From Olivibacter domesticus (GTDB taxonomy: Bacteria; Bacteroidota; Bacteroidia; Sphingobacteriales; Sphingobacteriaceae): a DNA stretch of 64,000 bases. The translations under genes and the position numbers were made by a program. The stretch spans positions 124,001 through 188,000 of the forward strand of contig NZ_FOAF01000001.1 of the NCBI RefSeq assembly GCF_900109575.1. The letters run 5' to 3'. Below are positions 1-64,000 of this stretch, piece after piece. The number at the start of each line of letters is the position of its first letter. Within the stretch, counting starts at the first letter, position 1. A model generated the notes under the pieces. The model was given only the letters and a program-made list of their open reading frames with translations. It was not told where the DNA came from and did no database searches.

Positions 1-555
1 GTTTTTCTTTAATCTGATCTGGAAGAAGCTCTTTTTATCCGCAATATATTCATAGCGGATATAACTAAAATAATTGCTGGCGGTACTAATGCTATTGTTA
101 GTATAAAAAGTAATGTCCTCTAAAGTACGATCATCTTTCAATAAGGGGCTAATTTTATCAGCAAGGTAATCGATGCTTAAACGCATGTGTATTTCAGCTT
201 CACCTTTCAACCTTAAAGCCGTAGGTTTATCATCCAGTATACCTATGCTCACACCAGCAAAGCAACCAAAAGGAGTAGGGCGGGTAGCCATTCGTGCAAT
301 ATACTTATATAAAGTCAATAGCAACTTTTCATCCAGTTCATGGCCGTTTCTCAGCCAGTCGAGATAAGTGTTATACAGCTCCCTATTGGCAAAAGAAATC
401 GCCTGAAGCACCTCTGGATAGTTCGCCAAGGTAGCTTGCAAAGCGCCGTCTAATTGCGTCATCCCATTGTTTGCATTGATTTGCTGGATTACCTTTAGCG
501 GTAAGCTAGGCGCTCTCAATAAAAAGAAATCGAAAGATTCTATATTGCGTGGCAT
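1..555 (-). CDS. Lantibiotic dehydratase (LanB-like), N-terminal part, cut by window edge
   Basis: The minus strand is open from an ATG at 553-555 to base 1 (185 residues). It begins MPRNIESFDFFLLRAPSLP and contains RMATRPTPFGCFAGVSIG near residues 103-120, the N-terminal hallmark of class I lanthipeptide dehydratases (the usual form is RxTPFGLFAGV). LanB enzymes use glutamyl-tRNA to glutamylate and eliminate Ser/Thr in a precursor peptide. The rest of the protein lies outside the window. It starts 16 bp after the receiver-domain gene on the same strand, so the two are probably co-transcribed. Whether it is a full-length dehydratase or a split or small LanB cannot be seen. Confidence 0.85.
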   Translation of the reverse strand, partial: MPRNIESFDFFLLRAPSLPLKVIQQINANNGMTQLDGALQATLANYPEVLQAISFANRELYNTYLDWLRNGHELDEKLLLTLYKYIARMATRPTPFGCFAGVSIGILDDKPTALRLKGEAEIHMRLSIDYLADKISPLLKDDRTLEDITFYTNNSISTASNYFSYIRYEYIADKKSFFQIRLKKN

Positions 556-571
556 AAAATTAATGATCTCA

Positions 572-946
572 TTATTTGTTCAGCAGGAAGTCAATACACT
601 CATTGAATTTTTCAAATGAAAACGGTTTCAATAACTCGTAGACATTGCGTTTTAAGCTTTTTTGCAAGGTATTAGTAAAGTAAGATACAGGTGAGGCTGA
701 TATATTAATAATAACAGACCTAGTAGAAATACTGATCAGAATTTTCCCTATATCACCATCAAAACATGGTGTCTGAAAATCTAAGAAAATAAGATCAGGC
801 GCTATTTTTTTTATCACATCATGAAAATCACACACATTATCCATCACCGAGATTAGTTCTAGATCCGCCCGCCTTGCGATGTAGCCGGTCAGCATTTGTA
901 TAGCCAGTGGTTCATCTTCCACAACAGCGCAGGTCAGGCGTTTCAT
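572..946 (-). CDS. Stand-alone response-regulator receiver domain
   Basis: This 124-residue protein is a single CheY-like receiver with no output domain. The acidic pair is in VVEDEP (E10/D11), the phospho-acceptor is D56 in FLDFQTP, and the conserved Lys is in LLKPF. The N-terminus (AVVEDEPLAIQML) is typical of LytTR-family receivers, but the LytTR DNA-binding domain is absent. It therefore acts through a partner or is a truncated regulator. It lies between a candidate precursor peptide (34 bp upstream) and the LanB-like gene (16 bp downstream), all on one strand, so it could regulate or scaffold the RiPP locus. That role is inferred from position only. Confidence 0.85.
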   Translation of the reverse strand: MKRLTCAVVEDEPLAIQMLTGYIARRADLELISVMDNVCDFHDVIKKIAPDLIFLDFQTPCFDGDIGKILISISTRSVIINISASPVSYFTNTLQKSLKRNVYELLKPFSFEKFNECIDFLLNK

Positions 947-980
947 TTGCGTTTTGTCTAATCCTATGCAATCAGTTTTC

Positions 981-1139
981 TTATATGAAATTTGAAGTAG
1001 TAAACGTCATACTACTCGCTGTTTCGTCTTTTCCATTCGCAAGGTGAGTACCAAGTGCAGGTCGCGCATCAATACTGCAGATCCGTTCAGTTTCAATTCT
1101 TAAGTAGCTTTCCAAAAGCTGTCTGTCAAATATTTCCAT
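981..1139 (-). CDS. Candidate RiPP precursor peptide, 52 aa
   Basis: A small ORF starts with ATG at 1137-1139 and ends with TAA at 981-983. Its first half is charged and leader-like (MEIFDRQLLESYLRIETERI, then CSIDARPALG). Its second half is rich in Ser/Thr (THLANGKDETASSMTFTTSNFI written in two parts: THLANGKDET, ASSMTFTTSNFI), with nine Ser/Thr and no Cys. It is immediately upstream of the receiver and LanB-like genes on the same strand. A class I lanthipeptide would need Cys in the core, so if it is a substrate the product may be dehydrated but not thioether-bridged. The call rests on size, composition and position and could be wrong. Confidence 0.4.
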   Translation of the reverse strand: MEIFDRQLLESYLRIETERICSIDARPALGTHLANGKDETASSMTFTTSNFI

Positions 1140-1973
1140 GTCATTTTAAGATTAAGTCTGGGACGAATCTGCCCGAAATGGGGCCAAAAAAAACTTTTAT
1201 TTCACTAACTGAATAGATTTTTATACCAATGAGCTTGAGCGCTCAACATCATCATGCTATTCTGCGGATGATAATTTTTTGTACTATTCCGGACTAATTT
1301 GTGGGTGATATTGGTGAATATCCTACAGAATGACTACTTATGTAGAAGATGCTTCAAATAAGCCAAAAGTCTGTTTAAGTAAAGATAAAATACCGTGCTC
1401 GTGTCTGAATAATTTTTTAGGGCGAGTAAATATGTGAAAAAATGAGTTGCATTTCATTTTCAACTACTTATGTGAAAATGTAGTAGCAAAAAATATAAAT
1501 TACATCTAACCCATATTTTCTTGCGTGAAATTTCGTTGAGATATGCTGGTACTATTACTTTTGGATCAGGATATTTCAGATACTAATTTGAAACATGTTT
1601 GAAGGTATTCCGGTGATGTATTACTTTATTGGGAAGTACAAGTTAATGTTATACTAATACGCTTTCAAAAATACACTCACCCGTAGAGATTACGGCAGCT
1701 GCTTCTTAAGAAGAAGAAAACAGTAAACATTTTGCCTACTTGTAGCATTCCGGCCTTAAATTTTGAATACAAAACCGGGATACCATTCAACGTGAATTTA
1801 ATAGCTATATCCACATTTCGTTCTTTGATTTTCTTCATCCATTAGTCTATAAAAATAAAGTTGATGCCAGCGTGCAGTTCATAGAAGCTACGGCACCGTT
1901 CATGAAAATGATTTTTTTCCGTCAAAAAAACCAATAAAATTTGGGCATGCCTTCGAATAAGGTATTAAAATAG
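1140..1973. other. Non-coding AT-rich stretch
   Basis: I see no convincing gene in this stretch on either strand. It should contain the promoter for the minus-strand RiPP-like genes at its left end and the promoter of the TetR gene at its right end. A short 12-bp palindrome (TTGAGCGCTCAA) lies near 1228-1239. No long repeat or RNA gene was recognised. Confidence 0.5.
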
Positions 1974-2633
1974 ATGGAAGTAAAAAAGAAACATTCACAG
2001 CGCAGCAGAGCAATCATTTTAGAAACGGCTGCCAATATTATTAGAGAAAGCGGGTTGAAAGCCTTAAAGATGAGTTCACTTGCCGAACGATCAAAGCTTA
2101 CACGGTGGACGATATACAATCATTTTGGAGATCTAGGGGGTGTTAAAAAGGAGCTTTACAATCGACATGATTACCTCACTGTAAACTTGCCTAAAATTGC
2201 TGCCTTCGCCACCCAAACAAAGGGGGCGATTCAGGTAGAGCTTGTAGCCCACATCATTACCCAGCATTTCGACTCACTGATGAAAGACGCTTTATCACGT
2301 GAATTTGCATTGGCAGAATTTATGGGAACAGATCCAGTCGTTGCTCAGATGGTTTCATCTAGAGAGCAACGGATGTTCAAAATGATCAGGGCTTCCAATG
2401 TAACAAATGCAAGTGGGCAACAATTACCTTTAGCCCTTCTGTTTCCAATTATCCTGGGAGGTATCACTTATATGGCCTTTCAGTACAGAGTAAGTGGTGA
2501 AGTCACGTGTTTTGGTGTAACATGTTTGGAAAAAGAGTTTAAAGCAAACCTGCAGCAGTTTATTGAGCGTCTACTTAGAGCTGCGGTTATTGACACAGAT
2601 GATAGCTCAGAACAACAAGAAATGGTAGGTTAG
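1974..2633 (+). CDS. TetR/AcrR-family transcriptional regulator
   Basis: This 219-residue protein has an N-terminal TetR helix-turn-helix at about residues 10-57: RAIILETAANIIRESGLKA, then MSSLAERSKLTRWTIYNHF, where TIYNHF matches the usual YYHF end of the recognition helix. The C-terminal 150 residues form the variable ligand-binding domain, and no ligand can be deduced. It is monocistronic, followed by a perfect palindrome and a terminator-like hairpin. A target gene is not obvious, because its neighbours are a RiPP-like locus on the other strand and phage-like fibre genes. Confidence 0.9.
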   Translation: MEVKKKHSQRSRAIILETAANIIRESGLKALKMSSLAERSKLTRWTIYNHFGDLGGVKKELYNRHDYLTVNLPKIAAFATQTKGAIQVELVAHIITQHFDSLMKDALSREFALAEFMGTDPVVAQMVSSREQRMFKMIRASNVTNASGQQLPLALLFPIILGGITYMAFQYRVSGEVTCFGVTCLEKEFKANLQQFIERLLRAAVIDTDDSSEQQEMVG

Positions 2634-2668
2634 CCAATACCTTAATTTCTAATAATAAGTAAAATTAT

Positions 2669-2686
2669 AAAGCGTTCGAACGCTTT
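2669..2686. promoter_or_regulatory. Perfect 18-bp palindrome
   Basis: AAAGCGTTCGAACGCTTT is a perfect palindrome 35 bp after the tetR stop codon. TetR proteins bind palindromes of this size, so it may be an operator. It lacks a T-run and is less likely to be a terminator. Confidence 0.45.
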
Positions 2687-2757
2687 GGTACATAAACACA
2701 CATGAAAAACGATAAGAAATAGAATCAACCTAACCTATTCTAAATCCTATAACTATA

Positions 2758-2795
2758 AAACCCTAAAGATTTCTTCTTGGAAGTCTTTAGGGTTT
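2758..2795 (+). terminator. Terminator-like hairpin after the TetR gene
   Basis: Perfect 12-bp arms (AAACCCTAAAGA and its complement) at 2758-2769 and 2784-2795 enclose a 14-nt loop. The right arm ends in TTT but no long T-run follows, so its efficiency is uncertain. Confidence 0.5.
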
Positions 2796-2808
2796 ACATA
2801 AAATGATT

Positions 2809-2975
2809 CTTCTCACAATTTCTCATTATTCTCTTGCAAATAATAAAACCATTAATTAGATTAGTACTATCAAACTAAAATATACCACTAAACCAAATAG
2901 AAAGTTAATAAAAATATAAGTTAACAAGTCGAAGGGACTTCTTTCCATGATGAGAAGAGGCTACCTCGAAGTGTT
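2809..2975. repeat. Dispersed structured repeat, family 2, copy 1
   Basis: This segment shares blocks with 43555-43645, 46191-46450 and 47205-47407: TTGCAAATAATAAAA, TCAAACTAAAA, ACCAAA, CAAGTCGAAGG and CTACCTCGAA. Between the last two blocks a short stem is kept but with its own sequence: CTTCT at 2938-2942 pairs with AGAAG at 2953-2957. Confidence 0.6.
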
Positions 2976-3328
2976 TTAGTTTAACAAGCTGGTTAATAAT
3001 AAGATAAATAACTTCCAATAAGGAAAAATCCAGCCTTGTTTCGATTTGCCTTGAAAGAAATGCCTAAGATATATGCACGAAAGCTCGGAATTAACTGTTT
3101 TTAATTATTAACATTTTATGTGTATAAATAAATATTCACAATTATGTTTTTTAATTAAAGTTGTTTGCTAAATTGGAGTGTGAAATAAAGTGTGAATTTT
3201 AGTAATTAACTGAGAATATTCCGGCCTAAAATGAGGCGGTAATCTTTTCGGTATCTAGCTTTTCAACCATAGTATCTAGATCATTCTGTAGTATACATCT
3301 AAAGTTAAACCATTATAAAGAAAAAACC
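2976..3328. other. Non-coding region upstream of the fibre/glycosidase genes
   Basis: No gene was recognised here. The stretch is AT-rich and should carry the promoter of the plus-strand gene starting at 3329. No clear Bacteroidota -33/-7 promoter (TTTG / TAnnTTTG) could be assigned with confidence. Confidence 0.4.
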
Positions 3329-4255
3329 ATGGCAACTAAGCAAAAAGACCTAACTAGCAAGAAAGAGATGGCAAATTTGGCGGCGGGAGATCCGATCGTA
3401 TCAGATTTAGCGAATGTAACCCCCATAGCAAGTATACGTTATCTCACACAAGAGGAGTACGATGCGCTGTCTGTGAAAAGTATCAATACTATTTACATCA
3501 CACGTGGATACGTTGCTGAACTATTAACCCTAATCGATTTCGCAACAGCCGCGGGTTATACCCTTCCTAATGAACTAGATTTAAGAAAGCTGAACACACT
3601 TATCAAAAACCTGAAATTCGATTATATCTGGGATCGCTTAGATCTATTTTATATTTTCGCAAATTCCGGAGATGATAATTTCAGAACACTTAATTATAAA
3701 AATCCATCAGCTTTCAAGGGAGATAAATTAGGAGGATTGATGAGAAGCGTAAGTGGGTTCGAAGGAAACGGAATAGACGGATATATAAAAACCAATTTTT
3801 CTGGGTCTGCCAATGGCGTCAATTATTTACAGAATGATGCGAGTAGAATATGCTACGCCTATAAAGCAAGTACAGATAGTAGCAATGCTAATCTCTCCGT
3901 TATCGATGGTGTTGAAAGCTTATCGCCCAATCGCTTTTCGCTGGCAAACACGGTAACCCATCGCATCAACCAAGAGAATGCAAATCTCGCGACCGCTGCC
4001 GATATGAGTGGAACAGGATACAGGGCTATTCAGCGAAATATCGCTGCCAGTATCGGTCTGGTGAAAGATGAAACTATAACAACCCATGCCGCACAGTCCA
4101 CGACGCGACATTCAAATGCACAAGTTATATTTAGAGCTGCCGTATCATCATGGAGCAATATTGGCCTTAGTTTTTATGCAATGGGAGGCGCTTTAACATT
4201 AGAGCAGCATAATGCATTTAGAAAACATTTCATCAATTATTTACAACAGTCATGA
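3329..4255 (+). CDS. Phage tail-fibre/head-fibre-like protein (pair 1)
   Basis: This 308-residue protein has no signal peptide. Its N-terminal segment YLTQEEYDALSVKSINTIYI resembles the LTQxEYDAL...NTIY motif of Bacteroidota phage fibre proteins. A Lys/Leu-rich helical linker follows at about residues 65-110. The C-terminal 190 residues look like a beta-sandwich (FEGNGIDGYIKTNFSG, then SIGLVKDET and GLSFYAMGGALT), as in phage adhesins that carry a lectin-like domain. Its stop overlaps the start of the glycosidase gene by 4 bp (ATGA), so the two are translationally coupled. No capsid, terminase, tape-measure or lysis genes are near. A role in carbohydrate binding is inferred. Confidence 0.6.
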   Translation: MATKQKDLTSKKEMANLAAGDPIVSDLANVTPIASIRYLTQEEYDALSVKSINTIYITRGYVAELLTLIDFATAAGYTLPNELDLRKLNTLIKNLKFDYIWDRLDLFYIFANSGDDNFRTLNYKNPSAFKGDKLGGLMRSVSGFEGNGIDGYIKTNFSGSANGVNYLQNDASRICYAYKASTDSSNANLSVIDGVESLSPNRFSLANTVTHRINQENANLATAADMSGTGYRAIQRNIAASIGLVKDETITTHAAQSTTRHSNAQVIFRAAVSSWSNIGLSFYAMGGALTLEQHNAFRKHFINYLQQS

Positions 4256-5508
4256 TATTCTTAGAAAAAGACAGAGCAAGGGGTATATCTCTGGGGCATC
4301 AAGAAATAGAAAACGTTTATGTGGGAGGGACGAAAGTGTTTCCGGATCAGATGTATAAACCCGTCATCGAACAACTTGGTTTTGCCGTTTACGCCACGAC
4401 GAACCGGGCTATGGGAGGAGGAAATACAAAATACACGAAGGCGCTGACCCAGCAAGCGCAGATGAATCTATTAAAGGAATGCAGAGCAAGATGGTGCAGA
4501 GCAACCGTCTATCCTAAATGGGATGGCGATTTAAACAATACACCCGGAAATGGTGGAGGAAATTATGGTAACTTCATTACCAGATATACCAACTGGATCA
4601 ATTTATGTGTGCAAAACAACATTAAGGTTTCGACCTGTGTGATTGATTCGTTAAGCACTGTGTACGGAAATATTGGTGGCGGCACCAATACCACAGATAT
4701 AAATAGCGCTACCGCGACTGACAAAACAAACGCTTATAACGCCGGATTTTTATTGGGTAGTGGCTTCATGTCACGTTACGGCTATCTTCAGTTAAGACCA
4801 GTTATAGAACTATCCAATGAAATAGAACTATTCCGTGATATTCTAAGGGAAGGGAATACAGGTGGAGGGTTACTGGCATCTGACTATTTCCCCAATAAGG
4901 TTGCAGTGGCAGTTTCCTATTTTAAAGGCATGGCCGAGGGGATTAAATCTATCAACCCGGATACAATAATCACAACACCGGCAAGCTCAGGTTACAAGCC
5001 ACTTTATCTGTATGACTTACTAATTAATGAAATACCCATTATAGATTGGGTAAATTGGCATTGGTACTCCGACATGCAGGCGAATGTGGGAGCGGGAAAC
5101 TTTCCGAATACAGGCCAGGGAGTTGCCAATATTTTTGATTTTTTGTATATGCGTTGGGGGAAACCGCTTATCATGACCGAAATGAATCAGCGTGGCATTG
5201 GTTATAATGGCGCAGTTGATGGTCCGGAAAGCGGAGATTTACATCAAGATAAACAGGTCGCTTATTGGAACAAGATGTTGCCATTGGTGCTAGAAAGAAG
5301 CTTTATTAAAGCAGCTATCTGTTACGCGCAGTTATCAGACCCCTATAATTCCAGTTCAGTAGAAAGCACTTATGGCGTTTATTATTTTCCAGGGTTGGAT
5401 ACTAGTCTACCGCCAGGAGATCAAGATCTTACGGGTTTGTTAACACCAAAAAAAGTCGTTAGTTTTTTTAAGGAATATGTCGTCAAAGGAAGGAATGGTG
5501 ACATTTAG
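4252..5508 (+). CDS. Clan GH-A-type glycoside hydrolase with phage-like N-terminus (pair 1)
   Basis: This 418-residue protein has a TIM-barrel glycosidase pattern. N189-E190 in VIELSNEIELF fits the Asn-Glu acid/base of clan GH-A, and E310 in LIMTEMNQRG fits the nucleophile. The WVNWHWYSD block (about residues 266-274) fits strand 6. The first 30 residues (IENVYVGGTKVFP) resemble the start of phage receptor-binding proteins, and there is no signal peptide. The substrate is unknown. It overlaps the fibre-like gene by 4 bp. A paralogue lies downstream at 6414-7595, and both end with a YFPGLDTSLP block followed by a Lys-rich tail. Confidence 0.7.
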   Translation: MIFLEKDRARGISLGHQEIENVYVGGTKVFPDQMYKPVIEQLGFAVYATTNRAMGGGNTKYTKALTQQAQMNLLKECRARWCRATVYPKWDGDLNNTPGNGGGNYGNFITRYTNWINLCVQNNIKVSTCVIDSLSTVYGNIGGGTNTTDINSATATDKTNAYNAGFLLGSGFMSRYGYLQLRPVIELSNEIELFRDILREGNTGGGLLASDYFPNKVAVAVSYFKGMAEGIKSINPDTIITTPASSGYKPLYLYDLLINEIPIIDWVNWHWYSDMQANVGAGNFPNTGQGVANIFDFLYMRWGKPLIMTEMNQRGIGYNGAVDGPESGDLHQDKQVAYWNKMLPLVLERSFIKAAICYAQLSDPYNSSSVESTYGVYYFPGLDTSLPPGDQDLTGLLTPKKVVSFFKEYVVKGRNGDI

Positions 5509-5634
5509 ATTATTTCATATAAGGAAAAATCTTTATGAAACGTAGTTCAGCCACATTTGCTAAACTCTTGTAAAAAAAATAGAATTAAAAATAATAACGC
5601 TAATAAATATTAAATTATAATTAACAATAAGATT

Positions 5635-6411
5635 ATGGCAACAAACGCTGAATTGGTTGAAATAACAACCGGACCTGGCCCTAATGGGCAACTATTTAAT
5701 GTCGGTACTTACATAATGAATAGACGTATTAATCAGAATTCACCATGGAATGTACAGACCACGGCTCCAGAAACTCCGTATGGCATATCTGCGGTTATTC
5801 CCGCAACAGCAGGTTTAAGTTACTTTTTAAGTTGGACAGCTGGTACAGCAATTAGGTCTTATAGATTTTTGGACAGCGCGCAAGTGGCAATTGCAGGAGG
5901 GATGTGGGCACGAAACTCCGCTAAAATTGCTCCTGAAAATGCTGCCTATGTGCAAATCACCTGTAGATGGGAGAATGAGACAGCAATACCCAGTGACTTA
6001 AAACTGGAAAAAGGTACTGCAAAAACACCAGGTACACAATACGAGGATTACGTGATAGCCTTAAACGGAATGAAAATATTGGCAAATGGCGGTGTAGGTT
6101 TAAGGTCAGACCCGGTTCAGGTTTTAGGTACAACGATTGACGGTTCGCTTTCAAGTGTTTTCTATACGGTTATCACTGCTACTACAGCAAATAATTATAC
6201 CTATACATTGAACTCTTTGATAGAAGGTCAGCGTTATGATTTCATGGTACAGAATGATTCGGCTATCCCTTTAGCTATAGCTTTTTCTGGTTTGGATTAT
6301 TTCTTTGGTAGCCAAATAAACCTGGTGCCTAGAGATAGAAGGGGCATATTCAGCATTATCCAAATAAATGGTAAATTAAACATTGCCTGTGCAGTACAAC
6401 CAGAACCTTAA
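5635..6411 (+). CDS. Phage structural/fibre-like protein (pair 2)
   Basis: This 258-residue protein begins MATNAELVEITTGPGPNGQ. Like the gene at 3329 it starts ATGGCAAC and directly precedes a glycosidase gene. A jelly-roll-like section (about residues 35-125, including YFLSWTAGTAIRSYRFLD and YVQITCRWEN) ends in LKLEKGTAKTPGTQYEDY. That last block is very common in phage proteins with carbohydrate-binding modules (LExGxxxTxyepy). No signal peptide is seen. The gap to the glycosidase ATG is 2 bp. The sequence is not an obvious copy of the pair 1 partner, so the pairs share architecture more than sequence here. Confidence 0.55.
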   Translation: MATNAELVEITTGPGPNGQLFNVGTYIMNRRINQNSPWNVQTTAPETPYGISAVIPATAGLSYFLSWTAGTAIRSYRFLDSAQVAIAGGMWARNSAKIAPENAAYVQITCRWENETAIPSDLKLEKGTAKTPGTQYEDYVIALNGMKILANGGVGLRSDPVQVLGTTIDGSLSSVFYTVITATTANNYTYTLNSLIEGQRYDFMVQNDSAIPLAIAFSGLDYFFGSQINLVPRDRRGIFSIIQINGKLNIACAVQPEP

Positions 6412-6413
6412 TT

Positions 6414-7595
6414 ATGTTTGGAGTAATAGGAAATAAACCTGACATCATTATTCCTCAAGGTAGGGATTTTAGATGGGGTGCCGTGCTCGCTTCTACAACA
6501 CACAATCCTAGTAGCGGTTACGGTGGCTACACATTAGCCCCAACAATAGATGATTATCTCGATAAACTAGTAGAAGCTGGTGGGCAGGCGGTGCGATTGT
6601 ATGCTGAACCGAATCCTGAAGGAGACCTTAATAATACCTCTCCACCCCCAGCATACGGCAATATGCACAATATCTTTATTGATGCAATTAGCAAATGCCA
6701 TCAAAGAGATCTTCATTGTATTATTCTTTTAATGGATAGAATCCGGGATATTAAATATATTCCAACTGAAGATAATCCTGAAAATAAGTCAGTTTGGAGC
6801 TTAAAAACAGATTTAGATACTTACAGAGAATCAGAAGCTATTGCCACTGCTGAATATGCCACAAAGTTTATGCAGCGATACAATCAATACCTTGATCCTC
6901 AGAAAGACATTCTTGAAATAAGCAACGAACCGGAGTTATTTCGAAATTTACAGAGACCTGAGACATCTGGCGCAGTAAGAAACCAATACTTTGAGAATAA
7001 AACAGATACCTTTCTGAAGCATGTATCGGAGGTCGCTAAACGAATCAGAACGGCGAATCCTGCGATAAGAATAGCAACTCCAGCCAATATTGCTTGGAAA
7101 CAATTTTATCTAATGGACAGATACATTGCCGATTTTTCATATTATAGGTATTTGAATTTACATTGGTATAGTAATCAGGAGCGAAATATGAGGAATGGAA
7201 TATTTGAACCAGGAGTTTCTGACGTGACCATTTTCTACAGTGACAAATATAATATGGATCTGATTTTTACCGAATTTAATCAAAGGGGGATAGCTTTTGG
7301 CGGGGCAAATGATGGCCCAGAAAGTGGCGATAATCATCAAGCAAGGCAGATCAAGAATTTTGAGCAGGTTTTCCCCAAGTTTATTAAAAATCCCCGGGTT
7401 AAATATGCGTTGATATATCAGTGGTCTAGCCATCCGCATGGAACAAGTGCTACAGAAGGATCTTACGGTATACTATATTTTCCCGGATTGGATACTAGTT
7501 TGCCGAAAGACCAGCAGAATATGAAGGCACTTATGGCGCCCAAACGATCATTCTACTGGTTAAAAGGGATAATCAATAAAAATCTAACTCCATGA
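6414..7595 (+). CDS. Clan GH-A-type glycoside hydrolase (pair 2)
   Basis: This 393-residue paralogue of the protein at 4252-5508 keeps the same order of motifs: acid/base N171-E172 in ILEISNEPELF, the LNLHWYSN block at about 248-255, and nucleophile E287 in LIFTEFNQRG, followed by GANDGPESGDNHQ. It lacks the short phage-like N-terminal tag and has no signal peptide. The substrate is unknown. The 3' end is duplicated as a 35-codon fragment 36 kb away (43871-43975), which shows that this locus has taken part in recombination. A structured repeat follows the stop codon. Confidence 0.7.
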   Translation: MFGVIGNKPDIIIPQGRDFRWGAVLASTTHNPSSGYGGYTLAPTIDDYLDKLVEAGGQAVRLYAEPNPEGDLNNTSPPPAYGNMHNIFIDAISKCHQRDLHCIILLMDRIRDIKYIPTEDNPENKSVWSLKTDLDTYRESEAIATAEYATKFMQRYNQYLDPQKDILEISNEPELFRNLQRPETSGAVRNQYFENKTDTFLKHVSEVAKRIRTANPAIRIATPANIAWKQFYLMDRYIADFSYYRYLNLHWYSNQERNMRNGIFEPGVSDVTIFYSDKYNMDLIFTEFNQRGIAFGGANDGPESGDNHQARQIKNFEQVFPKFIKNPRVKYALIYQWSSHPHGTSATEGSYGILYFPGLDTSLPKDQQNMKALMAPKRSFYWLKGIINKNLTP

Positions 7596-7632
7596 ATAAA
7601 ACCGGAAAAGCTTGCCCAGCCCAATATTTCTT

Positions 7633-7782
7633 TTGAGCCGGGGCACAAATGGCCTCATTAAATAAGCATAAAGACGATCCAGGGTTTGCAGTGGTCAAAA
7701 AATTATGTGAAGAAGCGAAGAGAAGATTGTGGAGGGAGCGGCTGCACAGGATTGAGTGTAGACCCTAAATCACTAACCAAAA
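7633..7782. repeat. Dispersed structured repeat, family 1, copy 1 (type C)
   Basis: It shares with five other places in the window the blocks GGGGC, GTGAAGAAGCGAAGAG and GGAGCGGCT.CACAG. The outer arms GATCCAGGGT (7676-7685) and ACCCTAAATC (7762-7771) pair at 8 of 10 positions. The paired sequence differs from that of the other copies. Confidence 0.6.
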
Positions 7783-7920
7783 AAGAAATATATTTTTTTA
7801 CTAACCCACTTTTGTCCATAGATTCGACTAGATGGACAAATCGAATAGGGGATTAGCGAGGCATTAGGTCTGTAATCAGTTTGAGTCCTGAAGAAGAAAA
7901 ATTAGGAAAATAGAATTTTT

Positions 7921-7969
7921 ATAATGTTATTTGTTTTATATGTACTACATATAAAACAAATAACATTAT
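7921..7969. promoter_or_regulatory. 49-bp perfect palindrome
   Basis: Arms of 24 bp at 7921-7944 and 7946-7969 are exact reverse complements around a single central C (7945). It ends 28 bp before the ATG of the Asp-box gene. It is AT-rich and could be a large operator, a cruciform, a transcript-end hairpin for the glycosidase genes or an attenuator. Confidence 0.75.
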
Positions 7970-7997
7970 TTCAGATTGCGTTTCAAGCTAAAGAAAT

Positions 7998-9152
7998 ATG
8001 GCTTACTGTAGAAAAAGGATCGTCAACATACAACTGATTTTTACATTGGTGCTGGCTGCTCTTGTGTTGGATCTGTCGGCCCAAGACGCAACCCCCAAGC
8101 TAATAGAACAAAAAGTACATAAGACCATCGTGTGGAAAGAAAGAGAGAACGGTCTGTTTGCACATTTTGTTTATGGTCTTACTGTGACGGATAAAGGCAG
8201 CATACTTGCCTTTGCAGAAGCACGGGTAGAAAATAGCCTGGATGATGGCGCACATCATATCGTTTTAAAAAGAAGTATAGATAAGGGGCGGAGCTTTTCA
8301 GCATCACAGGTTCTTGTTAAAAGTGTGGATAGCCAATCCTGGGCCAATCCTACAGCGCTGCAAGATCGAAAAACAGGGGAGATATTTCTCTTTTACGCCT
8401 TGAACCGTCAAAACATAAGTACAGAAGTATTTTATATCACGAGCAAAGACGATGGACTTAACTGGTCGGAACCTGTAAACATAACTTACCTCTTCAAAAA
8501 CAATGAACATCAATGGACATTTCATCTGCCTGGCCCCGGGCACGGTATTCAACTTAAAAACGATCGTTTGTTGATTCCCGTATGGAACCGGAAAGCAGTT
8601 TCCTTTACCCCAAAAGAAAGGAACTATGGTGTTAACTGTCTTTACAGTGATGATCATGGTAAAACCTGGAAATTAGGAGGAGATACACCTGTTGGAGAAC
8701 TGAACGAATCACAGATCGTAGAACAAGAAAGCGGCGATGTGATGCTTATCGGACGTACTTATTCATCTAGTAATAATTCATGGCAAGCGAAAGTGATCAG
8801 TAAGAACAAAGGTCTTAGCTGGTCAAAGCAAATAGCATACGACCATGGATTAACAGGAAAGGCTTGCGATATTGGGTTGGTGAGCTATCCTAAACCTGGT
8901 ATAGTGTTGGTTTCGCAGCCGGCCAATATTAAGAAAAGGATGGATCTTACCATCAGAATGAGTAAAGATAACGGGAAAACATGGTCAGTAAATAAGCTGC
9001 TTCAGGCAGGCGGCGCTACGTATTCAGATTTGGCAGTGCTTCCCGACAAAACGATTATATGTCTTTATGGTCATGGAGGTACGGAACATATGCCCCAAAA
9101 CGTTTCACTGTCACGTTTTAATTTGGAATGGCTTCAAGAAAAAACAAAATAA
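7998..9152 (+). CDS. Secreted Asp-box (BNR) sialidase-like protein
   Basis: This 384-residue protein has an N-terminal signal peptide (hydrophobic core IFTLVLAALVLDLSAQ, cleavage near residue 29). Five Asp-box-like repeats follow: SIDKGRSF, SKDDGLNW, SDDHGKTW, SKNKGLSW and SKDNGKTW, as in six-bladed GH33 sialidase propellers. The first blade reads HFVYGLTVTDKGSILAFAEAR. The F/YRIP motif that supplies an active-site Arg in true sialidases is not preserved, so activity on sialic acid is doubtful. It may be a related propeller hydrolase or lyase. It stands alone behind the 49-bp palindrome, 6 kb from the sugar locus. Confidence 0.75.
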   Translation: MAYCRKRIVNIQLIFTLVLAALVLDLSAQDATPKLIEQKVHKTIVWKERENGLFAHFVYGLTVTDKGSILAFAEARVENSLDDGAHHIVLKRSIDKGRSFSASQVLVKSVDSQSWANPTALQDRKTGEIFLFYALNRQNISTEVFYITSKDDGLNWSEPVNITYLFKNNEHQWTFHLPGPGHGIQLKNDRLLIPVWNRKAVSFTPKERNYGVNCLYSDDHGKTWKLGGDTPVGELNESQIVEQESGDVMLIGRTYSSSNNSWQAKVISKNKGLSWSKQIAYDHGLTGKACDIGLVSYPKPGIVLVSQPANIKKRMDLTIRMSKDNGKTWSVNKLLQAGGATYSDLAVLPDKTIICLYGHGGTEHMPQNVSLSRFNLEWLQEKTK

Positions 9153-9225
9153 CATGTAAATAAACATTACTAAATATACTTGGAGGCTGTGTACTGGTTT
9201 ACTCGCATAAATGTACAAAATCTAC

Positions 9226-9262
9226 TGTCCGTTTTCGTACAGTAACCGTTCATTAACGAACA
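9226..9262. promoter_or_regulatory. Paired operator half-sites upstream of the FtsX-type permease
   Basis: TGTCCGTTTTCGTACA (9226-9241) and CGTTCATTAACGAACA (9247-9262) are two imperfect inverted repeats with starts 21 bp apart. The same arrangement, with 20-bp spacing, precedes the FtsX remnant at 34954. They resemble upstream activator sites for an NtrC-type enhancer-binding protein. Confidence 0.55.
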
Positions 9263-9316
9263 GCAAGAAACTCACTAATGTGAGCTAACAGGGCTTTTAA
9301 ACTATTTAGACCCTGA

Positions 9317-9332
9317 TGGCAGCGTTCTTGTT
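9317..9332 (+). promoter_or_regulatory. Predicted sigma-54 (-24/-12) promoter
   Basis: TGGCAGCGTTCTTGTT has GG and GT separated by 10 bp, a near match to TGGCAC-N5-TTGC with GC replaced by GT. It lies 25 bp before the permease ATG and about 55 bp after the paired operators. The same arrangement precedes the FtsX remnant at 34954. Confidence 0.55.
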
Positions 9333-9356
9333 TCCCGTTAATGAAAAAGCTGTTTT

Positions 9357-11753
9357 ATGATAAGAAATTATCTCAGGATCGCATTGCGTAACCTCAGAAA
9401 AAGTCCAGGATATTCATTTATTAATATATTCGGACTTGCTTCAGGACTAGCCTGTTTTATTCTCATCCTGATTTTTGTGCAGCATGAAATTTCATACGAC
9501 ATATTTCACAAAAATGCAGATCAGATATACCGCGTTATACAGCGTCGGCCGGGTGCTGGCGGAGCAAAATACTGGGCTGCCACATCACCGGCTTTAGCAG
9601 GCAGCCTCCGGCAGGAATTTCCAGAAGTAGCGGTTGCCACCGCCGTATTTCCAACATCTAATCCACTATTAAGCTTGGGTGAAAAACATTTTACAGAAGA
9701 AGGCATCCTCGCTGATAATCATTTTTTTGATGTATTTACCTATTCTTTCTTGCAAGGCAATGTAGGTAAAGCGCTAAAAGACCCCAACAGTATGGTGCTT
9801 ACCGCCTCCTTGGCACATAAGATCTTTGGCAACAAAAATCCTATGGGGCAGACGGTGATGTATCAGAATAAATATCCTCACATTGTTACCGGTGTTATAG
9901 AAGACGTGCCCGAGACCTCCCATCTAAGCTTCAGTTATATCCTTCCCGCAGTATCTGACCAATACTACCAAGACTGTATATCCAGAGAACCTTGGTATAA
10001 CAATGGCTTGTATACCTATGTGGCGCTAGCCAAGGGAGCAAATGTCCAGCAGATTGAGAAAGGGATGCGTAAGTATATTGACAGAAATTTGGCAGACTGG
10101 AGACCGGAAGATCGCATGACTTTTTTGTTTCAACCCTTGAAAGATATCCACCTCAAATCGCAACACCTACAAACCTTCACCTTTGAGAAAAGCGGAAATT
10201 ACAAGTTTATGTACCTCTTTTTAGCCATTGGCTTCATTGTGTTAATGCTTGCTTGTGCCAACTATACAAATCTTGCCGTTGCACGTTCCATCCGTAGAGC
10301 CCAAGAAGTCGGTATACGAAAAGTAGCTGGTGCTTGGCGTTGGCAGCTTATCGGCCAGTTTCTGGGTGAGTCGTTAATTATGGCCTTTTTAGCGCTTATA
10401 TCCGCAGTTGTAATGGCCCATTTAATATTGCCTTCATTCAGTCGACTGGTAGAACGCCCCATACGAATGGAATACCTCACAAACCCCACGCTCTTACCAG
10501 GCCTGTTACTGTTAGCCCTATTGGTAGGTCTCATTTCCGGCAGCTATCCCGCGTTCATCATGAGCAGGCTTAAACCGGTTCAAGTACTTAAGGGAACGCA
10601 AACAAAACTAGCAAACCGTTTTACCTTACAACGAATACTAACCGTTGGGCAATATGCGGTTTCCATTGCGCTTTTGGTTGGAAGCTTTATTATATACAAG
10701 CAAATGCAGCTAGTCCAACATCAGCAATTAGGCTACAATCGTGACCATGTGTTAACTATCAAGGTTAATGATGAAACTTTGAGTCAACAATACGCCACTA
10801 TTCGTGAAGACCTCTTGCGTGATCCTCATGTCACTGCCATGAGCTATTCGCAATACTTGCCTACCACCGTGATGACCATGCAAAGCATGTCGCGCTGGGA
10901 GGGGAGCGGCGATCAACTACTGCCAAGCAATACCAGCAGCGTTGATTATGATTTTCTTGACGTTTATGGCATCCAACTCGTTGCCGGCCGCGGATTCTCC
11001 CGTGAGTTTGGTACAGACACCCTGGGCGCTCCCATTGCACTCATTAATGAGTCGGCAGTAAAAGCACTGGGATGGACACCCAAACAAGCTATCGGTAAGG
11101 AGTTTAACTATTCCGACGGCCGCGGCAAGAGAAGCATCGTTGGTGTAGTAAAAGACTTTCACTTTAACTCCATCCACCAGTCATTAGGGCCACTTGTGCT
11201 GACCCTTAACCGAGAATCTGGCGGCTATATTTCTGCGAAGGTCCGACCAGAAGATCTCGCGGGAACAATCGCGCGGTTTGAAGACGCCGTTAAACGGATC
11301 AGCCCATATCCTTTTGAATACGAGTTTCTCGATGATAATTTTAATAAGCTATACAAAAATGATCTAAGGCTGGGAGAAATATTTACTTCATTTACCCTAT
11401 TGGCCGTACTAATTGCCTCTTTAGGTTTGTTCGGATTAGCCGCCTATTCCACACAACAACGCATGAAAGAAATTGGTATACGCAAAGTGTTGGGAGCATC
11501 CGTTCCGGGCATCATAAGGTTATTAAGCAAAGATTATCTTAAGCTTGTACTTATCGGCTTTGTCATCGCTGCACCATTGGCTTGGTACGTTATGAACCGC
11601 TGGTTGGAGGACTTTGTTTACCGAATTGATATGAGCTGGTGGATTTTTGCCCTAGCAGGCGCGTTTGCATTAATGATTGCTTTGCTTACCGTAATCTTTC
11701 AATCATTAAAAGCAGCATGGATGAATCCGGTAAAGACATTAAAAACAGAATAA
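9357..11753 (+). CDS. FtsX/MacB-type ABC transporter permease
   Basis: This 798-residue protein is a long Bacteroidota MacB-like permease. The N-terminal helix follows IALRNLRKSPGYSFINIFG. A periplasmic MacB_PCD domain spans about residues 45-270. A three-helix FtsX domain at about 285-410 contains RRAQEVGIRKVAGA. A second periplasmic domain spans about 450-660, and a final FtsX domain contains QRMKEIGIRKVLGAS (about 700). It ends NPVKTLKTE. Such permeases couple to a separate ATPase for export or stress responses. No ATPase gene is adjacent. Two C-terminal fragments of related permeases occur at 34954 and 41271. Confidence 0.9.
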   Translation: MIRNYLRIALRNLRKSPGYSFINIFGLASGLACFILILIFVQHEISYDIFHKNADQIYRVIQRRPGAGGAKYWAATSPALAGSLRQEFPEVAVATAVFPTSNPLLSLGEKHFTEEGILADNHFFDVFTYSFLQGNVGKALKDPNSMVLTASLAHKIFGNKNPMGQTVMYQNKYPHIVTGVIEDVPETSHLSFSYILPAVSDQYYQDCISREPWYNNGLYTYVALAKGANVQQIEKGMRKYIDRNLADWRPEDRMTFLFQPLKDIHLKSQHLQTFTFEKSGNYKFMYLFLAIGFIVLMLACANYTNLAVARSIRRAQEVGIRKVAGAWRWQLIGQFLGESLIMAFLALISAVVMAHLILPSFSRLVERPIRMEYLTNPTLLPGLLLLALLVGLISGSYPAFIMSRLKPVQVLKGTQTKLANRFTLQRILTVGQYAVSIALLVGSFIIYKQMQLVQHQQLGYNRDHVLTIKVNDETLSQQYATIREDLLRDPHVTAMSYSQYLPTTVMTMQSMSRWEGSGDQLLPSNTSSVDYDFLDVYGIQLVAGRGFSREFGTDTLGAPIALINESAVKALGWTPKQAIGKEFNYSDGRGKRSIVGVVKDFHFNSIHQSLGPLVLTLNRESGGYISAKVRPEDLAGTIARFEDAVKRISPYPFEYEFLDDNFNKLYKNDLRLGEIFTSFTLLAVLIASLGLFGLAAYSTQQRMKEIGIRKVLGASVPGIIRLLSKDYLKLVLIGFVIAAPLAWYVMNRWLEDFVYRIDMSWWIFALAGAFALMIALLTVIFQSLKAAWMNPVKTLKTE

Positions 11754-11849
11754 TGATAAGATTTTTTCTATGGCAGCAGTTACTTAAAAAATCGAACTTG
11801 GCGAAGAAATGTGGATAACTCCTGTTATATGCAATATATTCTTGTTGAA

Positions 11850-12098
11850 TGGCTTTTTATTATAGATCACTGGCAAGTCAAACGGGGCTCGTGAGCTAGG
11901 GCCCAAACGGCCTCATGGATTGAGCGTAAAGATGATTTAGGCCCGCTATGGCCTAAAAATCATGTGACGAAGCGAAGGGGTGGTCGGTGATGGGAGCGGC
12001 TCCACAGGATGAGCGAAAGCCCTGAATCATTAGCGAAGTCCGTGCAGCCTTGGACTTTGATTACTTTGGGCCAATCCAAAGTAATATATAAATTCCCA
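11850..12098. repeat. Dispersed structured repeat, family 1, copy 2 (type A)
   Basis: It starts inside the right half of a terminator-like sequence (ATGGCTTTTTATTATAG), as if a copy had been cut there. Outer arms ATGATTTAGG (11932-11941) and CCTGAATCAT (12021-12030) pair with one G-T wobble. The 3' part (TTGATTACTTTGGGCCAA, then CCAAAGTAATATATAAA) forms its own 10-bp hairpin and recurs at 46146-46186. Confidence 0.65.
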
Positions 12099-12740
12099 TT
12101 ACAGTTTTCGCTTGTTACTTTCAATCGTAATAAACTCAGGCAAATATTCTGGAGTACATCCTTTTGATACCATCTTACCTTTGTAAAGACCAGTTTTTTC
12201 TCCAAGTGCAATACAACGATTCCTGTGTTTTTTGTCATAAACGCCAATCCAGCCCGCTGTAAAATTCATTGCCCACTGAACTTCCGGCTCTTCTTTTTCA
12301 ATTTGGTTTTCAATTTTAGATAATAACGCTTCATTATTTGACGGAGGAGTTTGTCCCATCCAACGTAAACGACCCTGATAATACCAGAAAATCCTCCTTT
12401 GAAGTGAGGAAGGACTATTCTCCCAAGATTCCATCAGTACTATGGTTTTCTTGTCTTTGGATAGTTGATTTGCCATTAGCCAATCAATCAAATGATTCCT
12501 GTCGTCTTCTTTATGTCGTTTGATATCCTTATCCAGCTTATCTACGAATGCTTGCGAAAGAAGCTTTTTGTCCATAATCAAAATTGCCAACTGTCGGGCT
12601 AAGTATTTTTCCGTTGCCCATAGTTCTATAGCCAAATCGTGGTCCTTTTTTATATCGTTTGCAATTTTTCTTAGATCTCCCAGTTTGGTTTTATCGTCTA
12701 TTTGATTTAAGATATTTTCGGCTTTTGAAGAAAGTTTCAT
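12099..12740 (-). CDS. DNA alkylation repair protein (AlkD-like HEAT repeats)
   Basis: This 213-residue, mostly helical protein matches the AlkD/DNA_alkylation family, including ELWATEKYLARQLAILIMD, LIDWLMANQLSKDK and EVQWAMNFTAGWIGVYD. Family members are HEAT-like-repeat glycosylases that remove bulky or positively charged alkyl bases. The C-terminal WAMNFTAG block fits the last repeats. The length (about 210-230) is typical. The gene is convergent with the permease and shares its 3' flank with a structured repeat. It lies 38 bp beyond the stop of the reductase gene (12778-13344) on the same strand, which suggests a two-gene transcript. Confidence 0.8.
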   Translation of the reverse strand: MKLSSKAENILNQIDDKTKLGDLRKIANDIKKDHDLAIELWATEKYLARQLAILIMDKKLLSQAFVDKLDKDIKRHKEDDRNHLIDWLMANQLSKDKKTIVLMESWENSPSSLQRRIFWYYQGRLRWMGQTPPSNNEALLSKIENQIEKEEPEVQWAMNFTAGWIGVYDKKHRNRCIALGEKTGLYKGKMVSKGCTPEYLPEFITIESNKRKL

Positions 12741-12777
12741 ATCGATTATGTTAGTTATTTAACGAATGCACTTTACG

Positions 12778-13344
12778 TTAGCGGTTCGTTGTTTTTTCAT
12801 TTGTAGGTTTATAGTAGAGCGTTACAGCACCACCGCTAAAAGTTTTTGTCTTTATAAGTTTAAGAACGGTTCGGTCTTTTATATTTTCAAATAAGGGCAA
12901 ACCTGTTCCCGCTATAACAGGATGAATACAAAGTTGGTATTCATCAATCAAATTAAGCTTCATTAGTTGTATAATTAAACTCCGACTGCCAACTAAAATG
13001 TCCTTACCCGATTGTCGTTTGCGTTCCAAAACTTCTTTTTCAAGGTCTTGACTTGCTAATTTCGCACTTTTCCAATCTACATTTTTCAGTGTGCGGGAAA
13101 AAACAATCTTCGGGATGTTGTCCATTGCGATTGCAAAGTCGTCCATTGCTTTATCGCCTGTGGGATTTTCCAGCACAGTTCGCCAAAATTCCATAAGCTG
13201 GTAGGTTATCCTGCCATATAAGGCGATATCAGCGCTTCTTAATAGGTCGGCGTAATGTTGATGTATTTCTTCATCAGGAACACCTGAGGTATGGTCACAA
13301 AACCCGTCAAGCGTCATATTGATTGCTGCAACTAGTTTCCTCAT
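12778..13344 (-). CDS. Dihydrofolate-reductase-fold protein (RibD C-terminal family)
   Basis: This 188-residue protein starts RKLVAAINMTLDGFCDH, the usual start of RibD-C/DHFR-like proteins of Bacteroidota. It also has ALYGRITYQLMEFW, IPKIVFSRTL and KDILVGSRSLIIQLMKLNLID, which fit the NADPH-binding Rossmann-like strand order. Substrates of this family are mostly unknown. They are usually not true dihydrofolate reductases. It is upstream of the AlkD-like gene on the same strand. Confidence 0.85.
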   Translation of the reverse strand: MRKLVAAINMTLDGFCDHTSGVPDEEIHQHYADLLRSADIALYGRITYQLMEFWRTVLENPTGDKAMDDFAIAMDNIPKIVFSRTLKNVDWKSAKLASQDLEKEVLERKRQSGKDILVGSRSLIIQLMKLNLIDEYQLCIHPVIAGTGLPLFENIKDRTVLKLIKTKTFSGGAVTLYYKPTNEKTTNR

Positions 13345-13545
13345 ACTGTTTTGTTTAAATCAATCGTCAAATTTCTTTCAGCTGGTAGATTTTCCTCTAT
13401 CATCTGTTACAATGACCACTAATAATTGTTTATACAAAACTAATTTACAAAATGTTTCACTAATCCATCTATATTCGAATTTCGCATTTTGAAATTTTAT
13501 TAGGTGTAATATATTGATTTTTAACCTATCAGCTGGCGTTACAAA

Positions 13546-13845
13546 ATGAAAGAAGAGCTGTTAAAGAGTGATAATCCTTTTGCCATAGCCATATTGGTGG
13601 GAAGAACAGCATTCGCAGGAAATAGAATAAAAGATAGCCAGGAACACGATGCAGTACTGATGAAGCTTAAACTACAATAGTTGAGGAAGCTAATCGAGAG
13701 AAAGACCAGAAGCCGTGATGTGGTAGAAAACCTATTAAGCAAACTGGGTTTAAATGACGAACAAGCAGCGGAAGTTGCTGAGGTATCCATTGAATTTGTC
13801 CAAAAGATCCGCGCACAATTGAACAAAAAGAAAAAACTAGATTAA
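13546..13845 (+). pseudogene. Remnant of an Rpn-family nuclease gene (C-terminal part)
   Basis: Reading from ATG 13546 gives KEELLKSDNPFAIAILVG and then, after an in-frame TAG at 13678-13680, RKLIERKTRSRDVVENLLSK and the final KKKKLD. The NPFAIAI...LK.KL..L.RKLIER pattern is the C-terminal region of Rpn/PD-(D/E)XK transposase-like proteins. The nuclease domain is missing and there is an internal stop, so it is broken. A terminator and a family 1 repeat follow at once, the same order as behind the intact Rpn genes at 29400 and 45026. The family call is from pattern memory. Confidence 0.5.
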
Positions 13846-13867
13846 TAGTTTTAAAAATATATATTAC

Positions 13868-13899
13868 AAGCCATGCATTTTAAATGTATGGCTTTTTTC
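13868..13899 (+). terminator. Rho-independent terminator behind the Rpn remnant
   Basis: AAGCCATGCATTT and AAATGTATGGCTT form a 13-bp stem with one G-T pair, followed by TTTTTT. It is nearly the same hairpin as the ones at 30304 and 45909 behind the intact Rpn genes. Confidence 0.85.
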
Positions 13900-14110
13900 T
13901 TATAAATCGCTGGAAAATCAAGCGGGGCTCTTGCGCGTTCGGACAAAACGGCCTTCTAGCGCGAGCATTAAAAAATTCAGTCAGCGCTAAAGATTAGAGA
14001 GCTGTGAAGAAGCGAAGAGAGGGTAGTAGGGAGAGCGGCTCCACAGAACTGCGGGTAAGAACTGAATTTTTAGCGAGCGCTAGACAGCCTTGATGTTTAT
14101 TCATTAAGTG
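13900..14110. repeat. Dispersed structured repeat, family 1, copy 3 (type B)
   Basis: It follows a terminator directly. Outer arms AAAAATTCAGT (13971-13981) and ACTGAATTTTT (14061-14071) are perfect complements. The inner CTGTG...CACAG pair and the GAGCGGCTCCACAG block are shared with the other copies. Its flank (TTTATTCAT...TCATGAACTCG, to about 14140) also recurs at 30546-30587. Nothing coding was seen up to 14235. Confidence 0.7.
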
Positions 14111-14235
14111 TTCCTTTTAATGGTATTCATGAACTCGTCGCCAGCTCCTCGGTTGACCCACTTTGCATCCAAGGTAAAGTGGGAATATATAGGGCATGTG
14201 CGTCATGATAAAAGTGTTCTAGATTGGGTAGGAGT

Positions 14236-15129
14236 TTAACTTAGATAAATATTATAACGTCGTCTGAAATCCTTTGGCGTATAGCGCGTAACGCGTTTGA
14301 ATTGCCGATAAAAATTAGAGAGATTGTTGAAGCCACAGGTATAGCAAATCTCATCAATCTGTAAGGTATTTTCAGATAACAGTTTGCAGGCGTGATTAAT
14401 GCGGACTTCGTTCAAAAAGTCGGCATAGGTTTTTTTTGTCATTATTTTAAAGTACCGACAAAATGAAGTCATCGTCAAATTGCTAACAGAGGCAATTTCT
14501 TTCAGCGAAATGTCTTTAGTGAAATTGTTGAGTGTGTAATTATAGATGCTGTTCATTCTCACCATATCTCCCTCTGTAGCTTTCAAGAAGGGAAACATTG
14601 TACTGATATTTCGATATTCCTGTGTTTTGGTTAATATCTCTAATATCTCCAATAATAAGATGACTTTCCGTAAGTCTTCTGCCATGACAGCTTGCATCAT
14701 CAGTTGCTTCAATTGCTCGCGGCTGGTACCGAAAATCTGCATACCCCGTTTCGCTTTTTCAAATAGCCGCATTAAGGCGTTTGTTTCAGGTAAGTTTAAG
14801 AACTCATGTCCTAAACAAGAGGATGAAAAATGTACTACAATCGCTTCGACATAATTTTCTGCATATTTTTCAAAATAGTCCTCTTGACAGTGCCAAGTAT
14901 GGGGCAGGTTTTCTCCTAACAGAAGTAACTCTCCGGCATGAAAACTGCCAACATGATCGCCAACTAAACGCGTACCCTCTCCTTTTACCACATAATGTAA
15001 TTCCAACTCAGGGTGATAATGCCAAACATTACCAAAATTGGGCTGTACGTCATGTCGAACACTAAATGAGCTCCTCATCTGTATCGGTACTTTGTGAAAA
15101 TGTGGTTTCATATTGGCTTTTGCTATCAA
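14236..15129 (-). CDS. AraC-family regulator of the sugar-uptake locus
   Basis: This 297-residue protein has an N-terminal cupin-like sensor (about residues 20-110, with NVWHYHPELELHYVVKGEG and LLLGENLPHTWH). Its C-terminus carries two AraC helix-turn-helix motifs (about 195-295: ISLKEIASVSNLTMTSFCRY and IDEICYTCGFNNLSNFYRQF, ending RYTPKDFRRRY). The gene is divergent from the symporter gene with 338 bp between them. This is the usual arrangement for a local activator that senses the sugar, so it probably controls the 15468-25192 genes. Confidence 0.9.
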   Translation of the reverse strand: MIAKANMKPHFHKVPIQMRSSFSVRHDVQPNFGNVWHYHPELELHYVVKGEGTRLVGDHVGSFHAGELLLLGENLPHTWHCQEDYFEKYAENYVEAIVVHFSSSCLGHEFLNLPETNALMRLFEKAKRGMQIFGTSREQLKQLMMQAVMAEDLRKVILLLEILEILTKTQEYRNISTMFPFLKATEGDMVRMNSIYNYTLNNFTKDISLKEIASVSNLTMTSFCRYFKIMTKKTYADFLNEVRINHACKLLSENTLQIDEICYTCGFNNLSNFYRQFKRVTRYTPKDFRRRYNIYLS

Positions 15130-15467
15130 TTAAATAAACAATAAGCTATCTAGGTTAGGATAGACAGCCGCTGCTATACAGATACATAGTTGGTTAAGTA
15201 TGAATGTCGTTAGCTTTTATGTCAACATCCTATAACGACACAAACATATAGAAAGTGGTTTTATTATACAAGCTTTTGGCCTTATTGATCTTTGAGCAAT
15301 TATTTTAATCAGCTTGTAAATACCATTAGACGACAATAAGCACAGGTGTCCATTATACATAGGATAAAATTGTACAAAAACTCGGCAATTCAGGGCAAAT
15401 CGGTACCTCTAAAAAGTTAGCATTTTTGTTTCCAGTAAACCATTATTATACCTAACAAGCAAAACCA
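15130..15467. promoter_or_regulatory. Divergent promoter region, AraC gene / symporter operon
   Basis: This 338-bp AT-rich gap lies between two divergent genes and must hold both promoters and the likely AraC operator. I could not assign a repeat pair or a -33/-7 promoter reliably. No ORF in it looks real. Confidence 0.5.
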
Positions 15468-17033
15468 ATGAATAAGTTACCAATTGTGGATCTGTGTATT
15501 ATCGGCCTGTATCTCATCGCAATGATCGGTGTTGGTTTTTGGTTTTCATTTCGGAATCAGCGTGCAGATCAGTTTACCAAGGCTTCCGGAAACATCCCTT
15601 CCTGGGCGATAGGGCTATCCATCTATGCTACCTTTCTAAGTAGCAATACCTTTTTAGGGGTTCCCGGCAAAGCTTTCGGAAGTAATTGGAATGCCTTTGT
15701 TTTTAGCTTGTCTATGCCGGTAGCTGCCTTTTTCGCCAGTCGTTTCTTCGTGTCCTTTTATCGCCGTTCGGGTGAGGTTTCTGCCTATACCCATTTAGAG
15801 AAACGCTTTGGACCATGGGCTAGAACCTATGCTGTTACCTGTTTTCTATTAACCCAGCTAGCCCGTATCGGTTCCGTATTTTTTGGTGTAGCGCTAAGCC
15901 TACAAGCGCTTACGGGCTATTCGATGGAACTTATCATGACGGTCACCGGCATATGCATCATTATCTACACCGTATTAGGTGGCATAGAAGCTGTAATATG
16001 GACAGAAGTGGTGCAAGGTGTCATTAAAACCTTCGGTGCAGTACTCATCCTTTACTTATTGATCGATCGTATAGATGGAGGCTTTGAAACGATCAATTGG
16101 GTTGGGGTTAGCGAAAAGAAAATCAGTTTAGGAAGTTTTGATTTCGATTTTAATCATTCCACTTTTTGGGTCATCTTTCTATATGGGGTGTTTATCAATC
16201 TGAATAATTTCGGAATGGATCAAAACTATGTACAGCGTTATCATGCAGCGAAATCGCCCAAAGATGCTGCACGATCTATTTGGTTATGTGTTTGGATTTA
16301 TGTGCCTACTTCTCTGCTGTTTTTCCTAATAGGCACTTCCTTATATGTGTATTATCAAGCCAATCCCGCATTAATCGAGCCTGTAAAATTACAAGCTGCG
16401 GCTGAGCGTCTAGGATCAGGGGCTACAGCGACGGAAATCTCCCGCCTTGCAGCCACCTTGCAACCTGCGGATTATGGGGATAAAGTCATGCCGCATTTTA
16501 TGGTTACGCAAATACCCACCGGTCTAATTGGCATCATCATCTCGGCTATCCTATCGGCCGCTATGAGCACGATAAGTTCTGGCATGAATGCCAGTGCTAC
16601 CGTTTTTGTTGAAGATATCTATAAACGCTATTTCAAAGCCCCTACCAACGAACGGACGACATTACGTGCCTTACATATTGCCACGGTCGTCGTTGGTCTG
16701 TGTGGTATGTCTGCAGGAATCGCGATGATCGGTATATCCAGTGTGCTCGACTTGTGGTGGGTACTTTCCGGCATTTTCGCCGGCGGTATGTTAGGCTTGT
16801 TTCTGCTGGGATTGGTTAGCAAATATGCACGCAATGCCGATGCGGCGATTGCAACCGCTGTCGGGATCATCATCATTATCTGGATGACCTTTTCGGAGTA
16901 CCTGCCACAAGATATGGAATCCTTAAGGAGCCCGCTAGATAAAAATATGATCATTGTGGTGGGTACACTCAGCATTTTTCTGATAGGAAGCCTGCTGTCC
17001 CGTTTACGTAGTTTCTCCCGTAAAAATATATAG
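15468..17033 (+). CDS. Sodium:solute symporter (SSS family), probable sialic acid/sugar acid uptake
   Basis: This 521-residue membrane protein has about 13 predicted helices. It carries the SSS signatures GIGFWFS-like start (MIGVGFWFSFRNQRADQF), SIYATFLSSNTFLGVPGKAF and ISAILSAAMSTISSGMNASA. The Ser/Thr-rich ILSAAMSTISSG block forms the Na2 site in this family. SSS members such as SiaT import sialic acid with sodium. It is the first gene of an operon with a NanA-like lyase 27 bp downstream, which supports import of a keto-sugar acid for cleavage. The substrate is inferred. Confidence 0.85.
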   Translation: MNKLPIVDLCIIGLYLIAMIGVGFWFSFRNQRADQFTKASGNIPSWAIGLSIYATFLSSNTFLGVPGKAFGSNWNAFVFSLSMPVAAFFASRFFVSFYRRSGEVSAYTHLEKRFGPWARTYAVTCFLLTQLARIGSVFFGVALSLQALTGYSMELIMTVTGICIIIYTVLGGIEAVIWTEVVQGVIKTFGAVLILYLLIDRIDGGFETINWVGVSEKKISLGSFDFDFNHSTFWVIFLYGVFINLNNFGMDQNYVQRYHAAKSPKDAARSIWLCVWIYVPTSLLFFLIGTSLYVYYQANPALIEPVKLQAAAERLGSGATATEISRLAATLQPADYGDKVMPHFMVTQIPTGLIGIIISAILSAAMSTISSGMNASATVFVEDIYKRYFKAPTNERTTLRALHIATVVVGLCGMSAGIAMIGISSVLDLWWVLSGIFAGGMLGLFLLGLVSKYARNADAAIATAVGIIIIIWMTFSEYLPQDMESLRSPLDKNMIIVVGTLSIFLIGSLLSRLRSFSRKNI

Positions 17034-17060
17034 GCCTTTAACAATTTATCCATTTATTAT

Positions 17061-17999
17061 ATGAACCAGCAAAAGAAAAAATTTGTACCTGTGATGCTCA
17101 CACCTTTTTTAGAAAATGGTGCCGTTGATTTTGAGGGATTAACGCAACTCACTGAATTCTATTTAGAGGCAGGCGCATCTGGGCTTTTCGCCAATTGCCA
17201 GTCGAGCGAAATGTACCACTTGCAACCAGAAGAACGCATTCAGGTTACCAAACATATTGTCAGAACAGCCAATGGAAGAGTACCTGTAGTAGCTACAGGT
17301 AGCTTTGGAGGGACGATTGCTCAACAGGTGGATTTTATCAAGAACCTTCATGACCAGGGTACAGAAGCCATTATCTTAATAAGTGGCATTTTGGCCAATA
17401 AAGAGGAAGACGATGACATATTTCGCAAGCGTTTCTATCAATTGCTTGATCGTACAGAGGGAATACCTTTCGGTTTTTATGAATGCCCCGAACCCTACAA
17501 GCGTCTCCTACAGCCTAATCTCTTGGCAGAGTTTGTTGATACGGGCCGCGTCATTTATCATAAGGACACCTCTTTAGACATTCAGCAGGTACGTGAGAAA
17601 ATAGCAGGTACCCAGCATTGCGCAGCCTTCGGCCTTTATGACGCTTATATGGCGCATGCGGTAGCCTCTTTGGAAAGTGGCGCTGCAGGACTATCGTGCA
17701 TACAGGGAAATTATTTTCCAGAATTGGTGGTTTGGTTATGCCAGCATTATGCGCAGAAAGAGAATCAGACGATGGTTAATTGCGTACAGCAGTTCTTCAT
17801 AAAGCATATGGACCTCATGCATACCAATTACCCTCTTATTGTCAAATTTTATCTACGTAAACGGGGTCTAGGCATCGGCACTTTTTGCAGAACATCACAT
17901 ACCGACTTGGATCACCTCGTAAAGATCGGTTTGGAAGAACTTGAGCGCGAGCGGAAACTTTTGTTCGAGCAATTGGGCATCACTGCCGTGCTGGGTTGA
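17061..17999 (+). CDS. DapA/NanA-family aldolase (probable sugar-acid lyase)
   Basis: This 312-residue protein is a class I aldolase of the DHDPS/N-acetylneuraminate lyase family. The N-terminus VPVMLTPFLENGAVDFEGL is typical. K168 in IYHKDTS fits the Schiff-base Lys and Y140 in FGFYECPEPYKR fits the catalytic Tyr. The usual GTxGE loop is changed to NCQSSEMYHL (residues 45-54). YECP in place of YN(I/V)P marks a distinct subgroup, so cleavage of N-acetylneuraminate is possible but not certain. Its place between the symporter and SusC suggests it acts on the imported sugar in the cytoplasm. Confidence 0.8.
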   Translation: MNQQKKKFVPVMLTPFLENGAVDFEGLTQLTEFYLEAGASGLFANCQSSEMYHLQPEERIQVTKHIVRTANGRVPVVATGSFGGTIAQQVDFIKNLHDQGTEAIILISGILANKEEDDDIFRKRFYQLLDRTEGIPFGFYECPEPYKRLLQPNLLAEFVDTGRVIYHKDTSLDIQQVREKIAGTQHCAAFGLYDAYMAHAVASLESGAAGLSCIQGNYFPELVVWLCQHYAQKENQTMVNCVQQFFIKHMDLMHTNYPLIVKFYLRKRGLGIGTFCRTSHTDLDHLVKIGLEELERERKLLFEQLGITAVLG

Positions 18000-18079
18000 A
18001 CAGTCGCCATAATGAATTAGCAGTAGCGGTGCGGGGAGCACCATCAGGTATATCACGTTAACTAACTAATTATTTAACC

Positions 18080-21000
18080 ATGAAAACTATAGTGAAGATA
18101 AAGGTCGTCGTAAGCACCGCTCTGTTGCTCATGTGCATCAACGAAGTGCTTGCTCAGGTGCGCATTAGCGGATCCGTGGCCAATGAACTCAGCGGCGAAA
18201 TGTTGCCGGGTGCCAGTGTTAAGGTTGTCGGCGCAACTATCGGTGTTTCCACCGATGAGAAAGGCAATTTTTCCCTGCAGGTGCCTAATCTGCAAGTCAG
18301 CCTGAGCATCAGTTACATGGGGTATTTACCCAGCGAAATTAAATTGAATAATCGCAATGCGTTAAAAATCCTGCTAACCCCAGATGCATCGCAGCTTGAA
18401 GAGATTGTAGTCGTAGGTTATGGTACGGTCAAAAAGAGCGACATCACCGGTTCGGTAACCGCCTTGAAAAGAGCGGATTTTAATGAAGGACCAATTGCTT
18501 CGGCCGATCAGTTGTTTTTTGGTAAGGCACCAGGTGTACAGGTCGTACAAAATAGCGGTGAACCGGGTGGCGGTTTTTCAGTCAATATCCGCGGTGCCGG
18601 GTCCATCAATGCCGGCAATAGTCCGCTCTACGTCGTTGATGGTCTTCCGCTCGACAATTCAACGGTCGTAAGTGGAGGAGGAGAGAATTTTACCAATTCA
18701 AGGGCGCCGCGAAATCCCTTAAATACGATTAACCCTGCAGACATTGAATCAATTGAAATATTGAAAGACGCTTCAGCTACCGCTATCTACGGGTCTAGAG
18801 GGGCCAATGGCGTGGTGATGATCACCACAAAAAAAGGAAAAGCTGGCAGGCTCAGTATTACTTATGACGCGTATGGGGGCATACAGCAGGTGGCCAATAA
18901 TATCAAGCTGTTAAATGCTGGCGAGTATCAACAGGTCATGAATGATATCATAGACGCGGGTGGTGGCAGCGAAAATGATCGTGTTGCTACCCTTACAAAT
19001 GATGGTACTGATTGGCTGGGATCCGTTTTTCGGAAAAATGCACCAACGCATAATCATAACTTATCTTTTTCCGGAGGAAATGAAAATACGCAGTTCAACA
19101 CCTCTTTTAATTATTATTCGCAAGATGGACTGATTATTAACTCGGCATTTAAACGCTACAGTGCTCGGTTGAACTTGGAGCATCGTGTTAAGGAAAATTT
19201 TAAACTGGGTGTTAATATCAATACGTCTTACACCAAAGATGATTTCGTTCCCAATGGGTTTGATCTCAATGAGCGCGCAGGTGTCATCTATGCTGCCATC
19301 AATTACGATCCAACCTTACCCGTATGGGCAGATAATGGCCGATATTTCCTATCACCCAACATGAATATTGATAATCCCCTGGCTATTGCGAATGGTAAGG
19401 ATGCCTTTTCCAATAGTTACCGTACGTTTGGAACCGCTTATGCTGAATATAATTTTCTAAACGGGTTCAAGGCGAAGATAAATGTAGGAGGGGATATCGT
19501 GAGCCAAAGAACCGATACCTATATCGACCGGAGTACCATCGACGGTTTGGCTGCCGGAGGTATCGGTAGCATCGAACAAGGGAAAAACAGCAATTACTTA
19601 GGAGAAGCCACTCTTTCCTATAATCGGTCATTTGCCGAACACCAAGTCAACGCCGTCGTCGGCATGACCGGACAAAAATTCATTGACGACAATTTTTTTG
19701 CCTCCGCACGTGGCTTCGCTTCTGATGCCACTGGGACCAATAATTTGAATTTAGGCGATCCCTTAACCCGGCAAACCACCAGTAACAAGGGGATCAATAG
19801 CCTGCTCTCTTATTTAGCGAGAATAAATTATAGCTATAAAGATAAATACCTGTTTACAACTGCTTTTCGGGCCGATGGTTCCTCCCGTTTTGGTGAGAAC
19901 AACCGCTTCGGTTATTTTCCCTCTTTTGCTTTAGGGTGGAAAATTAAAGAGGAAGATTTTATGAAATCGATCAACAGCATTAGCTCCTTGAAATTGCGGA
20001 CGAGCTGGGGGCGTACAGGAAATCAGGAAATCGGAAACTATCAATCTTTATCCACGCTCAGCAGTGGTTGGACCGCTGTACTAGATGGTACGCAGGTCAT
20101 CGGCATTGCACCCAGCCGTATTCCCAATCCGAACTTGAAATGGGAGAGTTCCGAACAGGTAAATATTGGGATTGATTTTGGCCTATTTAAAGACCGCATT
20201 AGCGGTACGATCGATTGGTACAAAAAAGACACCAAGGATATGTTGCTCAACCTACCCGTACCCCGTTCATCAGGTTTTTCAACCATGATGACTAACGTCG
20301 GCAGCGTACAAAATAGCGGGTTGGAGCTCGGTATTACCTCCAGTAATCTAGTTGGAGCATTCCAGTGGACAACCACTGCGATGTTTACAACCCTTCGTAA
20401 CAAGGTCAAGAGCTTAGGCGGTATACCTAACATCATCACGGGGTCGGCAGGCTCAACCAGTCAGGTGGCTATCATCCAAGAAGGTGAGCCACTTAATTCC
20501 TTTTATGGTTACCAGATTGTTGGTGTTTGGCAGGAAAATGATGATTTCTCCTCCACGGTGGATAACGTACAAGCGGGAGACTTCAAATACCTCGATGTAA
20601 ACGGCGACAAAACAGTCAATGCAGCTGATCGCGTTATTATCGGCAAATCGTTTCCAGACTTTACCTATTCACTAACTAATAATTTTCAGTACAAGGGGTT
20701 TGGTTTGTATATTTTTATTGAGGGCGTGCAGGGCGTCAGTATGTTGAATAATAACCTGGTAGATACGTATTTTCCACCTAATTTGCGTCGCAACCGACTG
20801 GCGGAACCTTTGTTGAATCGGTGGACACAGCAGAATCCTTCTAATATATATCCATCTTTTGTTACACCCAATACGCAGGGGCAAAAGGGTGTCAACAATT
20901 ATACCGTTGAAGATGCATCCTATATACGTTTGAACACCGTGCGCATCAGCTATAACCTGCCTATTAAATCAGGACCTATTGCCGGTGCTACGATTTATGT

Positions 21001-21145
21001 TTCTGGACAGAACCTGTATACCATTACGGATTATACAGGTTTCGATCCGGCGCTAAATCCCAATGGAGGAGCCAATTTCCGGATGGACTGGAATGCCTAT
21101 CCTGCTCCGCGTACTTACCTTTTTGGTGCAACCTTAAATTTTTAA
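18080..21145 (+). CDS. SusC/RagA-type TonB-dependent outer-membrane transporter
   Basis: This 1021-residue protein starts with a signal peptide (to VLAQ, residue 26). A carboxypeptidase-D-like regulatory domain follows (about 27-115, VRISGSVANELSGEMLPGAS). Then come the TonB box and plug (EEIVVVGYGTVKKSDITGSV, about 116; SIEILKDASATAIYGSRGANG, about 228), and the beta-barrel ends in YLFGATLNF. It imports a glycan with the SusD lipoprotein encoded 4 bp downstream. No FecI/FecR pair is present and the AraC gene is the likely regulator. Confidence 0.95.
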   Translation: MKTIVKIKVVVSTALLLMCINEVLAQVRISGSVANELSGEMLPGASVKVVGATIGVSTDEKGNFSLQVPNLQVSLSISYMGYLPSEIKLNNRNALKILLTPDASQLEEIVVVGYGTVKKSDITGSVTALKRADFNEGPIASADQLFFGKAPGVQVVQNSGEPGGGFSVNIRGAGSINAGNSPLYVVDGLPLDNSTVVSGGGENFTNSRAPRNPLNTINPADIESIEILKDASATAIYGSRGANGVVMITTKKGKAGRLSITYDAYGGIQQVANNIKLLNAGEYQQVMNDIIDAGGGSENDRVATLTNDGTDWLGSVFRKNAPTHNHNLSFSGGNENTQFNTSFNYYSQDGLIINSAFKRYSARLNLEHRVKENFKLGVNINTSYTKDDFVPNGFDLNERAGVIYAAINYDPTLPVWADNGRYFLSPNMNIDNPLAIANGKDAFSNSYRTFGTAYAEYNFLNGFKAKINVGGDIVSQRTDTYIDRSTIDGLAAGGIGSIEQGKNSNYLGEATLSYNRSFAEHQVNAVVGMTGQKFIDDNFFASARGFASDATGTNNLNLGDPLTRQTTSNKGINSLLSYLARINYSYKDKYLFTTAFRADGSSRFGENNRFGYFPSFALGWKIKEEDFMKSINSISSLKLRTSWGRTGNQEIGNYQSLSTLSSGWTAVLDGTQVIGIAPSRIPNPNLKWESSEQVNIGIDFGLFKDRISGTIDWYKKDTKDMLLNLPVPRSSGFSTMMTNVGSVQNSGLELGITSSNLVGAFQWTTTAMFTTLRNKVKSLGGIPNIITGSAGSTSQVAIIQEGEPLNSFYGYQIVGVWQENDDFSSTVDNVQAGDFKYLDVNGDKTVNAADRVIIGKSFPDFTYSLTNNFQYKGFGLYIFIEGVQGVSMLNNNLVDTYFPPNLRRNRLAEPLLNRWTQQNPSNIYPSFVTPNTQGQKGVNNYTVEDASYIRLNTVRISYNLPIKSGPIAGATIYVSGQNLYTITDYTGFDPALNPNGGANFRMDWNAYPAPRTYLFGATLNF

Positions 21146-21149
21146 TACC

Positions 21150-22619
21150 ATGAAAAAGCCAATATTTATTGCTAGTTTGCTGTTCATAATAATGGGAAGT
21201 CTACAAGGCTGCAAAGATTTTCTGAAAGAAGAAGTATTTTCGCAGCTCGCTCCCGAGAATTTTTTGAATACCAAAGAGGGCCTTGCATCTCTGTTAACGG
21301 ATACTTATGCTCGAACAGCCAATATGAATTCGAACAATTCGATCTATGTAATTGCACCTCAAGAATGGACCACGGATATCTTGTTCCAATCGGGAGATAA
21401 TGTTGAGCGAGATGCCAGCAACTATATTGAATTCACTTGGGATCCCACGGTAGATTTTCTCGTCACCAACTGGGACCCGCCTTACCAAGCCATTCGCGAT
21501 GCCAATATTGGGCTAGAGAACATAGCGAATGTGACGAACATGTCGGAAGAAGAAAAGGCAGTATCTACGGCAGAGTTCCGTTTTCTACGAGCCATCAATT
21601 ACTATAAGTTATATTTCTTTTTTGGGAGCGTGCCCTTAAGAACAAGTTCACAGCAGGAGCTTCAACTGGCCAAGGCGTCCGATGAGGAGGTACGTAGCTT
21701 TATTTCCAGCGAGTTGATAGCAGTCGTAAACGATTTACCAAATCCCGGTGATGAGGCCCAATACGGCAGAGCCAATAAAGGTGCGGCGCTGGCTTACCTG
21801 GCAAAGTTTTATCTCAATATAAAAGACTGGGAGCAGAGTGCGTCCTATGCGCAGCAAGTTATCGCGTTGAATCATTATCAGCTCTTCGCCAATTACGAAG
21901 ATTTGTTTAAAGTAGAAAATGAACGTAATCCAGAATATATTTTTGTGAGACCTGCTTTTGCAAGTTCGAATAGAGCGTCAGCAAATTCATGGATGAATGT
22001 CTCATTTCCTGATAATTTCCAACAAGATCCTAGAACAGGCCTTGAGTTTGCAAATACATGGTTAAATTGGCCTAATGAATTTCGCATACTTGATGGTTTT
22101 TACAACTCCTTTGAAGAAGGTGATAAGCGTCGAAACTTGCTCATCGGCGAATACGTGGATAAATCGGGACAGCTCATCTCTTTATTAAACAACAATAATA
22201 CCCGATGTTTTAAATATTGGCCCGATCCTAACGCACAGGGAGCATCACATGGTAATGATATTCCAGATATCCGCTATGCCGACATTCTGCTGTGCCGGGC
22301 CGAGGCGCTCAATGAGTTGACAGGCCCCAATAACGAGAGTATCTCACTTATCAACCAAGTACGTGCGCGTGCAGGTCTTGCGGCATTGAGCCAAGGTAAT
22401 TTTGATCAACAAGGCCTGCGCGAGCAGATCTTACGTGAAAGAGGGTGGGAGTTCTACGCCGAAGGCCATCGCAGGATGGACTTGATCCGTATGGGGCGGT
22501 TTATTTCTGGTGCACAGGCCCGAGGAAAAAGTAACGCCAAGGATTTTCACGTGCACTTTCCCATCCCTCAAGTAGTAATGGATTCCGATCCCAAATTAAT
22601 TCAGAACGAAGGTTATTAA
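21150..22619 (+). CDS. SusD/RagB-type surface glycan-binding lipoprotein
   Basis: This 489-residue protein has a lipoprotein signal (LFIIMGSLQGC, Cys at about 21) followed by KDFLKEEVFSQLAPENFLNT, a typical SusD start. TPR-like helices (AEFRFLRAINYYKLYFFFGSV, about 145) and the C-terminal ILRERGWEFYAEGHRRMDLIR (about 430-450) are diagnostic. It caps the SusC barrel and binds the ligand at the cell surface. It lies 4 bp after susC and 11 bp before the Asp-box gene, so one transcript is likely. Confidence 0.95.
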   Translation: MKKPIFIASLLFIIMGSLQGCKDFLKEEVFSQLAPENFLNTKEGLASLLTDTYARTANMNSNNSIYVIAPQEWTTDILFQSGDNVERDASNYIEFTWDPTVDFLVTNWDPPYQAIRDANIGLENIANVTNMSEEEKAVSTAEFRFLRAINYYKLYFFFGSVPLRTSSQQELQLAKASDEEVRSFISSELIAVVNDLPNPGDEAQYGRANKGAALAYLAKFYLNIKDWEQSASYAQQVIALNHYQLFANYEDLFKVENERNPEYIFVRPAFASSNRASANSWMNVSFPDNFQQDPRTGLEFANTWLNWPNEFRILDGFYNSFEEGDKRRNLLIGEYVDKSGQLISLLNNNNTRCFKYWPDPNAQGASHGNDIPDIRYADILLCRAEALNELTGPNNESISLINQVRARAGLAALSQGNFDQQGLREQILRERGWEFYAEGHRRMDLIRMGRFISGAQARGKSNAKDFHVHFPIPQVVMDSDPKLIQNEGY

Positions 22620-22630
22620 ATACGAAAAAG

Positions 22631-23812
22631 ATGAAGATATATTTGTTAACAATATGGTTCAATGCAGTGATCTTAGCGAACTCATTGGCCCAAGTGAAAA
22701 TGGATCAAGTTCCCGGTGTGGTCGTAACGCATAATCCCGCATCGAGCGGACAATACATAGGTTCACCTAGTTTAGCGGTTTTACCCAATGGCGATTACGT
22801 CGCCTCGCACGATTTCTTTGGCCCAAATAGTTCAGAATTTGTGCAGGCAATCACGCGTGTCTTCCGCTCATCTGATAAGGGCAAAAGTTGGAAGCAAGTC
22901 AGCGAAATCAGAGGCGCCTTCTGGTCAAGTCTCTTTGTCAATCGTGGGGCACTCTATCTTTTAGGACCCGATCGCCATCATGGAACCGCCCTGATCCGTC
23001 GCTCCAATGATGGGGGTGAAACCTGGACACAGCCTACCGGAAAAGAAAATGGTTTACTATTGGCCGGCCAGTATCATTGTGCTCCTATGCCCGTTATGGA
23101 ATATAACGGACGACTTTGGCGTGCTATAGAAACGGCTCATGGACCCATCTTACAATGGGGTAAACGCTATGGCGCGATGATGTTATCTGCACCGGTAGAT
23201 GCAGATTTACTGAAGGCCAGTAGCTGGACCGCTAGCAATAGCCTATTGTACGACTCTACCTATCTCAATGGCAACTTCGGTGGTTGGCTGGAGGGTAATG
23301 CCGTGGCCGACCCCGATGGAAACATAGTGGATATCCTACGCGTAGATGATCGCTCTACCCTAGATGAGAAAGCCGCTATCGTGCATATAAGTGCAGATGG
23401 AAAGCATGCCAGTTTTGATGCGCTTTCAGGTTTTATCAACTTTCCCGGTGGCAGCAAAAAATTTGCTATTCGGCGAGATCCAAAAAACGATCTGTATTGG
23501 ACGTTGAGTAATGCCATACCTGATAGCGTAAAGCAGGCGAACCAAGGGAAAAATCCCGCAACAATCCGTAATACGCTCCAATTATTCAGTTCTCCTGATT
23601 TACGTACCTGGACTTTACGCAGCACCGTATTATCGCATCCTGACGTTAAGGCACACGGTTTCCAATACGTAGACTGGCTTTTTGACGGCAACGATCTGAT
23701 CGTCTTATCTAGAACTGCTTACAACGATGGGGAGGGAGGTGCACACAATAATCATGATGCCAACTACCTGACATTCCATCGCATCAAAAATTTCAGAAAA
23801 CAAAAACAATAA
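22631..23812 (+). CDS. Secreted exo-sialidase-like Asp-box protein
   Basis: This 393-residue protein has a signal peptide (ILANSLAQ, residue about 21). Asp boxes include SSDKGKSW and SNDGGETW, and the propeller ends DANYLTFHRIKNFR. The first blade reads GQYIGSPSLAVLPNGDYVASHDF, where the sialidase Arg motif (FRIP) is not present. It belongs to the sialidase-like superfamily but may act on another sugar. Its place directly behind SusD in a locus with a NanA-like lyase is the main reason to link it with release of the imported sugar. Confidence 0.75.
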   Translation: MKIYLLTIWFNAVILANSLAQVKMDQVPGVVVTHNPASSGQYIGSPSLAVLPNGDYVASHDFFGPNSSEFVQAITRVFRSSDKGKSWKQVSEIRGAFWSSLFVNRGALYLLGPDRHHGTALIRRSNDGGETWTQPTGKENGLLLAGQYHCAPMPVMEYNGRLWRAIETAHGPILQWGKRYGAMMLSAPVDADLLKASSWTASNSLLYDSTYLNGNFGGWLEGNAVADPDGNIVDILRVDDRSTLDEKAAIVHISADGKHASFDALSGFINFPGGSKKFAIRRDPKNDLYWTLSNAIPDSVKQANQGKNPATIRNTLQLFSSPDLRTWTLRSTVLSHPDVKAHGFQYVDWLFDGNDLIVLSRTAYNDGEGGAHNNHDANYLTFHRIKNFRKQKQ

Positions 23813-23815
23813 TCT

Positions 23816-25192
23816 ATGTTAAAGCCATCCCTATACCTTTTTAGTTGGATATTTGGTTTGGTAGGCCAACAGCAAGACGATATATATATGCACTACAACG
23901 AAAAGCAGCTTACTTTTAGCTCATATGGGCACACTATTCACAATGGACAGGTTTTTTCGCCCGATAATGAGTGGATAGTTTATGATACACGGAACGATGA
24001 TACCCAAATTGGAAGCACTGATCATATTGAGATGGTCAATATCCACAGTGCTGAGGTGAAGGAACTTTATCGCACGGAAAGGCAGACACCCTTCGGCCCA
24101 GGAGTCGGTGCGGCAAGTTTTTCACCTGTCGAGAGCAAAGTCCTATTCATTCACGGTATCCGCAATGCTGATGAAGAGAAGCCCTATTCTATTACCAGGC
24201 GTACAGGGGTTGCCATCCAAACCGATCAGCCCCTAAAGCCAATTTTTATGGATGCGCGCGATATTACTGCACCCTATACGCCAGGTGCCTTACGAGGAGG
24301 TACACACGCGCATAGCTGGAGCGGTGATGGAAAAATGATCAGCTTTACATACAATGATGCGGTGCTCGCCGAACAGCAGTCGGGTAAGGCAGGTCAAGAT
24401 TTAAGAACCGTAGGTGTTATGGTACCTGGAATTGTATCTGTTGATGAGGTTGGAGGTCTGGAAAACAATAGCGGAACCTACTTTTCCGTAATAGCAGCAC
24501 AGGTGATAGCAACTCCCCGGTCGGGGAGTGACGAAGTCGATCGTGCATTCGACGAAACGTGGATAGGCAATAAGGGTTATATCAAAGCCGACGGCTCACG
24601 GCAGCACCGGGCAATCGCCTTTCAGGGCAATGTTCACGATGAATCGGGCGTTTCCCTTACCGAAGTATTCGTGATCGATTTACCCGAAGATGTAAAAAAG
24701 CCGCGTAGTGGTTATCCATTGGAAGGTACCTCAATAACGCTTCCTAATACTCCGTTAGGCGTTGTGCAGCGGCGCCTTACTCACGGGGCACATGTTGGCG
24801 GGCCCAGGCACTGGCTGCGGAGCACGCCGGATGGGAGTCTGATCTTTTATCTAGCACAAGATAGAAGAGGCCTTGTTCAGCTGTTCAGTGTAGCCACAAT
24901 AGGAGGGGGAATTAGACAAATAACCGACAATGATTTTTCCATTCAGGGGCCCTTTAACGTACATCCAAATGGTAAAGAGCTTGTCTATCCCGCCGACAAT
25001 AGCTTGTTCGTTACCGATATTTTCTCCGGCAATACAGAACGCATCACACCTAGATTTTCGGACAGACAAAAGCCGGTGGGCGCACCGGTATATGCACACA
25101 ACGGAGAACATATTGCATATAATCGCTACGTCGGTTCCGGGCATCATCGGTTTTTGCAGATTTTTCTTTTAACGCATACGCCGCGCAACTGA
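23816..25192 (+). CDS. YidR-like (DUF3748) beta-propeller protein
   Basis: This 458-residue protein matches the DUF3748/YidR family. The N-terminal EKQLTFSSYGHTIHNGQVFS and WIVYDTRNDDTQIGST blocks and the later FSPVESKVLFIHG and GTHAHSWSGDGKMISFTYND are propeller repeats similar to TolB. An N-terminal hydrophobic stretch (LYLFSWIFGLVG) could be a signal or anchor. The family has no known reaction. It starts 3 bp after the Asp-box gene and closes the sugar locus. YidR relatives next to sugar-acid genes suggest a role in the same pathway, but that is an inference. Confidence 0.75.
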   Translation: MLKPSLYLFSWIFGLVGQQQDDIYMHYNEKQLTFSSYGHTIHNGQVFSPDNEWIVYDTRNDDTQIGSTDHIEMVNIHSAEVKELYRTERQTPFGPGVGAASFSPVESKVLFIHGIRNADEEKPYSITRRTGVAIQTDQPLKPIFMDARDITAPYTPGALRGGTHAHSWSGDGKMISFTYNDAVLAEQQSGKAGQDLRTVGVMVPGIVSVDEVGGLENNSGTYFSVIAAQVIATPRSGSDEVDRAFDETWIGNKGYIKADGSRQHRAIAFQGNVHDESGVSLTEVFVIDLPEDVKKPRSGYPLEGTSITLPNTPLGVVQRRLTHGAHVGGPRHWLRSTPDGSLIFYLAQDRRGLVQLFSVATIGGGIRQITDNDFSIQGPFNVHPNGKELVYPADNSLFVTDIFSGNTERITPRFSDRQKPVGAPVYAHNGEHIAYNRYVGSGHHRFLQIFLLTHTPRN

Positions 25193-25347
25193 TGGCCCGT
25201 GCAATAACTCCCTAAACTGCATTTAATAGTCAGTTGGGTATAAAACAATTTATTAACCTGCCGCTTTAATAACTGTACCAATAAGTTTAAATACGATCGT
25301 TTTGGAAACACAGAGAGTTTATGTATTTTTAATGAAAATAATGATTG

Positions 25348-25794
25348 ATGCCCATGCTAGGAGAACTAAATAAAAGAGAAATAATAGATTTCTTAGAAAG
25401 CCAATTCATTGGTCGTCTGGGATGTCATTTAAATGGTGAAACCTACATCGTGCCTGTCAACTATGTATACCAAAACAATGCGATATATGCGCATTCGGGT
25501 GAGGGGAAAAAAATAGAAATGCTTCGTGCAAATCCGCGAGTTTGTTTTCAGGTTGATGAAATTGATAACATGTTCAAATGGAAGAGTGTAATTCTATGGG
25601 GAACCTTTGAGGAATTGAAAGGTGAGGAACGCCAACAGGTCATGCAGGGTTTAATTTTGCGTATTATGCCAAATACGAATGATCCTGCAAGGAATCCTTC
25701 CCATGCAATAAGTCCAGCGCTTCACAACGCTCTTATTGTTTACCGTATCAATATCGAAGAAGCAACTGGCCGTTTCGAATCGCACAGCGGATAG
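25348..25794 (+). CDS. Pyridoxamine 5'-phosphate oxidase-family flavoprotein
   Basis: This is a protein of about 148 residues (ATG at 25348; a TTG lies one codon upstream). The split-barrel pattern IIDFLESQFIGRLGCHLNGETYIVP, then AIYAHSGEGKKIEMLRANPRVCFQVDE and WKSVILWGTFEEL, is typical of small PNPOx/Rv1155-like FMN or F420 binding proteins. The substrate is unknown. It is a single gene, and the family 1 repeat starts almost at its stop codon. Confidence 0.85.
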   Translation: MPMLGELNKREIIDFLESQFIGRLGCHLNGETYIVPVNYVYQNNAIYAHSGEGKKIEMLRANPRVCFQVDEIDNMFKWKSVILWGTFEELKGEERQQVMQGLILRIMPNTNDPARNPSHAISPALHNALIVYRINIEEATGRFESHSG

Positions 25795-25807
25795 CTTAAG
25801 AGCTGGC

Positions 25808-25913
25808 CTAAAAATCATGTGAAGAAGCGAGAGGGGTGGGCAGTGATGGAGAGCGGCTCCACAGGGTTGAGCGTGAGCCCTGAATCATTAGCGAAATCCA
25901 TGCGGTGCTTGAC
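25808..25913. repeat. Dispersed structured repeat, family 1, copy 4 (type A, 5'-truncated)
   Basis: It matches the 3' two-thirds of copy 2 (GCCTAAAAATCATGTGA, then GAAGCG, GAGCGGCTCCACAGG, CCCTGAATCATTAGCGAA). The left outer arm of the stem is missing. The gap from 25914 to 26028 holds nothing recognisable. Confidence 0.65.
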
Positions 25914-26028
25914 GATATTCAATTACAAATTGATGTTTGCAGGTGTGACCTTTTTATAGATGAAACGAGAGTAAAATTTTTGTATTTTTACCTTTGAAAT
26001 AAATTGAAGCGTAATAATTACCCTCGAT

Positions 26029-26210
26029 ATGGCCGTATTTAACAGAAAGATTCCCTATAATGATCTTCCGTCGTTACTACTAAGATTTGTAATATTGAAA
26101 CAAAGGAAGTGCTTCTCAAAACTACTGGAGCTAGTAGGGCTTTGGCAAAATTAAATGGTGCTCTCCCCAATCTACCCAATCCCATACTTTTTGTTGATAC
26201 CGTACACTAA
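26029..26210 (+). pseudogene. Fragment of a Fic-family protein gene (Fic_N)
   Basis: From ATG 26029 the reading is MAVFNRKIPYNDLP. After a frameshift near 26070 it continues IETKEVLLKTTGASRALAKL and NGALPNLPNPILFVDTVH, then TAA at 26208. This is the N-terminal Fic_N segment (YNDLPLLPP...ETK.VL...ASRALAELKG...P) of AMPylating Fic proteins. The catalytic domain is absent and the frame is broken, so it is a remnant. It is not a copy of the Fic gene at 35527, which has a different N-terminus. Confidence 0.65.
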
Positions 26211-26225
26211 AATATATATTCCGTT

Positions 26226-26798
26226 ATGAGAACAACCTTATCCTTACATCTGATTTTAATTTTCCTATGCTTGGCTTGCTCACCATCAAAAGAAGCTGTT
26301 GAACCAGAATTAAATTACGATGAGAAGGAAAACGTGTTTTTAAAAGATTTCCGACAAAAAGCGCTCGGACGCTGGCGCATAGACAAAATGACGATAGCAA
26401 AAAACTACATTTTTAGCCCTTCCGAAGAGGACTCAACCGCGTTGAATGTAGGGTATATAGATGTTAATAACATTGATAACGATGCCAATCAAAAAGAGAA
26501 ATACAATCAATTGCAGGCGAGCTTTACCATAAATAATCAATCCATGCCCATCAAAGGGAGACTTTTTGGATATAACAAGGATGGAAAACAGTTCATAGGT
26601 GCTTCTGGGCTTATTGAATCTGCGTACATATTTTCAGTACCCGTTTATATTGACGAGCTTCCCTTAGAATATCAATTTTTAGATAAATATTTCTTTGGGG
26701 ATAACTATGTTATAGAACTGGATGAAAATGCTGAACATATGACTTGGAAAGGTTTAAACCATTTCATCCGCTCGATGGAACTTACCAAAATCAATTAG
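26226..26798 (+). CDS. Predicted lipoprotein of unknown function
   Basis: This 190-residue protein begins with a lipoprotein signal ending LCLACSPSK (Cys at about 19). The mature part contains FLKDFRQKALGRWRIDKMTI and QASFTINNQSMPIKG, a lipocalin-like or DUF-type beta-rich pattern (GRWRIDKMTI is common in Bacteroidota lipocalin-like proteins). I do not recognise the family with certainty. It stands alone between two gene fragments (Fic_N upstream, SecB-like downstream). Confidence 0.65.
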   Translation: MRTTLSLHLILIFLCLACSPSKEAVEPELNYDEKENVFLKDFRQKALGRWRIDKMTIAKNYIFSPSEEDSTALNVGYIDVNNIDNDANQKEKYNQLQASFTINNQSMPIKGRLFGYNKDGKQFIGASGLIESAYIFSVPVYIDELPLEYQFLDKYFFGDNYVIELDENAEHMTWKGLNHFIRSMELTKIN

Positions 26799-26839
26799 TT
26801 TTCAATGTTAATCAAATGTGTTTGAGCCAAGCGAAAGCG

Positions 26840-26923
26840 CTTGTTTACTTCTTTATTTTTGACTTCAACAATTCGTTCAGATTAATAACTGGCAAAATAA
26901 AATCTTTAAATGGAGTGTCAGCT
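26840..26923 (-). pseudogene. 3'-end fragment of the SecB-like chaperone gene
   Basis: Bases 26840-26923 match 41859-41944 closely. They encode on the minus strand the end of the SecB-like protein (TPLKDFILPIISPNELLKSK equivalent). The rest of the gene and the toxin and antitoxin genes are absent here. Confidence 0.75.
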
Positions 26924-27021
26924 GCTTAACGCTGGACTTTTTTGGACATCTCTGACCGTATTTTATTTTTGGTATCATTAGATTTTTATATTTTAGATGA
27001 TCGTTAATTAAAGAATATTTT

Positions 27022-27552
27022 ATGCGTCATTCCATCTTGATTTTTCTGTTAATCTTTTCTCTGAAAACTTCCGCTCAAGAATATTTTAAGCTAAGCATTA
27101 CAGACTTTCAAGGAACACCAGATGCAAAAGTTTCTTTTCTCGCCTATACCCAATGGAGATTAAATTATCGCTTCAATATAACAGTATTGAATAAAACTTA
27201 TACACCAGAATTTAAAGTGGTTTTAATGCTCGATAAAGATGCTTCCTGGATTAAAACAAATGAAATAAAAAAAGAGCGCTTAGCATATGTCCTGAATCAT
27301 GAACAGGGGCATTTTAAAATAGGCGCAATTGCAAAAAAAGAGCTCCTACAACAATTCCAAGCATTTACCTACAGTAAAAATTATAAAGCTGAAGCCGATT
27401 CCATATTTCAGAAAGTGGTTACCAAATACAAGACCATTGAACAGCAATACGACAAAGAAATTCATGCTGCCAAAGACACTGTACAGCAATATAAATGGGA
27501 CGCTTACCTAGAAGAAAGTTTCCACAAAAAATTTGTCACAGATGTTAGATAA
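27022..27552 (+). CDS. Secreted DUF922-type putative Zn-protease
   Basis: This 176-residue protein has a signal peptide (IFLLIFSLKTSAQ, residue about 18). Its VLNHEQGHFKIGAI block (about residues 92-105) carries HExxH and matches the DUF922 family of small secreted proteins thought to be zinc-dependent peptidases. The C-terminal half is helical and charged. The third zinc ligand cannot be assigned from sequence alone. It stands 43 bp before a truncated copy of the PH-like membrane protein gene. Confidence 0.7.
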   Translation: MRHSILIFLLIFSLKTSAQEYFKLSITDFQGTPDAKVSFLAYTQWRLNYRFNITVLNKTYTPEFKVVLMLDKDASWIKTNEIKKERLAYVLNHEQGHFKIGAIAKKELLQQFQAFTYSKNYKAEADSIFQKVVTKYKTIEQQYDKEIHAAKDTVQQYKWDAYLEESFHKKFVTDVR

Positions 27553-27594
27553 TGTATGAAGAGCTGCTATGTTGCCGAGATCCTTTAAATAACA

Positions 27595-27663
27595 ATGACA
27601 TACATATTAAACGAAGAAGGAGTAAAATACTTAAATAAACAGATTAAAGTGAGCCCTTTTTAA
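27595..27663 (+). pseudogene. 5' remnant of the YcxB/PH-like membrane protein gene
   Basis: MTYILNEEGVKYLNKQIKV matches the first 19 residues of the protein at 44280. It then runs into SPF and a TAA. The last 7 codons of the same gene survive at 29134-29157, so a 1.5-kb segment with the gene at 27753 replaced or interrupted the middle. Confidence 0.75.
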
Positions 27664-27752
27664 TTAATAATAATAATCGGTTTCTGTTAGGGAAAGGAAA
27701 CAAAACTAAACCGACCATGTTACAATTAATCATTTATGTTCGGAGCAGTGAT

Positions 27753-28934
27753 ATGCGTCAATTTAGAAAACTGACTTATCTCAGTATGCTGATTTGTCTT
27801 CCTATTCTTGGATATAGTCAAGTTGTATTACAAGGTAAAGTGGTCAACGGCCAAAATGATAAACCAATTTCCGGGGCCAGTGTATTTCTAAATAGCTCCA
27901 GCATAGGCAGCAGTGCCAACGCTCTTGGTGAATTCAGTTTTCCGATCAGTCAGCCAGGTAATTATGAAGTCGTTGTCTCTTCAATCGGCTACGAGCCATT
28001 GGTTTTTATGTTGCAAGTAACCGAAGAGAAGCTTGCCCCACGATTAATTAAACTGAAACCTGCACCGAATATATTGGACGAAGTGGTTATAGAAGCCAAT
28101 CCTGGGGCAGGATGGCGCAAGTGGGGTCGGGTTTTCGAGGAGGCATTTATTGGTACGGGAAGAAACGCCCGTTCTTGTAGAATATTAAACAAAGAGGATA
28201 TTTACTTCGAATATAATAAGGAGCAGCATATACTTCGGGCTTTTGCTCGCAAACCTATTGTTGTTGAGAATAAAGCGCTCGGATATACCATTAACTATCT
28301 GTTGCAAGGTTTTCATATCGATTACCGAAATAAGATCCAATTCTACGCTGGTTATCCGCATTTCGCTAATATTAAAGTGGGGAAGAAGTTTGAGAGACGC
28401 CGTGAACGTTCTTATACAAATTCTCTTATGCATTTCATTCGAAGTCTTTATCAGAACAACCTTGCCGAACAAGGTTTTGAAATGCGTTATATAGCTAAAA
28501 GCCCCAATAAGGAGAAATTCCGTGTGAAGGGAATTTATAAGAACAATAAAGGTCACTCTGATGATTCTCTTGCCTACTATAGAGAAGTTTTGAAACAAGC
28601 CGATACATTGTCGCTTCTTTCCCCACAGCTCTTAACGGCCGATAGCGTTATTAAAGTTGATGCCAATGGAAATAAGTGGTTGTCATGTACACATGATCTT
28701 CAAATTGTTGGCAATAAGATCAAAGAAGATCCATTATATGTAAGTCAACAACTGAAAACAAATAGGGGAGTACAACATCCAGTTTCGATACTTCAATTTA
28801 AAATAGGAAGGCAGATCGTAATAGATGCGAACGGTACCTATTATGATCCCCGTGACCTCTTATGTAGCGCTTACTGGGGCTGGGCAAGTCGTATTGCGGA
28901 TATGGTACCTTTAGATTACAAAGCAAAGCACTAA
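27753..28934 (+). CDS. Outer-membrane-type protein with CarboxypepD_reg-like domain
   Basis: I chose the ATG at 27753 (MRQFRKLTYLSMLICLPI) because a signal peptide starts there. An in-frame ATG 36 bp upstream gives a poor signal. The protein has about 393 residues. A carboxypeptidase-regulatory-like beta-sandwich (VVLQGKVVNGQNDKPISGAS to about residue 95) ends in EVVIEANPG, as in TonB-linked proteins. The rest (FEEAFIGTGRNARSCRILN) is a domain often found in Bacteroidota surface proteins of unknown role. No barrel is obvious. It sits inside a copy of the PH-like gene, so it may have been inserted there. Confidence 0.7.
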   Translation: MRQFRKLTYLSMLICLPILGYSQVVLQGKVVNGQNDKPISGASVFLNSSSIGSSANALGEFSFPISQPGNYEVVVSSIGYEPLVFMLQVTEEKLAPRLIKLKPAPNILDEVVIEANPGAGWRKWGRVFEEAFIGTGRNARSCRILNKEDIYFEYNKEQHILRAFARKPIVVENKALGYTINYLLQGFHIDYRNKIQFYAGYPHFANIKVGKKFERRRERSYTNSLMHFIRSLYQNNLAEQGFEMRYIAKSPNKEKFRVKGIYKNNKGHSDDSLAYYREVLKQADTLSLLSPQLLTADSVIKVDANGNKWLSCTHDLQIVGNKIKEDPLYVSQQLKTNRGVQHPVSILQFKIGRQIVIDANGTYYDPRDLLCSAYWGWASRIADMVPLDYKAKH

Positions 28935-29133
28935 AAGATTAAGTCCGTCGATTTATCGTCCCATTCTCCAGATTCAAGATCAGATTTCAGTCTGTTCACC
29001 CCATTGCAAATACTAAAACACTTATTTTTTTGAATAACAATGTCTTTAAGTTCTTCTAAAAATAGAAGCTATTGAAGCTAAACCCTACTTGCCGGTTCAG
29101 CTCATTTAAAATTCAAGACCAATCATGTCTTAT

Positions 29134-29157
29134 TTAACTGAGCGTAAATATCAATGA
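29134..29157 (+). pseudogene. 3' remnant of the YcxB/PH-like membrane protein gene
   Basis: LTERKYQ and its stop overlap the next ATG exactly as LTELKYQ does at 44763-44783. It is the far end of the interrupted gene whose start is at 27595. Between 28935 and 29133 no gene was seen. Confidence 0.6.
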
Positions 29158-29339
29158 AAAAGACAACAATCATTATCGCATTATTCATAGGATTTGTAAT
29201 AACTGCTTTTCAATTATACAGCATAAACCACCAGTTTGGACAAGTAGAGATTCTCACTTTGATATTTTTAGCGGTTCTAATTGGTGTTATCATGTTTTTG
29301 TCTTACGAAAGAAAAGCTAAACTGTTAAATTTTTACTAA
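29154..29339 (+). CDS. Small two-helix membrane protein
   Basis: This 61-residue protein has two predicted membrane helices (TTIIIALFIGFVITAFQLY and VEILTLIFLAVLIGVIMFL). A close paralogue lies at 44780-44947 in the same position between the PH-like gene and the Rpn gene. The two differ at the C-terminus because of a one-base difference in a T-run (5 against 6 Ts). Its function is unknown. Conservation in both modules suggests it belongs with the PH-like or Rpn gene. Confidence 0.6.
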   Translation: MKKTTIIIALFIGFVITAFQLYSINHQFGQVEILTLIFLAVLIGVIMFLSYERKAKLLNFY

Positions 29340-29399
29340 AAATATTAGCTAATAAAATAGATTTTACGTATCTTTACTGAAACCAAAATCTATTAACCA

Positions 29400-30278
29400 A
29401 TGACCAAAGAGACCTATCCCCAACCGGGTAAATTTATTGATCCATTGAGCGACTGGGGTTTCCGGCATTATTTCGACAGCGAACCCAATAAAGAAATACT
29501 GATTGAATTTCTGAATGACCTGTTTGAAGGCGAAAAGCATATTGAAACCTTGGAACGGGGGCCTACAGAACATGACGGAGATAGTGAGGAAGATAAACGA
29601 GTGATCTTTGACTTACACTGTCGTGGCAGTAATGGAGAGTACTTTATCATCGAGATGCAACGTATCCGGCAGGAATATTTCAAAGACAGGGCGCTCTATT
29701 ACACCTCCCGTCTAATTCAACGCCAGTTGCCAAAAGGTAAAGCTTTTAATAGCTACCAGCTACCCGAAGTTTTCCTCATCGCTTTCTTGGAATTTCGTAT
29801 GGATCAGCTGCAGCAGATAAATTATTTTCATGATATTGCATTGTGCAATAAATCAACGGGAGAAGTTTTTTACAAAAAATTTGGCTTTAAATTCATAGAA
29901 CTTCCTAATTTTGTAAAAGAAGGGGATGAACTGGAAAGTGAAAGGGATAAATGGTTCTATCTGCTCAAACACATGAGCAAGATGAATAAGATACCCAAAT
30001 TTTTGGATAAGCGCGTTTTTAAACTTATCTTTAAGATAGGAGAAGTGTCAAAATTAAAAAAGGAGGAACGTATGGCGTATGAAGCAAGTTTAAAAGCCAA
30101 ATGGGACACGCAGAATGCTTTTGATTATGCAATAAAAAAAACGCAGGAAGAAGAACAAGCCAAGGCAGAAGCCGAGAAGCTTAAGTCCGCACATTCATTA
30201 AAGGAACTTGGTGTTTTGACAAACCAACAAATAGCGAAAAGCTTAAAGCTTCCTTTGGAAGTAGTAGAGAAACTATAA
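29400..30278 (+). CDS. Rpn-family PD-(D/E)XK nuclease/transposase-like protein, copy A
   Basis: This 292-residue protein matches the PD-(D/E)XK nuclease family transposase group. It begins PGKFIDPLSDWGFRHYFDSE, a classic start with the conserved DxxFK/R-like block. The nuclease core reads RVIFDLHCRGSNGEYFIIEM followed by Q (D.....ExQ). The C-terminal region is charged, with a predicted coiled coil at about 225-265 and a final IAKSLKLPLEVVEKL helix. Rpn proteins promote recA-independent recombination. The gene is about 90% like the one at 45026, and both carry the same terminator and family 1 repeat. Confidence 0.85.
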   Translation: MTKETYPQPGKFIDPLSDWGFRHYFDSEPNKEILIEFLNDLFEGEKHIETLERGPTEHDGDSEEDKRVIFDLHCRGSNGEYFIIEMQRIRQEYFKDRALYYTSRLIQRQLPKGKAFNSYQLPEVFLIAFLEFRMDQLQQINYFHDIALCNKSTGEVFYKKFGFKFIELPNFVKEGDELESERDKWFYLLKHMSKMNKIPKFLDKRVFKLIFKIGEVSKLKKEERMAYEASLKAKWDTQNAFDYAIKKTQEEEQAKAEAEKLKSAHSLKELGVLTNQQIAKSLKLPLEVVEKL

Positions 30279-30303
30279 AGTTAATCGGTATACGAATAAA
30301 ATC

Positions 30304-30337
30304 AAGCCATGCATCTGGAAATGCGTGGCTTTTTTTC
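30304..30337 (+). terminator. Rho-independent terminator of Rpn copy A
   Basis: AAGCCATGCATCTGG and AAATGCGTGGCTT form an 11-bp-class stem followed by TTTTTT. Nearly the same hairpin stands at 13868 and 45909. Confidence 0.85.
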
Positions 30338-30535
30338 TTATAGGTCGCGGGTAAGTCAAACGGGGCTCCCGCGCGTACGAACAAAACGACCTTCTAGAAT
30401 GAGCGTAAAGAAAATTCAGTTAGATGAAGAGGATATAAGGGCTGTGAAGAAGCGAGGAGAGGGTATTGGGGGGAGCGGCTCCACAGAACTGCGGGTAAGA
30501 ACTGAATTTTTAGCGAGCGCTAGACAGCCTTGACT
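30338..30535. repeat. Dispersed structured repeat, family 1, copy 5 (type B)
   Basis: Outer arms GAAAATTCAGTT (30410-30421) and AACTGAATTTTT (30500-30511) pair over 11 bp plus one G-T. The inner CTGTG...CACAG pair is kept. It begins right after the T-run of the Rpn terminator. Confidence 0.7.
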
Positions 30536-31030
30536 TTTGTGTTGGTTTATTCATCAGTGCTTGTTTTCAGAGGTACTCATGAGCTCGAAGCAAAGCTTCT
30601 CGGTTGTGTTAAGACAAAGCAACAAAGTAATTCTCATTATTCCCTTGCAAATAATAAAGCCCTTAATTACATTAATACTGTCGGCGTATATGAAAAGAAT
30701 TGGACAAGATTGAACGGCATTGAAACAGCTAAATGCAAAAGCCCACGAAAATCCAACAATCGTTGTCATTAGAAAAGTAATAACCATCATAAATGGATTT
30801 CCAAGTACGTTGAAAGTAAACCAACCTGCCACCGCACTAATTAATTATAATTCGAATCTCATTAAGGAAAGTTTCCCCGACCGCCAGCATGGTTGTTGGC
30901 GGCATTAAGCCACGCACAGTCAGCTCGGGTTATGATTTATTGACATTTGTCACACTGCTTTTGTAACAAATGTCCTCTTTCCCCGGGCATCATATTACTC
31001 ACCTTTGTTTCATAAGAATATAATAGGAAA
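30536..31030. other. Non-coding stretch with repeat debris
   Basis: It holds the extended flank of family 1 (matching 14110-14140) and a block of family 2 (TTGCAAATAATAAAGCCCTT near 30646). A short open frame at about 30720-30815 (LKQLNAKAHENPTIVVIRKV, then ITIINGF) faintly resembles the C-terminus of IS110-type transposases. It is too short to call. The promoter of the SDR gene must lie near the right end. Confidence 0.4.
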
Positions 31031-31783
31031 ATGAAACTAAAGAATAAGGTAGCCATAGTTACAGGGGCATCAAAAGGAATAGGCGCATCCATTGCCACTT
31101 ATTATGCGGCAGAAGGTGCAAGGGTAGTTGTGAATTATGCTTCAAGTAAAGACGGCGCAGATAAAGTGGTTAAAACCATAACCGGAAATGGCGGTACGGC
31201 GATCGCGCTGCAGGCCGATGTATCAAAGGAAGCAGACGTGATCCGTTTATTTCAGGAAACGAAAGATACCTTTGGCACGTTGGACATCCTGGTAAATAAT
31301 GCAGGCGTTTATGTTTATGAACCGATTGAAGCAGTATCAGAGGCTACTATCCAACAGCATTTGAACATCAATATAATGGGTGCGGTATTATCTATCCGCG
31401 AAGCCGTAAGATCATTTGGTGACAAAGGTGGAAACATTATCAATATCAGTTCGGTAGCAGGCAAAGTGCCAATGGCAACAGGATCAGTGTATTCTGCAAC
31501 AAAAGCAGCGTTAGATGCCGTTACAATAGCACTGTCAAAAGAATTCAGCGGTAGGAATATCCGTATCAATTCTATTTTGCCGGGTGCTGTAGAAACTGAA
31601 GGTACACATACCTCTGGGGTGATCGGCAGCGATTTTGAAAAAGTATTAATAGAACATACACCGCTCGGTCGTATGGGACAGCCGGAAGATATCGCTAAAG
31701 TGGCGTTGTTCCTGGCTTCTGATGATTCGGCCTGGATAACCGGTGAGAAGATCTCCGTTTCAGGCGGCATTTACGGCTTATAA
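31031..31783 (+). CDS. Short-chain dehydrogenase/reductase (FabG-like)
   Basis: This 250-residue classical SDR has the NAD(P)-binding TGASKGIG motif (residues 12-19), NNAG at about 87-90, the catalytic Ser in INISSVAG and YSATK (about 155-159), and the C-terminal GEKISVSGGIYG. Such enzymes reduce or oxidise a keto/alcohol substrate, which cannot be predicted here. It is followed after 26 bp by a second SDR gene and then by a Crp/Fnr regulator on the same strand. Confidence 0.9.
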   Translation: MKLKNKVAIVTGASKGIGASIATYYAAEGARVVVNYASSKDGADKVVKTITGNGGTAIALQADVSKEADVIRLFQETKDTFGTLDILVNNAGVYVYEPIEAVSEATIQQHLNINIMGAVLSIREAVRSFGDKGGNIINISSVAGKVPMATGSVYSATKAALDAVTIALSKEFSGRNIRINSILPGAVETEGTHTSGVIGSDFEKVLIEHTPLGRMGQPEDIAKVALFLASDDSAWITGEKISVSGGIYGL

Positions 31784-31809
31784 TTTTCACAAAAATAGAT
31801 TTAATAGAA

Positions 31810-32580
31810 ATGAGCAAATTAAAAAATAAAATAGCAGTAATAACCGGGGGCAACAGCGGCATCGGGTTCGGTATTGCAGAAGCATTTAAAAAAGAAGGCG
31901 TGACAGGCACGATCACCGGACGAAATCAGGAGACACTTGACCGGTCGGTTAAAGAACTTGGATCAGGTTTTACAGGTATAGCAGCCGACGTAACAAAGAT
32001 GGCAGACCTGGAGCGGGTTTTTAAAAGCACATTTGAAAAGTTCGGCAAGATCGATACGCTGGTTGTGAATGCAGGCGGCGTAGTAGACGGTAGCCCGATG
32101 GCAAGCATCACTGACGTTACAGAAGATAACTATGATGGATATATGGACCTGAATTTAAAGAGTGCTTACTTTACCGTTCAAAAAGCGCTTCCCTATTTAA
32201 ATGACGGGGCCTCCATTATTTTAATTGGGTCCAGCGCTGCACACCGCGCTGCGCCGGGAATGACGATATATGCCGCTGCTAAGGCTGCAATTATATCATT
32301 GGCTAAAGGGCTGTCGCTCGATCTGTTGGAAAGAAAGATCAGGGTAAATACCTTATCGCCCGGTTCTATTGATACGCCGGCATTTGACAAGTTGGTACCT
32401 CATGAACTGGTAGAACAGGTAAAACAAGCGTGGACAGACCTGATTCCGGTAAACCGGATGGGACACCCGGCTGATATAGGAAATGCGGCGGTTTTCCTTG
32501 CTTCTGACGACTCTTCCTTTATTGTAGGAACGGAGATACTTTCAGACGGAGGTATGACGAATATCAGTTTAATGAAATAA
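31810..32580 (+). CDS. Short-chain dehydrogenase/reductase
   Basis: This 256-residue classical SDR has TGGNSGIGFGIA near the N-terminus, VNAGG (about 89), LIGSSAAHRAAPG (catalytic Ser) and YAAAKAA (about 157). It ends GTEILSDGGMTN. It shares the SDR scaffold with the preceding gene but is clearly different in sequence. The two genes, 26 bp apart, probably form an operon. Confidence 0.9.
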   Translation: MSKLKNKIAVITGGNSGIGFGIAEAFKKEGVTGTITGRNQETLDRSVKELGSGFTGIAADVTKMADLERVFKSTFEKFGKIDTLVVNAGGVVDGSPMASITDVTEDNYDGYMDLNLKSAYFTVQKALPYLNDGASIILIGSSAAHRAAPGMTIYAAAKAAIISLAKGLSLDLLERKIRVNTLSPGSIDTPAFDKLVPHELVEQVKQAWTDLIPVNRMGHPADIGNAAVFLASDDSSFIVGTEILSDGGMTNISLMK

Positions 32581-32728
32581 TCCAATAGAAAATCGCAGTT
32601 AGCCACCAATTACCTGGCTATGTTCCGCCTTACGGCAAGATAATGCAGCGTCATTTGAACAACATATTTCATAAAGTTGTATAAGAGAATCGGTGGCTTT
32701 TAAATAGCTTTGTGAAAAAGTTGTTCAA

Positions 32729-33313
32729 ATGTTTGGATCACTCGCAGAATATCTTGTTGAAAAAGGTGGGCTTACATCAGGTGAACTGGAACTGGTAAAA
32801 CATGTTTCTGTTCAAAAAAAAATCCGTAAAAATCAATATTTACTAGAAGAAGGCGATAATAGTGATTTTATTGGCTTTGTTGTCAAAGGGAGTTTCCGGC
32901 TATTCCGGATAGGAGAAGCCGGCGTGGAACATATCATGAGGTTCGCTATCGAAAATTGGTGGATATCAGACTACACCAGTTTTATGACCGGCCAGTCATC
33001 CCATTGTTACATCGAAGCACTTGAAGATAGTGAGTTGATCTTGTTCTCCAAAGAGCACTGGGAGCAATTGCTGGTTACGATCCCTAATTTCAAACAGATG
33101 ATCGACAAACTGTCCGCTAAAAATTTCGAAGCGCATCAGAACAGGATCTACAGCAATATAAGCGAAACGGCTGAGGTAAGATATGACAACTTTGTCAGGC
33201 TATACCCAACCATATATAATCGTATACCTTTGTATATGATCGCATCCTTTCTTGGCCTAACACGGGAAACATTAAGTCGCGTCAGAAAGCAAACTACAAA
33301 AAGAGCCGTTTGA
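32729..33313 (+). CDS. Crp/Fnr-family transcriptional regulator
   Basis: This 194-residue protein has an N-terminal cyclic-nucleotide-binding-like beta-roll (KIRKNQYLLEEGDNSDFIGF, then VVKGSFRLFRIGEAGVEHI) and a short C-terminal helix-turn-helix (IASFLGLTRETLSRVRKQ). Bacteroidota members of this group usually lack the cAMP-binding Arg-Ser pair, as here, so the signal is unknown. It lies 148 bp after the SDR pair on the same strand and may control it. Confidence 0.85.
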   Translation: MFGSLAEYLVEKGGLTSGELELVKHVSVQKKIRKNQYLLEEGDNSDFIGFVVKGSFRLFRIGEAGVEHIMRFAIENWWISDYTSFMTGQSSHCYIEALEDSELILFSKEHWEQLLVTIPNFKQMIDKLSAKNFEAHQNRIYSNISETAEVRYDNFVRLYPTIYNRIPLYMIASFLGLTRETLSRVRKQTTKRAV

Positions 33314-33622
33314 TATGCGCCATGGTTAATATCAAGTGTTACTTCAATTCATCAACACTTTTAATTTCACAATGCAGCCTCATTTTTGTTTATTTTTAAA
33401 GATTTGTCCAAGTATATTTTAGGTTCTTTTGTGTTTTTTTAATCAAAAAACCTTTGGCAATTTCTGCATTAACGTCATCGTCAGTCTTACTCGAGGAACC
33501 CGAAACCAGATGCTTCTACCTGATGATGTCGTTGTTAGACGGTATTGTCATGGAATTTCTAATCTGTTTAAGCTATATATGCCTCAATGTGCAAAAGTCT
33601 AGGCAACTTTTTACCTATTGTC
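33314..33622. other. Non-coding stretch between convergent genes
   Basis: It is the 3' space between the Crp/Fnr gene and the kinase gene on the other strand. I see no gene, repeat or strong hairpin in it. Confidence 0.4.
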
Positions 33623-34627
33623 TCATACATCATCATTATTATCCCAATAAGTTTCCACCATATTTCTTAAAAATCCGGTAGTCCATTTTAAGTGTGGGGG
33701 TTGCGTAAATACATAAAATTGGTCGTGGGTGGTATGAAATCCCATATAAAAGAGCCAAAAACCTAAACCGAGATAGGGTACTATAGCCAATTCCTGTTCG
33801 GTAATCGGGCGGCATTTGCGATATGCATCCAAGAAAATAGCATATGCATCAAGGGCTGCTTGTTGTGTCATCCTTCCGGTATAAACATCCAGTATAAGGT
33901 GTTGCCAAAAGGTCACGATATCATTCACCAACCACCCATATCCCATAAAGTCAAAATCAAAAAAAGTCACCGAATCACCGTCAAAATGAAAGTTTTTTGG
34001 AAGGAAGTCAAAGTGGCAATAACCGTTATAAAATCCGGATGTATCCAGTTGCGAAAACTTTTTTTTAACCAAATCTGCTTTTTCTAGTAGCCAAGCGTAC
34101 CCTTCAGCATCTTCCGAGAAAGCTGATTCCAACATTTCCAGAGGTTTGAAAAGAGTTGTTTCCAGATTAAAATTCCATCTTTCTCCACCTGGTCTGATTG
34201 CAGAGGAGACATTGTGAAAGCGTGCCATTTCATAGCCTAGATTGCGAAGTTGGTTTTTATTTAATAATCTCAATGAACGACCAGGTGCGTAGCTAAATAA
34301 TACGGCGTGTCTTTCCCCTTCAACCGCTCCTAGGTTCTGTACAGCTTCTCCGGAAATATCTAGAATCGGATAAGAAACGGATACATCAGCCTGCTTTAAA
34401 GCCAACAATAAGCTCACTTCCTCTTTTATCTGTGGCAGGTTCCGGTGAGAAGAGCGGTAAACACGAAGTATAAAACGGTTTCCAGACGATTCAACCAAAT
34501 AAGTATCACCAACCCCACGAGTCAAAAATGTGCAATGAACATTTCTTAAATTATACTTTTCTGAAATAAGTGAGGATAGTGCTGTAGGGCAGAGGGTGGA
34601 GTAAGTCGCAGGGAATACAGATTTCAT
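33623..34627 (-). CDS. APH-type phosphotransferase (homoserine kinase II-like)
   Basis: This 334-residue protein has the aminoglycoside phosphotransferase/choline kinase fold. The N-lobe reads RGVGDTYLVESSGNRFILRV, with Lys replaced by Arg in the FILRVYR strand. The catalytic loop is YCHFDFLPKNFHFD (about residue 205) and the metal-binding motif is FFDFDFMGYG. The substrate could be a small amino alcohol or homoserine-like compound. It is monocistronic. Confidence 0.8.
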   Translation of the reverse strand: MKSVFPATYSTLCPTALSSLISEKYNLRNVHCTFLTRGVGDTYLVESSGNRFILRVYRSSHRNLPQIKEEVSLLLALKQADVSVSYPILDISGEAVQNLGAVEGERHAVLFSYAPGRSLRLLNKNQLRNLGYEMARFHNVSSAIRPGGERWNFNLETTLFKPLEMLESAFSEDAEGYAWLLEKADLVKKKFSQLDTSGFYNGYCHFDFLPKNFHFDGDSVTFFDFDFMGYGWLVNDIVTFWQHLILDVYTGRMTQQAALDAYAIFLDAYRKCRPITEQELAIVPYLGLGFWLFYMGFHTTHDQFYVFTQPPHLKWTTGFLRNMVETYWDNNDDV

Positions 34628-34846
34628 GTGCTAAAGATAAATAAAACAGAAGAGCTTACCATCGTAGACGGATCTAATGGATTGACATCCTGATTGTAGT
34701 CTTTAAATCCTAATGTAAAGATATTCGTAGCCGTTTTAGCGGTAATATCGATCTTTGCGATCGCATTATTCGCAATAACCAAGCATGTGTCAAAGTAACC
34801 CATAGTTTCCTGTGTCTCACACCCAATTATCAAAACCGGATAAAAA

Positions 34847-34882
34847 TGTGCGTTTTCGGACATAAGTGTCCGCTTTCGGACA
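34847..34882. promoter_or_regulatory. Paired operators upstream of the FtsX remnant
   Basis: TGTGCGTTTTCGGACA (34847-34862) and TGTCCGCTTTCGGACA (34867-34882) are inverted repeats with starts 20 bp apart. The second is a perfect TGTCCG-N4-CGGACA dyad. They match the pair at 9226-9262. Confidence 0.6.
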
Positions 34883-34932
34883 GCTGCAAAAAAGAGGTTG
34901 CTTATCTGTGTTAAATAACGTGTTTTTTAACA

Positions 34933-34948
34933 TGGCAATATCATTGTT
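34933..34948 (+). promoter_or_regulatory. Predicted sigma-54 (-24/-12) promoter of the FtsX remnant
   Basis: TGGCAATATCATTGTT has GG-N10-GT, the same form as at 9317-9332. It sits 51 bp after the second operator and directly before the truncated gene. Confidence 0.5.
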
Positions 34949-34953
34949 AAAAA

Positions 34954-35235
34954 ATCGGCGTACGCAAGGTATTGGGAGCGCAGGTCGGTACCATTGTAAG
35001 GTTGCTGTCGATTGATTTCATCAAGCTTGCGGGACTCGCTTTCCTGATCGCATCACCGATCGCGTGGTATGCAATGCATCAATGGCTACAGGGATTTAAC
35101 TACCGCATTGCCGTGCCTTGGCAGGTGTTTATGTTGACAGGCCTATTGGCAATGGTCATCGCCATATTGACCGTGAGTTGGCAGGCCATCCGGGCGGCAG
35201 TGGCAAATCCGGTGGAGAGTTTGAAGGATGAATAG
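34954..35235 (+). pseudogene. C-terminal fragment of an FtsX-type permease gene
   Basis: From 34954 the frame reads IGVRKVLGAQVGTIVRLLSI, then a final transmembrane region and NPVESLKDE, then TAG. This is only the last FtsX domain (about 93 of 800 residues). The native promoter and operators still stand directly upstream, so the gene has lost everything between its 5' leader and its last domain by an internal deletion. A start codon for expression is lacking. Confidence 0.85.
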
Positions 35236-35329
35236 CTGGGGGCCACATATGATCAGAGGGGAAAAGTTGAGTGTATATGGCGAGAACCTCATCTCCTACA
35301 CTTCACGGATTTATTTGGTTTCCATTCAA

Positions 35330-35461
35330 TATCTCCGTCCCGCATTGCCAATAGCCAATGCTAACGTATTTGCAAGATTAAAATGCGGTGCTACTTGAGG
35401 GCAATTTTGCGTCTTGTCTGCTGTTTTTATATTGCTATCAAATAAAATAATCACATGTTCA
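35330..35461 (-). pseudogene. Fragment of the TAC toxin gene
   Basis: Bases 35330-35461 match 42777-42920 of the toxin gene over 130 bp with small deletions. They cover the VVILFDGDIKTADQAQNCPQ region to the C-terminus. It lies 66 bp downstream of the Fic gene on the same strand. Confidence 0.8.
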
Positions 35462-35526
35462 CGGTGAGCCTCAAAATAAAGTACGGGGATATTCTGAAAG
35501 CCGACACCTTTAGTGTTATCACAGCA

Positions 35527-36573
35527 TCAAAAATAGGTTTTAACCGCAAATTTGAATTGTTCTATAAATATTTCCTTGAAAACACTGATATTATTCTGCT
35601 CATAAAAGATCAGCATCGCTTTTTTGTATTCAACAGAATCAATGGTCCTAAAGGAGATTGGGCAGTACTGATTGGCAATCAGAATGGCGTTACTAATAAT
35701 CCGTACCGTTCGTTTGTTACCATCGTTAAAGGCCTGGATATAGGATAACAGTACTAGCGCTAACAGGGATTTTTCGAATATGTTTTTCTTGTTATTAATG
35801 AGGTTACACATACCTTCGAGAGCTTCCCTTATCTGATGTTCATTGTCCAAAGGTTTATAATTTGTGCCTGAAATACCTACGCGGCGTTGTCTGATGTTGC
35901 GTTCTACCGGAAGATCCTTAACTAGGATGCTATGTATATCTTCAATTCTTGCTATGGTCAAAGGCACGACATAATCAGGATTATCAATAATAAAGTTTAA
36001 TGCTTCTTTGTGATTTAAGAGCATGGTTGCATCATCTTTCGGTTTTCCCGCGGCGGTCTCTTTGTCCTTTAGCAGACGTTCCGTTTCCAGCAAAGAATAG
36101 GTGTTGCCTTCGATCTGTGATGATTTCCAACTCAGATCGATGGCAAGTCTTTCCATTTCTTTATTGTACACATCTGGGCTCATGTGCGCTATGTTATGTC
36201 GAAATTCTTCTTGCAATTGCTGTAGAGTGTTAGCTTCTTCCGCGGTAAAGACGTCGACTTCGGCCAAGATCTCCCTGACCAGTTGAAAATTAAATCCTTC
36301 TTGAATATCACGTTCATCAATCTCTTTTTCAAAGTAAGCAGCAATATCAATATGCCCCAAAAGCTGATTTGCTGAACTTACCTGATATCGGGTTGCACGA
36401 CGCTGGCCCTCGGATAAAACTTGTCCGTTTTTCAGCAAATTAGCAATGGCCCGCTTCACGGTAGCATAAGAACCCTTACCGATGCCTTTATGGATTTCAG
36501 GAGAGGAACTTAATGGGTTCTCTCGTAGGAATTTAATAATGTCATTGTCGATCTGTGCCATAATAAAGCTCAC
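35527..36573 (-). CDS. Fic-domain protein with N-terminal winged helix and altered active-site motif
   Basis: This 348-residue protein has an N-terminal winged-helix-like domain (residues 8-68, EIHKGIGKGSYATVKRAIAN). The class II inhibitory helix reads SSQIEGN. The Fic core reads SYIQAFNDGNKRTVR. The canonical motif is HxFx(D/E)GNxRxxR, and here the catalytic His is Gln and the next Pro is Ala, while the Asp, Gly, Asn and Arg anion-hole residues remain. AMP transfer may be lost or altered. The start could be the second ATG (36561), because a copy of the operator motif overlaps the first. Eight operator-like sites lie upstream, which suggests autoregulation by the winged helix. Confidence 0.85.
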   Translation of the reverse strand: MSFIMAQIDNDIIKFLRENPLSSSPEIHKGIGKGSYATVKRAIANLLKNGQVLSEGQRRATRYQVSSANQLLGHIDIAAYFEKEIDERDIQEGFNFQLVREILAEVDVFTAEEANTLQQLQEEFRHNIAHMSPDVYNKEMERLAIDLSWKSSQIEGNTYSLLETERLLKDKETAAGKPKDDATMLLNHKEALNFIIDNPDYVVPLTIARIEDIHSILVKDLPVERNIRQRRVGISGTNYKPLDNEHQIREALEGMCNLINNKKNIFEKSLLALVLLSYIQAFNDGNKRTVRIISNAILIANQYCPISFRTIDSVEYKKAMLIFYEQNNISVFKEIFIEQFKFAVKTYF

Positions 36574-36719
36574 ATGTTTTCTTTTATAAGCTCAAATATA
36601 CGGATAAATGAGCTTATTTGTTGAGGATTTTGAGCTTATTTTAATGATGAGCTCAAATTGTATCCATTTTAAGCTCAAATAATCAGCTTTTTGAACTTAA
36701 AATCGTTTGTGATTGAGCT
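36567..36719. promoter_or_regulatory. 22-bp-periodic operator array upstream of the Fic gene
   Basis: Eight copies of a TGAGCTTAt/aTAAGCTCA motif have AGCT (or AACT) centres at 36568.5, 36590.5, 36612.5 and 36634.5, then 36651.5, 36673.5, 36695.5 and 36717.5. These are two sets of four with exact 22-bp pitch, 17 bp apart. In each set the first two sites point one way and the last two the other way. Confidence 0.75.
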
Positions 36720-36838
36720 TATTATTTCCATTCTGCAATTGTAGTCTACACACCTCATTAAGCATTAAAATACACAGATGTTCAACTTTGACTAAAAACC
36801 GCTCTTTTGCAGAACTAATTGTCAAGAGTAGTTTAATA

Positions 36839-38323
36839 TCAATTTTTGTCTTTTAAATAATTACTAGCGTTAGAATTGTCTGGGTTGAGTTCAAGAGATT
36901 TTTTATAATTTATAATGGCTTCTTTCTGATATCCCAATGTTGCTAATATTTCGCCATAACTGTCATATACATTCCAGCTATTGGGAAATAGAGTAGTATT
37001 TAATTTGAAAATTTGTAAAGCTTCATTTTTATGCTTTTGTTCTAAAAGTTGATAGCCCCAAGAATTTATTTCGTCTTCTGTTACTGTAAAATTCTTGTTT
37101 TGTTTCTCAACTTTCTTGTAAATATCATTGACGTTTTTAAAATCATTTTTTAAGAGTTCATGACGTAATAATTTTAAGTTTTTACTCAATCCAAATCCAT
37201 TTTCTCTTTTCATATCCGGAATATAAAACCCCGCTATCTCGTCAATAAACCATTCAGGATTTGAACCTTGTAGGTTTGTTAAAACAACGATGGATAAATC
37301 ATCTTGAGGATATACGAATAATGTGGACCGCATTCCACCGACAGGAGCTACCGCCGGATGTTCTTCTCTCACTACTGTTGGCCATCCCAAAGCATAGCCA
37401 TTTGTTAACTTATTAAAGCCCCCTATTTCTCCACTATTCAATCTTGCTGTGGTAAACATTTGATCGATACTTGCTTGACTCGTTAGTAGTTTTCCATTTT
37501 GCAATGCGATAAGCCATTTACTTAAATCTTCTGCAGTAGAGATAATTCCTGTAGCAGTTCTAAAAAATAAAGGGAAAGTGGCATAAGAATTATGCAGTTT
37601 CCCGTCATTTATCCATTTCCCACTGTCATTATAAATAGTCGAATATGAGTTTGAATTATTTGGGATAATGTCATTAGAATCTCCAAATTGCGTGGATTTA
37701 ATAATACAAGGTTTAAATTGATTTTCAGCAATAAACTGAGTAAAATGTTGTCCACTTACTTTACTAAGTATCCTCCCCAAAATATAATAACCTGTTTGAT
37801 TGTAACTGAATCTTTCTCCAGGAGAGAACTCTATTGGCAGCTTTTTCACCAGTTCCCAGTTTTCGTTTTCAGTACCGTCACCCAACACTTGCTCTTTTTC
37901 GTCTATATTGTTTGGAAGCCCGGAAGTGTTACTCAATAACTGTTCAATCTTTATTGACTTCCATTCGTTGGGAATATCGGAAATATAAAGGGAAATGGGA
38001 TCTTTCACACTTAGTTTTCCTCGTTCTTGTAATTGCATAATTGCTACGCCAACAAACGCTTTAGTCATAGAATTAATGGAGAAGGTGGTCTTAGAATTTG
38101 TAGCAATTTGATGTTCTAAGTTTGCAAACCCATAGCTACCCGACTTTTCTAATTTTCCATTTTTCACAACGGATAACTGAAGTCCAGGGATTTTGAGTTG
38201 TTCCATTTTTTCTTTGATAAATGTATCAATGCTATCTGAGACAGTTTGAGCTTTTATTGGGAGTGAAAAAGCTAATATAAATGAGAACAAAATAATTTTT
38301 ACTGCATTCAATAATTCGTTCAT
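36839..38323 (-). CDS. Secreted serine hydrolase (beta-lactamase/class C family) with TPR-like tail
   Basis: This 494-residue protein has a signal peptide (IILFSFILAFSLPIKAQ). The serine beta-lactamase-like fold has SMTK (SxxK, in FSINSMTKAFVG, about residue 83), YNQTGYYILG (YxN-like, about 172) and a later HPAVAPVGGMRS block. The C-terminal 100 residues contain a TPR-like pair (LNTTLFPNSWNVYDSYGEIL, then YKKSLELNPDNSNA). It is the last of three secreted-hydrolase genes on this strand. The substrate is unknown and resistance is not implied. Confidence 0.85.
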   Translation of the reverse strand: MNELLNAVKIILFSFILAFSLPIKAQTVSDSIDTFIKEKMEQLKIPGLQLSVVKNGKLEKSGSYGFANLEHQIATNSKTTFSINSMTKAFVGVAIMQLQERGKLSVKDPISLYISDIPNEWKSIKIEQLLSNTSGLPNNIDEKEQVLGDGTENENWELVKKLPIEFSPGERFSYNQTGYYILGRILSKVSGQHFTQFIAENQFKPCIIKSTQFGDSNDIIPNNSNSYSTIYNDSGKWINDGKLHNSYATFPLFFRTATGIISTAEDLSKWLIALQNGKLLTSQASIDQMFTTARLNSGEIGGFNKLTNGYALGWPTVVREEHPAVAPVGGMRSTLFVYPQDDLSIVVLTNLQGSNPEWFIDEIAGFYIPDMKRENGFGLSKNLKLLRHELLKNDFKNVNDIYKKVEKQNKNFTVTEDEINSWGYQLLEQKHKNEALQIFKLNTTLFPNSWNVYDSYGEILATLGYQKEAIINYKKSLELNPDNSNASNYLKDKN

Positions 38324-38477
38324 TAGATTCTTTTATTAGGAGAAGATAACTGTTGTGTTTATGAAACTAATATACAAGAATTTGCACTAATCCTCTCTAC
38401 TTCAGGGGCTCGTATTATTTATTTCCAAAAAGACCATTTTCTAATTACTCAAATTCTTTTCCAAAGAAGTAGTAAGC

Positions 38478-39311
38478 CTACAGTATCCAGCCCAATAAGT
38501 CCTTCAACGCTTTCAAATACTGCTGATTTTTAGTAAAATCATTATGCCCTTCACTCTTTAATGTTATGAACTCGTCACCATCTTTTAAGAGTTTCGATAA
38601 TTTCTGCGAAGAACCATAATAAACAGCATCGTCCGCATCACCATGTATCAGAACAATAGGGCAGCTTATTTGCTCAATCTTTTTATATGTTTCAAATGTA
38701 AAAGGATTATCCACGATCTGAAGGTTCGGTGCCAATTCATGTATCCAGTCTTCAATGGAATAATAAGGTGCCTGTAAAATGAGTTTTTTTGGATGGTTAT
38801 TCGCAGCTAAAAAGGCGGCGGCTCCGGTACCGATAGATTGACCAATAACGATGATGCGCTCTTCGCCATATCGTGCTTTCAAAGTATCATAAGCTAATTG
38901 AGCGTCCATGCAAACTTGCTGTTCATCTACTACTTTTCCTTCGCTCTTTCCATAACCCCTATAGTCCAACAGAAAGAAATCATAACCGATGCTTGTATAA
39001 ACCGGAGCAATTTTCCCCCAAACATCAGCAGCTCCGTTGCTTCCATGTAAATATAGAATAACATCTTTGGCTTTAGGTGAAGGAAAGAGTAAAGCGCATA
39101 AATTAATACTATCTGCTGTCCGAAGTTTAATTTCTTTGAAGGAATAGTTGAAATTAAAATTATAGTCTGAGGGCAGGGGCGTTTGAGAGAAAATCTGTGA
39201 ACCAAGTTCTCTACCGGTCATCTTTAATGTATCTACACTTTGGGCATGTCCTGCAAAGTTTAAGGCCATTACTGTTGCAAATATTAGTATTCGCGAGAAG
39301 GTGGTATTCAT
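38478..39311 (-). CDS. Secreted alpha/beta hydrolase (BAAT/S9-like)
   Basis: The start at 39311 (MNTTFSRILIFATVMAL) gives a clear signal peptide ending GHAQ. A longer frame from 39356 has no support. The protein has about 277 residues: DVILYLHGSNGAADVWG (oxyanion strand), YDFFLLDYRGYGKSEG, the nucleophile elbow VIGQSIGTGAAA, IVLIHGDADDAVYYG (Asp) and LKSEGHNDF (His). It resembles the Bem46/YqkD group of esterase-like hydrolases, and the substrate is unknown. Confidence 0.85.
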   Translation of the reverse strand: MNTTFSRILIFATVMALNFAGHAQSVDTLKMTGRELGSQIFSQTPLPSDYNFNFNYSFKEIKLRTADSINLCALLFPSPKAKDVILYLHGSNGAADVWGKIAPVYTSIGYDFFLLDYRGYGKSEGKVVDEQQVCMDAQLAYDTLKARYGEERIIVIGQSIGTGAAAFLAANNHPKKLILQAPYYSIEDWIHELAPNLQIVDNPFTFETYKKIEQISCPIVLIHGDADDAVYYGSSQKLSKLLKDGDEFITLKSEGHNDFTKNQQYLKALKDLLGWIL

Positions 39312-39377
39312 GTTTAAGCGTTTATTGCTTCTAAATCTTTTCCAACAATCGCACAAGGAGGGGACTATTCCTGTCTG

Positions 39378-41015
39378 CTATCTAGTCTCTTTCTCGGCGA
39401 CGAATATTGTATATTCCAAAGTTATATTTTTCGCAGACAGTATGTCTTTAAAATTTTCTTTAACCTCGTAGTCTGGCGAGATACCATCAGCTCTTCGAAA
39501 ACCATTAACAGCTGTTTCGTAAACATATTTCGGGCAGAATACCCTCAGCCCCGTGTGCGGCAAAGTGTAAGGAACACCATTTGTGTTACAGGAATAGGAG
39601 GCAGAAGTTGTTTCTCCTATGAAAGTACCGATCTTATAATATCTCAATAGCGAAAGAAGATGTCCGGTAGAGGAAAAGCAACCACCGTCTATCAAAACAT
39701 ATACTTTGCCTGCAAAGCAGTTTTTAGCAGGAGTAATGAGCGTCTTGAGATCAGCTAATTCGGGTAAAGGAGCAATATTGGAGTATCTGAACTCCTGTGG
39801 AATCAAATACTTTAGAAAAAAAGCCGAGTTATGAGGGCTGCCTCCGCTATTGCCACGCAAATCAATGATCAGCCGATCGATTCCTTCTGTTCTAAGTTTC
39901 GTGAAAGTTTCCTCTAAAAACCTGTTTCTCATGTTTGTGTCTGGAAAATCTAAACTTGGATAACTAAGTAAGGCAGTCTTTTTATTTTCCAGTATGTTGA
40001 GTTGATGGCGTTTGGAGGGAGGAGGAGGGATACGCTCCCTGAATGAAGCTTCGTCTATTGCAGCGAGATTTAGGTTACGTTGTTGCCCTGTTGAATCCAA
40101 CAAAACTAAATTATACCGTTTTATATCGTACCAATAAGGCATTTCATGAGTAAACCAACTCATCGGTTGATTGATCAGGTAATACTGAACATTGAGATGT
40201 ACACCGTCGCCACTGGTACGGGCCAATAGATTTTGAATACGTTCGGTTATGGGAACTCCATTGACCGATATTACTTCGGCGCCAACTGGCAAATCTTTAT
40301 TGGCGCTGTATCTTACGAAGGCCTGTTTCCCTTCATAATAGAGAATGAAAGGAGGAAAGTCGTTCGGTCTTGATTGCTGAAATTGTATAGAAGGATCGAG
40401 CTTTGTATGACCGCAATGTATTTTTGCCACCAAAGGCATTAGCCGATAATGGAAAGCTAGTTCATTCATCGGCTGGTTTATTGAAGCCAGTAGGCTGTCA
40501 TAGGTGCGTTCAAATATTTCTTTTGAAGTAAACTCATAAGGCCGTGGATGATTTTCAATTAAAATAGTTCTCATAGACTTAAGGTCGGTCTTGAGTTGCT
40601 CTACCGAATATAATTTATCGTTATTGAAATGGTCAGTAGGTTCAACCCGACGGGCTTCCGTTTTTTCTCCATGCTGGTTGAGAATCACTTTTTCTACCAA
40701 TCCGCTGCCGTTTAGCAAAAACTCCATCTGCACTTTTTTATCGTTCTTATCAGCAAAAGTATTGGTGTTAATTTTAAGGATTGGTATCGGTTTTTGGCCG
40801 GGAGGGATAACTGCCAGTTCACCGTTGATAACTTTAAATGTTAATATGAAATTAGGCGAGACTGCATACTCGCCCACGTAAATAGCTAATGTATCCTGAT
40901 TGCTTACTGTATTTTGCGAAGGAGGTTTAACTTGTCCAATTGCATCGAGATTTGCTAAAGAGAGGGACGCGAAAAGAATATAGAAATAGCGTGTATTGGT
41001 GATATATGTTAACAT
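39378..41015 (-). CDS. Secreted S41-family peptidase-like protein
   Basis: This 545-residue protein has a signal peptide (YILFASLSLANLDAIGQ). An N-terminal region with YVGEYAVSPNFILTFKVING resembles the DUF3471-type domain. A PDZ-like segment follows (LPVGAEVISVNGVPITERI), then the S41 core (IDRLIIDLRGNSGGSPHNSA and VYVLIDGGCFSSTGHLLSLL, with the catalytic Ser in CFSSTG). This fits tail-specific or carboxy-terminal processing-like peptidases that act outside the cytoplasm. It is first in a three-gene minus-strand group of secreted hydrolases. Confidence 0.85.
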   Translation of the reverse strand: MLTYITNTRYFYILFASLSLANLDAIGQVKPPSQNTVSNQDTLAIYVGEYAVSPNFILTFKVINGELAVIPPGQKPIPILKINTNTFADKNDKKVQMEFLLNGSGLVEKVILNQHGEKTEARRVEPTDHFNNDKLYSVEQLKTDLKSMRTILIENHPRPYEFTSKEIFERTYDSLLASINQPMNELAFHYRLMPLVAKIHCGHTKLDPSIQFQQSRPNDFPPFILYYEGKQAFVRYSANKDLPVGAEVISVNGVPITERIQNLLARTSGDGVHLNVQYYLINQPMSWFTHEMPYWYDIKRYNLVLLDSTGQQRNLNLAAIDEASFRERIPPPPSKRHQLNILENKKTALLSYPSLDFPDTNMRNRFLEETFTKLRTEGIDRLIIDLRGNSGGSPHNSAFFLKYLIPQEFRYSNIAPLPELADLKTLITPAKNCFAGKVYVLIDGGCFSSTGHLLSLLRYYKIGTFIGETTSASYSCNTNGVPYTLPHTGLRVFCPKYVYETAVNGFRRADGISPDYEVKENFKDILSAKNITLEYTIFVAEKETR

Positions 41016-41054
41016 AATGCTGAAAAATTAAACTTTTTGTTCTAAGAAACCGCG

Positions 41055-41270
41055 TCAATCAATCAAAGGTTTTTCAACGACACCACCATTTTGAAAAAGC
41101 AGAAAAATGCGGGACGGTTTCCCCGTTTCAGTTGCTTCAAATTGAACTTGTGCATTTTCATCCAACAGAAAAAGATGATCCTTAATGAAGGTTAGCTGGA
41201 AAATGTTGCCACCTAATTCATCATTTTTACACCACAACTTACCACCCTCCTTATAAAATCGCAGTCCACC
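41055..41270 (-). pseudogene. C-terminal fragment of a secreted peptidase/hydrolase gene
   Basis: Without a start codon, the minus strand reads RFYKEGGKLWCKNDELGGN, then FQLTFIKDHLFLLDENAQVQ and FLLFQNGGVVEKPLID, then stop. The pattern is like the DUF3471-type tail domain of S41 peptidases or serine hydrolases. The upstream part is replaced at 41270 by an FtsX fragment on the other strand, so this is a cut gene end. Confidence 0.6.
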
Positions 41271-41405
41271 TATCGAATTTCCATTCCTTGGTGGATCTTT
41301 GCTGTAGCCGCAATACTAAGTATATTCATAGCCTGTCTAACTGTTAGTTTTCAATCGATAAAAGCTGCTCTAACAAACCCTGTTAAAAGTTTACGAAATG
41401 AATAA
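41271..41405 (+). pseudogene. C-terminal fragment of another FtsX-type permease gene
   Basis: The frame from 41271 reads YRISIPWWIFAVAAILSIFI, then LTVSFQSIKAALTNPVKSLR and NE, then stop at 41405. This is the last transmembrane helix and tail of an FtsX permease (compare NPVKTLKTE at the end of 9357-11753). The rest of the gene is missing. Confidence 0.8.
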
Positions 41406-41789
41406 GTTTGGATGTTGCAGCTAATCCTCTAAACTATCCAGCTTGGAATTCTGCTCTTTCTAGCTGGAGAATAATTGGCAAATCATTTATTCGTGTTTTT
41501 TATTAATACTGTTTTTAATTCTGTCATATACATGTATCAAATCACTTTTGGGGTTATTATCCCTTTCTTTGTCCATTAAAAACAGTCCTGAAGATAATAA
41601 ATACTTATCGAATAGATTTTATTGATGTAGAAGTCTTTGATGATATTATTAATAAAAAGGAGTTCGAGGGAATTGTACAGATTAACTTTTGTATAAAAAT
41701 CAGGCGTGGGGCCCTAGCGGAGATATTGTTATGAAACACCACCCTATGATAGTCGAGCGAAGTACAGACAAAAGCAACACTCACTTCCC
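41406..41789. other. Junction region without a clear gene
   Basis: No complete gene is visible. A short frame at about 41600-41700 could be the end of an unknown protein but has no start. The stretch separates the FtsX fragment from a tRNA-like 3' end, and looks like accumulated recombination debris. Confidence 0.4.
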
Positions 41790-41800
41790 AAAATGCAGGG

Positions 41801-41831
41801 CTGAGGGGTTCGATTCCCCTCTCTCCACCCA
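41801..41831 (+). other. tRNA 3'-end fragment (T-arm plus acceptor), possible attachment site
   Basis: AGGGGTTCGATTCCCCT is a perfect T-arm (5-bp stem, TTCGATT loop). It is followed by CTCTCCACCCA, a tRNA acceptor strand with a CCA end. No matching 5' acceptor (TGGAGAG) or D-arm lies within 100 bases upstream. It is therefore only the 3' part of a tRNA gene, as left by an integrase at an att site. Confidence 0.55.
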
Positions 41832-41866
41832 TCATTGGATGCAAAACGGAGATATTTACTGTTTGT

Positions 41867-42295
41867 TTAATTCTTTATTTTCGACTTCAACAATTCATTC
41901 GGACTGATAATGGGCAGTATAAAATCTTTAAGTGGGGTGTCAGCTAATTTAGTATGCAATATGCCCCTTAGCGTGGAATAAGCAATAGTAAGTAAGGTGC
42001 TTATAAGAATGCCTGAGAATAGGGGCTTCTCCTCTTTTTTAAGAACATATTCTTCTAAATTTTCTACCTGAAAAATAAAGTCATAAAGATAATCTGCAAT
42101 TTTCTGACTCTCATATTCTAGAAAAACGGAAAGCGAAATCTTAAAAGATTTTTTATCCGAATTATGTTTTGTTGATTGTGCAATGCTAAGTTTTAACTCT
42201 TTATCTGCAAGTGCGTATTGATGGTCAAAATATTCTTTCGAAGGAAGTATCCGTACTAAGTGAATTTTTTCTGCGATGATTGTCTTTTTTTCCAT
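41867..42295 (-). CDS. SecB-like chaperone of a predicted toxin-antitoxin-chaperone module
   Basis: This 142-residue protein has a SecB-like course. Beta-strands come first (LKLSIAQSTKHNSDKKSFKI, LSVFLEYESQKIADYLYDF), then a helix and the C-terminal IAYSTLRGILHTKLADTP and LKDFILPIISPNELL. The last two recall SecB's Y.R..i......g.fP.l.L.PinF.aL. SecB-like proteins protect the antitoxin in TAC systems such as HigB1-HigA1-Rv1957. It follows the antitoxin gene by 8 bp. The family is called from pattern, not alignment. A 3' fragment of the gene lies at 26840. Confidence 0.6.
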   Translation of the reverse strand: MEKKTIIAEKIHLVRILPSKEYFDHQYALADKELKLSIAQSTKHNSDKKSFKISLSVFLEYESQKIADYLYDFIFQVENLEEYVLKKEEKPLFSGILISTLLTIAYSTLRGILHTKLADTPLKDFILPIISPNELLKSKIKN

Positions 42296-42303
42296 AGTAT
42301 CCG

Positions 42304-42732
42304 TTAAGCAGAAACCTCTTCATATAATGAATCCTCAAAAATATCTTCTTGGATGGCAGGTTTAATATCTTCAACCCGTACATAAGCAGTAAAGTAAACG
42401 TTTCTTACGCTCGGCTCGATATGAATAATATCTTCACCTAACACTTCTTCTATTTTTGTAATCGTTTTGGTAGTAAAAGTATGTTGGCCTGATAGCCATT
42501 TTGATACCTCTGAACGCTGTTTTCCCATGGCGACAGCTAAATCAGCGGGTTTCATACCTTTTGATTCTAAAAGCGAAGCGATCTTGTTGGCGATAGCTAG
42601 GTTCTTCTTAACGAGGCGTTCCATAGCAGGGTCACCATTATCCTTCAGCCAATTGTCTATAATATCGATTTCCAGTCGTCCGTTTTGCTCCCTATTAATT
42701 TTTCTTCTTGAAATTTTCATGTCAAAATACAA
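42304..42732 (-). CDS. XRE-family antitoxin (HigA-like)
   Basis: This 142-residue protein has an XRE helix-turn-helix at about residues 45-100 (NKIASLLESKGMKPADLAVA, then MGKQRSEVSKWLSGQHTFT). Helix-rich N-terminal and acidic C-terminal extensions flank it (IQEDIFEDSLYEEVSA). The C-terminal extension is where TAC antitoxins carry a chaperone-addiction region, which fits the SecB-like gene 8 bp downstream. Its start overlaps the end of the toxin gene by 11 bp. The toxin gene comes first, as in HigBA systems. Confidence 0.8.
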   Translation of the reverse strand: MYFDMKISRRKINREQNGRLEIDIIDNWLKDNGDPAMERLVKKNLAIANKIASLLESKGMKPADLAVAMGKQRSEVSKWLSGQHTFTTKTITKIEEVLGEDIIHIEPSVRNVYFTAYVRVEDIKPAIQEDIFEDSLYEEVSA

Positions 42733-43243
42733 TTTTCAAATTCTGCTCGTAAATGATATCCAAATAGTCATCATCCCATTCAATATCTCCGTCCCTAAGC
42801 GCATTGTCAATCGCCAACGCCAAAGTATTTGCAAGATTAAAATGCGGTGCTACTTGAGGGCAATTTTGCGCTTGGTCTGCTGTTTTTATATCGCCATCAA
42901 ATAAAATGACCACATGTTCATTTAAACGGTGACAATACAATCTTAAGTTGTTACTCGCAGTCTGATCTTCTTCAATGTAGCATGGTTCTCTCTTCGCCCC
43001 CGGCGGAGGCAATGCTGCGGCATCCTTTTCATCCCTAAATAAATGAGATAATGCCCCATGCCGATTTCCGATCACTCGTAACCATGTTAAAATATGGTTT
43101 AACTTCTCTTTATTTACAACACTATGTTTGTCTATAAATCCTTCGAATAAGGATGTCTGATCTTCATCTTCGTTGATCACAACCGAATAGTAGATCACCT
43201 TATTATACTCTTTAATGAACTTTATACATACAAAGTTATCCAT
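42722..43243 (-). CDS. Predicted toxin of the TAC module (HigB/RelE-like superfamily)
   Basis: This 173-residue protein precedes and overlaps the XRE gene, as toxins do in HigBA-type modules. The core NNLRLYCHRLNEHVVILFDG, then DIKTADQAQNCPQVAPHFN is like the central beta-sheet of RelE/HigB mRNA interferases (R.Y.....vviL..G..K). It is longer than HigB (about 90-120), with an N-terminal extension. A 130-bp fragment of this gene is at 35330-35461, so the module has been copied or split in this genome. Confidence 0.6.
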   Translation of the reverse strand: MDNFVCIKFIKEYNKVIYYSVVINEDEDQTSLFEGFIDKHSVVNKEKLNHILTWLRVIGNRHGALSHLFRDEKDAAALPPPGAKREPCYIEEDQTASNNLRLYCHRLNEHVVILFDGDIKTADQAQNCPQVAPHFNLANTLALAIDNALRDGDIEWDDDYLDIIYEQNLKIVF

Positions 43244-43554
43244 AAAACGATGATTTTACAAATTTTGTTTATTTTTAAGTAAACAAAATGACTTTGTTGT
43301 AACCGGTGATGTTATTGTAGATCGCATTTTTGGGATAACCTTTTGTGCAGCTTTTATGAGTTCTTTTACATCAATTAAAATAATGGAGGTGTGTTTGTCT
43401 AATTTTGATCTTTCAAATAAAATATAATGCATAAATGGTATTAGGTTTAGCGTCAATAATGTTAGCTAAGATAAGAAATAGTGCCTAAATCTATATTGAT
43501 TATTTCTCACAATTTTACAAATTCATTTGCGAAATACTGTTTACTTTCCTAACT

Positions 43555-43645
43555 TTTCATTGTCAAACTAAAATATTAAAATAACCAAACCAGAAAGCCA
43601 AAAAATATAAATAAAACTCAATGGGATCGTCTTTCATTAAGTGAA
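43555..43645. repeat. Dispersed structured repeat, family 2, copy 2 (degenerate)
   Basis: It shares ATTGTCAAACTAAAAT, AACCAAACCAGAAA and TCTTTCATTAAG with the copies at 2809 and 46191. The covarying stem is not well kept here. The rest of 43244-43870 holds only AT-rich sequence and short AACGAATAACCAATAATG-like repeats near 43690. Confidence 0.5.
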
Positions 43646-43870
43646 AAACAGGAATAATTAATTTGTGATGAGGCATTGTGCGATTAATAACGAATAACCA
43701 ATAATGAACAACGAATAATATTCTATTAGCCGTTCAGTAAAGATTTTAAATTGGAGCAACCCTTTAAGGTTCAGTAATACAACATATATTGAATTGATTT
43801 CTAATAATTTAGTGGCGATTAAGAGCCTTGTAAATTACTTTTTTTAGCCACCTTATTGATCTCTTATAAA

Positions 43871-43975
43871 GATACTAGTTTGCCGAAAGACCAGCAGAAT
43901 ATGAAAGCACTTATGACGCCAAAGAAGTCTTTTTACTGGCTAAAAAGTATCATAAATAAAAACTTAACGCCATAA
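43871..43975 (+). pseudogene. 3'-end fragment of a fibre-locus glycosidase gene
   Basis: The frame reads DTSLPKDQQNMKALMTPKKS, then FYWLKSIINKNLTP, then stop. It matches the last 34 codons of the gene at 6414-7595 (DTSLPKDQQNMKALMAPKRS), and the first 26 bases are identical. Everything upstream in that gene is missing here. Confidence 0.9.
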
Positions 43976-43985
43976 ATAAAACAGT

Positions 43986-44258
43986 TTGCAATCGAACCCC
44001 AGCAGAGATTTACCAAATAATTTAGGCGGAGCCATTGCTTTAGGTTTTGGAGATGAGCAATCAGCTTATTGGGGTACTATTGCAAATGATTGTATAACGG
44101 CACTAGTAGCAGGTGGAATTTACGACTCAGCCGAGGCAGCTGTTTTGGCTCTTAAGAATAGTAACTATCTTGGCGCTGTGAAAAACGGGTATGAAGCCTA
44201 TAACGGTACTGATGATGCAATTAAATACTTTACTGAATATAAAAGTACGCATCAGTAG
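43986..44258 (+). CDS. Unrecognised protein fragment, possible C-terminal domain
   Basis: This 90-residue frame lacks an ATG (it could start at TTG 43986). It begins 10 bp after the stop of the glycosidase fragment, so its 5' end is probably missing. The sequence (DLPNNLGGAIALGFGDEQSA, then YWGTIANDCITALVAGGIYD) is Ala-rich and helical. I do not recognise a family. It may be the tail of a polymorphic toxin or secreted protein whose partner genes follow at 44280. That is a guess from position. Confidence 0.35.
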   Translation: MQSNPSRDLPNNLGGAIALGFGDEQSAYWGTIANDCITALVAGGIYDSAEAAVLALKNSNYLGAVKNGYEAYNGTDDAIKYFTEYKSTHQ

Positions 44259-44279
44259 TTGGGATTCTTTAAAAAAGCA

Positions 44280-44783
44280 ATGACATACACATTAAACGAA
44301 GAAGGAATAAAATACTTAAATAAACAGGTTAAAGTGATGCGCAACGGGTGGTATTATTACCTGCCCCTTGCGCTTTTCCTTTATACAACTGCGATAATTG
44401 ATAGATGGGATGGGAACTTTGTTAAACATATTATAATTGGCTCACTAACAATGGGGCTTACATTGGTCTATCTATTCATAATTCTTCCGATTAAAAGAGT
44501 TAAGGTTATGAATAACATCGTTGAAAATTTAACAATAAATGAAGATTATATTTCTCTTCAGACGTTTGGCATTTTTTGGAAAAAACCACAAGTGATTCAA
44601 ATAGCGCTAAAAGATTTTCATATTTTTGAACATGCGACAGAAAAAGGTCGCAATCTTTTTGAATTAAGCTCAACATATCGCATACATGACATCCCAACAG
44701 CAGAGCAATACTATTTGGCACCCCAATATATAGCTAGTTGGGATGATTTGTACGAAAAGTTAACCGAACTAAAATATCAATGA
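44280..44783 (+). CDS. Two-helix membrane protein with YcxB/PH-like domain
   Basis: With ATG at 44280 it has 167 residues. Two transmembrane helices (YYYLPLALFLYTTAIID and HIIIGSLTMGLTLVYLFIIL) lie at about 27-75. A C-terminal beta-rich domain follows (VENLTINEDYISLQTFGIFW, then KPQVIQIALKDFHIFE), like YcxB/bacterial PH domains. Such proteins can be immunity partners of small toxins, but no function is proven. Its stop overlaps the next ATG (ATGA). A second copy at 27595-29157 has lost its middle. Confidence 0.6.
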   Translation: MTYTLNEEGIKYLNKQVKVMRNGWYYYLPLALFLYTTAIIDRWDGNFVKHIIIGSLTMGLTLVYLFIILPIKRVKVMNNIVENLTINEDYISLQTFGIFWKKPQVIQIALKDFHIFEHATEKGRNLFELSSTYRIHDIPTAEQYYLAPQYIASWDDLYEKLTELKYQ

Positions 44784-44947
44784 AAAAAACTACAATCATT
44801 ATTGCCTTATTGATAGGGCTTGCAATAACTGCTTTTCAATTATACAACATAAACCACCGGTTTGGACAAGTAGAGATTCTCACCTTAATATTTTTAACGA
44901 TTCTAATTGGTATTATCATGTTTTTTGTCTTACGGAAGAAGAGCTAA
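44780..44947 (+). CDS. Small two-helix membrane protein (paralogue of 29154-29339)
   Basis: This 55-residue protein (MKKTTIIIALLIGLAITAFQ start) has two membrane helices and ends FFVLRKKS. It overlaps the PH-like gene by 4 bp, so the pair is coupled. The paralogue at 29154 has one T fewer in a T-run near the end and therefore a different tail. Confidence 0.6.
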   Translation: MKKTTIIIALLIGLAITAFQLYNINHRFGQVEILTLIFLTILIGIIMFFVLRKKS

Positions 44948-45025
44948 ATGATGAGTTTTTACTAAAAATATTAGCCGAGTTAATAGATTTTCAGTATCTT
45001 TACAAAAACCAAAATCTATTAACCA

Positions 45026-45889
45026 ATGACAAAAGAGACCTATCCCCAACCAGGAAAGTTTATTGATCCATTGAGCGACTATGGCTTCCGGCATTATTTC
45101 GGAAGTGAGCCCAACAAAGAAATACTGATTGAATTTCTGAATGATCTTTTTGAAGGCGAAAGGTGTATTGAAGACTTGGAATACGGCCCGACTGAGCATG
45201 ATGGAGATGATACATCGGATAAAAGAGTAATCTTCGATCTGCATTGCCGGGGGAGCAATGGCGAGTACTTCATAATCGAAATGCAACGTATCCGACAAGA
45301 GTATTTTAAAGACAGAGCTCTGTATTACACCTCCCGTTTGATTCAACGTCAATTACCAAAGGGAAAAGCTTTCAATAGCTATCAGCTTCCAGAAGTTTTT
45401 CTGATTGCTCTGCTTGAGTTTCATATGGATGAAGCGCAGAAAAAGCATTATTTCCATGATATAGCCCTTTGCAATAAAAGTACAGGAGAAATTTTTTACA
45501 AAAAACTGGGCTTTAAATTCATAGAGTTACCTAATTTTGTAAAAGAAGAAGAGGAACTGGAAAGTGAAAGGGATAAATGGTTCTATCTGCTCAAACACAT
45601 GAGCAATATGGATAAGGTTCCCAAATTTTTGGATAAGCGCGTCTTTAAGCTTATCTTTAAGATAGGAGAAGTGTCAAAATTGAAAAAGGAGGAACGTATG
45701 GCGTACGAAGCAAGCCTAAAGGCGAAATGGGATACCCAGAATGCTTTTGATACAATTAGAAAAGAAGAACGGGCCAGAGCAGAACGAGAAAAGCTAGACT
45801 CTGCAAAATTATTAAAGCAGTCTGGAGTTGCTAATCATTTAATAGCTGAGAGTTTAAAGCTTCCTTTAGAGGTAGTAGAAAAACTATAA
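45026..45889 (+). CDS. Rpn-family PD-(D/E)XK nuclease/transposase-like protein, copy B
   Basis: This 287-residue protein is very close to the one at 29400. It has the same start (PGKFIDPLSDYGFRHYFGSE), nuclease core (VIFDLHCRGSNGEYFIIEMQ) and internal LYYTSRLIQRQLPKGKAFNS. The C-terminal coiled segment is shorter and different (TIRKEERARAEREKLDSA). The D...ExQ residues are intact in both. Module order (PH-like gene, small membrane gene, Rpn, terminator, family 1 repeat) is the same in both places, so this is a duplicated unit. Confidence 0.85.
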   Translation: MTKETYPQPGKFIDPLSDYGFRHYFGSEPNKEILIEFLNDLFEGERCIEDLEYGPTEHDGDDTSDKRVIFDLHCRGSNGEYFIIEMQRIRQEYFKDRALYYTSRLIQRQLPKGKAFNSYQLPEVFLIALLEFHMDEAQKKHYFHDIALCNKSTGEIFYKKLGFKFIELPNFVKEEEELESERDKWFYLLKHMSNMDKVPKFLDKRVFKLIFKIGEVSKLKKEERMAYEASLKAKWDTQNAFDTIRKEERARAEREKLDSAKLLKQSGVANHLIAESLKLPLEVVEKL

Positions 45890-45908
45890 AGTTAATCGGT
45901 ATACGAAT

Positions 45909-45944
45909 AAAAAAGCCATGCATTTTTAAATGCATGGCTTTTTT
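45909..45944 (+). terminator. Rho-independent terminator of Rpn copy B
   Basis: AAAAGCCATGCATTT and AAATGCATGGCTTTT are perfect complements around TT, with further Ts. It is the same hairpin type as at 13868 and 30304. Confidence 0.9.
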
Positions 45945-46190
45945 ATTATAGGGTCACTGGCAAGTCAAACGGGGCTCCTGCGCATTCGAACAAAACGACC
46001 TTTTAGAATGAGCGTGAAGAAAATTCAGTTAGCGGTAAAGATTGAAGGGCTGTGAAGAAGCGAAGAGAGGGTAGTGGGGAGAGCGGCTCCACAGAATTGC
46101 GGGTAAGGAACTGAATTTTTAGCGAGGGCTAGACAGTCTTGGGTTTTGATTACTTTGGGCCAAACAAAGTAATATATAAATTCCCACTAT
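45945..46190. repeat. Dispersed structured repeat, family 1, copy 6 (type B)
   Basis: Outer arms GAAAATTCAGTT (46019-46030) and AACTGAATTTTT (46109-46120) pair over 11 bp plus a G-T. The inner CTGTG...CACAG pair is kept. The 3' hairpin (ATTACTTTGGG / CAAAGTAAT) matches that of copy 2. It joins family 2 directly at about 46190. Confidence 0.75.
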
Positions 46191-46450
46191 TTCACACAAT
46201 TTCTTGCAAATAATAAAACTCTTAATTACATTAGCATTGTCAAACTAAAACAATTAACCAAACCAGAAAAATCAAAAATATATAAGTAAACAAGTCGAAG
46301 GGAATCTCTTTCATTAAGGTAGAGATGCGACCTCGAAATTTTCGGATAGTAGAGGCTAAGTAAATGCAGAACCTTTCAAAGAAGATTTCCAGTCGCGAGT
46401 TTTGGTTTCTTTTGGCGATCCAAAAGAAAAAATAAAGAGTCAAACTAAAA
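46191..46450. repeat. Dispersed structured repeat, family 2, copy 3
   Basis: This is the longest copy. AAGTCGAAGGGA and GCGACCTCGAAATTTTCG flank a stem made of ATCTCT (46304-46309) and AGAGAT (46321-46326). It continues with GGCTAAGTAAATGCAGAACC, GTCGCGAGTTTTGG and a TTTCTTTTGG/CCAAAAGAAA hairpin near 46410-46433. A partial second start (TCAAACTAAAACATTTAACC) follows at 46441. Confidence 0.7.
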
Positions 46451-46556
46451 CATTTAACCAAACCATAAAAATCAAAGAAAGCACGATCAACAATCTTGGG
46501 GAGGTCTTTTATCTATTTACTGATGTAGATAATGAAATGGACTTAAAAAAATAATT

Positions 46557-46604
46557 AACAAAAAAACCAATAACCAATAACAAACAACCAATAACTAAAT
46601 AAAA
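46557..46604. repeat. Short AACCAATAAC-type tandem repeats
   Basis: ACCAATAACCAATAAC and ACAACCAATAACTAAA are direct imperfect repeats of a 10-bp unit. Similar units occur near 43690 and 47058. The stretch 46605-46694 holds no other feature. Confidence 0.5.
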
Positions 46605-46694
46605 GACCAAACAATTACCTATACCATACCTGAGCCGTTTCCCGATTTTATAGCATTAATCATAAAGTAGTTGCGTCAATTAACAATCTAATAC

Positions 46695-46994
46695 ATGTCA
46701 ACGCTACACCAAACGAAAGGCCGTTCGCCTGTTCAACAAATATTGGTACAACTAAAAGTGTACCTATTGCTAAGCTTCATTGTCTTAGCGAGTCTCCTGC
46801 CCAACCTGGGTATGGCAGCTATACCTGTTTCCACTAACCTTGTCGTAAATAAAGAAACCGTCGTATATATTACCCGAACAGGAGAGAAGTACCATCAAAG
46901 CGGCTGTCGATATTTAAGCAAGAGCAAGATAGAAGTTAGCAAGAAAGAAGCAGTAAAGAACGGTTATGCCGCCTGTAAAGTATGTAAACCTTAA
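46695..46994 (+). CDS. Secreted/membrane-anchored Ada-type zinc-binding domain protein
   Basis: This 99-residue protein has an N-terminal hydrophobic segment (VYLLLSFIVLASLLPNLGMA) and a C-terminal motif VYITRTGEKYHQSGCRYLSK, ending GYAACKVCKP. The motif Y.xxGCRYL...A...GY.aCkvCkP is typical of small proteins with an Ada-like metal-binding domain, with one Cys in CRYL and two in CKVC. In nuclease-linked relatives it is found near the competence protein ComEC or in secreted nucleases. The function here is unknown. Confidence 0.7.
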   Translation: MSTLHQTKGRSPVQQILVQLKVYLLLSFIVLASLLPNLGMAAIPVSTNLVVNKETVVYITRTGEKYHQSGCRYLSKSKIEVSKKEAVKNGYAACKVCKP

Positions 46995-47204
46995 AGAAAA
47001 ATGTGAATTGAAAAATAAGATCAAATAGAAGTAAATCGAGGGAATGTGCGTCGGAACCAATAACTAATAGACGAAAAGTGTGTACTGGCCACTGTGCGTC
47101 TCGCAACTCACAACTGGCAACTCACAACTAATCAATATGACTACGGGAACCCGTAAAAAAGTGAGAAGTTTTGTGTTTAACTATGCGATAAAATAAAACA
47201 AAAA

Positions 47205-47407
47205 GCACGGAAACAAAATAGCTCGAAGGAACAAGCCTTTAATAAGAAAAAAGGCGACCTAGAAATTTTCGGATAGCAGAGGCTAAGTAAATGCAGAACC
47301 TTTCAAAGAAGATTTTTTATTGTCTTGTTTGTTTTTATAGGCAATAAAGCTTGCTAAAGCAGGTCCAGTCGCGAGCTTTTGTTTCTTTTGGCGGACAAAA
47401 GAAAAAT
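47205..47407. repeat. Dispersed structured repeat, family 2, copy 4
   Basis: GCTCGAAGGAACAA and GCGACCTAGAAATTTTCG flank the stem GCCTTT (47235-47240) and AAAGGC (47250-47255). The copy ends in a TTTCTTTTGG-CGGA-CAAAAGAAA hairpin that stops 10 bp before the ATG of the nuclease gene. The 46995-47204 gap holds nothing recognised. Confidence 0.7.
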
Positions 47408-47416
47408 AAAAAAATT

Positions 47417-48475
47417 ATGGACTTCAAAGATGAAATTCAACAATTTGCCAAACGGGTAGACCGTTTGCTACCGCAGATCAAAACGGAGGAAGCCACTAAG
47501 ACCTCCCTCATTATGCCCTTTCTGCGTATCCTCGGGTATGACGTGTTCGATCCATTCGAGGTACAGCCGGAGTTTATAGCCGATATAGGCATTAAGAAAG
47601 GGGAGAAGGTAGACTACGCCATCCTGAAAGATGAGAAACCCATCATACTCATCGAGTGTAAGCACTATGCCGATGGGCTCGATCCGCACAATTCGCAGTT
47701 GTTCCGTTATTTCCATACCACGGAAGCAAAATTCAGTTTACTCACCAATGGCTTGGAGTATCGCTTTTATACCGACCTGGTATCACCCAATAAGATGGAC
47801 GAGAAACCATTCTTTGAGTTTAAGATTACCGAGATGCGCGATAATGAGATAGCCGAACTCCGTAAATTCCATAAATCCGTTTTTGATCTGGAGAGCATCT
47901 CCAATACCGCAAGCGATCTGAAGTATTTCAATGAAATCAAGATTCTGATCAATGCAGAGATGTATAATCCGAAGGAAGAATTCGTTCGGTATTTTGCGAA
48001 GCAGGTTCATCAATGTATAGTAACGGCAAAAGTGCTCGATCAGTTTACCGCATTAACCAAAAGAGTATTCAGCCAGATCGTGAACGATCAGATCAGCGAA
48101 AGGCTCAAAAGCGCTTTAAAGAAAGAAACAGAATCGGCGGCAGAAACTACGCCAGCTCCGGTAGAAGCAGAATCTTTAGTGATTACCTCGCAGGATGAGA
48201 TCGATGCCTACCTCATTATCAAATCCATTTTGCGCAAAGATGTTGAAGTAGGGCGAATCTATATGCGTGATACGCAATCTTACTGTGGCGTACTGTTGGA
48301 TGATAATAACCGGAAACCGATATGCCGTTTTTACTTTACCGCTAATCGGTTAAGAATCGGATTGTTTGATAGGGATAAGAAAGAAATCAAGCATGATATC
48401 GTGCGTTTGGATGATATTTATAATTTCTCGGAAGATATTGCACTGAGTATCGGATATTATGAGAAGGCGGCTTGA
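47417..48475 (+). CDS. HsdR_N-type PD-(D/E)XK nuclease-like protein
   Basis: I chose ATG 47417 (MDFKDEIQQFAKRVDRLLPQ) because the longer frame upstream is repeat sequence. The protein has 352 residues. A type I restriction enzyme R N-terminal-like nuclease core reads KTSLIMPFLRILGYDVFDP, then EKVDYAILKDEKPIILIECK (D...ExK) and YFHTTEAKFSLLTNGLEYRF. The C-terminal half has a helical region and a small beta-rich domain (VGRIYMRDTQSYCGVLLDD). Helicase and methylase genes are absent, so it is not a full type I system. It stands 75 bp before the nucleotide-centred operon and could be its effector. That link is inferred. Confidence 0.85.
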   Translation: MDFKDEIQQFAKRVDRLLPQIKTEEATKTSLIMPFLRILGYDVFDPFEVQPEFIADIGIKKGEKVDYAILKDEKPIILIECKHYADGLDPHNSQLFRYFHTTEAKFSLLTNGLEYRFYTDLVSPNKMDEKPFFEFKITEMRDNEIAELRKFHKSVFDLESISNTASDLKYFNEIKILINAEMYNPKEEFVRYFAKQVHQCIVTAKVLDQFTALTKRVFSQIVNDQISERLKSALKKETESAAETTPAPVEAESLVITSQDEIDAYLIIKSILRKDVEVGRIYMRDTQSYCGVLLDDNNRKPICRFYFTANRLRIGLFDRDKKEIKHDIVRLDDIYNFSEDIALSIGYYEKAA

Positions 48476-48549
48476 GAGCTGGAACTGTAATAAAACGAAA
48501 CGCAAATAACTTAAAAATCAATTAGCTATTCAATATAAAATTAACAATT

Positions 48550-48870
48550 ATGTCAGGGAGTTCAAATAATTATAGCCCATCATTTAAGAATACCAAGGAG
48601 GTCTCCTGTGAAGTGTTCTCTTTCAAGACAAAAATAGCCTCACCTAATCCAGATGTACTAGCTAAATGCGTCATCGGAGATGAATTAATACTTGTATTTA
48701 ACGATTCGAATGCTTTCTTACTGTATACAAATGATGAAGAATATGCAGGTGGTATTGTTTCTTCCTATCGGGATAAACTTCTTAGTTGCATTAATGAAGG
48801 TTTCGTGTATAAAGCAACTATCCTAAAAATTGAAGGTGCCAATTGTGAAATTAGAATTTTAGCAAAATGA
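48550..48870 (+). CDS. Small HIRAN-like protein, first gene of the nucleotide-centred operon
   Basis: This 106-residue protein is not firmly assigned. The order of blocks VLAKCVIGDELILVFNDSNA, YTNDEEYAGGIVSSYRDKLL and NEGFVYKATILKIEGANCEI resembles a HIRAN domain (GD.l.L...n...v....g...G.i.......L...i..G....a.i..i). HIRAN domains bind DNA ends and often join nuclease or helicase systems. Its stop codon overlaps the start of the next gene by 4 bp (ATGA), so it is the first member of the coupled operon. Confidence 0.5.
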   Translation: MSGSSNNYSPSFKNTKEVSCEVFSFKTKIASPNPDVLAKCVIGDELILVFNDSNAFLLYTNDEEYAGGIVSSYRDKLLSCINEGFVYKATILKIEGANCEIRILAK

Positions 48871-50084
48871 TAAATGTAGTAGGAAGTGTTTACTATGAAA
48901 AATGTTTCGAACCGTTTGTTGAGGAAATTTATGGATCAGGACTGCGGGCATGTACTGCTATTAATGGTATAGATGTCAAGGTTGATGTTAAGTTGTTCAC
49001 TTTTGGAGATTTAGAGATTAATACATATTTAGAACAGGTCAAGAGCTTTAATGAAAATTTCTCGTATTACATTGAGCCCATAAATAATAGCCTATGTTTT
49101 TACTATGATTATCCTTTGTCAGAGCCTCGGATAAATCCTCGTTTGGATACCCTAAAAATTCCTCAGAAATCCTTATCGATTAATGGGGGAAATGTACTAC
49201 AGTACGGATTTGTTGAAGGTTTAGCTCGGGTTGACGGCAATAAGGTAGTGTATGATCCTCAATCTCCCATAAACCCCAAAAGTTTTAAGGCTAGTGGTTC
49301 TATTGCAAAAGAACTGGCAATAGTTGCAAATTTTTCGGAAGCAAAACATCTAGCTGGGTCAGAGAATTTAAATGAGATAAAACACTATTTTTTTTATAAA
49401 GAACAAGCGGATATTCTAGTCTTAAAATTAGGAGCTAAAGGTGCTTTAGTCTGTCTAAGCGAATCGGATAAAGAAAATGTTGTTCCCGTATATAAGACTG
49501 ACAATGTTTATTCCATTGGTTCTGGAGACGTCTTCTCCGCCTTATTTGCTTACCACTGGTTTAACGGAGCGGCACCTTTGGAATCGGCGAAACTAGCATC
49601 TTTTGCTACAGCTGAGTATTGTAATAGTGGTCAATATAGTTTTAGTCGATGTATAGATAGAACAAGGTTTAGTCCACTTATAATTAAAAAGGATTTTCCG
49701 AAAAAAATCTATTTAGCCGGTCCATTCTTTACAATGTCGGAACGGTGGTTAGTTCAACAGATAAAAATGTCACTTGAGGATTTTGGATTGGAAGTTTTTT
49801 CTCCCTGGCATGATGTCGGTTATGGCCCTTCCACTGATGTGGTTTCAAAGGATTTGGAGGCTATTATTAATTGTAATCTTGTTTTTGCTTTAGTCGATGG
49901 ACTTGACTCCGGGACTATGTTTGAGATTGGTTATGCTTCCAGCTTAAACAAACCAATAATATGTTTCGTGCAAAATGAGAGACTAGAAGATTTAACTATG
50001 CTGACTGGGTCAAACTGTTTATTGGTAAATGATATAACGACAGCTATTTATAAAGCATATTGGAAACTTGCAGAAAATGAGTAA
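48867..50084 (+). CDS. PfkB-type kinase fused to nucleoside 2-deoxyribosyltransferase
   Basis: This 405-residue two-domain protein starts with a PfkB/ribokinase-like part (residues 1-270), with IGSGDVFSALFAYHWF at 217-232. It carries the GxGD anion hole and base (D221). Then comes a nucleoside 2-deoxyribosyltransferase domain (280-405): IYLAGPFFTMSERWL, FSPWHDVGYGP, DLEAIINCNLVFALVD and DSGTMFEIGYA, with the probable nucleophile Glu353. The first domain would phosphorylate a sugar or nucleoside, and the second swaps bases on deoxyribose. The fusion suggests that the two steps act on the same nucleotide. It overlaps the next gene by 8 bp. Confidence 0.85.
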   Translation: MINVVGSVYYEKCFEPFVEEIYGSGLRACTAINGIDVKVDVKLFTFGDLEINTYLEQVKSFNENFSYYIEPINNSLCFYYDYPLSEPRINPRLDTLKIPQKSLSINGGNVLQYGFVEGLARVDGNKVVYDPQSPINPKSFKASGSIAKELAIVANFSEAKHLAGSENLNEIKHYFFYKEQADILVLKLGAKGALVCLSESDKENVVPVYKTDNVYSIGSGDVFSALFAYHWFNGAAPLESAKLASFATAEYCNSGQYSFSRCIDRTRFSPLIIKKDFPKKIYLAGPFFTMSERWLVQQIKMSLEDFGLEVFSPWHDVGYGPSTDVVSKDLEAIINCNLVFALVDGLDSGTMFEIGYASSLNKPIICFVQNERLEDLTMLTGSNCLLVNDITTAIYKAYWKLAENE

Positions 50085-50670
50085 AGGCTTATTACTTTCG
50101 GGTGGATTAGATTCCATTTCATTGGCTTACATGGTTAGACCAGAGATAGCTTTCACTGTTGATTATGGGCAAAAACCAGCTCAAACTGAAATAAAGATTT
50201 CAGAAAATATCTGTAAGATACTTAAAATAAGGCACGAAGTTATTGTAGTAGATTGCTCTTCTCTGGGTAGTGGAGATTTAACGAATAATCCGTCATTAAA
50301 TACTTCGCCTTCATCTGAATGGTGGCCTTACCGCAATCAGCTTTTGGTTACTTTAGTTGCTATGCGAGCAATAAGTTTAAATGTTAGAGAATTATTGGTG
50401 GGATCCGTTAGATCGGACAATTTTCATAAGGATGGAACAATTCCGTTCTATCAAAAATTAGATTCTTTGATGCAGTATCAGGAAGGAAATATGAAGATTT
50501 TATACCCCGTCATAGATCTGTATACTCATGAACTTATAATTACTTCTGGGATTCCATTGGACATGATATTAATGGCACATTCCTGTCACACAAGTAATGA
50601 GCCATGTGGCTTTTGCCGAGGTTGCTTAAAATACTTAACCGTAAAACAGAAACTAAATATTGAAAATTGA
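50077..50670 (+). CDS. QueC-like 7-cyano-7-deazaguanine synthase homologue
   Basis: I chose ATG 50077 (MSKGLLLSGGLDSISLAYMV). The SGGLDS P-loop (PP-loop ATPase, residues 8-13) is intact. The C-terminal zinc site has four Cys in HSCHTSNEPCGFCRGC. GSVRSDNFHKDG and ILYPVIDLYTHEL fit QueC regions. At 197 residues it is slightly shorter than housekeeping QueC (about 220-230). QueC makes preQ0 through an adenylated intermediate. Homologues serve in defence systems (QatC in QatABCD, Cap9 in type IV CBASS). No queD, queE or queF genes are nearby, so it is likely specialised for this operon. Confidence 0.85.
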   Translation: MSKGLLLSGGLDSISLAYMVRPEIAFTVDYGQKPAQTEIKISENICKILKIRHEVIVVDCSSLGSGDLTNNPSLNTSPSSEWWPYRNQLLVTLVAMRAISLNVRELLVGSVRSDNFHKDGTIPFYQKLDSLMQYQEGNMKILYPVIDLYTHELIITSGIPLDMILMAHSCHTSNEPCGFCRGCLKYLTVKQKLNIEN

Positions 50671-50673
50671 ACA

Positions 50674-52053
50674 ATGATGAAAAATCAAATTTGGAAAAAA
50701 TTACTTAATCCAGCAAGATTAAGAACATCAGATAGGCAAAAGGAAAATGACCCGAGAAACGAGTTTGAAAGCGATTTTGGAAGAATAATTTTCAGCCCTG
50801 CCATTCGACGTATGCACGATAAAACCCAAGTGTTTCCGTTAACGGCTGATGATAATATTCATTCAAGGCTAACACATTCTTTGGAAGTAATGGCCATTGG
50901 CTATACTTTTGGTTTGAAGATTTGTGAAAATGCTGATTTTGTAAAGAGTACCGGTTATGATAAAAGCGAGTTGGAACGAATAATTTGCATTTTGCTGAAA
51001 AACTCGTGTTTAATCCATGATATAGGCAATCCTCCATTTGGTCATTTCGGAGAAGAGGTTATAAAAAATTATTTTAAAGAATACTTTTATAGCGCTAGTA
51101 ATACAAAAAACCTAAGTATAGACAAGGAACGACAAGAGGATTTTATTCTGTTTGATGGTAATGCTCAAGGATTCAGAATTTTGACGAAACTACAAGTACT
51201 GAATGATCCTTTCGGATTAAATTTAACGTACGGAACATTAGCTTCATTCTTAAAATATCCAAATTATGGTAATATTGAAGAGAAAATTCTATCAAAAAGT
51301 AAAAGAGGAGTTTTTCAATCTGAAGCTGAATACTTAAAAACAATATTTGTTGACTGCGGACTCCTTGTAGGAGAAGATTATATTCGGCATCCTTTAGCAT
51401 TTTTGATGGAGGCTGCGGATTCGATATGTTATTTGATAATGGATATTGAAGATGGGCTCAATAAAGGATGGTACGACTATGATGTTTTAGAGAGACAATT
51501 GAGTGTGCATTCTCAACTAAAAAATATATTCGATAGACTTAATGTTAAATACAGTAGTCCCACGGATATAATAAAAAAAATTGTTCAGTTCAGAATAGAT
51601 GTGATTGCTTTAATGGTTAAGGACGCGACAGATTTATTTTTAGCGAAAATAGATAATATATTAGAAGGAAAATATAATAGCGAACTTCTATTTGAAAGAC
51701 CTGATGCACCAGCACACACTTTAAAAAAATTTTGCAGCGAATTTATTATTTCGAATAGAGAAATTGTTTCGTTGGAAATAACTGGCCACTCAGTATTAAC
51801 TGGGTTATTGGATTATTATATTAAATTTGTGTTTCACGAAAATAAAAAATATCGAAAACGTGCCTTATCATTGATCTCGAAGAGTATTATAAGCGCGGTT
51901 CTATATGAAACGAATACGTTTGGAGAAGAAGGTGCTTTCGAAAGTTTAAGTGACTATAACAAACTGCAGGTTATCGTAGACTTTATAACGGGGATGACAG
52001 ATCAATTTGCTCTAGATCATTATCAAAAAATTAGTGGCCAAAAAATTATCTGA
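50674..52053 (+). CDS. HD-domain dNTP triphosphohydrolase-like protein
   Basis: This 459-residue protein matches the dGTPase/SAMHD1-like HD family. It begins RTSDRQKENDPRNEFESDFG and RIIFSPAIRRMHDKTQVFP, with HSRLTHSLEV (first His), CLIHDIGNPPFGHFGE (HD) and, later, the Asp in HPLAFLMEAADSICYLIMD. Such enzymes split dNTPs to nucleosides and triphosphate, and depletion of dNTPs is a known antiviral strategy. It starts 4 bp after the QueC-like gene and ends 20 bp inside the next gene. Confidence 0.85.
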   Translation: MMKNQIWKKLLNPARLRTSDRQKENDPRNEFESDFGRIIFSPAIRRMHDKTQVFPLTADDNIHSRLTHSLEVMAIGYTFGLKICENADFVKSTGYDKSELERIICILLKNSCLIHDIGNPPFGHFGEEVIKNYFKEYFYSASNTKNLSIDKERQEDFILFDGNAQGFRILTKLQVLNDPFGLNLTYGTLASFLKYPNYGNIEEKILSKSKRGVFQSEAEYLKTIFVDCGLLVGEDYIRHPLAFLMEAADSICYLIMDIEDGLNKGWYDYDVLERQLSVHSQLKNIFDRLNVKYSSPTDIIKKIVQFRIDVIALMVKDATDLFLAKIDNILEGKYNSELLFERPDAPAHTLKKFCSEFIISNREIVSLEITGHSVLTGLLDYYIKFVFHENKKYRKRALSLISKSIISAVLYETNTFGEEGAFESLSDYNKLQVIVDFITGMTDQFALDHYQKISGQKII

Positions 52054-52771
52054 CATAGAAAAAGAAGTTGTTGATTCGACAGAGAGTTTTATCCGTTATT
52101 TGGATAAAGCTGTCGATAAAGATACTATGTCAATTCTTCATGCTATAAATCAAGAAACAGATCTTTTAATTTTCAGTGGAATAATTAGAAATTTTTTCTT
52201 AGGTATTTCTACTAATAGAGATTTAGATATCACTCTCGAGAAAAAAATCGATGTAATCAAGTATTTTCGAGGATGGGAAATTAAATATAACAGTTATGGG
52301 GGCTACAAATTATTTAATGGTTCACTTGATATTGATCTTTGGTTTATTGAGGATTCTTGGGCATTTAATCACTATCAAAAACAACTTGGATTTCAACTTG
52401 ACAGGAAAATACCAGATACCGTTTTTTTTAATTTTTCTGCGGTAGCATTTTCTTTTCGCCAGAAAAAATTCTATTTTACAAAACATTTCGTAAGATTTTT
52501 GAGGGATAAGAAAATCGATATAGTAAGTAAAGATAATGCAAATAATATGTTATGTGTTGTCAACACATTATATTATTCCGATAAATACAAGTTGAAGATA
52601 TCTGAAAATCTTTTTGAGTATATAAGAGATCTATTTAAAGATTATCCTGGTAGCTATGATGACGTTCAGAAGAAACACTTTGGAAAAGTTTTATATTCAA
52701 AGTACGATATCAAAATAAGGTTAGAAAAACCGAAATTTAAAATTGTTAAAACAAGAGCTAAAAAGTTCTAA
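52034..52771 (+). CDS. Pol-beta-fold nucleotidyltransferase
   Basis: This 245-residue protein starts at a GTG within the end of the previous gene. The nucleotidyltransferase core reads LLIFSGIIRNFFLGISTNRD, then LDI (a G[GS]..RN..L....DLD pattern as in poly(A) polymerase head domains). A third carboxylate lies in SLDIDLWF about 45 residues later. The C-terminal half is Lys-rich and helical. It could add nucleotides to RNA, protein or a small molecule. It is too small and different to call a CBASS cyclase. It is the last gene of the coupled set. Confidence 0.7.
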   Translation: MAKKLSDIEKEVVDSTESFIRYLDKAVDKDTMSILHAINQETDLLIFSGIIRNFFLGISTNRDLDITLEKKIDVIKYFRGWEIKYNSYGGYKLFNGSLDIDLWFIEDSWAFNHYQKQLGFQLDRKIPDTVFFNFSAVAFSFRQKKFYFTKHFVRFLRDKKIDIVSKDNANNMLCVVNTLYYSDKYKLKISENLFEYIRDLFKDYPGSYDDVQKKHFGKVLYSKYDIKIRLEKPKFKIVKTRAKKF

Positions 52772-52795
52772 AATTTAAAGACCATATTTTTCATA

Positions 52796-53485
52796 TCATA
52801 AGTATGGTTCAAACATTAAAGATGTTCTGTTGATATCAAGTTTATACATGTTAAGACAGTTGCACCTAGGAATACAAATGCGCCGTTCAATAGGAATTTT
52901 TAATTCACTTTCTGACATACTTATCTTTAATGCTCCAACAGCCATGCTGTAAAAATCGACCCCAGTATTGTCTTGAATTTGTGGGTCATCAACTATTATC
53001 TTTGATATATAATTTTTTAGAGGTAATTCACCTCCGCAGTGTCGAAGAACTAACATTTGATCAAATCTTCCTACGAAAAAATTTTCTTCTAAATCTTGCT
53101 TGTTTTGGAACCACCGGTGTTTTTCTGATTTATTAGCCCACTTTGTTGGATTTAATTTAGTAACCCAAATTCGGCCAGTATTGTTTCGATCAAGTATCTT
53201 TACATCAATTACAAATGTAACAGGTCCATAAGCGTTGATTTTACTAGCCCGTCTATGTATGTCGACAGCATCTAGAAATATGTCATACCATACACTATAG
53301 CGTTTATCGACGTCGTCAGAAGTTTGTGGCGTTTGCTTTAATCCATTACGCTCAGTGTTTCCCCGAGACATTAAAGATCGATATTTCAGAAACATACTTG
53401 CTGTTGCTACACTATTTGCATGGAAGAGGTACTCTACTCCCTTTTGTACGAGTATTTCATAGACGTGTTTTGACGGGATATGCAT
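52796..53485 (-). CDS. DarT/ART-like protein
   Basis: This 229-residue protein is convergent with the nucleotide operon. The N-terminal half, VEYLFHANSVATASMFLKYR then SLMSRGNTERNGLKQTPQTS, is like the H.a....s...fl....L.SR...e..g pattern of DarT-type ADP-ribosyltransferases. IFLDAVDIHRRASKINAYGP and VTFVID follow. The catalytic Glu could not be placed with certainty. No antitoxin (DarG macrodomain) gene is adjacent. The family assignment is tentative. Confidence 0.45.
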   Translation of the reverse strand: MHIPSKHVYEILVQKGVEYLFHANSVATASMFLKYRSLMSRGNTERNGLKQTPQTSDDVDKRYSVWYDIFLDAVDIHRRASKINAYGPVTFVIDVKILDRNNTGRIWVTKLNPTKWANKSEKHRWFQNKQDLEENFFVGRFDQMLVLRHCGGELPLKNYISKIIVDDPQIQDNTGVDFYSMAVGALKISMSESELKIPIERRICIPRCNCLNMYKLDINRTSLMFEPYL

Positions 53486-54001
53486 ATTGTCATTTATCTT
53501 TATAATAAAATTACATAACTTAGATGATTATATGCATTTTGCATCAAAAAATAATTTTCTGATATAGAAGGAATGAGATTCACTAATGTCATACTTTTAG
53601 CCAATTGTTTGAGACGGATTGATTTAGGGCTAATCTAGTAGCGGTTATAAAGGACACTAATGTCAACGTTTACTATCCTAAAGGCATTATTTGCCTCAGA
53701 TGTTCTGTGGAGGTTACGGATATTTATATCAACGTTAGCCATATCACAGAAAAATATGAGAGCAAACACACTTTTTATTTTCTTCCATTTTTAAAGCGAG
53801 AAAATATCGTCCTAGTTGAATTAATCTAATTTCTAAAAGACAATTATAGTGATTATAACTAAAATGCTAAATGACTTAAAAAATCGTTTGATTTTATGAC
53901 GATCGGAAATATGGTATCCAACTTGACACAAAAGATCATGCAATGCCGTCGAGGAAGTTGCAGTTGTCAAATTCAAACCATTGTCCGATTAGTCGAGCAA
54001 C
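53486..54001. other. Non-coding or decayed stretch
   Basis: One frame at about 53628-53829 (VIKDTNVNVYYPKGIICLRC, then VEVTDIYINVSHITEKYE) is open for 65 codons without a start codon. It may be a decayed gene end but I cannot name it. The rest is AT-rich with no feature. Confidence 0.35.
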
Positions 54002-54592
54002 CTAATTTGCAAGGCATTTCAATTGAACGGACAATTCATATTTTGCAGTATATTGAAGCTCAAAATCGTACCAATCTTTAGCATCTTGCATTACGTCGAT
54101 CGCTTCCTGTATATATTGTTCAAGTAAAAGCAACCCCTCATCGTTCAGGAATTGGAAAAGCTTATACTTTCTTACATATCCACTAACCAATGGGTTATCT
54201 TTGGCCAATAAAATTGGCAATACATCTTTTTTGAAACGAGCATAAATATATTTCTTGATATAGGTTGCAACTACTGGTGGCTTAATAAAGTCATTCGGAT
54301 TAAGGTGATTCCAGCCGGAGAGTTTATACATCAATTTGAAAAATGGCTTGCTATTTGGAAACATAGGTGAGTACTCTCTGGCCATATCACTTATAATATC
54401 TTTAACTTCCTTTATTGTAAATTGACGACCGTTTTGCAGCTGATGTATTTCCTCTTCTACGTTATCAGGCCGATGAGAAATTAAAGCTTCAGTATTAAAT
54501 AATAACAGACTTTGCTCGTCCTTATCACGGACTTTCTTAAGCTCTTTATCTGGAGCTTCCTGATTTTGCAATGATTTTGATTGTTTTGCCAT
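54002..54592 (-). CDS. P63C-domain-like protein
   Basis: This 196-residue protein has a C-terminal region very like P63C domains: NPNDFIKPPVVATYIKKYIY, ARFKKDVLPILLAKDNP, YVRKYKLFQFLNDEGLLLLE and AIDVMQDAKDWYDFEL. These follow the usual KP..vg.yTn..vY.rl.pgvL..L...NP...R...hQ.L....G...L..hi...i.lM..s..w..F. P63C is known from phage and plasmid replication-linked proteins. The first 45 residues are charged and low complexity. The gene starts 1 bp after the XRE-ImmA/IrrE gene, so the two are coupled. Confidence 0.7.
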   Translation of the reverse strand: MAKQSKSLQNQEAPDKELKKVRDKDEQSLLLFNTEALISHRPDNVEEEIHQLQNGRQFTIKEVKDIISDMAREYSPMFPNSKPFFKLMYKLSGWNHLNPNDFIKPPVVATYIKKYIYARFKKDVLPILLAKDNPLVSGYVRKYKLFQFLNDEGLLLLEQYIQEAIDVMQDAKDWYDFELQYTAKYELSVQLKCLAN

Positions 54593-54593
54593 A

Positions 54594-55811
54594 TTAAATT
54601 GAATATATATCTACATTTCTGTTTTTTGAAATCTGTTTTACTGGGATAAAATCTAAAAATTCGCTTGCCTTAAAACGTTCCAATAAGTTGTCAAAATTTG
54701 GCATATACCTATCGTATTTTCCATAGGTGTTAGATTCTTCATTATCCCAATTGAAAAAGGTATAAATTATGCTTGGATGGACATGATTCTGTTCAGCAAA
54801 TTGCTTTACATATTTGGGTTCATTAATATGCGCCCTTATAATATTCATTTTCTCATCTGAAAACAAATATTGACGCGCAAAATTATTAGCTTCACTTTCG
54901 TTGATATTCATCGAATCTGTTTCTCCCGTGATGTGGTATTTCTCGGTTTTTATTTCCTCCCAATCATATAAAACATGAAAAAGTTCATGAATCAGGGCGA
55001 ACCACATCGTCGCGTAGAATTTTGTGTACTTTGTTAAAATGATACACGGCTTATCCCTATAAGCCAGAGTTGCACCACGTAAATGCAAATCTGTGGTGAA
55101 TTTAGGGACAAAAATTAAGGTAATTCCTAGTTTAAATAGTGCTTGGGCAACTAAAAGCAATCCTTTTTCAACATTTAAAGAATGCCATCTGATTTGAGGA
55201 AAGTAGTCAATTAACCCGTCTCTGTCATATTCATAAGGATTTGGTGTTCTTTCTAAACTCTGACAAGCAGCCGCATACCAGAATGTTAGATTCTCTTTAT
55301 TTGTTGTTCTTTTTCCACTACTAAAGGCGGCGGTTATCCTATGCTTTCCATGATCGAAAATACTATTATAGCCAAAAAATGAGTTTATTCGCCGTTCGAT
55401 ATCATCGAAATCATTGATACTATCAATAAACCCTATCTTTTTTAAACTGGGAAGGTTAAAATTGTTAATGATGAAGCTCCTTCTTTTAGCCAATGAAATG
55501 GTCTCATTATGAGTCTCATTGACAAGCTGAAAATATTTGTTGACAATTTCTTCATGAGATATTTCTAAAAAATCTGATAGTTTAAGAATCGTTACGAAGT
55601 CTACTTTTTTTGCTTCTCCAGTTAGAATTGCGTTAAGTGTTTTATGATCAATACCTAATATCTTTAGGGATTGATGCTTTGTTATATCCAAATAAGTAAG
55701 TCTCTGTTCAAATAATTCTTGCAGAGGATAGTAGTTCACCGTCGAATCTTCATTGAAAATTTTTTTCAGTAATGCGTCGATATCCTTATGTCTATTGTTT
55801 TTGTCCATCAA
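54594..55811 (-). CDS. XRE-ImmA/IrrE metallopeptidase-type regulator
   Basis: This 405-residue protein has an N-terminal helix-turn-helix (about residues 35-75, KHQSLKILGIDHKTLNAILT and GEAKKVDFVTILKLSDFLEI). A C-terminal ImmA/IrrE domain has HELFHVLYDWEE (HExxH, about 282) and the downstream Glu in NINESEANNFARQYLF. Such proteins cleave repressors to derepress mobile elements or stress genes. It is coupled to the P63C-like gene downstream by 1 bp, and both are transcribed away from the DarT-like gene's neighbourhood. Confidence 0.85.
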   Translation of the reverse strand: MMDKNNRHKDIDALLKKIFNEDSTVNYYPLQELFEQRLTYLDITKHQSLKILGIDHKTLNAILTGEAKKVDFVTILKLSDFLEISHEEIVNKYFQLVNETHNETISLAKRRSFIINNFNLPSLKKIGFIDSINDFDDIERRINSFFGYNSIFDHGKHRITAAFSSGKRTTNKENLTFWYAAACQSLERTPNPYEYDRDGLIDYFPQIRWHSLNVEKGLLLVAQALFKLGITLIFVPKFTTDLHLRGATLAYRDKPCIILTKYTKFYATMWFALIHELFHVLYDWEEIKTEKYHITGETDSMNINESEANNFARQYLFSDEKMNIIRAHINEPKYVKQFAEQNHVHPSIIYTFFNWDNEESNTYGKYDRYMPNFDNLLERFKASEFLDFIPVKQISKNRNVDIYSI

Positions 55812-56217
55812 AATCGGGCCGTTTTACCTAACAAATATAGTAATAATGTTGTATAAGAAGAATATTTTATATAAAGTCAGGCGTTTTTTCCTAACTTTAT
55901 ATAAATACGTTCTGTGGGACCAATAAGTATTAGATTAAAATAACAAGTCGAAAAACTGCTACAAATACGTAACAAACTTTTGTAATATAAAAAAGTGATT
56001 AAATTGACTCCATAGGTTAGAAATTAGGATTTTTGTTGCATGCAGGGACGGTTAGGCTAGAAGCTTCATAACCTTTTGCTCATCTTCAATAAGATGAGTT
56101 TTAGCTTTTTGTTATGTTTCACCCACCGAAAAGCAAATTACGTTTATCAGGAGGCGTACATTCTGTCTCGTTTAATCATAGCTTGACTTGTGCTGGCATA
56201 TTCCGTTACTTATTTAC
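55812..56217. other. Non-coding stretch with one hairpin
   Basis: No gene is seen. CTCATCTT (56079-56086) and AAGATGAG (56091-56098) form a perfect 8-bp hairpin, followed on the plus strand by TTTTAGCTTTTTG. It could act as a terminator for the minus-strand HTH gene or for neither. Confidence 0.4.
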
Positions 56218-56727
56218 TTATATTATTTCTTTATACACAAATTTATCTGCTTCATTTTTTCGTCTCGCTATTTTATCTTGATTCCTACTCATAGCTAAAG
56301 AAATATAAGCACTGCTAAATTCCCAATTCCTGGCTCTGAATAGTTCTCTGATTTTTTTTACGGTTAGCCCTTTATTAATAAATTCTTCATTGGATAGTAA
56401 TTCAAAATTGATGGCGTATGTAATAGACGGACGATCTTCGAGAATTTTACTATATTCTATATTACCTTTATGCGTTACAATGAGCTTATCTCTAAAAAGA
56501 CGATCGATTTCAAGCTCCGTCTTATTTATGCTTGCCAGTGATTTCCGAAAGAAATTGCATGCCCTATTAATGTTGTCGATACTGAAATCAGCCTCGCCTT
56601 TTTTTATTCTTTTAAGTTGCTTATCAGATATTTCTAAAAGATTTGCAAAGCTTACATCAGTGACTCCCGAATAGTCTATAAGTTTGAAGATGTTTTTACG
56701 TATCAGGTCTTTGTTTAGATTAGCCAT
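56218..56727 (-). CDS. Helix-turn-helix DNA-binding protein
   Basis: This 169-residue protein has an XRE-like HTH at about residues 9-55 (NIFKLIDYSGVTDVSFANLL, then EISDKQLKRIKKGEADFSID). The C-terminal 90 residues are helical and of unknown family. It may regulate the adjacent ImmA/IrrE gene, which lies 400 bp downstream on the same strand. I see no toxin partner next to it. Confidence 0.7.
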   Translation of the reverse strand: MANLNKDLIRKNIFKLIDYSGVTDVSFANLLEISDKQLKRIKKGEADFSIDNINRACNFFRKSLASINKTELEIDRLFRDKLIVTHKGNIEYSKILEDRPSITYAINFELLSNEEFINKGLTVKKIRELFRARNWEFSSAYISLAMSRNQDKIARRKNEADKFVYKEII

Positions 56728-57305
56728 GATGCTAATCTGATGTTCTTTTTGATTACAAAAAGTGACAATATTTTCTTTTTTTGAAATCTAATACTTATCT
56801 TTGTTTTATTGATACATAAATGATTTGAATAATTGAATGTTTTATGTTTTAATAAGGTGTTAACATAAAGAGTCTCGTCCATTAACTCTGACAATAAATT
56901 ACAAGCGAGGCGGTAGGTTAATGCCCATAGCGATATTTTGTGTACTTTTGGTAGACACTGTAGCGCATGGGCTGCTATCGTAATTCCGTCTTGTAAGGGG
57001 TCAGAGCCTTGTGGAGCGGTTGATGGCGGCCCGCTATAGTTTAAGGGTTTCCAATACCGCATAAGGAAGACTCGTTAAATAAAAACGAGTTATGAAAATT
57101 GAACCTAAACACACCAATCAGTTAATCATCAGTGCCCCGGAATAGTTTCAGTATTACTTTTCTTTCAGCTCGGCGCAAGCTGTTAGATTTTTGTTGAACC
57201 TAATAAAATTTTAAGTGAACGATTATTCGTAATGGCAGACCTACGTCCTTTTGGATTGATAGGATCAGATCGATACCCTTGCGGATCAAATACCAATGAT
57301 GAAAC
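56728..57305. other. Non-coding stretch
   Basis: It carries the start region of the minus-strand HTH gene. A GC-richer block at about 56930-57050 (CGGTTGATGGCGGCCCGC near 57016) differs from its AT-rich flanks. One open frame on the minus strand (57062 down to 56715) overlaps it but shows no family features, so I did not call it. Confidence 0.35.
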
Positions 57306-57689
57306 ATGACCATAAAGAAGAAGCCTTTTCCTGATACAGATTATGTGGCTCTCATTAATGCGTTTAGAAGTATTCGGAAAGTAGGCTATAAGCCAACCGA
57401 TGTAATCAATACATTCTGGGATAAATATAAGTATGAAGATGCTATTGCACATGTATACGAAACTTATCTACGAATGAAAGGGAAAAAGGACAACCTACAC
57501 GCAACGCCCGAGCAACTGGATGAATATGTAATAGACGTAATGGACTTGTTGGTAGCTTATTTCTTTTCACATTTTGATGTTTTTGAAAAGGGAGAGATAA
57601 CTGTCGATATGGAAAAATGTCTTTCCTACGAACCTCCGACAGATCCGGGTGAAAAAATCCTGAAATCATTATTCGGCTTTATCGACTAA
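57306..57689 (+). CDS. Unknown small protein, member 1 of a three-gene paralogous set
   Basis: This 127-residue protein is of unknown family. It shares with the next two a pattern (Y)KPT(D/E)V(I/V)...FW.KY...A...YE.(Y/F)...(K/R)G...: here YKPTDVINTFWDKYKYEDAI, YETYLRMKGKKDN and LDEYVIDVMDLLVAYFF. No signal peptide or known motif was found. The three genes lie in a row before a SusC gene. Confidence 0.6.
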   Translation: MTIKKKPFPDTDYVALINAFRSIRKVGYKPTDVINTFWDKYKYEDAIAHVYETYLRMKGKKDNLHATPEQLDEYVIDVMDLLVAYFFSHFDVFEKGEITVDMEKCLSYEPPTDPGEKILKSLFGFID

Positions 57690-57706
57690 GAGAAATTACT
57701 AAAAAA

Positions 57707-57985
57707 ATGAACAATAATTTACTGTTTTTAAATGACGACTATAAGCCGTTAGAGAAAGCCAAGGAAAAAGTGAAGGCCGATGACTATAATCCGCACAAAG
57801 AAATAGAAATGTTCTGGGGTAAATTCGGTGGTGAACGTGGAATTTCAAATGCTTATGAAATTTATCTGCGGATGAGAGGAAGAGGCGCAAACCGTTTTGT
57901 CTCCGATATGGAAATTGATGAGTATATCGAGGATTTAATGTCCGTACTGATGGCCTACTACTTGAAATACAGAAGAGTATATTAA
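57707..57985 (+). CDS. Unknown small protein, member 2 of the paralogous set
   Basis: This 92-residue protein has YNPHKEIEMFWGKFGGERGI, NAYEIYLRMRGRGANRF and IDEYIEDLMSVLMAYYL, which line up with the first member. It lies 17 bp downstream on the same strand. Its function is unknown. Confidence 0.6.
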   Translation: MNNNLLFLNDDYKPLEKAKEKVKADDYNPHKEIEMFWGKFGGERGISNAYEIYLRMRGRGANRFVSDMEIDEYIEDLMSVLMAYYLKYRRVY

Positions 57986-58015
57986 CTAAATTTTAGCAAA
58001 CATCCAATCTTAAAA

Positions 58016-58422
58016 ATGAACAAGGAAATTGTAATGGGAGGAGTGTACCCCGCCAGTACCTCTCTTCGAGACGGCTTCGGAGCTCAATGCCACCTTGGTG
58101 CGAATTCAATGAGAACTTGTGGCGACCTCCGTCGGCACCAGCCCCAGCGAGTTGTCCTTAAGTTGCCATCGAGTTGGCAATCATCTGAGAGGCCGGTTAG
58201 GAGAGAGGTCGAAAAGACGAAGAGAGAAAGATGTTCTGGTTTGGAAAGTTCTAATTCGTTATGGCTTACGCCTCGTATCTATAAAATCTTGTCTGTGTTT
58301 GTTTGGCTCACGCCCGGCAGCGGGGATTAGGAACCTCGCTGCCACCGGCGTGGCTTATACTGTGAGTAGGTATCAGCATAGATAACAAATATTGAATTAA
58401 TATTTATTACTAAACCTAAAAA
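58016..58422. other. GC-rich insert and duplicated leader sequence
   Basis: From 58016 to about 58220 the DNA is clearly richer in GC than its flanks, with short inverted repeats such as TTGCCA-TCGAGT-TGGCAA near 58165. A 104-codon frame through it has no family features. Bases 58286-58356 duplicate 59001-59074, the signal-peptide region of the next SusC gene (TGTGTTTGTTTGGC, ACGCCCGGCAGC, GCCACCGGCGTGGCTT). The set of small genes is interrupted here. Confidence 0.5.
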
Positions 58423-58731
58423 ATGAATAAAGACAGCAATTTAACAATGATAGACCGGCCGCGCATGCTGAACGCTTTCTATAGTTTTCATATAGACGAC
58501 TACAAACCGACAGAAGTGGTAAAAGAATTCTGGAAAAAATATTCTTGCCTCAAAGCAGCGCGCAATGTTTATGAAATCTTTCACATACTAAATGGTAGGG
58601 ATGCTGAGAGCTTTGATAGTAAAGAGCAACTACACATTTTTCTAGATGATTTAATGGCCATGTTCGTGTCAGAATACTATGTTCAGCTGAACGGTGCAGT
58701 ACCCAAAATACCATATAGACCTAAATCTTAA
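58423..58731 (+). CDS. Unknown small protein, member 3 of the paralogous set
   Basis: This 102-residue protein has IDDYKPTEVVKEFWKKYSCL, VYEIFHILNGRDAESF and LHIFLDDLMAMFVSEYYVQL, the same pattern as the other two members. It stands 23 bp before the SusC frame. The function is unknown. Three copies in a row before a transporter suggest a linked, possibly regulatory or binding, role. Confidence 0.6.
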   Translation: MNKDSNLTMIDRPRMLNAFYSFHIDDYKPTEVVKEFWKKYSCLKAARNVYEIFHILNGRDAESFDSKEQLHIFLDDLMAMFVSEYYVQLNGAVPKIPYRPKS

Positions 58732-58754
58732 CCTAACACCTAAACGAATAAAAA

Positions 58755-61700
58755 ATGAACGATTCTTTTAAAAGGCGCTGGAGAGATTCACGACGGATTC
58801 GACAAATGTTCGACTATGTCACGTTACTTTTTCGCGGTTCCCTTATACAAAATTTTCTGGTCTATTTTTCGGTGTTTTTAGCCAGAACGCTTAGCCCTGC
58901 CTTGAGCCTACCTAAGCCCTGTCTAAGCCCTACTTTAGCACTAGGAAAAAAACGTAGGCTTATTGGTCCGTTTTTCGGTTTTCTAATAAGTTTTCACATG
59001 ATCTTGTTCTGTGTTTGTTTGGCCCACGCCCGGCAGCAGGGATTAGGCACCCCTGTTGCCACCGGCGTGGCTTTTCAGAGCAGTTATGCTGTTACAGGTA
59101 AAGTAATGTCGGTGGCTGATCGTAAGCCGTTAGAAGGGGCCACCATTAGTGTACAAGGCAAGCAAACAAAAGTACTCACAAATGCCGACGGAGCCTTCCG
59201 CATTGTCACAAGCGATACGAGCGGTGTTTTATTGGTCAGTTTTGTAGGTTACCAAACTGCCGAAATCAATTTTAATAGGAGAGAGGCCGGGCCATTTACC
59301 ATCCACCTTGAAAGCAACGGCACTCAACTTGACGAGGTGCAGGTAAGTACAGGTTATCAGACTTTGCCGAAAGAAAGGGCAACGGGGAGTTTTGCCCAAC
59401 CGGTAAAGGAGCTGTATGATGGTAGAATAGCAACGGATGTGATTACGAAGCTGGAAGGGATAACACCTGGTTTGACGTTCAATCGGAATACCACTTTAGC
59501 CAACAGCGGCCAGCTTGATATCAATATCCGCGGAAGAAGTACCATACATGCTGATGATCAACCATTGATAGTGGTTGATAATTTTCCATACAGCGGTGAT
59601 ATCAATAATCTTAACCCGAATGATATTGAGAATATTACAATACTTAAAGATGCGGCAGCGGCATCCATTTGGGGTGTAAGGGCGGGGAATGGTGTGATTG
59701 TTATTACCACTAAAAGAGGCTCATTTAGCCAGCGATTGAAAGTTAATGCAAACGCTAACGTAACCGTGGGCGAAAAACCGAACCTATTCTACAATCCTTA
59801 TTTTTTAGGCTCGTCAGCTTACATTGATATTGAAGAAATGCTCTTTAATTTAGGTGCTTTTGATGGTGATATAGATAATAAGATAACTTACCCCATTCTG
59901 TCGCCTGTAATAGAAATGCTGGCAAAAAAACGGGTAAGTGAGGTTGGTAACGAAGATGTGGAGAGACAAATTGCTTATTTAGGCAACCAAGATATACGGA
60001 CTGATGTTCAACGCTATTTGCTTCGTCCGTCTGTAAGGCAGCAGTATTCATTTTCACTTAACGGGGGAGGCGAAAAAACTACTCACTTGTTTTCTGCCGG
60101 ATATGACAACAATAGCAGCTCGTTGATAGCCAACAGTGATAAGCGGATTACGCTTAGTTCGCAGAATAATTTTCGTCTCTCCAAAAATCTCACCTTTGAT
60201 GTTGGGCTGAACTATGCGCAGCAAATGCGGCAAATGGATGGTACTTACAACTATGTCACAGCGACCGATTTTCCTTACCAAAAATTGATGGATGAATCAG
60301 GGAACCTACTTTCAGTATTACGGGGTAGCAGTCGTTCTTTTATAGATCAGGCACCGTCAATCGGTTTTTTGGATTGGAGTTATACACCACTCCATGATCT
60401 TGGTATGGGAAAGGATCGGTCGACTGGTACTGATATCCGTGTATTGACTGGTTTAAAATACAGCTTACTCAAAGGCTTGAGTGTAGATGTAAAGTATCAG
60501 TACCAGAACTATCGTTTTCAAAAACGAAATTTCCAGAGCGAGGATACCTATTACACAAGAAATATCATCAATAGATATGCGACGCTAGAAGACGATATGG
60601 TGAGGAAGTTCAATGTGCCTTTAGGTGGTATTTTGAACACATCGTTTGATAACCAGATCGCACATAATGTGAGGGGGCAGCTTAATTACGATCTACAATT
60701 AAACCGTCATCAATTATTTGTAGTGGCGGGCTTAGAGTTTAATGAGGTTTTGAATGAGGCTACCAACGCCGCGCTTTATGGTTATGATGACGAACTGGCT
60801 ACATTTAAACCGGTTGATAATATTACCACTTTTCCTTTGAATCCCGGAGGCAATTCGAGTGCAATGATCCCCTCTAGTGTGGGCATTGCTGCTAGTGCGG
60901 CTCGCATCCGTTCTATTTACGGTAATGCCGCCTATACGTACAACGATCGTTACACGTTTTCAATTAGTGCGCGAGCGGATGGCTCTAATTATTTTGGGGT
61001 TAATGCTAATCAAAAGACGGTGCCACTATGGTCGGTAGGTGGAAAATGGGATTTGGATAAAGAAACTTTTTATCGGAGCAGCTTTTTGCCTTATCTAAAG
61101 TTACGCTTAACATATGGTTCTAATGGAAATTTAGATAGAAGTATTACGGGTGTTACGACTTTTAGATATCTCAGTAATGCTGTTTGGACGGGCCATCGTT
61201 ATGCTGATATCTCTAATTACGGTAACCCCGATTTGGGATGGGAAAAGACAGCGATAACAAATTTGGGTATTGACTTTTCATTGAAGAATCATATTCTTTC
61301 TGGAAGTATCGAGTACTTTATCAAAAAGGGAACGGATCTGTTGGGAGATAGGCTTTTCCCTAATAGCGTCGGTTTACGATCATTGAGAGGGAATTATGCA
61401 GCAAGCCAGGGGAGTGGCTTTGATATCGTGCTCACCAGTAAAAACTTAACAGGCAGATTTGTTTGGTCCAGCCAGCTGCTTTTAAGTCGGGCTACTGATA
61501 GGGTTACGCGGTACGATGTGCAGCTTCCTGCTACCTCTAGCATGGTGGCATCGGGTACTACATTGACATATGTTATAGGTAAACCTGTTTATAGTATTTT
61601 TAGCTATAAATGGGCTGGTTTAGACCCCGATTCTGGCGATCCACAGGGTTATGATCAGGCAGGGGGAATCAGCAAAGACTACGCTTCGCTCATTAATCCC

Positions 61701-62246
61701 AACCTCTCCGATTTGGTGTACCACGGCTCTGCTAGACCAACTGTTTTCGGCGGTATCAGTAATACTTTTTCTTATAGCAGATTTTCGCTCTTCGTAAACA
61801 TAGCGTACAAGTTTGGCTATTATTTCCGAAGGCCAACGGTCTCTTATAGCATTTCTCCAACAACCGTTTCGATCAGTGCTTTAGCAAATGCGGATTTTCT
61901 GAACCGCTGGCAAAATCCAGGGGACGAACTTAATACAGATGTCCCCTCATTTAGTTATCCCTTTGAAAATGATCGAAATAGTTTTTATAGTAGATCTGAA
62001 GTAACAGTAGAAAAAGGAGATCATATAAGGTTGCAAGACATTAATTTAAGTTATGCACTAAATCCAGCATTTGCTAGCTGGATGGCTATGCAGGAATGCC
62101 GCTTCTTTGTCTACATTAATAACATCGGCCTTTTATGGAAAGCGAATAAAGTGGACTTAGATCCAGATGCAGTGCCTGCTTCTGCCGATTATACAAGGGT
62201 ACCTACTCCGCGCTCTATTGCTTTCGGTATTAAATTGACTCTTTAA
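58755..62246 (+). CDS. SusC/RagA-type TonB-dependent outer-membrane transporter
   Basis: The frame has 1163 codons. The true start is uncertain: a signal-like segment (ISFHMILFCVCLAHARQQ) ends near residue 95, and the first 70 residues are unusual (Arg/Leu/Pro-rich), so translation may start later. After it come a CarboxypepD_reg-like domain (YAVTGKVMSVADRKPLEGAT), the plug (LDEVQVSTGYQTLPKERATG and ITILKDAAAASIWGVRAGNG) and a barrel ending IAFGIKLTL. The TonB box is weak. It pairs with the SusD gene 2 bp downstream, so it imports a glycan or peptide. Confidence 0.9.
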   Translation: MNDSFKRRWRDSRRIRQMFDYVTLLFRGSLIQNFLVYFSVFLARTLSPALSLPKPCLSPTLALGKKRRLIGPFFGFLISFHMILFCVCLAHARQQGLGTPVATGVAFQSSYAVTGKVMSVADRKPLEGATISVQGKQTKVLTNADGAFRIVTSDTSGVLLVSFVGYQTAEINFNRREAGPFTIHLESNGTQLDEVQVSTGYQTLPKERATGSFAQPVKELYDGRIATDVITKLEGITPGLTFNRNTTLANSGQLDINIRGRSTIHADDQPLIVVDNFPYSGDINNLNPNDIENITILKDAAAASIWGVRAGNGVIVITTKRGSFSQRLKVNANANVTVGEKPNLFYNPYFLGSSAYIDIEEMLFNLGAFDGDIDNKITYPILSPVIEMLAKKRVSEVGNEDVERQIAYLGNQDIRTDVQRYLLRPSVRQQYSFSLNGGGEKTTHLFSAGYDNNSSSLIANSDKRITLSSQNNFRLSKNLTFDVGLNYAQQMRQMDGTYNYVTATDFPYQKLMDESGNLLSVLRGSSRSFIDQAPSIGFLDWSYTPLHDLGMGKDRSTGTDIRVLTGLKYSLLKGLSVDVKYQYQNYRFQKRNFQSEDTYYTRNIINRYATLEDDMVRKFNVPLGGILNTSFDNQIAHNVRGQLNYDLQLNRHQLFVVAGLEFNEVLNEATNAALYGYDDELATFKPVDNITTFPLNPGGNSSAMIPSSVGIAASAARIRSIYGNAAYTYNDRYTFSISARADGSNYFGVNANQKTVPLWSVGGKWDLDKETFYRSSFLPYLKLRLTYGSNGNLDRSITGVTTFRYLSNAVWTGHRYADISNYGNPDLGWEKTAITNLGIDFSLKNHILSGSIEYFIKKGTDLLGDRLFPNSVGLRSLRGNYAASQGSGFDIVLTSKNLTGRFVWSSQLLLSRATDRVTRYDVQLPATSSMVASGTTLTYVIGKPVYSIFSYKWAGLDPDSGDPQGYDQAGGISKDYASLINPNLSDLVYHGSARPTVFGGISNTFSYSRFSLFVNIAYKFGYYFRRPTVSYSISPTTVSISALANADFLNRWQNPGDELNTDVPSFSYPFENDRNSFYSRSEVTVEKGDHIRLQDINLSYALNPAFASWMAMQECRFFVYINNIGLLWKANKVDLDPDAVPASADYTRVPTPRSIAFGIKLTL

Positions 62247-62248
62247 CA

Positions 62249-63628
62249 ATGTATCAAAACTCAATACATATGATCTATAGAAATATACTTCTGCTACCAA
62301 TGATAGTCTTGCTATTTACTCAGTTGGCCTGTAAAGACGAATGGCTTGATAAAAAGCCAAATAAATCGTTAGTAGTACCAAAACGGGTGGAAGATTTTCA
62401 AGCATTGTTGGACAACGTAGAATACATGAATCAGAACCATACAGGTGCTTTAAGTGAAATAGGTACGGATAATTTGATTTTACCACTGGCTGCCTGGCAA
62501 ACACGTTTACCTGAGGAAAGAAACGCTTACATATGGGGTCCTACTGAGACTTTTTACGAGGGAACCCAAAATGCAGAATGGTTTTATGGTTACGAGCGTA
62601 TTCAACGGGTCAACATCGTGATTGATGGTTTGAAAGATATCAATGAAAATACTGCTGGTTGGCAGAACGCTATGGGGAGTGCCTTGTTTTTTCGCGCATT
62701 TGACCTTTATAACCTTGCTCAACTATTCTGCAAGCCTTGGCTAAATAGCGATAATGCGTCTTTAGGGCTTGTACTTAGGCAATCATCTAATATCAATGAA
62801 GCGGTTAAAAGGTCTACATTGGCGGAAACCTATGGCATGATCATCAATGATCTAGAAGAAGCTATCACTTTATTGCCTGATCTTCCTGAAATAAAAACGC
62901 GGCCGTCAAAAGCCGCTGTCTATGCGCTACTTGCCAGAATTTATTTGTCAATGGAAGATTATGAGCAAAGTCTATTATATGCAGATAGCTCGCTGAACAT
63001 CTTCAATGAGGTACTGGATTTCAATGGACTGAATCTATCTGGCAATAACCCGGTAAGCAGACTGAATAGTGAAGTAATTCTTCATTGTCGCTTAGTTAAT
63101 TATGGTGCTTTACAGTTCAATAGAATGCTTGTTGATACCAATTTATATAGTATGTACGAGGATAATGATCTTCGCAAGCTGGCTTATTTTAGAACGGTAA
63201 GTGGGGGTTTTGCTTTTAAAGGAAGCTTTGATGGCTCGGGGATTAATTTCTGTGGTTTTACAACTGGGGAATTACTGTTGATCAAGGCGGAATGTGCGGC
63301 TCGTTTGGAAGATTCTCAACAAGCTTTAATAAGTCTTAAAGTACTCCTGGATAAACGATATCTTACCGGTACTTCACCTTCCTTGACGGAATTGGAAACA
63401 GAAGGCCTGCTGCTCAAAATATTAAATGAAAGACGGAAAGAGCTTTGCTTTCGTGGTTTGCGATGGGCTGACCTTAGAAGACTCAATAGGGATAGTCACT
63501 TTGCAAAAATAATCACTAGGTATTTAGGGGCAGATACTTATGACTTGTTACCTAATGATATACGTTATATACTTCCGATTGATGATAATGAAATACTCCT
63601 CACCAGCATTCAACAAAATATAAGATAA
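62249..63628 (+). CDS. SusD/RagB-type surface-binding lipoprotein
   Basis: This 459-residue protein has a lipoprotein signal (LLPMIVLLFTQLACKDEW, Cys at about 28). The SusD fold shows in the MGSALFFRAFDLYNLAQLFC helix block, TPR-like repeats and the C-terminal LLKILNERRKELCFRGLRWA and DLRRLNR. It follows the SusC gene by 2 bp and precedes a secreted-protein gene by 1 bp, the usual SusC-SusD-effector order. Confidence 0.9.
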   Translation: MYQNSIHMIYRNILLLPMIVLLFTQLACKDEWLDKKPNKSLVVPKRVEDFQALLDNVEYMNQNHTGALSEIGTDNLILPLAAWQTRLPEERNAYIWGPTETFYEGTQNAEWFYGYERIQRVNIVIDGLKDINENTAGWQNAMGSALFFRAFDLYNLAQLFCKPWLNSDNASLGLVLRQSSNINEAVKRSTLAETYGMIINDLEEAITLLPDLPEIKTRPSKAAVYALLARIYLSMEDYEQSLLYADSSLNIFNEVLDFNGLNLSGNNPVSRLNSEVILHCRLVNYGALQFNRMLVDTNLYSMYEDNDLRKLAYFRTVSGGFAFKGSFDGSGINFCGFTTGELLLIKAECAARLEDSQQALISLKVLLDKRYLTGTSPSLTELETEGLLLKILNERRKELCFRGLRWADLRRLNRDSHFAKIITRYLGADTYDLLPNDIRYILPIDDNEILLTSIQQNIR

Positions 63629-63629
63629 T

Positions 63630-64000
63630 ATGATAGTTAAATTAATAAAAGCAACTTTATTTGCAGCAATTACAACATTGCTTAGTATCACTGCTTTCGC
63701 ACAAAAAAATGATAATCTAAAGGTCAAGGTGCATATAAGGAACGCTAAAGCGGGAGACACATTGGTTTTGGTCGTACAAAAAAATTATTTAAGTAAAAGG
63801 ATATCTGTTTTGGATGAAGATAAAGGTGACTTCTATCAGGGTGTTTTAAATAAAAATAGAGTATGTGAATTTCCGGATGTGCACATTGAAGGGCCTGTCT
63901 ATATTTCCCTTAGAAAAGATTACCCGCAAGGCGACTTGAATAGCTTGCCGCGCGAGCTTTTTATTAATTATCTGGCATTGCCTGGTGATAATATCACAAT
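63630..64000 (+). CDS. Secreted protein, N-terminal part cut by window edge
   Basis: ATG at 63630 opens a frame that runs off the window (123 codons). A signal peptide (MIVKLIKATLFAAITTLLSI, to AFAQ) is followed by LKVKVHIRNAKAGDTLVLVV and YQGVLNKNRVCEFPDVHI. This is like the N-terminal DUF4369-type domain of TlpA/thioredoxin-fold proteins that often follow SusD in this group. The thioredoxin motif, if present, lies outside the window. It starts 1 bp after the SusD stop. Confidence 0.7.
   Translation, partial: MIVKLIKATLFAAITTLLSITAFAQKNDNLKVKVHIRNAKAGDTLVLVVQKNYLSKRISVLDEDKGDFYQGVLNKNRVCEFPDVHIEGPVYISLRKDYPQGDLNSLPRELFINYLALPGDNIT

Follow-up and report, generated by a model that had tools for sequence, protein, structure and literature searches.

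We find that four adjacent genes of Olivibacter domesticus, located at positions 3329-7595 of a 64,000-nucleotide stretch of its genome (hereafter the window, at its full length), are probably the tail-tip region of a phage, composed of two pairs of a structural protein and a depolymerase, that was stranded after loss of a prophage or brought in as a fragment. A stranded prophage remnant or a phage-borne fragment, rather than an injection system, is the most likely state of this quartet.

Organization of the quartet

The original prediction described two tandem pairs of a fibre-like gene and a glycosidase gene. All four open reading frames are present, intact, and exactly where it placed them, and the layout of the F2-G2 pair repeats that of F1-G1. 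The features discussed below are as follows.

2834..2864, + strand: promoter-like match to TTG-N20-TAnnTTnG, the Bacteroidota-type promoter consensus, within a repeat that has further copies in the same genome
3329..4255, + strand: F1, 308 aa, proposed tail-tip protein
4252..5508, + strand: G1, 418 aa, predicted clan GH-A glycosidase, overlapping F1 by 4 bases
4282..4347, + strand: candidate tail-docking adapter of G1 (residues 11-32, GISLGHQEIENVYVGGTKVFPD), from pairwise and profile comparison
5635..6411, + strand: F2, 258 aa, fibre-like in appearance, of unknown family
6414..7595, + strand: G2, 393 aa, paralogue of G1
7921..7969, no strand: probable terminator downstream of G2 and ahead of the following gene, a near-perfect palindrome of 49 bases (97.96% self-complementary)
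43871..43975, + strand: G2-like remnant 36 kb away, the 3' end of a diverged gene with 34 codons and its stop

G1 and G2 are 33% identical, and F1 and F2 are mutually unrelated. The claim that none of the four proteins carries a signal peptide was borne out, a hydrophobic N-terminus being absent from each: the best mean hydropathy over 12 residues is 0.45-1.22 for F1, G1, F2, and G2, versus 2.66-3.32 for the four exopolysaccharide-type or lipoprotein relatives that we measured. Codon usage of the quartet falls inside the spread of its neighbors (r to the host gene set of 0.46-0.54 versus 0.24-0.76). With intact frames and neighbor-like codon usage, decay is invisible inside the quartet, which counts against its being a stranded relic.

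F1 is related to phage tail proteins

The description “fibre-like” fared differently for the two proteins to which it was applied. A curated model, PF24243 (Phage_tail_C), marks F1 as phage-like, with a match at residues 35-58 (E = 7.6e-8; 32 bits versus a cut-off of 23.7). The body of F1 (residues 61-305) is related to an Elemovirus phage protein. A search of phage records, in line with a check suggested at the outset, found this body in 76 of them, with Flavobacterium phages giving the best matches (elemoA_6-5A; 32% identity, 7e-22, 80% coverage). A relative of F1 in another bacterial genome (G444) adjoins the portal, terminase, and head genes of a Mu-like prophage. Among 100 genomes, comprising four other Olivibacter and other relatives, F1 occurs in its own genome alone (1/100). 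Sequence searches of the PDB returned two chance matches only, a scan of viral contigs, which relies on short patterns, gave no result, and the single-sequence predicted model of F1 was unusable (pLDDT 31).

For F2 the label describes appearance only, with no family above cut-off in family-model searches. Across 395 genomes of the phylum F2 was found in its own genome only, and it had no relative in phage records or in viral contigs, the contig scan again relying on short patterns. The lack of a phage relative for F2 counts against the phage-tail-tip reading.

Prophage counterparts of the F1-G1 pair

In the order, PF24243 is present in 3 of 400 genomes, that of O. domesticus included, and in the other two (L117 and L126) the gene lies inside an evident prophage. 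The L117 prophage has Dit-like, prophage tail endopeptidase, and GH19 endolysin genes; that of L126 has a terminase gene. In both, the PF24243 gene runs into the start of the next ORF, sharing 4 or 1 bases with it (F1 and G1 share 4), and this next ORF has a C-terminal effector or binding domain. The next ORF of L117 has a PHB-depolymerase-type hydrolase segment, with a score below the model cut-off. The pairs differ in the position of PF24243, close to the N-terminus of F1 and C-terminal in the prophage proteins, and in that O. domesticus has a GH-A glycosidase as the effector, two tandem pairs, and none of the surrounding tail genes. Because PF24243 prophage genes are paired with an overlapping next gene, F1-G1 is best read as a structural protein and a receptor-degrading enzyme. 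The original description of the genes as tail-tip parts or a receptor-degrading module thus holds as a statement of origin and likely role, given PF24243, the Elemovirus-like body, the prophage layout, and the GH-A fold.

In one of the two prophages, the product of the following gene resembles a hydrolase and has a short tail adapter at its N-terminus. For the adapter of the L126 protein, 265 phage records gave matches; in the four phage regions that we opened, it falls among the first codons of an ORF directly behind another ORF, and in two of the four that ORF is annotated as a tail protein. The N-terminus of G1 resembles such adapters, with 2/2000 shuffles in comparison with a prophage enzyme of G007 and 25/2000 with that of G381. 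With a profile built from six phage adapters, G1 excluded, G1 ranks first of 199 N-termini when the first 45 residues are searched (E = 0.046) and fifth of 199, non-significantly, when full-length ORFs are searched (E = 0.84). A stricter motif selects G1 alone among 441 ORFs, the pattern having been written after the sequences were seen. These comparisons are no more than suggestive of a tail-docking adapter in G1, and G2 has no recognizable adapter; both points count against the tail-tip reading, as does the differing position of PF24243.

G1 and G2 are predicted clan GH-A glycosidases

Both glycosidases were said to retain the catalytic Asn-Glu and Glu, and we confirm this for G1 (N189-E190 and E310) and G2 (N171-E172 and E287). 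In G1, E190 is the predicted acid/base and E310 the predicted nucleophile. Across a 28-row alignment N189, H270, W271, Y272, and E310 never vary, and 25 rows have E at position 190 and 3 have D; the rows are G1, G2, and 26 of 30 relative loci, the others (L085, L098, L109, and L113) having been left out because the reading frame was unsettled or unlisted, the contig ended there, or the start was overlong. A predicted structure, the second check suggested, places both glutamates of G1 at strand ends of a TIM-barrel glycosidase-type fold (pTM 0.80), with E190 just after strand 184-186 and E310 within strand 306-312. Clan GH-A enzymes have Asn-Glu on strand 4 and Glu on strand 7, and the conserved residues of G1 and their strand-end positions are consistent with this. 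The active-site residues of G2 are placed by alignment only.

As modeled, G1 is a clan GH-A TIM barrel, for which hydrolysis is predicted. Its fold matches in the PDB are to GH53, GH1, and GH39 and its profile matches to GH1/GH53-type chains; on structural re-ranking the GH1 beta-glucosidases lead (Z 22-24). Since several GH-A families tie in this ranking, we give G1 no family. The curated models did not place the enzymes in GH53, GH39, or GH44: G1 matches no Pfam family, G2 matches the GH44 model below its cut-off (E = 0.0072; 16.7 bits versus 25.1), and NCBIfam has no family for either. A PDB search with the G1 sequence returned no match, and a scan of genome contigs with G1 alone gave no result. 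Viral contigs scanned with G1 and with the G1+G2 alignment held no relative, an absence that is weak because these scans rest on short patterns. The best viral fold match, nearly full length, is the uncharacterized protein U3TJ01 of Ralstonia phage RSB3 (E = 2.1e-15, TM 0.61, 18% identity). PslG (GH39) of Pseudomonas aeruginosa, which is encoded in an exopolysaccharide operon, also has a GH-A barrel (Foldseek 3.1e-8 versus G1) but ranks below the top fold matches, is 11% identical, and is not phage-borne.

Relatives of the enzymes in exopolysaccharide clusters

Other members of the G1/G2 family are secreted or lipoprotein glycosidases, several within exopolysaccharide clusters, including one in the O. 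domesticus genome itself (cluster C19); gene order outside this genome is our visual reading of ORF lists. These Sphingobacteriaceae enzymes, which match Glyco_hydro_cc (PF11790) or Glyco_hydro_53 (PF07745), have the N-E, E, and H-W-Y residues in common with G1 and G2. Unlike G1 and G2 they have signal or lipoprotein N-termini, and they are 18-25% identical to G1. G1 and G2 differ further by an inserted loop after E310 and by a different C-terminus. In a tree of 41 rows (five duplicates removed and a Nannocystis row added by hand), G1 and G2 split from the cluster enzymes with an SH-aLRT of 100, their exact place being unsure because of their long branches. Since distant relatives lie in exopolysaccharide clusters, that of O. 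domesticus included, the likely substrate of G1 and G2 is the exopolysaccharide of such clusters; as the organism's own cluster enzymes are only ~20% identical to G1, a shared substrate is unproved.

We also considered that G1 and G2 might be host enzymes of the usual kind, from a polysaccharide-use locus that includes the sialic-acid-type genes to their right, with carbohydrate-binding partners mistaken for fibres. BNR/sialidase-like, SusC/SusD, sodium:solute symporter, and DHDPS-family genes do lie downstream, and the enzyme family is otherwise bacterial. However, signal peptides are absent, F1 has PF24243 and a phage-matching body, the gene overlap is like that in prophages, and the palindrome and 400 bases separate the downstream sialidase-like gene. 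We regard this explanation as very improbable.

Search for the remainder of a phage or particle

In a Pfam scan of 43 of the 60 window ORFs of at least 100 aa, F1 is the only phage structural gene, in agreement with the claim that no phage genes lie nearby; no phage tail gene cluster around F1 and no baseplate genes were found among these ORFs. We assessed the flanks visually from their ORF lists, over 40 kb on the upstream and 20 kb on the downstream side, and scanned two upstream ORFs. 

For the genome as a whole, we used four probes: terminase (phrog_2), sheath (PF04984), tube (PF06841), and PF24243, and this small number of probes counts against the stranded-phage reading. In a genome of 23 contigs examined with four probes, it is possible in principle that an intact prophage, a phage-plasmid, or a tail-like particle is encoded elsewhere and includes the pairs, as had been suggested for a phage-derived particle. 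Yet phrog_2 matched only a PhoH-like gene, though its control was positive in 13 of 14 genomes, and neither a sheath nor a second PF24243 protein was found; we rate this reading as quite improbable. 

A further reading is that the quartet supplies a cargo or a tip to an extracellular contractile injection system or to a type VI system, for both of which headless phage-like tip proteins are typical. Against this, PF04984 had 0 matches in the genome (controls positive in 3/14 genomes) and the window scans found no baseplate genes; PF06841 also had 0 matches, a search made uninformative by negative controls in every genome. This part of the original prediction is not supported, and we consider it extremely improbable.

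Proposed mechanism and significance

Under the reading that we favor, the quartet as phage tail-tip pairs, the PF24243 domain would hold F1 at the tail tip, and G1 would dock beside it via its candidate N-terminal adapter. By cutting the exopolysaccharide that surrounds the cell, the GH-A barrel would allow the phage to reach the envelope, and the remaining prophage would since have been lost, or the pairs carried into the Olivibacter chromosome as a fragment. Here we infer the substrate, docking, and relic status of the quartet, as well as its virion location, the last from gene layout.

Phage exopolysaccharide-breaching enzymes of this bacterial family are hardly sampled: in 50,697 phage records G1 has 0 relatives at E 0.01 and chance matches only at E 10. 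This lack of phage relatives of G1 also counts against the favored reading. In the portion of the literature that our search covered, orphan tail-tip glycosidases of this bacterial family did not appear. If correct, our reading would define a new group of phage-type depolymerases, with predicted active sites, that are kin to the hosts' own exopolysaccharide-cluster glycosidases, and would offer candidate enzymes against Bacteroidota slime. It would also mean that tail-tip pairs can survive intact after phage loss, which bears on allele storage and exchange.

Selection and expression signals

The G2-like remnant is 91% identical to G2 in amino acids and 84% in DNA over 112 bases. Silent changes make up 13 of 17 differences (dN 0.05, dS 1.65, dN/dS 0.03), and this strong excess indicates that the enzyme lineage was under purifying selection. 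Such selection, together with four intact frames, a host-type promoter-like repeat upstream, and two pairs retained side by side, would fit a domesticated module that the host uses for clearing exopolysaccharide on release at lysis, as a phage decoy, or as a reserve of tail tips on which visiting phages could draw. However, F1 was found in none of the other Olivibacter genomes (four) or other relatives searched, an export signal is absent, and selection may have acted within the phage, and we think domestication unlikely. A bolder version, which we hold to be slightly less likely still, is that a phage recruited the enzyme from bacterial exopolysaccharide-cluster glycosidases and that it returned free of the virus, as a domesticated depolymerase pair under a host-type promoter that serves as an exopolysaccharide weapon released by the cell or borrowed by phages.

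An Rfam search of the window gave no result. We considered the repeat upstream of F1 as an RNA leader and rejected this; because the F1 copy lacks the 3' signature that two other copies have, a promoter-like match is all that we claim for it. The presence of a host-type promoter match upstream of the quartet counts against the stranded-phage reading.

The gene quartet and its surroundings

The 6.78-Mb genome that carries the window encodes, on its 2.47-Mb contig C10, two fibre/tip-like proteins (F1, F2) and two glycosidases (G1, G2) in four successive frames. The original prediction, two phage fibre and glycosidase pairs without a phage, is sound as an observation, and we confirmed on the sequence both the coordinates and the catalytic residues (E190/E310 in G1, E172/E287 in G2).

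Features of the quartet
3329-7595, + strand, four successive frames, the first being F1, 308 aa
G1, + strand, 418 aa, its start overlapping the last 4 bases of F1
F2, + strand, 258 aa, third frame
G2, + strand, 393 aa, beginning two bases after F2
3' of the quartet, 49-base palindrome

The GC content of the quartet (0.39-0.42) is near that of its neighbours. Upstream of F1, at 2834, is a match to the Bacteroidota-type promoter consensus, located within a repeat that recurs before different genes of this genome (window 2810-2970, 46181-46337 and 30631-30682; C10:1264300, C10:1249084 and C3:502959); the copies at 46344 and 47271 have a further 44-base signature in common. A dispersed intergenic repeat of at most about 140 bases, with a core that by eye is an imperfect palindrome (REP-like), is found at 7634-7775, 11892-12032, 14003, 25804, 30443 and 46051. 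The stretch 7998-25192, which contains BNR/sialidase-like genes, a symporter, a DHDPS-family gene and SusC/SusD, is probably a locus for sialic-acid use. Just left of the window (C10:121487-123994; L025 17487-19994) there is a lantibiotic dehydratase (Lant_dehydr_N and C), a class I lanthipeptide-type gene.

F1 and G1 resemble a phage tail tip

Residues 35-58 of F1 match the Pfam tail-tip domain PF24243 (32 bits versus a cut-off of 23.7), and in a search of phage records residues 61-305 are similar to a protein of Flavobacterium phages in the genus Elemovirus (32% identity, 7e-22), whose gene lies near a chaperonin pair, amid small phage genes. The 76 phage records matching F1 comprise 68 Flavobacterium phages, 7 from Sinorhizobium and 1 from Microcystis. 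F1 is rare in bacterial genomes: among 100 relatives' genomes we find it only in its own, and among 395 genomes of the phylum in one other (G444), adjacent to Mu-like portal, terminase and head genes. On this evidence, F1 is phage-derived.

PF24243 occurs in 3 of 400 genomes of the order, and the two besides this one (G007 and G381) carry it in prophages. In the G007 locus (L117) its gene adjoins genes for a Dit-like protein, a prophage tail endopeptidase and a GH19-type endolysin; the G381 locus (L126) has a terminase by Pfam and other head-tail-like ORFs by eye. In both, the next ORF starts before the PF24243 gene has ended (overlaps of 4 bases and 1 base, respectively), and that ORF begins with a short adapter.

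Adapters at the start of the ORF behind the PF24243 gene
L117 8084-9517 (G007): EVTRRYIGDTLVWE
L126 9663-10703 (G381): AKGYIGSTEVQKIMLGSSLVWQ

Behind the adapter, the G007 protein has a hydrolase-like portion that includes a PHB-depolymerase-type segment, below that model's cut-off, and the G381 protein a domain of unknown type. Used as a query on its own, the G381 adapter hits 265 phage records at E up to 1 (best 1e-4), most of them from mycobacteriophages and Gordonia phages. In the four phage regions that we opened, the adapter is at the extreme N-terminus of the product of an ORF that immediately follows another: in SkiPole and Stormageddon (the latter found with the G007 adapter as query) this is a minor tail protein encoded next to a preceding tail protein, in NiceHouse a hydrolase and in Troje an unnamed protein. 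A short N-terminal element of the YIGDTLVW or MLGSSLVW type is common to Bacteroidota prophage tip proteins and mycobacteriophage minor tail proteins, and may be a tail docking element that crosses phyla.

The N-terminus of G1, ARGISLGHQEIENVYVGGTKVF, resembles these adapters. Pairwise comparison gave 2/2000 shuffles against G007 and 25/2000 against G381, and with a six-sequence profile G1 ranks first among 199 N-termini, yet at E 0.046; searched on whole ORFs, the same profile gives G1 no significant match. We regard the G1 element as a candidate for the same adapter, modestly supported. G2 has no such element. By analogy with the prophages, the pair layout is that of a phage tail tip. Within a phage, F1 would form the tip element, with G1 as a depolymerase docked onto it, and F2-G2 would make a second tip, perhaps against another slime type. 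The proposal of a receptor-degrading phage tail tip was therefore largely right as to origin, given PF24243, the phage relatives of F1 and the pair layout.

The enzymes have relatives in exopolysaccharide clusters

G1 and G2 are 33% identical, and neither can be placed in a Pfam, PHROG or NCBIfam family by a curated cut-off or a convincing E-value. In an alignment of 28 rows (G1, G2 and 26 proteins from named genomes), N189, H270, W271, Y272 and E310 are kept in every row, and position 190 (G1 numbering) is E in 25 and D in 3. An AlphaFold2 model of G1 from this alignment (pTM 0.80, mean pLDDT 74.5, residues 1-60 below 50) places E190 after strand 184-186 and E310 inside strand 306-312. Among solved structures, Foldseek ranks beta-1,4-galactanases (GH53) best (1e-9), with GH1, GH39 and PslG close behind; in VIA-align, many GH1 chains score Z 22-24 and a GH39 enzyme scores Z 23.3. 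The best viral fold match, an uncharacterised protein of Ralstonia phage RSB3 (2.1e-15, TM 0.61 on both lengths), beats every solved structure in E-value. By the alignment and the fold of G1, we class both G1 and G2 as GH-A glycosidases.

Relatives of G1/G2 are present in 22 of 400 genomes of the order, this one counted, and in other named genomes. Of ten relatives from the genus and family scanned with Pfam, nine carry Glyco_hydro_cc above cut-off and the tenth below it; those glycosidase relatives that were measured have hydrophobic N-termini. Several sit within exopolysaccharide clusters. In the C19 cluster of this genome, for instance, genes for a Poly_export protein, a Wzz/tyrosine-kinase-type protein, an EpsG-like protein (below cut-off) and four group-1 glycosyltransferases surround that of the enzyme. 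Read by eye, G001, G003, G004, G005 and G011 have their genes in a comparable order. The exopolysaccharide link is shown for these relatives; for G1 and G2 themselves we infer it. In a tree, G1 and G2 make up a single clade (SH-aLRT 100) that excludes all 39 other rows; the nearest rows, with long branches between, are the exopolysaccharide-cluster enzyme of G011 and an enzyme of Nannocystis pusilla. This position is compatible with a phage enzyme descended from a bacterial one. The myxobacterial relative lies inside a cysteine-rich 726-aa frame (N. pusilla L085 4023-6203).

We read the quartet as a case of the tail-tip depolymerase pair, a kind already known; what is new is the enzyme group, for which our searches of phage records and viral contigs gave no sequence relative.

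The missing phage and the history of the quartet

A Pfam scan of 43 of the window's 60 ORFs with 100 aa or more gave no phage structural gene besides F1, and the window has no tRNA. By the terminase and sheath probes run across the genome, a divergent prophage elsewhere is unlikely. The genome's only match to phrog_2 (terminase) is weak (2.4e-5) and falls in what by eye is a PhoH-like protein; phrog_2 matched in 13 of 14 control genomes and so also catches non-terminase ATPases. A search for the PF06841 tube gave 0 matches, with the controls silent as well. The suggestion of an injection system finds no support, as the PF04984 sheath is absent from this genome. Given no export signals and no virion as carrier in the present cell, the simplest reading is that the quartet is now a remnant left stranded, or a passenger. 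The intact frames, together with a host-like promoter, leave some room for retention by selection, the domestication proposed at first, which we consider less likely.

A G2-like remnant, the last 34 codons and stop, is located 36 kb downstream (43871-43975). G2 and the remnant differ by 17 changes, 13 of them silent (dN 0.05, dS 1.65, ratio 0.03), and this excess indicates that the two diverged long ago under purifying selection; the remnant is therefore no recent local copy. The chromosome has acquired, or long retained, two or more versions of the enzyme, one of which is now mostly lost. The remnant is near a PD-(D/E)XK transposase gene (45026) and a member of a phage-type endonuclease family (47351; phrog_4225, 1.9e-126). 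Directly 3' of it, an open stretch (43985-44780) is similar to the C-terminus of some larger protein and is followed by a small membrane-type protein; by eye, the pair resembles a toxin tail and immunity gene. The operon-like stretch 47351-52771 encodes the phrog_4225-type endonuclease, a nucleoside 2-deoxyribosyltransferase/PfkB protein, a QueC-like protein, an HD phosphohydrolase and an uncharacterised 245-aa protein, and resembles a cluster for nucleotide modification or defence.

What the first reader, a model, noticed from the sequence alone, without database searches (positions are those of the whole stretch)
36567..36719. Two sets of four operator-like sites with exact 22-bp pitch before the Fic gene
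AGCT (one AACT) centres lie at 36568.5, 36590.5, 36612.5, 36634.5 and at 36651.5, 36673.5, 36695.5, 36717.5. Each step is 22 bp, about two helical turns. In each set the orientation of TGAGCTTA is reverse, reverse, forward, forward. The Fic protein has its own winged-helix domain, so an autoregulatory nucleoprotein array is likely. One site overlaps the first ATG.
Basis: seen in the sequence. Interest (0 to 1): 0.75.

Follow-up and report, generated by a model that had tools for sequence, protein, structure and literature searches.

The report
Periodic operator array of Fic-like repressor
A gene for a Fic-like protein with its own DNA-binding domain is preceded by eight evenly spaced binding sites that sit on its promoter and are conserved across a bacterial phylum, almost certainly so that the protein controls itself, and the same four-site pattern turns up, without the gene, in many phage genomes, often right beside tRNA genes.

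Summary
Two sets of four sites, TGAGCY-N-YA, lie at 22-bp steps (orientation R R F F) before the Fic gene; the sets are 17 bp apart. The four-site pattern occurs nowhere else in the window and never in 100 shuffles. Among 81 homologous loci the 22-bp steps recur 62-72 times against about 0.1 expected. Sites stay while spacers drift to background. The Bacteroidota -7 box TAnnTTTG falls only at fixed offsets on the array. More distant relatives keep an array but use other site sequences, each with its own winged helix; His-type Fic genes have none.

Two additions. The protein belongs to a Fic clade in which the catalytic His is Gln in 81/81. And the four-site array occurs alone in at least 22 lineages of IMG/VR viral contigs, without a Fic gene, within 12 bp of a tRNA gene in 10 (0.4 expected). 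Known relatives: CccR and CbFic2 (Fic + C-terminal HTH) and the unexplained 'D2' Gln clade. I class it as a new variant of HTH-Fic autoregulation; the phage arrays are the surprising part.

The parts
35527..36561 (-). CDS of the wHTH-Fic protein (344 aa, P0001); start ATG 36561-36559
   Evidence: start conserved in homologs; Pfam Fic E=9.6e-13
36364..36561 (-). N-terminal winged helix-turn-helix (helices 2-14, 20-27, 32-44; wing strands 48-51, 58-61)
   Evidence: AlphaFold2 model, pLDDT 82-93 here; PHROG MarR-like match residues 3-67, E=1.6e-7
36103..36123 (-). class II inhibitory motif SSQIEGN (residues 147-153)
   Evidence: invariant in 81/81 homologs
35710..35736 (-). degenerate Fic motif QAFNDGNKR (residues 276-284): catalytic His replaced by Gln
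   Evidence: Gln in 81/81 homologs; also Gln in the divergent and proteobacterial members whose motif was read
36565..36572 (-). site F4 of proximal set (TGAGCTTT on the Fic strand)
36587..36594 (-). site F3 of proximal set (TGAGCTTA), fused to the -7 box
36593..36600 (-). Bacteroidota-type -7 promoter element TATATTTG (TAnnTTTG) overlapping site F3
   Evidence: same -10 offset in 18 of 46 loci; only four offsets used in all 46
36609..36616 (+). site R2 of proximal set
36631..36638 (+). site R1 of proximal set
36648..36655 (-). site F4 of distal set (TGAGCTCA, symmetric)
36670..36677 (-). site F3 of distal set
36692..36699 (+). site R2 of distal set (TGAACTTA)
36714..36721 (+). site R1 of distal set

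Best explanation
The eight sites are the operator of the downstream gene, bound by that gene's own product. Shown: a winged-helix/Fic protein of a clade without the catalytic histidine is preceded by one or two R-R-F-F sets of 12-bp sites on one face of the DNA, overlapping its promoter. Inferred: a two-fold symmetric oligomer, probably a tetramer or two cooperating dimers held by the Fic domains, uses four winged helices to grip one set. Two sets make a larger complex that covers the -7 box and keeps the gene at a low, self-limiting level until the protein is removed or changes state. The Fic domain, which keeps the inhibitory S/TxxxEGN motif but not the catalytic His, then serves as an oligomerisation or ligand-sensing part more likely than as an AMP-transferase.
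For: 22-bp steps recur in 81 homologous loci: RR 62, FF 72 and RF 64 times against about 0.1 or less expected. The site has an A at +4, not used to find it, in 264/286 cases. Between proteins below 65% identity, sites are 75% and spacers 36% identical. Gaps vary in steps of a helical turn: 22 to 32, 17 to 28, 22 to 11. TAnnTTTG lies only at offsets -10, +1, +10 or +12 from the proximal F3 centre. Within a locus all four sites share the same drift, as one binder would impose. Distant relatives have arrays of other sites: TGAGCG, TGTCC, TGATAG, TGTCGC, ATCGTTTC. Repeat enrichment upstream has median z 6.5 for Gln-type genes and 0.3 for His-type. In 201 family genomes, 13 of 15 genes have the strict array beside them, and no second clean array was found away from a Fic gene or its remains in those genomes. 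The wHTH is predicted with good confidence. A Fic protein with a C-terminal HTH, CccR, is a proven autorepressor (PMC9755527).
Against: No binding or expression data. Site change and wHTH change are both tied to phylogeny, so the covariation is qualitative. Orphan arrays exist in seven family genomes that lack the gene, and in phages, so the sites may have another binder or another role. Activation rather than repression is not excluded: no clear -33 element was seen.
Confidence: 0.85

Rival explanations
1. The array is bound by another, widely shared regulator of Bacteroidota, and the Fic gene is only one of its targets.
For: Orphan arrays occur without the gene in seven family genomes and in many phages.
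Against: Within family genomes the strict array is beside the Fic gene or its remains in most clean cases, and genomes that carry the gene have no second clean array elsewhere. Site sequence changes with the Fic protein's own winged helix. A profile of that winged helix finds only the two Fic proteins in the host genome.
Confidence: 0.08
2. The inverted sites form an RNA structure, such as a leader or small RNA, rather than DNA sites.
For: R and F sites are complementary, and phage arrays often lie between or beside tRNA genes.
Against: Spacers that would extend the stems pair no better than chance: 0.396 against 0.427 in Fic loci, 0.417 against 0.414 in phages. The -7 box puts most of the array upstream of transcription. 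Same-strand site pairs covary as much as opposite pairs. No Rfam match in the window.
Confidence: 0.04
3. The protein still modifies a target and the array only limits a toxin, i.e. an autoregulated one-gene toxin or abortive-infection system like SoFic. (Compatible with the best explanation for the array; it differs on what the protein does.)
For: The inhibitory motif is invariant. PADLOC hits SoFic (E=1e-17) and PDC-S04. The gene is patchy, without fixed neighbours and often broken. Khater and Mohanty argue that Gln at this place may retain some activity.
Against: The catalytic His is absent in all members whose motif was examined, and the GNKR motif is not the AMP-transferase GNGR form. No activity data.
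Confidence: 0.3

Closest known systems
CccR of Yersinia pseudotuberculosis (PMC9755527)
   Same: Fic domain plus HTH; represses its own gene by binding inverted repeats at its promoter
   Different: HTH is C-terminal; canonical catalytic His (H192) with AMPylation; one pair of 10-bp repeats separated by 26 bp, not sets of four at 22 bp
CbFic2 of Coxiella burnetii (PMC10628234)
   Same: class II Fic with a winged HTH; DNA binding induces dimers
   Different: C-terminal HTH, HPFDDGNGR active enzyme; no operator array reported in the passages read
Doc subfamily clade D2 of Khater and Mohanty 2015 (PMC4454073)
   Same: motif Qx[F/Y]x[D/E][G/V]NKR fits this protein (G form) and the 460-aa relatives (V form)
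   Different: described there as usually single-domain with no function; here an N-terminal winged helix and operator arrays are found
SoFic anti-phage protein (PMC12249575; PADLOC PDLC03963)
   Same: Fic fold; best PADLOC hit
   Different: SoFic acts by AMPylation; this clade lacks the catalytic His

Membership tests
Fic AMP-transferase (SoFic-like) | catalytic His in HxFx[D/E]GN[G/K]R | tested here: not met
   Gln in 81/81 homologs
Fic AMP-transferase (SoFic-like) | Fic fold | tested here: met
   Pfam E=9.6e-13; Foldseek to FICD, 3CUC and SoFic at E<=1.4e-6
class II Fic | inhibitory (S/T)xxxE(G/N) N-terminal to the Fic core | tested here: met
   SSQIEGN invariant
Doc clade D2 (Khater and Mohanty) | Qx[F/Y]x[D/E][G/V]NKR | tested here: met
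   QAFNDGNKR in the window; DVNKR form in the 460-aa clade
Doc clade D2 (Khater and Mohanty) | usually single-domain | tested here: not met
   N-terminal wHTH predicted
HTH-Fic autorepressor (CccR type) | HTH domain on the Fic protein | tested here: met
   N-terminal here, C-terminal in CccR
HTH-Fic autorepressor (CccR type) | inverted sites over its own promoter | tested here: met
HTH-Fic autorepressor (CccR type) | protein binds and represses | not testable with these tools
   needs EMSA and a reporter assay
two-gene Fic toxin-antitoxin | cognate antitoxin gene next door | tested here: not met
   no neighbour (ORFs of 80 aa or more) shared by more than 7 of 80 loci; antitoxins shorter than 80 aa were not covered

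The most novel reading that the evidence does not exclude
Phages carry one intact copy of the host repressor's four-site operator, typically at the 3' end of a tRNA gene, as a DNA element that engages the host Fic-like protein: a decoy that soaks it up, or a switch by which it acts on the phage. That would be counter-defence or defence sensing by operator DNA alone, aimed at a Fic clade without catalytic histidine.
Probability: 0.4. Interest if true: 0.92.

Novelty: new variant of a known kind. Interest (0 to 1): 0.77.

Why it matters
It gives a testable molecular role, DNA-binding self-control, to a Fic clade that was set apart in 2015 for lacking the catalytic histidine and left without a function. 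It offers an unusually regular operator whose spacing is kept while the rest of the promoter drifts, a ready system for studying how oligomers count helical turns. The repeated presence of the same operator in unrelated viral contigs points to a phage-host conflict that no paper found here describes.

Tried and rejected
RNA-structure reading: spacer pairing at chance. Regulon reading: no second clean array away from a Fic gene or its remains in gene-bearing family genomes. Conserved partner gene: none. tRNA-linked insertion of the Fic gene: no Fic locus with a recognised array is within 400 bp of a tRNA. Phage-encoded Fic or matching winged helix: none in the contigs searched, apart from one 24-residue marginal hit at E=0.006. 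Five named phage records, four of them huge uncultured phages, had no array. Attempts to assign phage hosts by DNA similarity were inconclusive.

Full report
What is there. The window lies in a 6.8-Mb genome (G000:C10:124001-188000) whose closest Fic relatives come from Sphingobacteriaceae-type Bacteroidota. The gene runs on the minus strand, 36561-35527. The upstream gene (36839-38323, minus strand, with the look of a serine beta-lactamase-like hydrolase with TPR-like repeats) points the same way, so the array serves only the Fic gene. The four-site pattern is unique to this place in the window and absent from 100 shuffles. The conserved start ATG is just outside the last site.

Conservation. 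A scan of genome contigs gave 80 homologous loci, 61-90% identical, mostly Bacteroidota with a few labelled Neomarinimicrobiota. In the 260 bp before these genes plus the window's own, motif pairs at 22 bp occur 62 (RR), 72 (FF) and 64 (RF) times, against 0.1 or less in shuffles. Strict seeds cover 61 of the 81 loci; most of the others have arrays with 32-, 21- or 11-bp steps or a changed core, and a few have too little upstream DNA or one or two sites only. The second set is 16-20 or 28-31 bp from the first in most double arrays, again about one helical turn apart. Within 286 sites the motif is WW-TGAGCY-N-YAW; the A at +4 (264/286) was not part of the seed, and positions beyond about 8 bp carry no information. 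Between proteins under 65% identity, site columns are 75% and spacer columns 36% identical.

Promoter. In 46 loci with a clear inner pair, the Bacteroidota -7 element TAnnTTTG occurs only at offsets -10 (18), +1 (5), +10 (10) or +12 (5) from the proximal F3 centre, and nowhere else from -40 to +60. In the window it is TATATTTGAGC: box and site share bases. That TAnnTTTG is the Bacteroidota -7 element is my own knowledge. This favours repression by occlusion, but I saw no clear -33 element, so an activator role cannot be excluded.

The protein. AlphaFold2 (mean pLDDT 92.6) gives an N-terminal winged helix and a Fic domain; nearest folds are FICD, BT_2513 and SoFic. The Fic motif is Q[A/P]FxDGNKR: Gln replaces the catalytic His in 81/81, while the inhibitory SSQIEGN is invariant. 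Khater and Mohanty (PMC4454073) recognised such a Gln clade, D2, in 2015 without a function.

Covariation. Members at 43-48% identity to the query used keep arrays but may change site: L166 TGAGCG at 22-22-22; L168 TGTCC at 22-20-22; L150 TGATAG at 21-11-22. A second clade of about 460 aa (motif DVNKR), present once more in the window's own genome (G000:C13:70319-71671), has TGTCGC sites in alternating order, often 16-18 and 23 bp apart. Its relative L174 has five TGGCGC sites at exactly 20 bp. Proteobacterial plasmid members show ATCGTTTC (L358) and AATCAGCTC (L361) repeats by inspection. A repeat count upstream, blind to the site sequence, gives a median z of 6.5 in 19 Gln-type genes and 0.3 in 16 His-type Fic genes (p=1.4e-6). 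Different winged helices go with different sites; this is the best evidence short of experiment that the protein itself binds.

Distribution. In 201 family genomes about 15 carry the intact gene, and several carry only remains. It has no conserved partner. Thirteen of the 15 have the strict array beside it; G089's intact copy fails the strict pattern, apparently because one step is 21 bp as in its near relatives, and G127 uses TGATAG. Seven genomes without an ortholog have a clean orphan array; I read these as leftovers or independent captures, but cannot decide.

Phages. An exact scan of IMG/VR found 37 arrays, only four of them beside a Fic gene. A relaxed scan gave 86 arrays in 29 lineages; 24 lineages pass the independent +1/+4 test, and 22 of these have no Fic gene nearby. 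In 29 contigs tested there is one array each and no homolog (one search had no built-in positive control, and the contigs may be fragments). In 17 of them plus five named phage records the winged-helix profile also found nothing convincing, with the host genome as positive control. In ten of the 22 lineages the array is within 12 bp of a tRNA gene, 0.42 expected and at most 5 in 200,000 simulations; in nine of the ten it follows the 3' end of the tRNA. Starting from a neighbouring HNH gene instead of the array, 21 of 79 scorable loci have the array with 0-2 mismatches and the rest are at background (8 or more), and sites are 96% against 71% identical for spacers. So the arrays appear to be kept by selection in these viral genomes. 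Which hosts they infect was not established. Some flanking proteins are clearly phage (terminase); several have no PHROG match.

Reading. Autoregulation by the encoded protein is the best explanation (0.85). The tetramer model, the repressor sign and the role of the Fic domain are inferred. For the phage arrays I favour a decoy or switch that acts on the host protein, but at modest odds (0.4): they could also be operators of an unrecognised phage regulator, or relics kept for another reason.

Noticed in passing
L178-L190, L192-L194, L196-L212, L303-L349 (IMG/VR contigs); e.g. L215:1777-1844: Orphan R-R-F-F arrays in at least 22 viral lineages without a Fic gene, 10 of them within 12 bp of a tRNA gene, mostly at its 3' end; sites conserved and spacers drifting.
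   Followed up: partly
L090, L097, L105, L107, L112, L114, L118 around position 1501: Clean orphan arrays in chromosomes that lack the Fic ortholog: between a response-regulator gene and kdpA (L112, L114), and upstream of a HipBST-like operon (L105).
   Followed up: partly
G000:C13:70319-71671 (L089, L172): A second Gln-type wHTH-Fic gene (about 460 aa) in the same genome, with its own array of TGTCGC sites.
   Followed up: partly
L174:1-1347: A relative with five TGGCGC sites at exactly 20-bp pitch, all in one orientation.
   Followed up: no
L337:1846-3366: An array-bearing phage contig encodes a nicotinamide phosphoribosyl transferase, a type of gene reported in phage NAD+ counter-defence (own knowledge).
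   Followed up: no
L357 (Bacteroides finegoldii plasmid NZ_OY725910.1): N-terminally truncated Fic copy (64% identical) without wHTH start and without array, probably a remnant.
   Followed up: no
window 36839-38323: Upstream gene on the same strand looks like a serine beta-lactamase-like hydrolase with C-terminal TPR-like repeats; not examined further.
   Followed up: no

What the first reader, a model, noticed from the sequence alone, without database searches (positions are those of the whole stretch)
48550..52771. Five-gene nucleotide-centred operon with QueC, PfkB-deoxyribosyltransferase fusion, dNTPase and nucleotidyltransferase
Sequence: five consecutive plus-strand genes are joined by overlaps or tiny gaps (4-bp overlap, 8-bp overlap, 3 bp, 20-bp overlap), so they are made together. 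Knowledge: QueC-like proteins occur in QatABCD and type IV CBASS, dNTPases deplete dNTPs against phages, and deoxyribosyltransferases occur in conflict systems. Inference: the set could make or destroy a modified deoxynucleotide, or attach a deazaguanine-like group, as a defence. I do not know this exact combination as a named system.
Basis: partly seen in the sequence, partly recalled or inferred. Interest (0 to 1): 0.88.

Follow-up and report, generated by a model that had tools for sequence, protein, structure and literature searches.

The report
Tagged-protein QueC immune operon
Five overlapping genes form one version of a widespread, mobile, probably anti-phage system in which a QueC-type enzyme is predicted to attach a modified guanine-like base to the glycine/serine-tagged tip of a small protein with a DNA-end-binding fold; published work filed the enzyme pair under purine salvage.

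Summary
The operon is real; coordinates and overlaps are as stated. The key gene is the unlabelled first one: ORF1 is a disordered tail starting MSGSS plus a HIRAN-fold domain. Homologues carry an M[S/T/G]G tag in nearly all of about 100 loci, against about 2% of flanking genes. ORF3 is the published 'Cluster 4' QueC, assigned there to purine salvage; its best solved match is Cap9, the type IV CBASS enzyme that conjugates 7-deazaguanine to a client's N-terminal glycine. ORF1 + PfkB-NDT + QueC is a mobile core in bacteria and haloarchaea, paired with interchangeable modules: azoline-oxidase-like enzyme + OGG glycosylase, dGTPase + CCA-type nucleotidyltransferase (this window), PARIS AriA/AriB, Mrr, or TIR proteins. 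In a TIR variant the glycine tag sits on the TIR protein beside QueC, with a CBASS-type TGT. Flanks are defence-rich compared with queD flanks of the same genomes. I infer a third QueC-based protein-nucleobase-conjugation immune system, after type IV CBASS and Qat. ORF1 residue 2 covaries with QueC residue 67 and the azoline oxidase, suggesting heterocyclisation, but not significantly after phylogenetic correction. Defence and conjugation are inferred, not shown.

The parts
48550..48870 (+). ORF1, 106 aa: predicted client protein; disordered Gly/Ser tail starting MSGSS plus HIRAN-fold domain (residues about 21-106)
   Evidence: Tag alignment; AlphaFold tail pLDDT 57-65, domain about 95; 3k2y Z 12.3, HLTF HIRAN Z 9.5, HamB C-terminus Z 8.8
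48867..50084 (+). ORF2, 405 aa: PfkB-type kinase fused to nucleoside deoxyribosyltransferase; NxxE (N155, E158), GSGD (D221) and the NDT Glu (E353) are conserved
   Evidence: Pfam; alignments; PDB profile hits to NDTs and ribokinases
50077..50670 (+). ORF3, 197 aa from ATG: QueC family, Cap9-like / 'Cluster 4'; SGGxDS, PxRN, HxDG and Cys4 Zn site intact
   Evidence: Pfam, PADLOC QueC 1.4e-14, best PDB hit Cap9 9nto 2.7e-15, conservation
50674..52053 (+). ORF4, 459 aa: dGTP triphosphohydrolase, putative effector
   Evidence: TIGR01353 320 bits, PRK01096 379 bits, PADLOC dGTPase 1e-64
52034..52771 (+). ORF5, 245 aa (GTG start): CCA-adding-type nucleotidyltransferase, putative effector
   Evidence: AlphaFold pLDDT 80; Foldseek 3h39 2e-7; invariant R62, D63, D65, D101 in four homologues

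Best explanation
This is one variant of a mobile anti-phage system built on protein-nucleobase conjugation. The Cap9-like QueC (ORF3) uses ATP to activate a 7-deazaguanine carboxylic acid, most likely CDG, and joins it to the N-terminus of ORF1 exposed after Met removal. ORF1 is a Gly/Ser-tailed protein with a HIRAN (DNA-end-binding) fold. PfkB-NDT (ORF2) acts on the same base, either placing it on a deoxyribose and phosphorylating it or otherwise processing it. On sensing phage DNA ends, modified ORF1 arms or directs interchangeable effectors: in this window a dGTPase (dNTP depletion; its product deoxyguanosine could also be the NDT sugar donor) and a CCA-type nucleotidyltransferase. Directly observed: gene order, family membership, the tag, fold matches, conserved catalytic residues. 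Inferred: the conjugation, its substrate, ORF2's role, DNA sensing, and defence itself.
For: Three-gene core conserved across bacteria and haloarchaea. ORF3 is closest among solved structures to Cap9, sharing YGQ(x)5E and GSG[D/E]L, and keeps the Asp aligned with Cap9 D117. Cap9 and probably QatC modify clients tipped MGGS / MGTS (PMC13279940; PMC11996544); ORF1 has such a tip plus a disordered tail. When ORF1 is absent (L199-L202), the gene after QueC is a TIR protein starting MGGGGGG/MGGGSS, beside a CBASS-type TGT. ORF1 residue 2 covaries with QueC residue 67 and with the azoline oxidase. The host makes CDG (FolE, QueD, QueE) but has no canonical QueC. Defence context.
Against: No experiment. 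Most bacterial tags expose Ser, not Gly as in Cap9/QatB clients. The Tyr that stacks on the base in Cap9 is His here. Two host drafts lack QueD and a clear QueE. In one clade QueC is replaced by a PurA-like enzyme, and three of its members have lost the tag. Covariation is not significant after phylogenetic correction. ORF2's role and the effector roles rest on family knowledge only.
Confidence: 0.6

Rival explanations
1. Purine or deazapurine salvage: PfkB-NDT and QueC recycle nucleobases and nucleosides for the cell, the published reading of QueC Cluster 4.
For: Both enzymes are base/nucleoside enzymes with intact catalytic residues; PMC13329287 proposes it; a queuosine-precursor transporter gene sits beside the operon on two plasmids.
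Against: Patchy (7 of 395 Bacteroidota), plasmid- and element-borne, next to Gabija, PARIS, TIR and restriction genes; does not explain ORF1, its tag, or why the tag moves to a TIR protein.
Confidence: 0.12
2. DNA-modification system: QueC, NDT and PfkB make a modified deoxynucleotide for host or phage DNA; glycosylase, Dam or Mrr partners police it; ORF1 is a DNA-end-binding accessory.
For: Ogg-HhH glycosylase in 79 loci, Dam in 31, Mrr in 8; NDT + kinase + dGTPase would fit a deoxynucleotide route.
Against: No kinase for the di/triphosphate step, no DNA-inserting enzyme; the window has no glycosylase, methylase or Mrr in the operon; does not explain the N-terminal tag or the Cap9 kinship.
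Confidence: 0.13
3. Genes 4-5 are a separate dGTPase/nucleotidyltransferase defence that merely sits beside genes 1-3.
For: In L024 the pair lies on the opposite strand about 5.6 kb from ORF2; L020 and L006 have the dGTPase without the nucleotidyltransferase.
Against: Coupled junctions in the window; the pair directly follows the core in L048 and L058, once with PurA and once with QueC-F4.
Confidence: 0.1

Closest known systems
Type IV CBASS (Cap9 QueC, Cap10 TGT, OGG, MGGS-tagged CD-NTase)
   Same: Cap9-like QueC beside a tagged client; OGG-type glycosylase in most relatives; CBASS-type TGT in the TIR variant.
   Different: No CD-NTase; the client is a HIRAN or TIR protein; PfkB-NDT added; this window has neither OGG nor TGT.
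qatABCD
   Same: QueC-family enzyme plus a client with a disordered tail and a conserved tip (MGTS).
   Different: No QatA or QatD; QueC is about 200 aa, not about 400; client fold is HIRAN, QatB is helical.
QueC Cluster 4 (PMC13329287)
   Same: This is that protein family: same Cys motif, length and PfkB-NDT neighbour.
   Different: That paper proposes purine salvage and does not mention ORF1, the tag, or the defence modules.
SagB/McbC/BmdC-type azoline oxidases
   Same: The gene after QueC in about 70 relatives matches them (CyaGox 2e-20, BmdC 2e-14), KY motif included.
   Different: No YcaO cyclodehydratase among the recurrent neighbours; the gene is absent from this window.
PARIS (AriA/AriB)
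   Same: AriA and AriB-family genes occupy the effector position in L029, L034 and L053.
   Different: Not in this window.

Membership tests
QueC Cluster 4 (PMC13329287) | CH(x)5CxxCxGCxK motif, SGGxDS, about 10 residues shorter than QueC | tested here: met
   CHTSNEPCGFCRGCLK, SGGLDS, 197 aa; the YGQ motif is YGQ(x)5E where the paper writes (x)6
QueC Cluster 4 (PMC13329287) | PfkB-NDT (PF00294-PF05014) in the operon | tested here: met
   ORF2; 95 of 102 loci
Canonical QueC | YxQxHxxE, YPDC, queD/queE linkage | tested here: not met
   No His in YGQ(x)5E, HxDG in place of YPDC; queD and queE lie elsewhere in the genome
Type IV CBASS | CD-NTase with MGGS tip | tested here: not met
   No CD-NTase in the operon; ORF5 is CCA-type
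Type IV CBASS | Cap9-like QueC | tested here: met
   Best PDB hit 9nto; PADLOC QueC 1.4e-14
Type IV CBASS | Cap10 TGT and OGG in the operon | tested here: not met
   Absent in the window; present in relatives
qatABCD | QatA NTPase, QatD TatD nuclease, about 400-aa QatC | tested here: not met
   None in the operon
Protein-nucleobase conjugation system | Client N-terminus carries the base | not testable with these tools
   Needs mass spectrometry
HIRAN fold (ORF1) | HIRAN domain | tested here: met
   By structure only: Z 12.3 (3k2y), 9.5 (HLTF); no Pfam HIRAN hit by sequence
NCBIfam antiphage_dGTPase NF041026 | Score above the model's cut-off (400) | tested here: not met
   173 bits; over the cut-off of the general dGTPase subfamily TIGR01353
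Anti-phage defence system | Restricts phage | not testable with these tools
   Genomic context only

The most novel reading that the evidence does not exclude
The family makes a previously unknown post-translational modification. In Ser/Thr-tagged systems the QueC-activated deazaguanine amide cyclises with the Ser2/Thr2 hydroxyl to an oxazoline, and the azoline-oxidase-like gene oxidises it to an oxazole. PfkB-NDT then builds a deoxynucleotide on it, giving a protein-nucleotide conjugate carried by a DNA-end-binding protein. In the window variant, which lacks the oxidase, the product would stop at the amide or oxazoline.
Probability: 0.22. Interest if true: 0.95.

Novelty: new variant of a known kind. 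Interest (0 to 1): 0.82.

Why it matters
Protein-nucleobase conjugation is established only for type IV CBASS and proposed for Qat. A third, wider system with a different client fold would make it a general immune strategy. It also re-reads a QueC family recently published as purine salvage and names the missing acceptor protein. It gives single-residue tests (ORF1 residue 2, QueC D67) that can be run in E. coli, where a natural six-gene version exists.

Tried and rejected
A scan of genome contigs with the single protein found nothing; the alignment query worked. No full-length relative in phage genome records. CDG dependence by host gene content is mixed: 43 of 47 hosts have a PTPS/QueD-family hit, but two lack both QueD and a clear QueE, so it was not used as proof. 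Sampling 321 genomes of the Vibrio host's class for more Gly2 cases found one extra locus. The azoline-oxidase/residue-2 link is strong uncorrected (71:0 against 10:10, p=3e-8) but has too few independent contrasts. Sequence searches of the PDB with ORF1 and ORF5 gave nothing convincing; fold searches did. 'ORF5 is the CD-NTase of a CBASS' was rejected. 'PfkB-NDT simply replaces the Cap10 TGT' was rejected, because the TIR variant has both. The precursor-transporter link is not general: only two closely similar plasmid loci. 'Housekeeping queuosine set' was rejected. A QueF search I ran on another genome's neighbours was not informative.
Full report
OBSERVATION. The five overlapping ORFs exist exactly as described. 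Family searches confirm PfkB + NDT, QueC and dGTPase. ORF5 has no sequence match, but its AlphaFold model (mean pLDDT 80, four sequences) matches CCA-adding enzymes.

CONSERVED CORE. ORF2 as query finds full-length relatives on 37 plasmid records; a profile of it finds them in 7 of 395 Bacteroidota genomes, in at least 356 places in genome contigs (80 kept) and in seven viral contigs. In 95 of 102 analysed ORF2 loci a QueC of about 200 aa lies directly downstream. Practically all have an ORF1 relative upstream, mostly 100-160 aa. Hosts span Proteobacteria, Bacteroidota, Verrucomicrobiota, Myxococcota, Cyanobacteria and haloarchaea.

MODULES. Around this core the other genes change. A nitroreductase-fold protein (F4) follows QueC in about 70 loci. 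An Ogg-HhH DNA glycosylase is in 79, Dam methylase in 31, dGTPase in 15, Mrr nuclease in 8, and dGTPase + CCA-type nucleotidyltransferase in 4 including the window. Three loci carry AriA/AriB-family genes of PARIS. In one Bacteroidota clade QueC is replaced by an adenylosuccinate-synthetase-like enzyme (PF00709); its Pedobacter member keeps the window's dGTPase and nucleotidyltransferase.

THE TAG. ORF1 begins MSGSS. In QueC-bearing loci the start is MSGS, MSGG, MGGS, MGGG, MTGS or similar. Only 18 of 966 flanking ORFs start M[SGTC]G. Starts of ORF1 were chosen with the motif in view, but only 16 of 966 flanking ORFs pass a similarly free choice. AlphaFold gives a disordered tail (1-20) and a confident domain. 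That domain matches the HIRAN fold: 3k2y Z 12.3, HLTF HIRAN bound to DNA Z 9.2-9.3, and the C-terminal domain of Hachiman HamB Z 8.8. HLTF HIRAN binds 3' DNA ends (general knowledge); whether ORF1 does is untested.

THE QUEC. ORF3 fits QueC Cluster 4 of PMC13329287, which that paper links to PfkB-NDT and purine salvage. Its profile hits Cap9 first (9nto, 2.7e-15), then canonical QueC (5e-15, 8e-12), so the margin in E-value is small. With Cap9, and unlike QueC, it shares YGQ(x)5E without the His and a GSG[D/E]L motif. It keeps the Asp that in Cap9 reads the deazaguanine Watson-Crick edge, while the stacking Tyr aligns with His. Cap9 conjugates CDG to the N-terminal glycine of its CD-NTase, and QatB has an essential MGTS tip (PMC13279940; PMC11996544). 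A tagged ORF1 beside a Cap9-like QueC is therefore read as client and enzyme.

THE TIR VARIANT. On Agrobacterium, Neorhizobium and Rhizobium plasmids (L199-L202) no ORF1 relative is found. The gene directly after QueC is a ThsB-type TIR protein that starts MGGGGGG or MGGGSS, and another protein fuses TIR to a TGT domain. By PADLOC models that TGT (8.5e-23) and QueC (4.2e-29), and the small glycosylase of L195 (OGG, 1.4e-33), match models that I recall as the type IV CBASS ancillary set. The tag thus follows QueC, not the fold of the tagged protein. PfkB-NDT is present here too, so it does not simply replace the TGT.

COVARIATION. F4 matches azoline oxidases (CyaGox, SagB-type, BmdC, McbC) with their KY motif. 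In 71 of 71 F4-bearing loci ORF1 residue 2 is Ser or Thr; Gly2 occurs only without F4 (10 of 20). Five further F4 loci also have Ser2. QueC residue 67 (the D of GSGD) is Asp in 76 of 81 Ser/Thr systems and 1 of 10 Gly systems. It was the most discriminating column of the alignment, picked after the fact. On the tree the changes go the same way in 2-3 independent pairs and almost never the other way, which is too few for significance. This suggests, without proving, that QueC touches residue 2 and that an oxazole forms when F4 is present.

SUBSTRATE. The window's genome encodes FolE-QueD and QueE (so CDG) but no canonical QueC; the only other PF06508 hit reads as an argininosuccinate-synthase-like protein. 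Two plasmids place a queuosine-precursor transporter gene (VUT) beside the operon. Two host drafts lack QueD and a clear QueE, so CDG is likely but not certain.

DEFENCE CONTEXT. 120 proteins flanking the system (core removed) match 251 PADLOC families, including type I restriction, capP, AriA, RmrA and PtuA; some AriA hits are the system's own PARIS modules. 120 proteins flanking queD in the same 20 genomes match 7, mostly generic. Several models can match one protein, so this compares breadth, not gene counts. Ten of 5,426 E. coli genomes carry a six-gene version. The three examined lie on an integrase element between ssb and yjcB with a dGTPase, and one of them also carries Gabija GajA/GajB.

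MECHANISM. Best reading: QueC conjugates a deazaguanine to ORF1, PfkB-NDT elaborates or processes the base, and ORF1 couples phage DNA ends to effectors, here dGTPase and nucleotidyltransferase. My confidence is about 0.8 for a defence role, 0.7 for N-terminal modification of ORF1 by QueC, and about 0.4 for the roles given to PfkB-NDT and the effectors.

NOVELTY. The QueC/PfkB-NDT pair is published. I found no paper in the held library that describes ORF1, the tag, the azoline-oxidase-like partner or the effector modules; most subscription papers and preprints are not held. I rate it a new variant of a known kind, with a possible new chemistry.

Noticed in passing
52796-53485 (-): 229-aa protein convergent with the operon, no Pfam hit, weak PADLOC PDC-S01 match (0.009); sits where many relatives have the OGG glycosylase but is unrelated to it.
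   Followed up: no
54002-55811 (-): P63C-domain gene and a 405-aa IrrE-peptidase-like gene matching PADLOC PD-Lambda-2_B (6e-23) and RmrA; with the HTH gene at 56218-56727 this may be a second defence locus.
   Followed up: no
47351-48475 (+): HSDR_N-type protein (PF04313, 9e-17) without type I restriction partners, ending 74 bp before ORF1.
   Followed up: no
L048, L050, L074, L077, L085: An adenylosuccinate-synthetase-like enzyme replaces QueC (one clade); tags are MKGK, MSKR, MSKR or Gly-rich. Another ATP/GTP-type base enzyme may do an analogous job.
   Followed up: partly
L050, L074, L077, L085 (about 300-600 bp upstream of ORF2): A conserved 64-85 aa gene ('LTDEQVLKEFVRRFECDG...') precedes ORF1 only in the PurA-type clade.
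   Followed up: no
G000 (L187, L188): The window's genome has FolE, QueD and QueE but no canonical QueC, so CDG would be a dead end without ORF3.
   Followed up: partly
L005, L198: Multi-ubiquitin / ThiF / DUF6527 gene sets lie directly beside the system on unrelated plasmids.
   Followed up: no
L104: A viral contig carries two ORF1 + PfkB-NDT pairs in tandem around one QueC.
   Followed up: no
45026-45889: PDDEXK_2 transposase-family gene upstream, and SusC/SusD genes at 58755-63628 downstream, frame the region.
   Followed up: no
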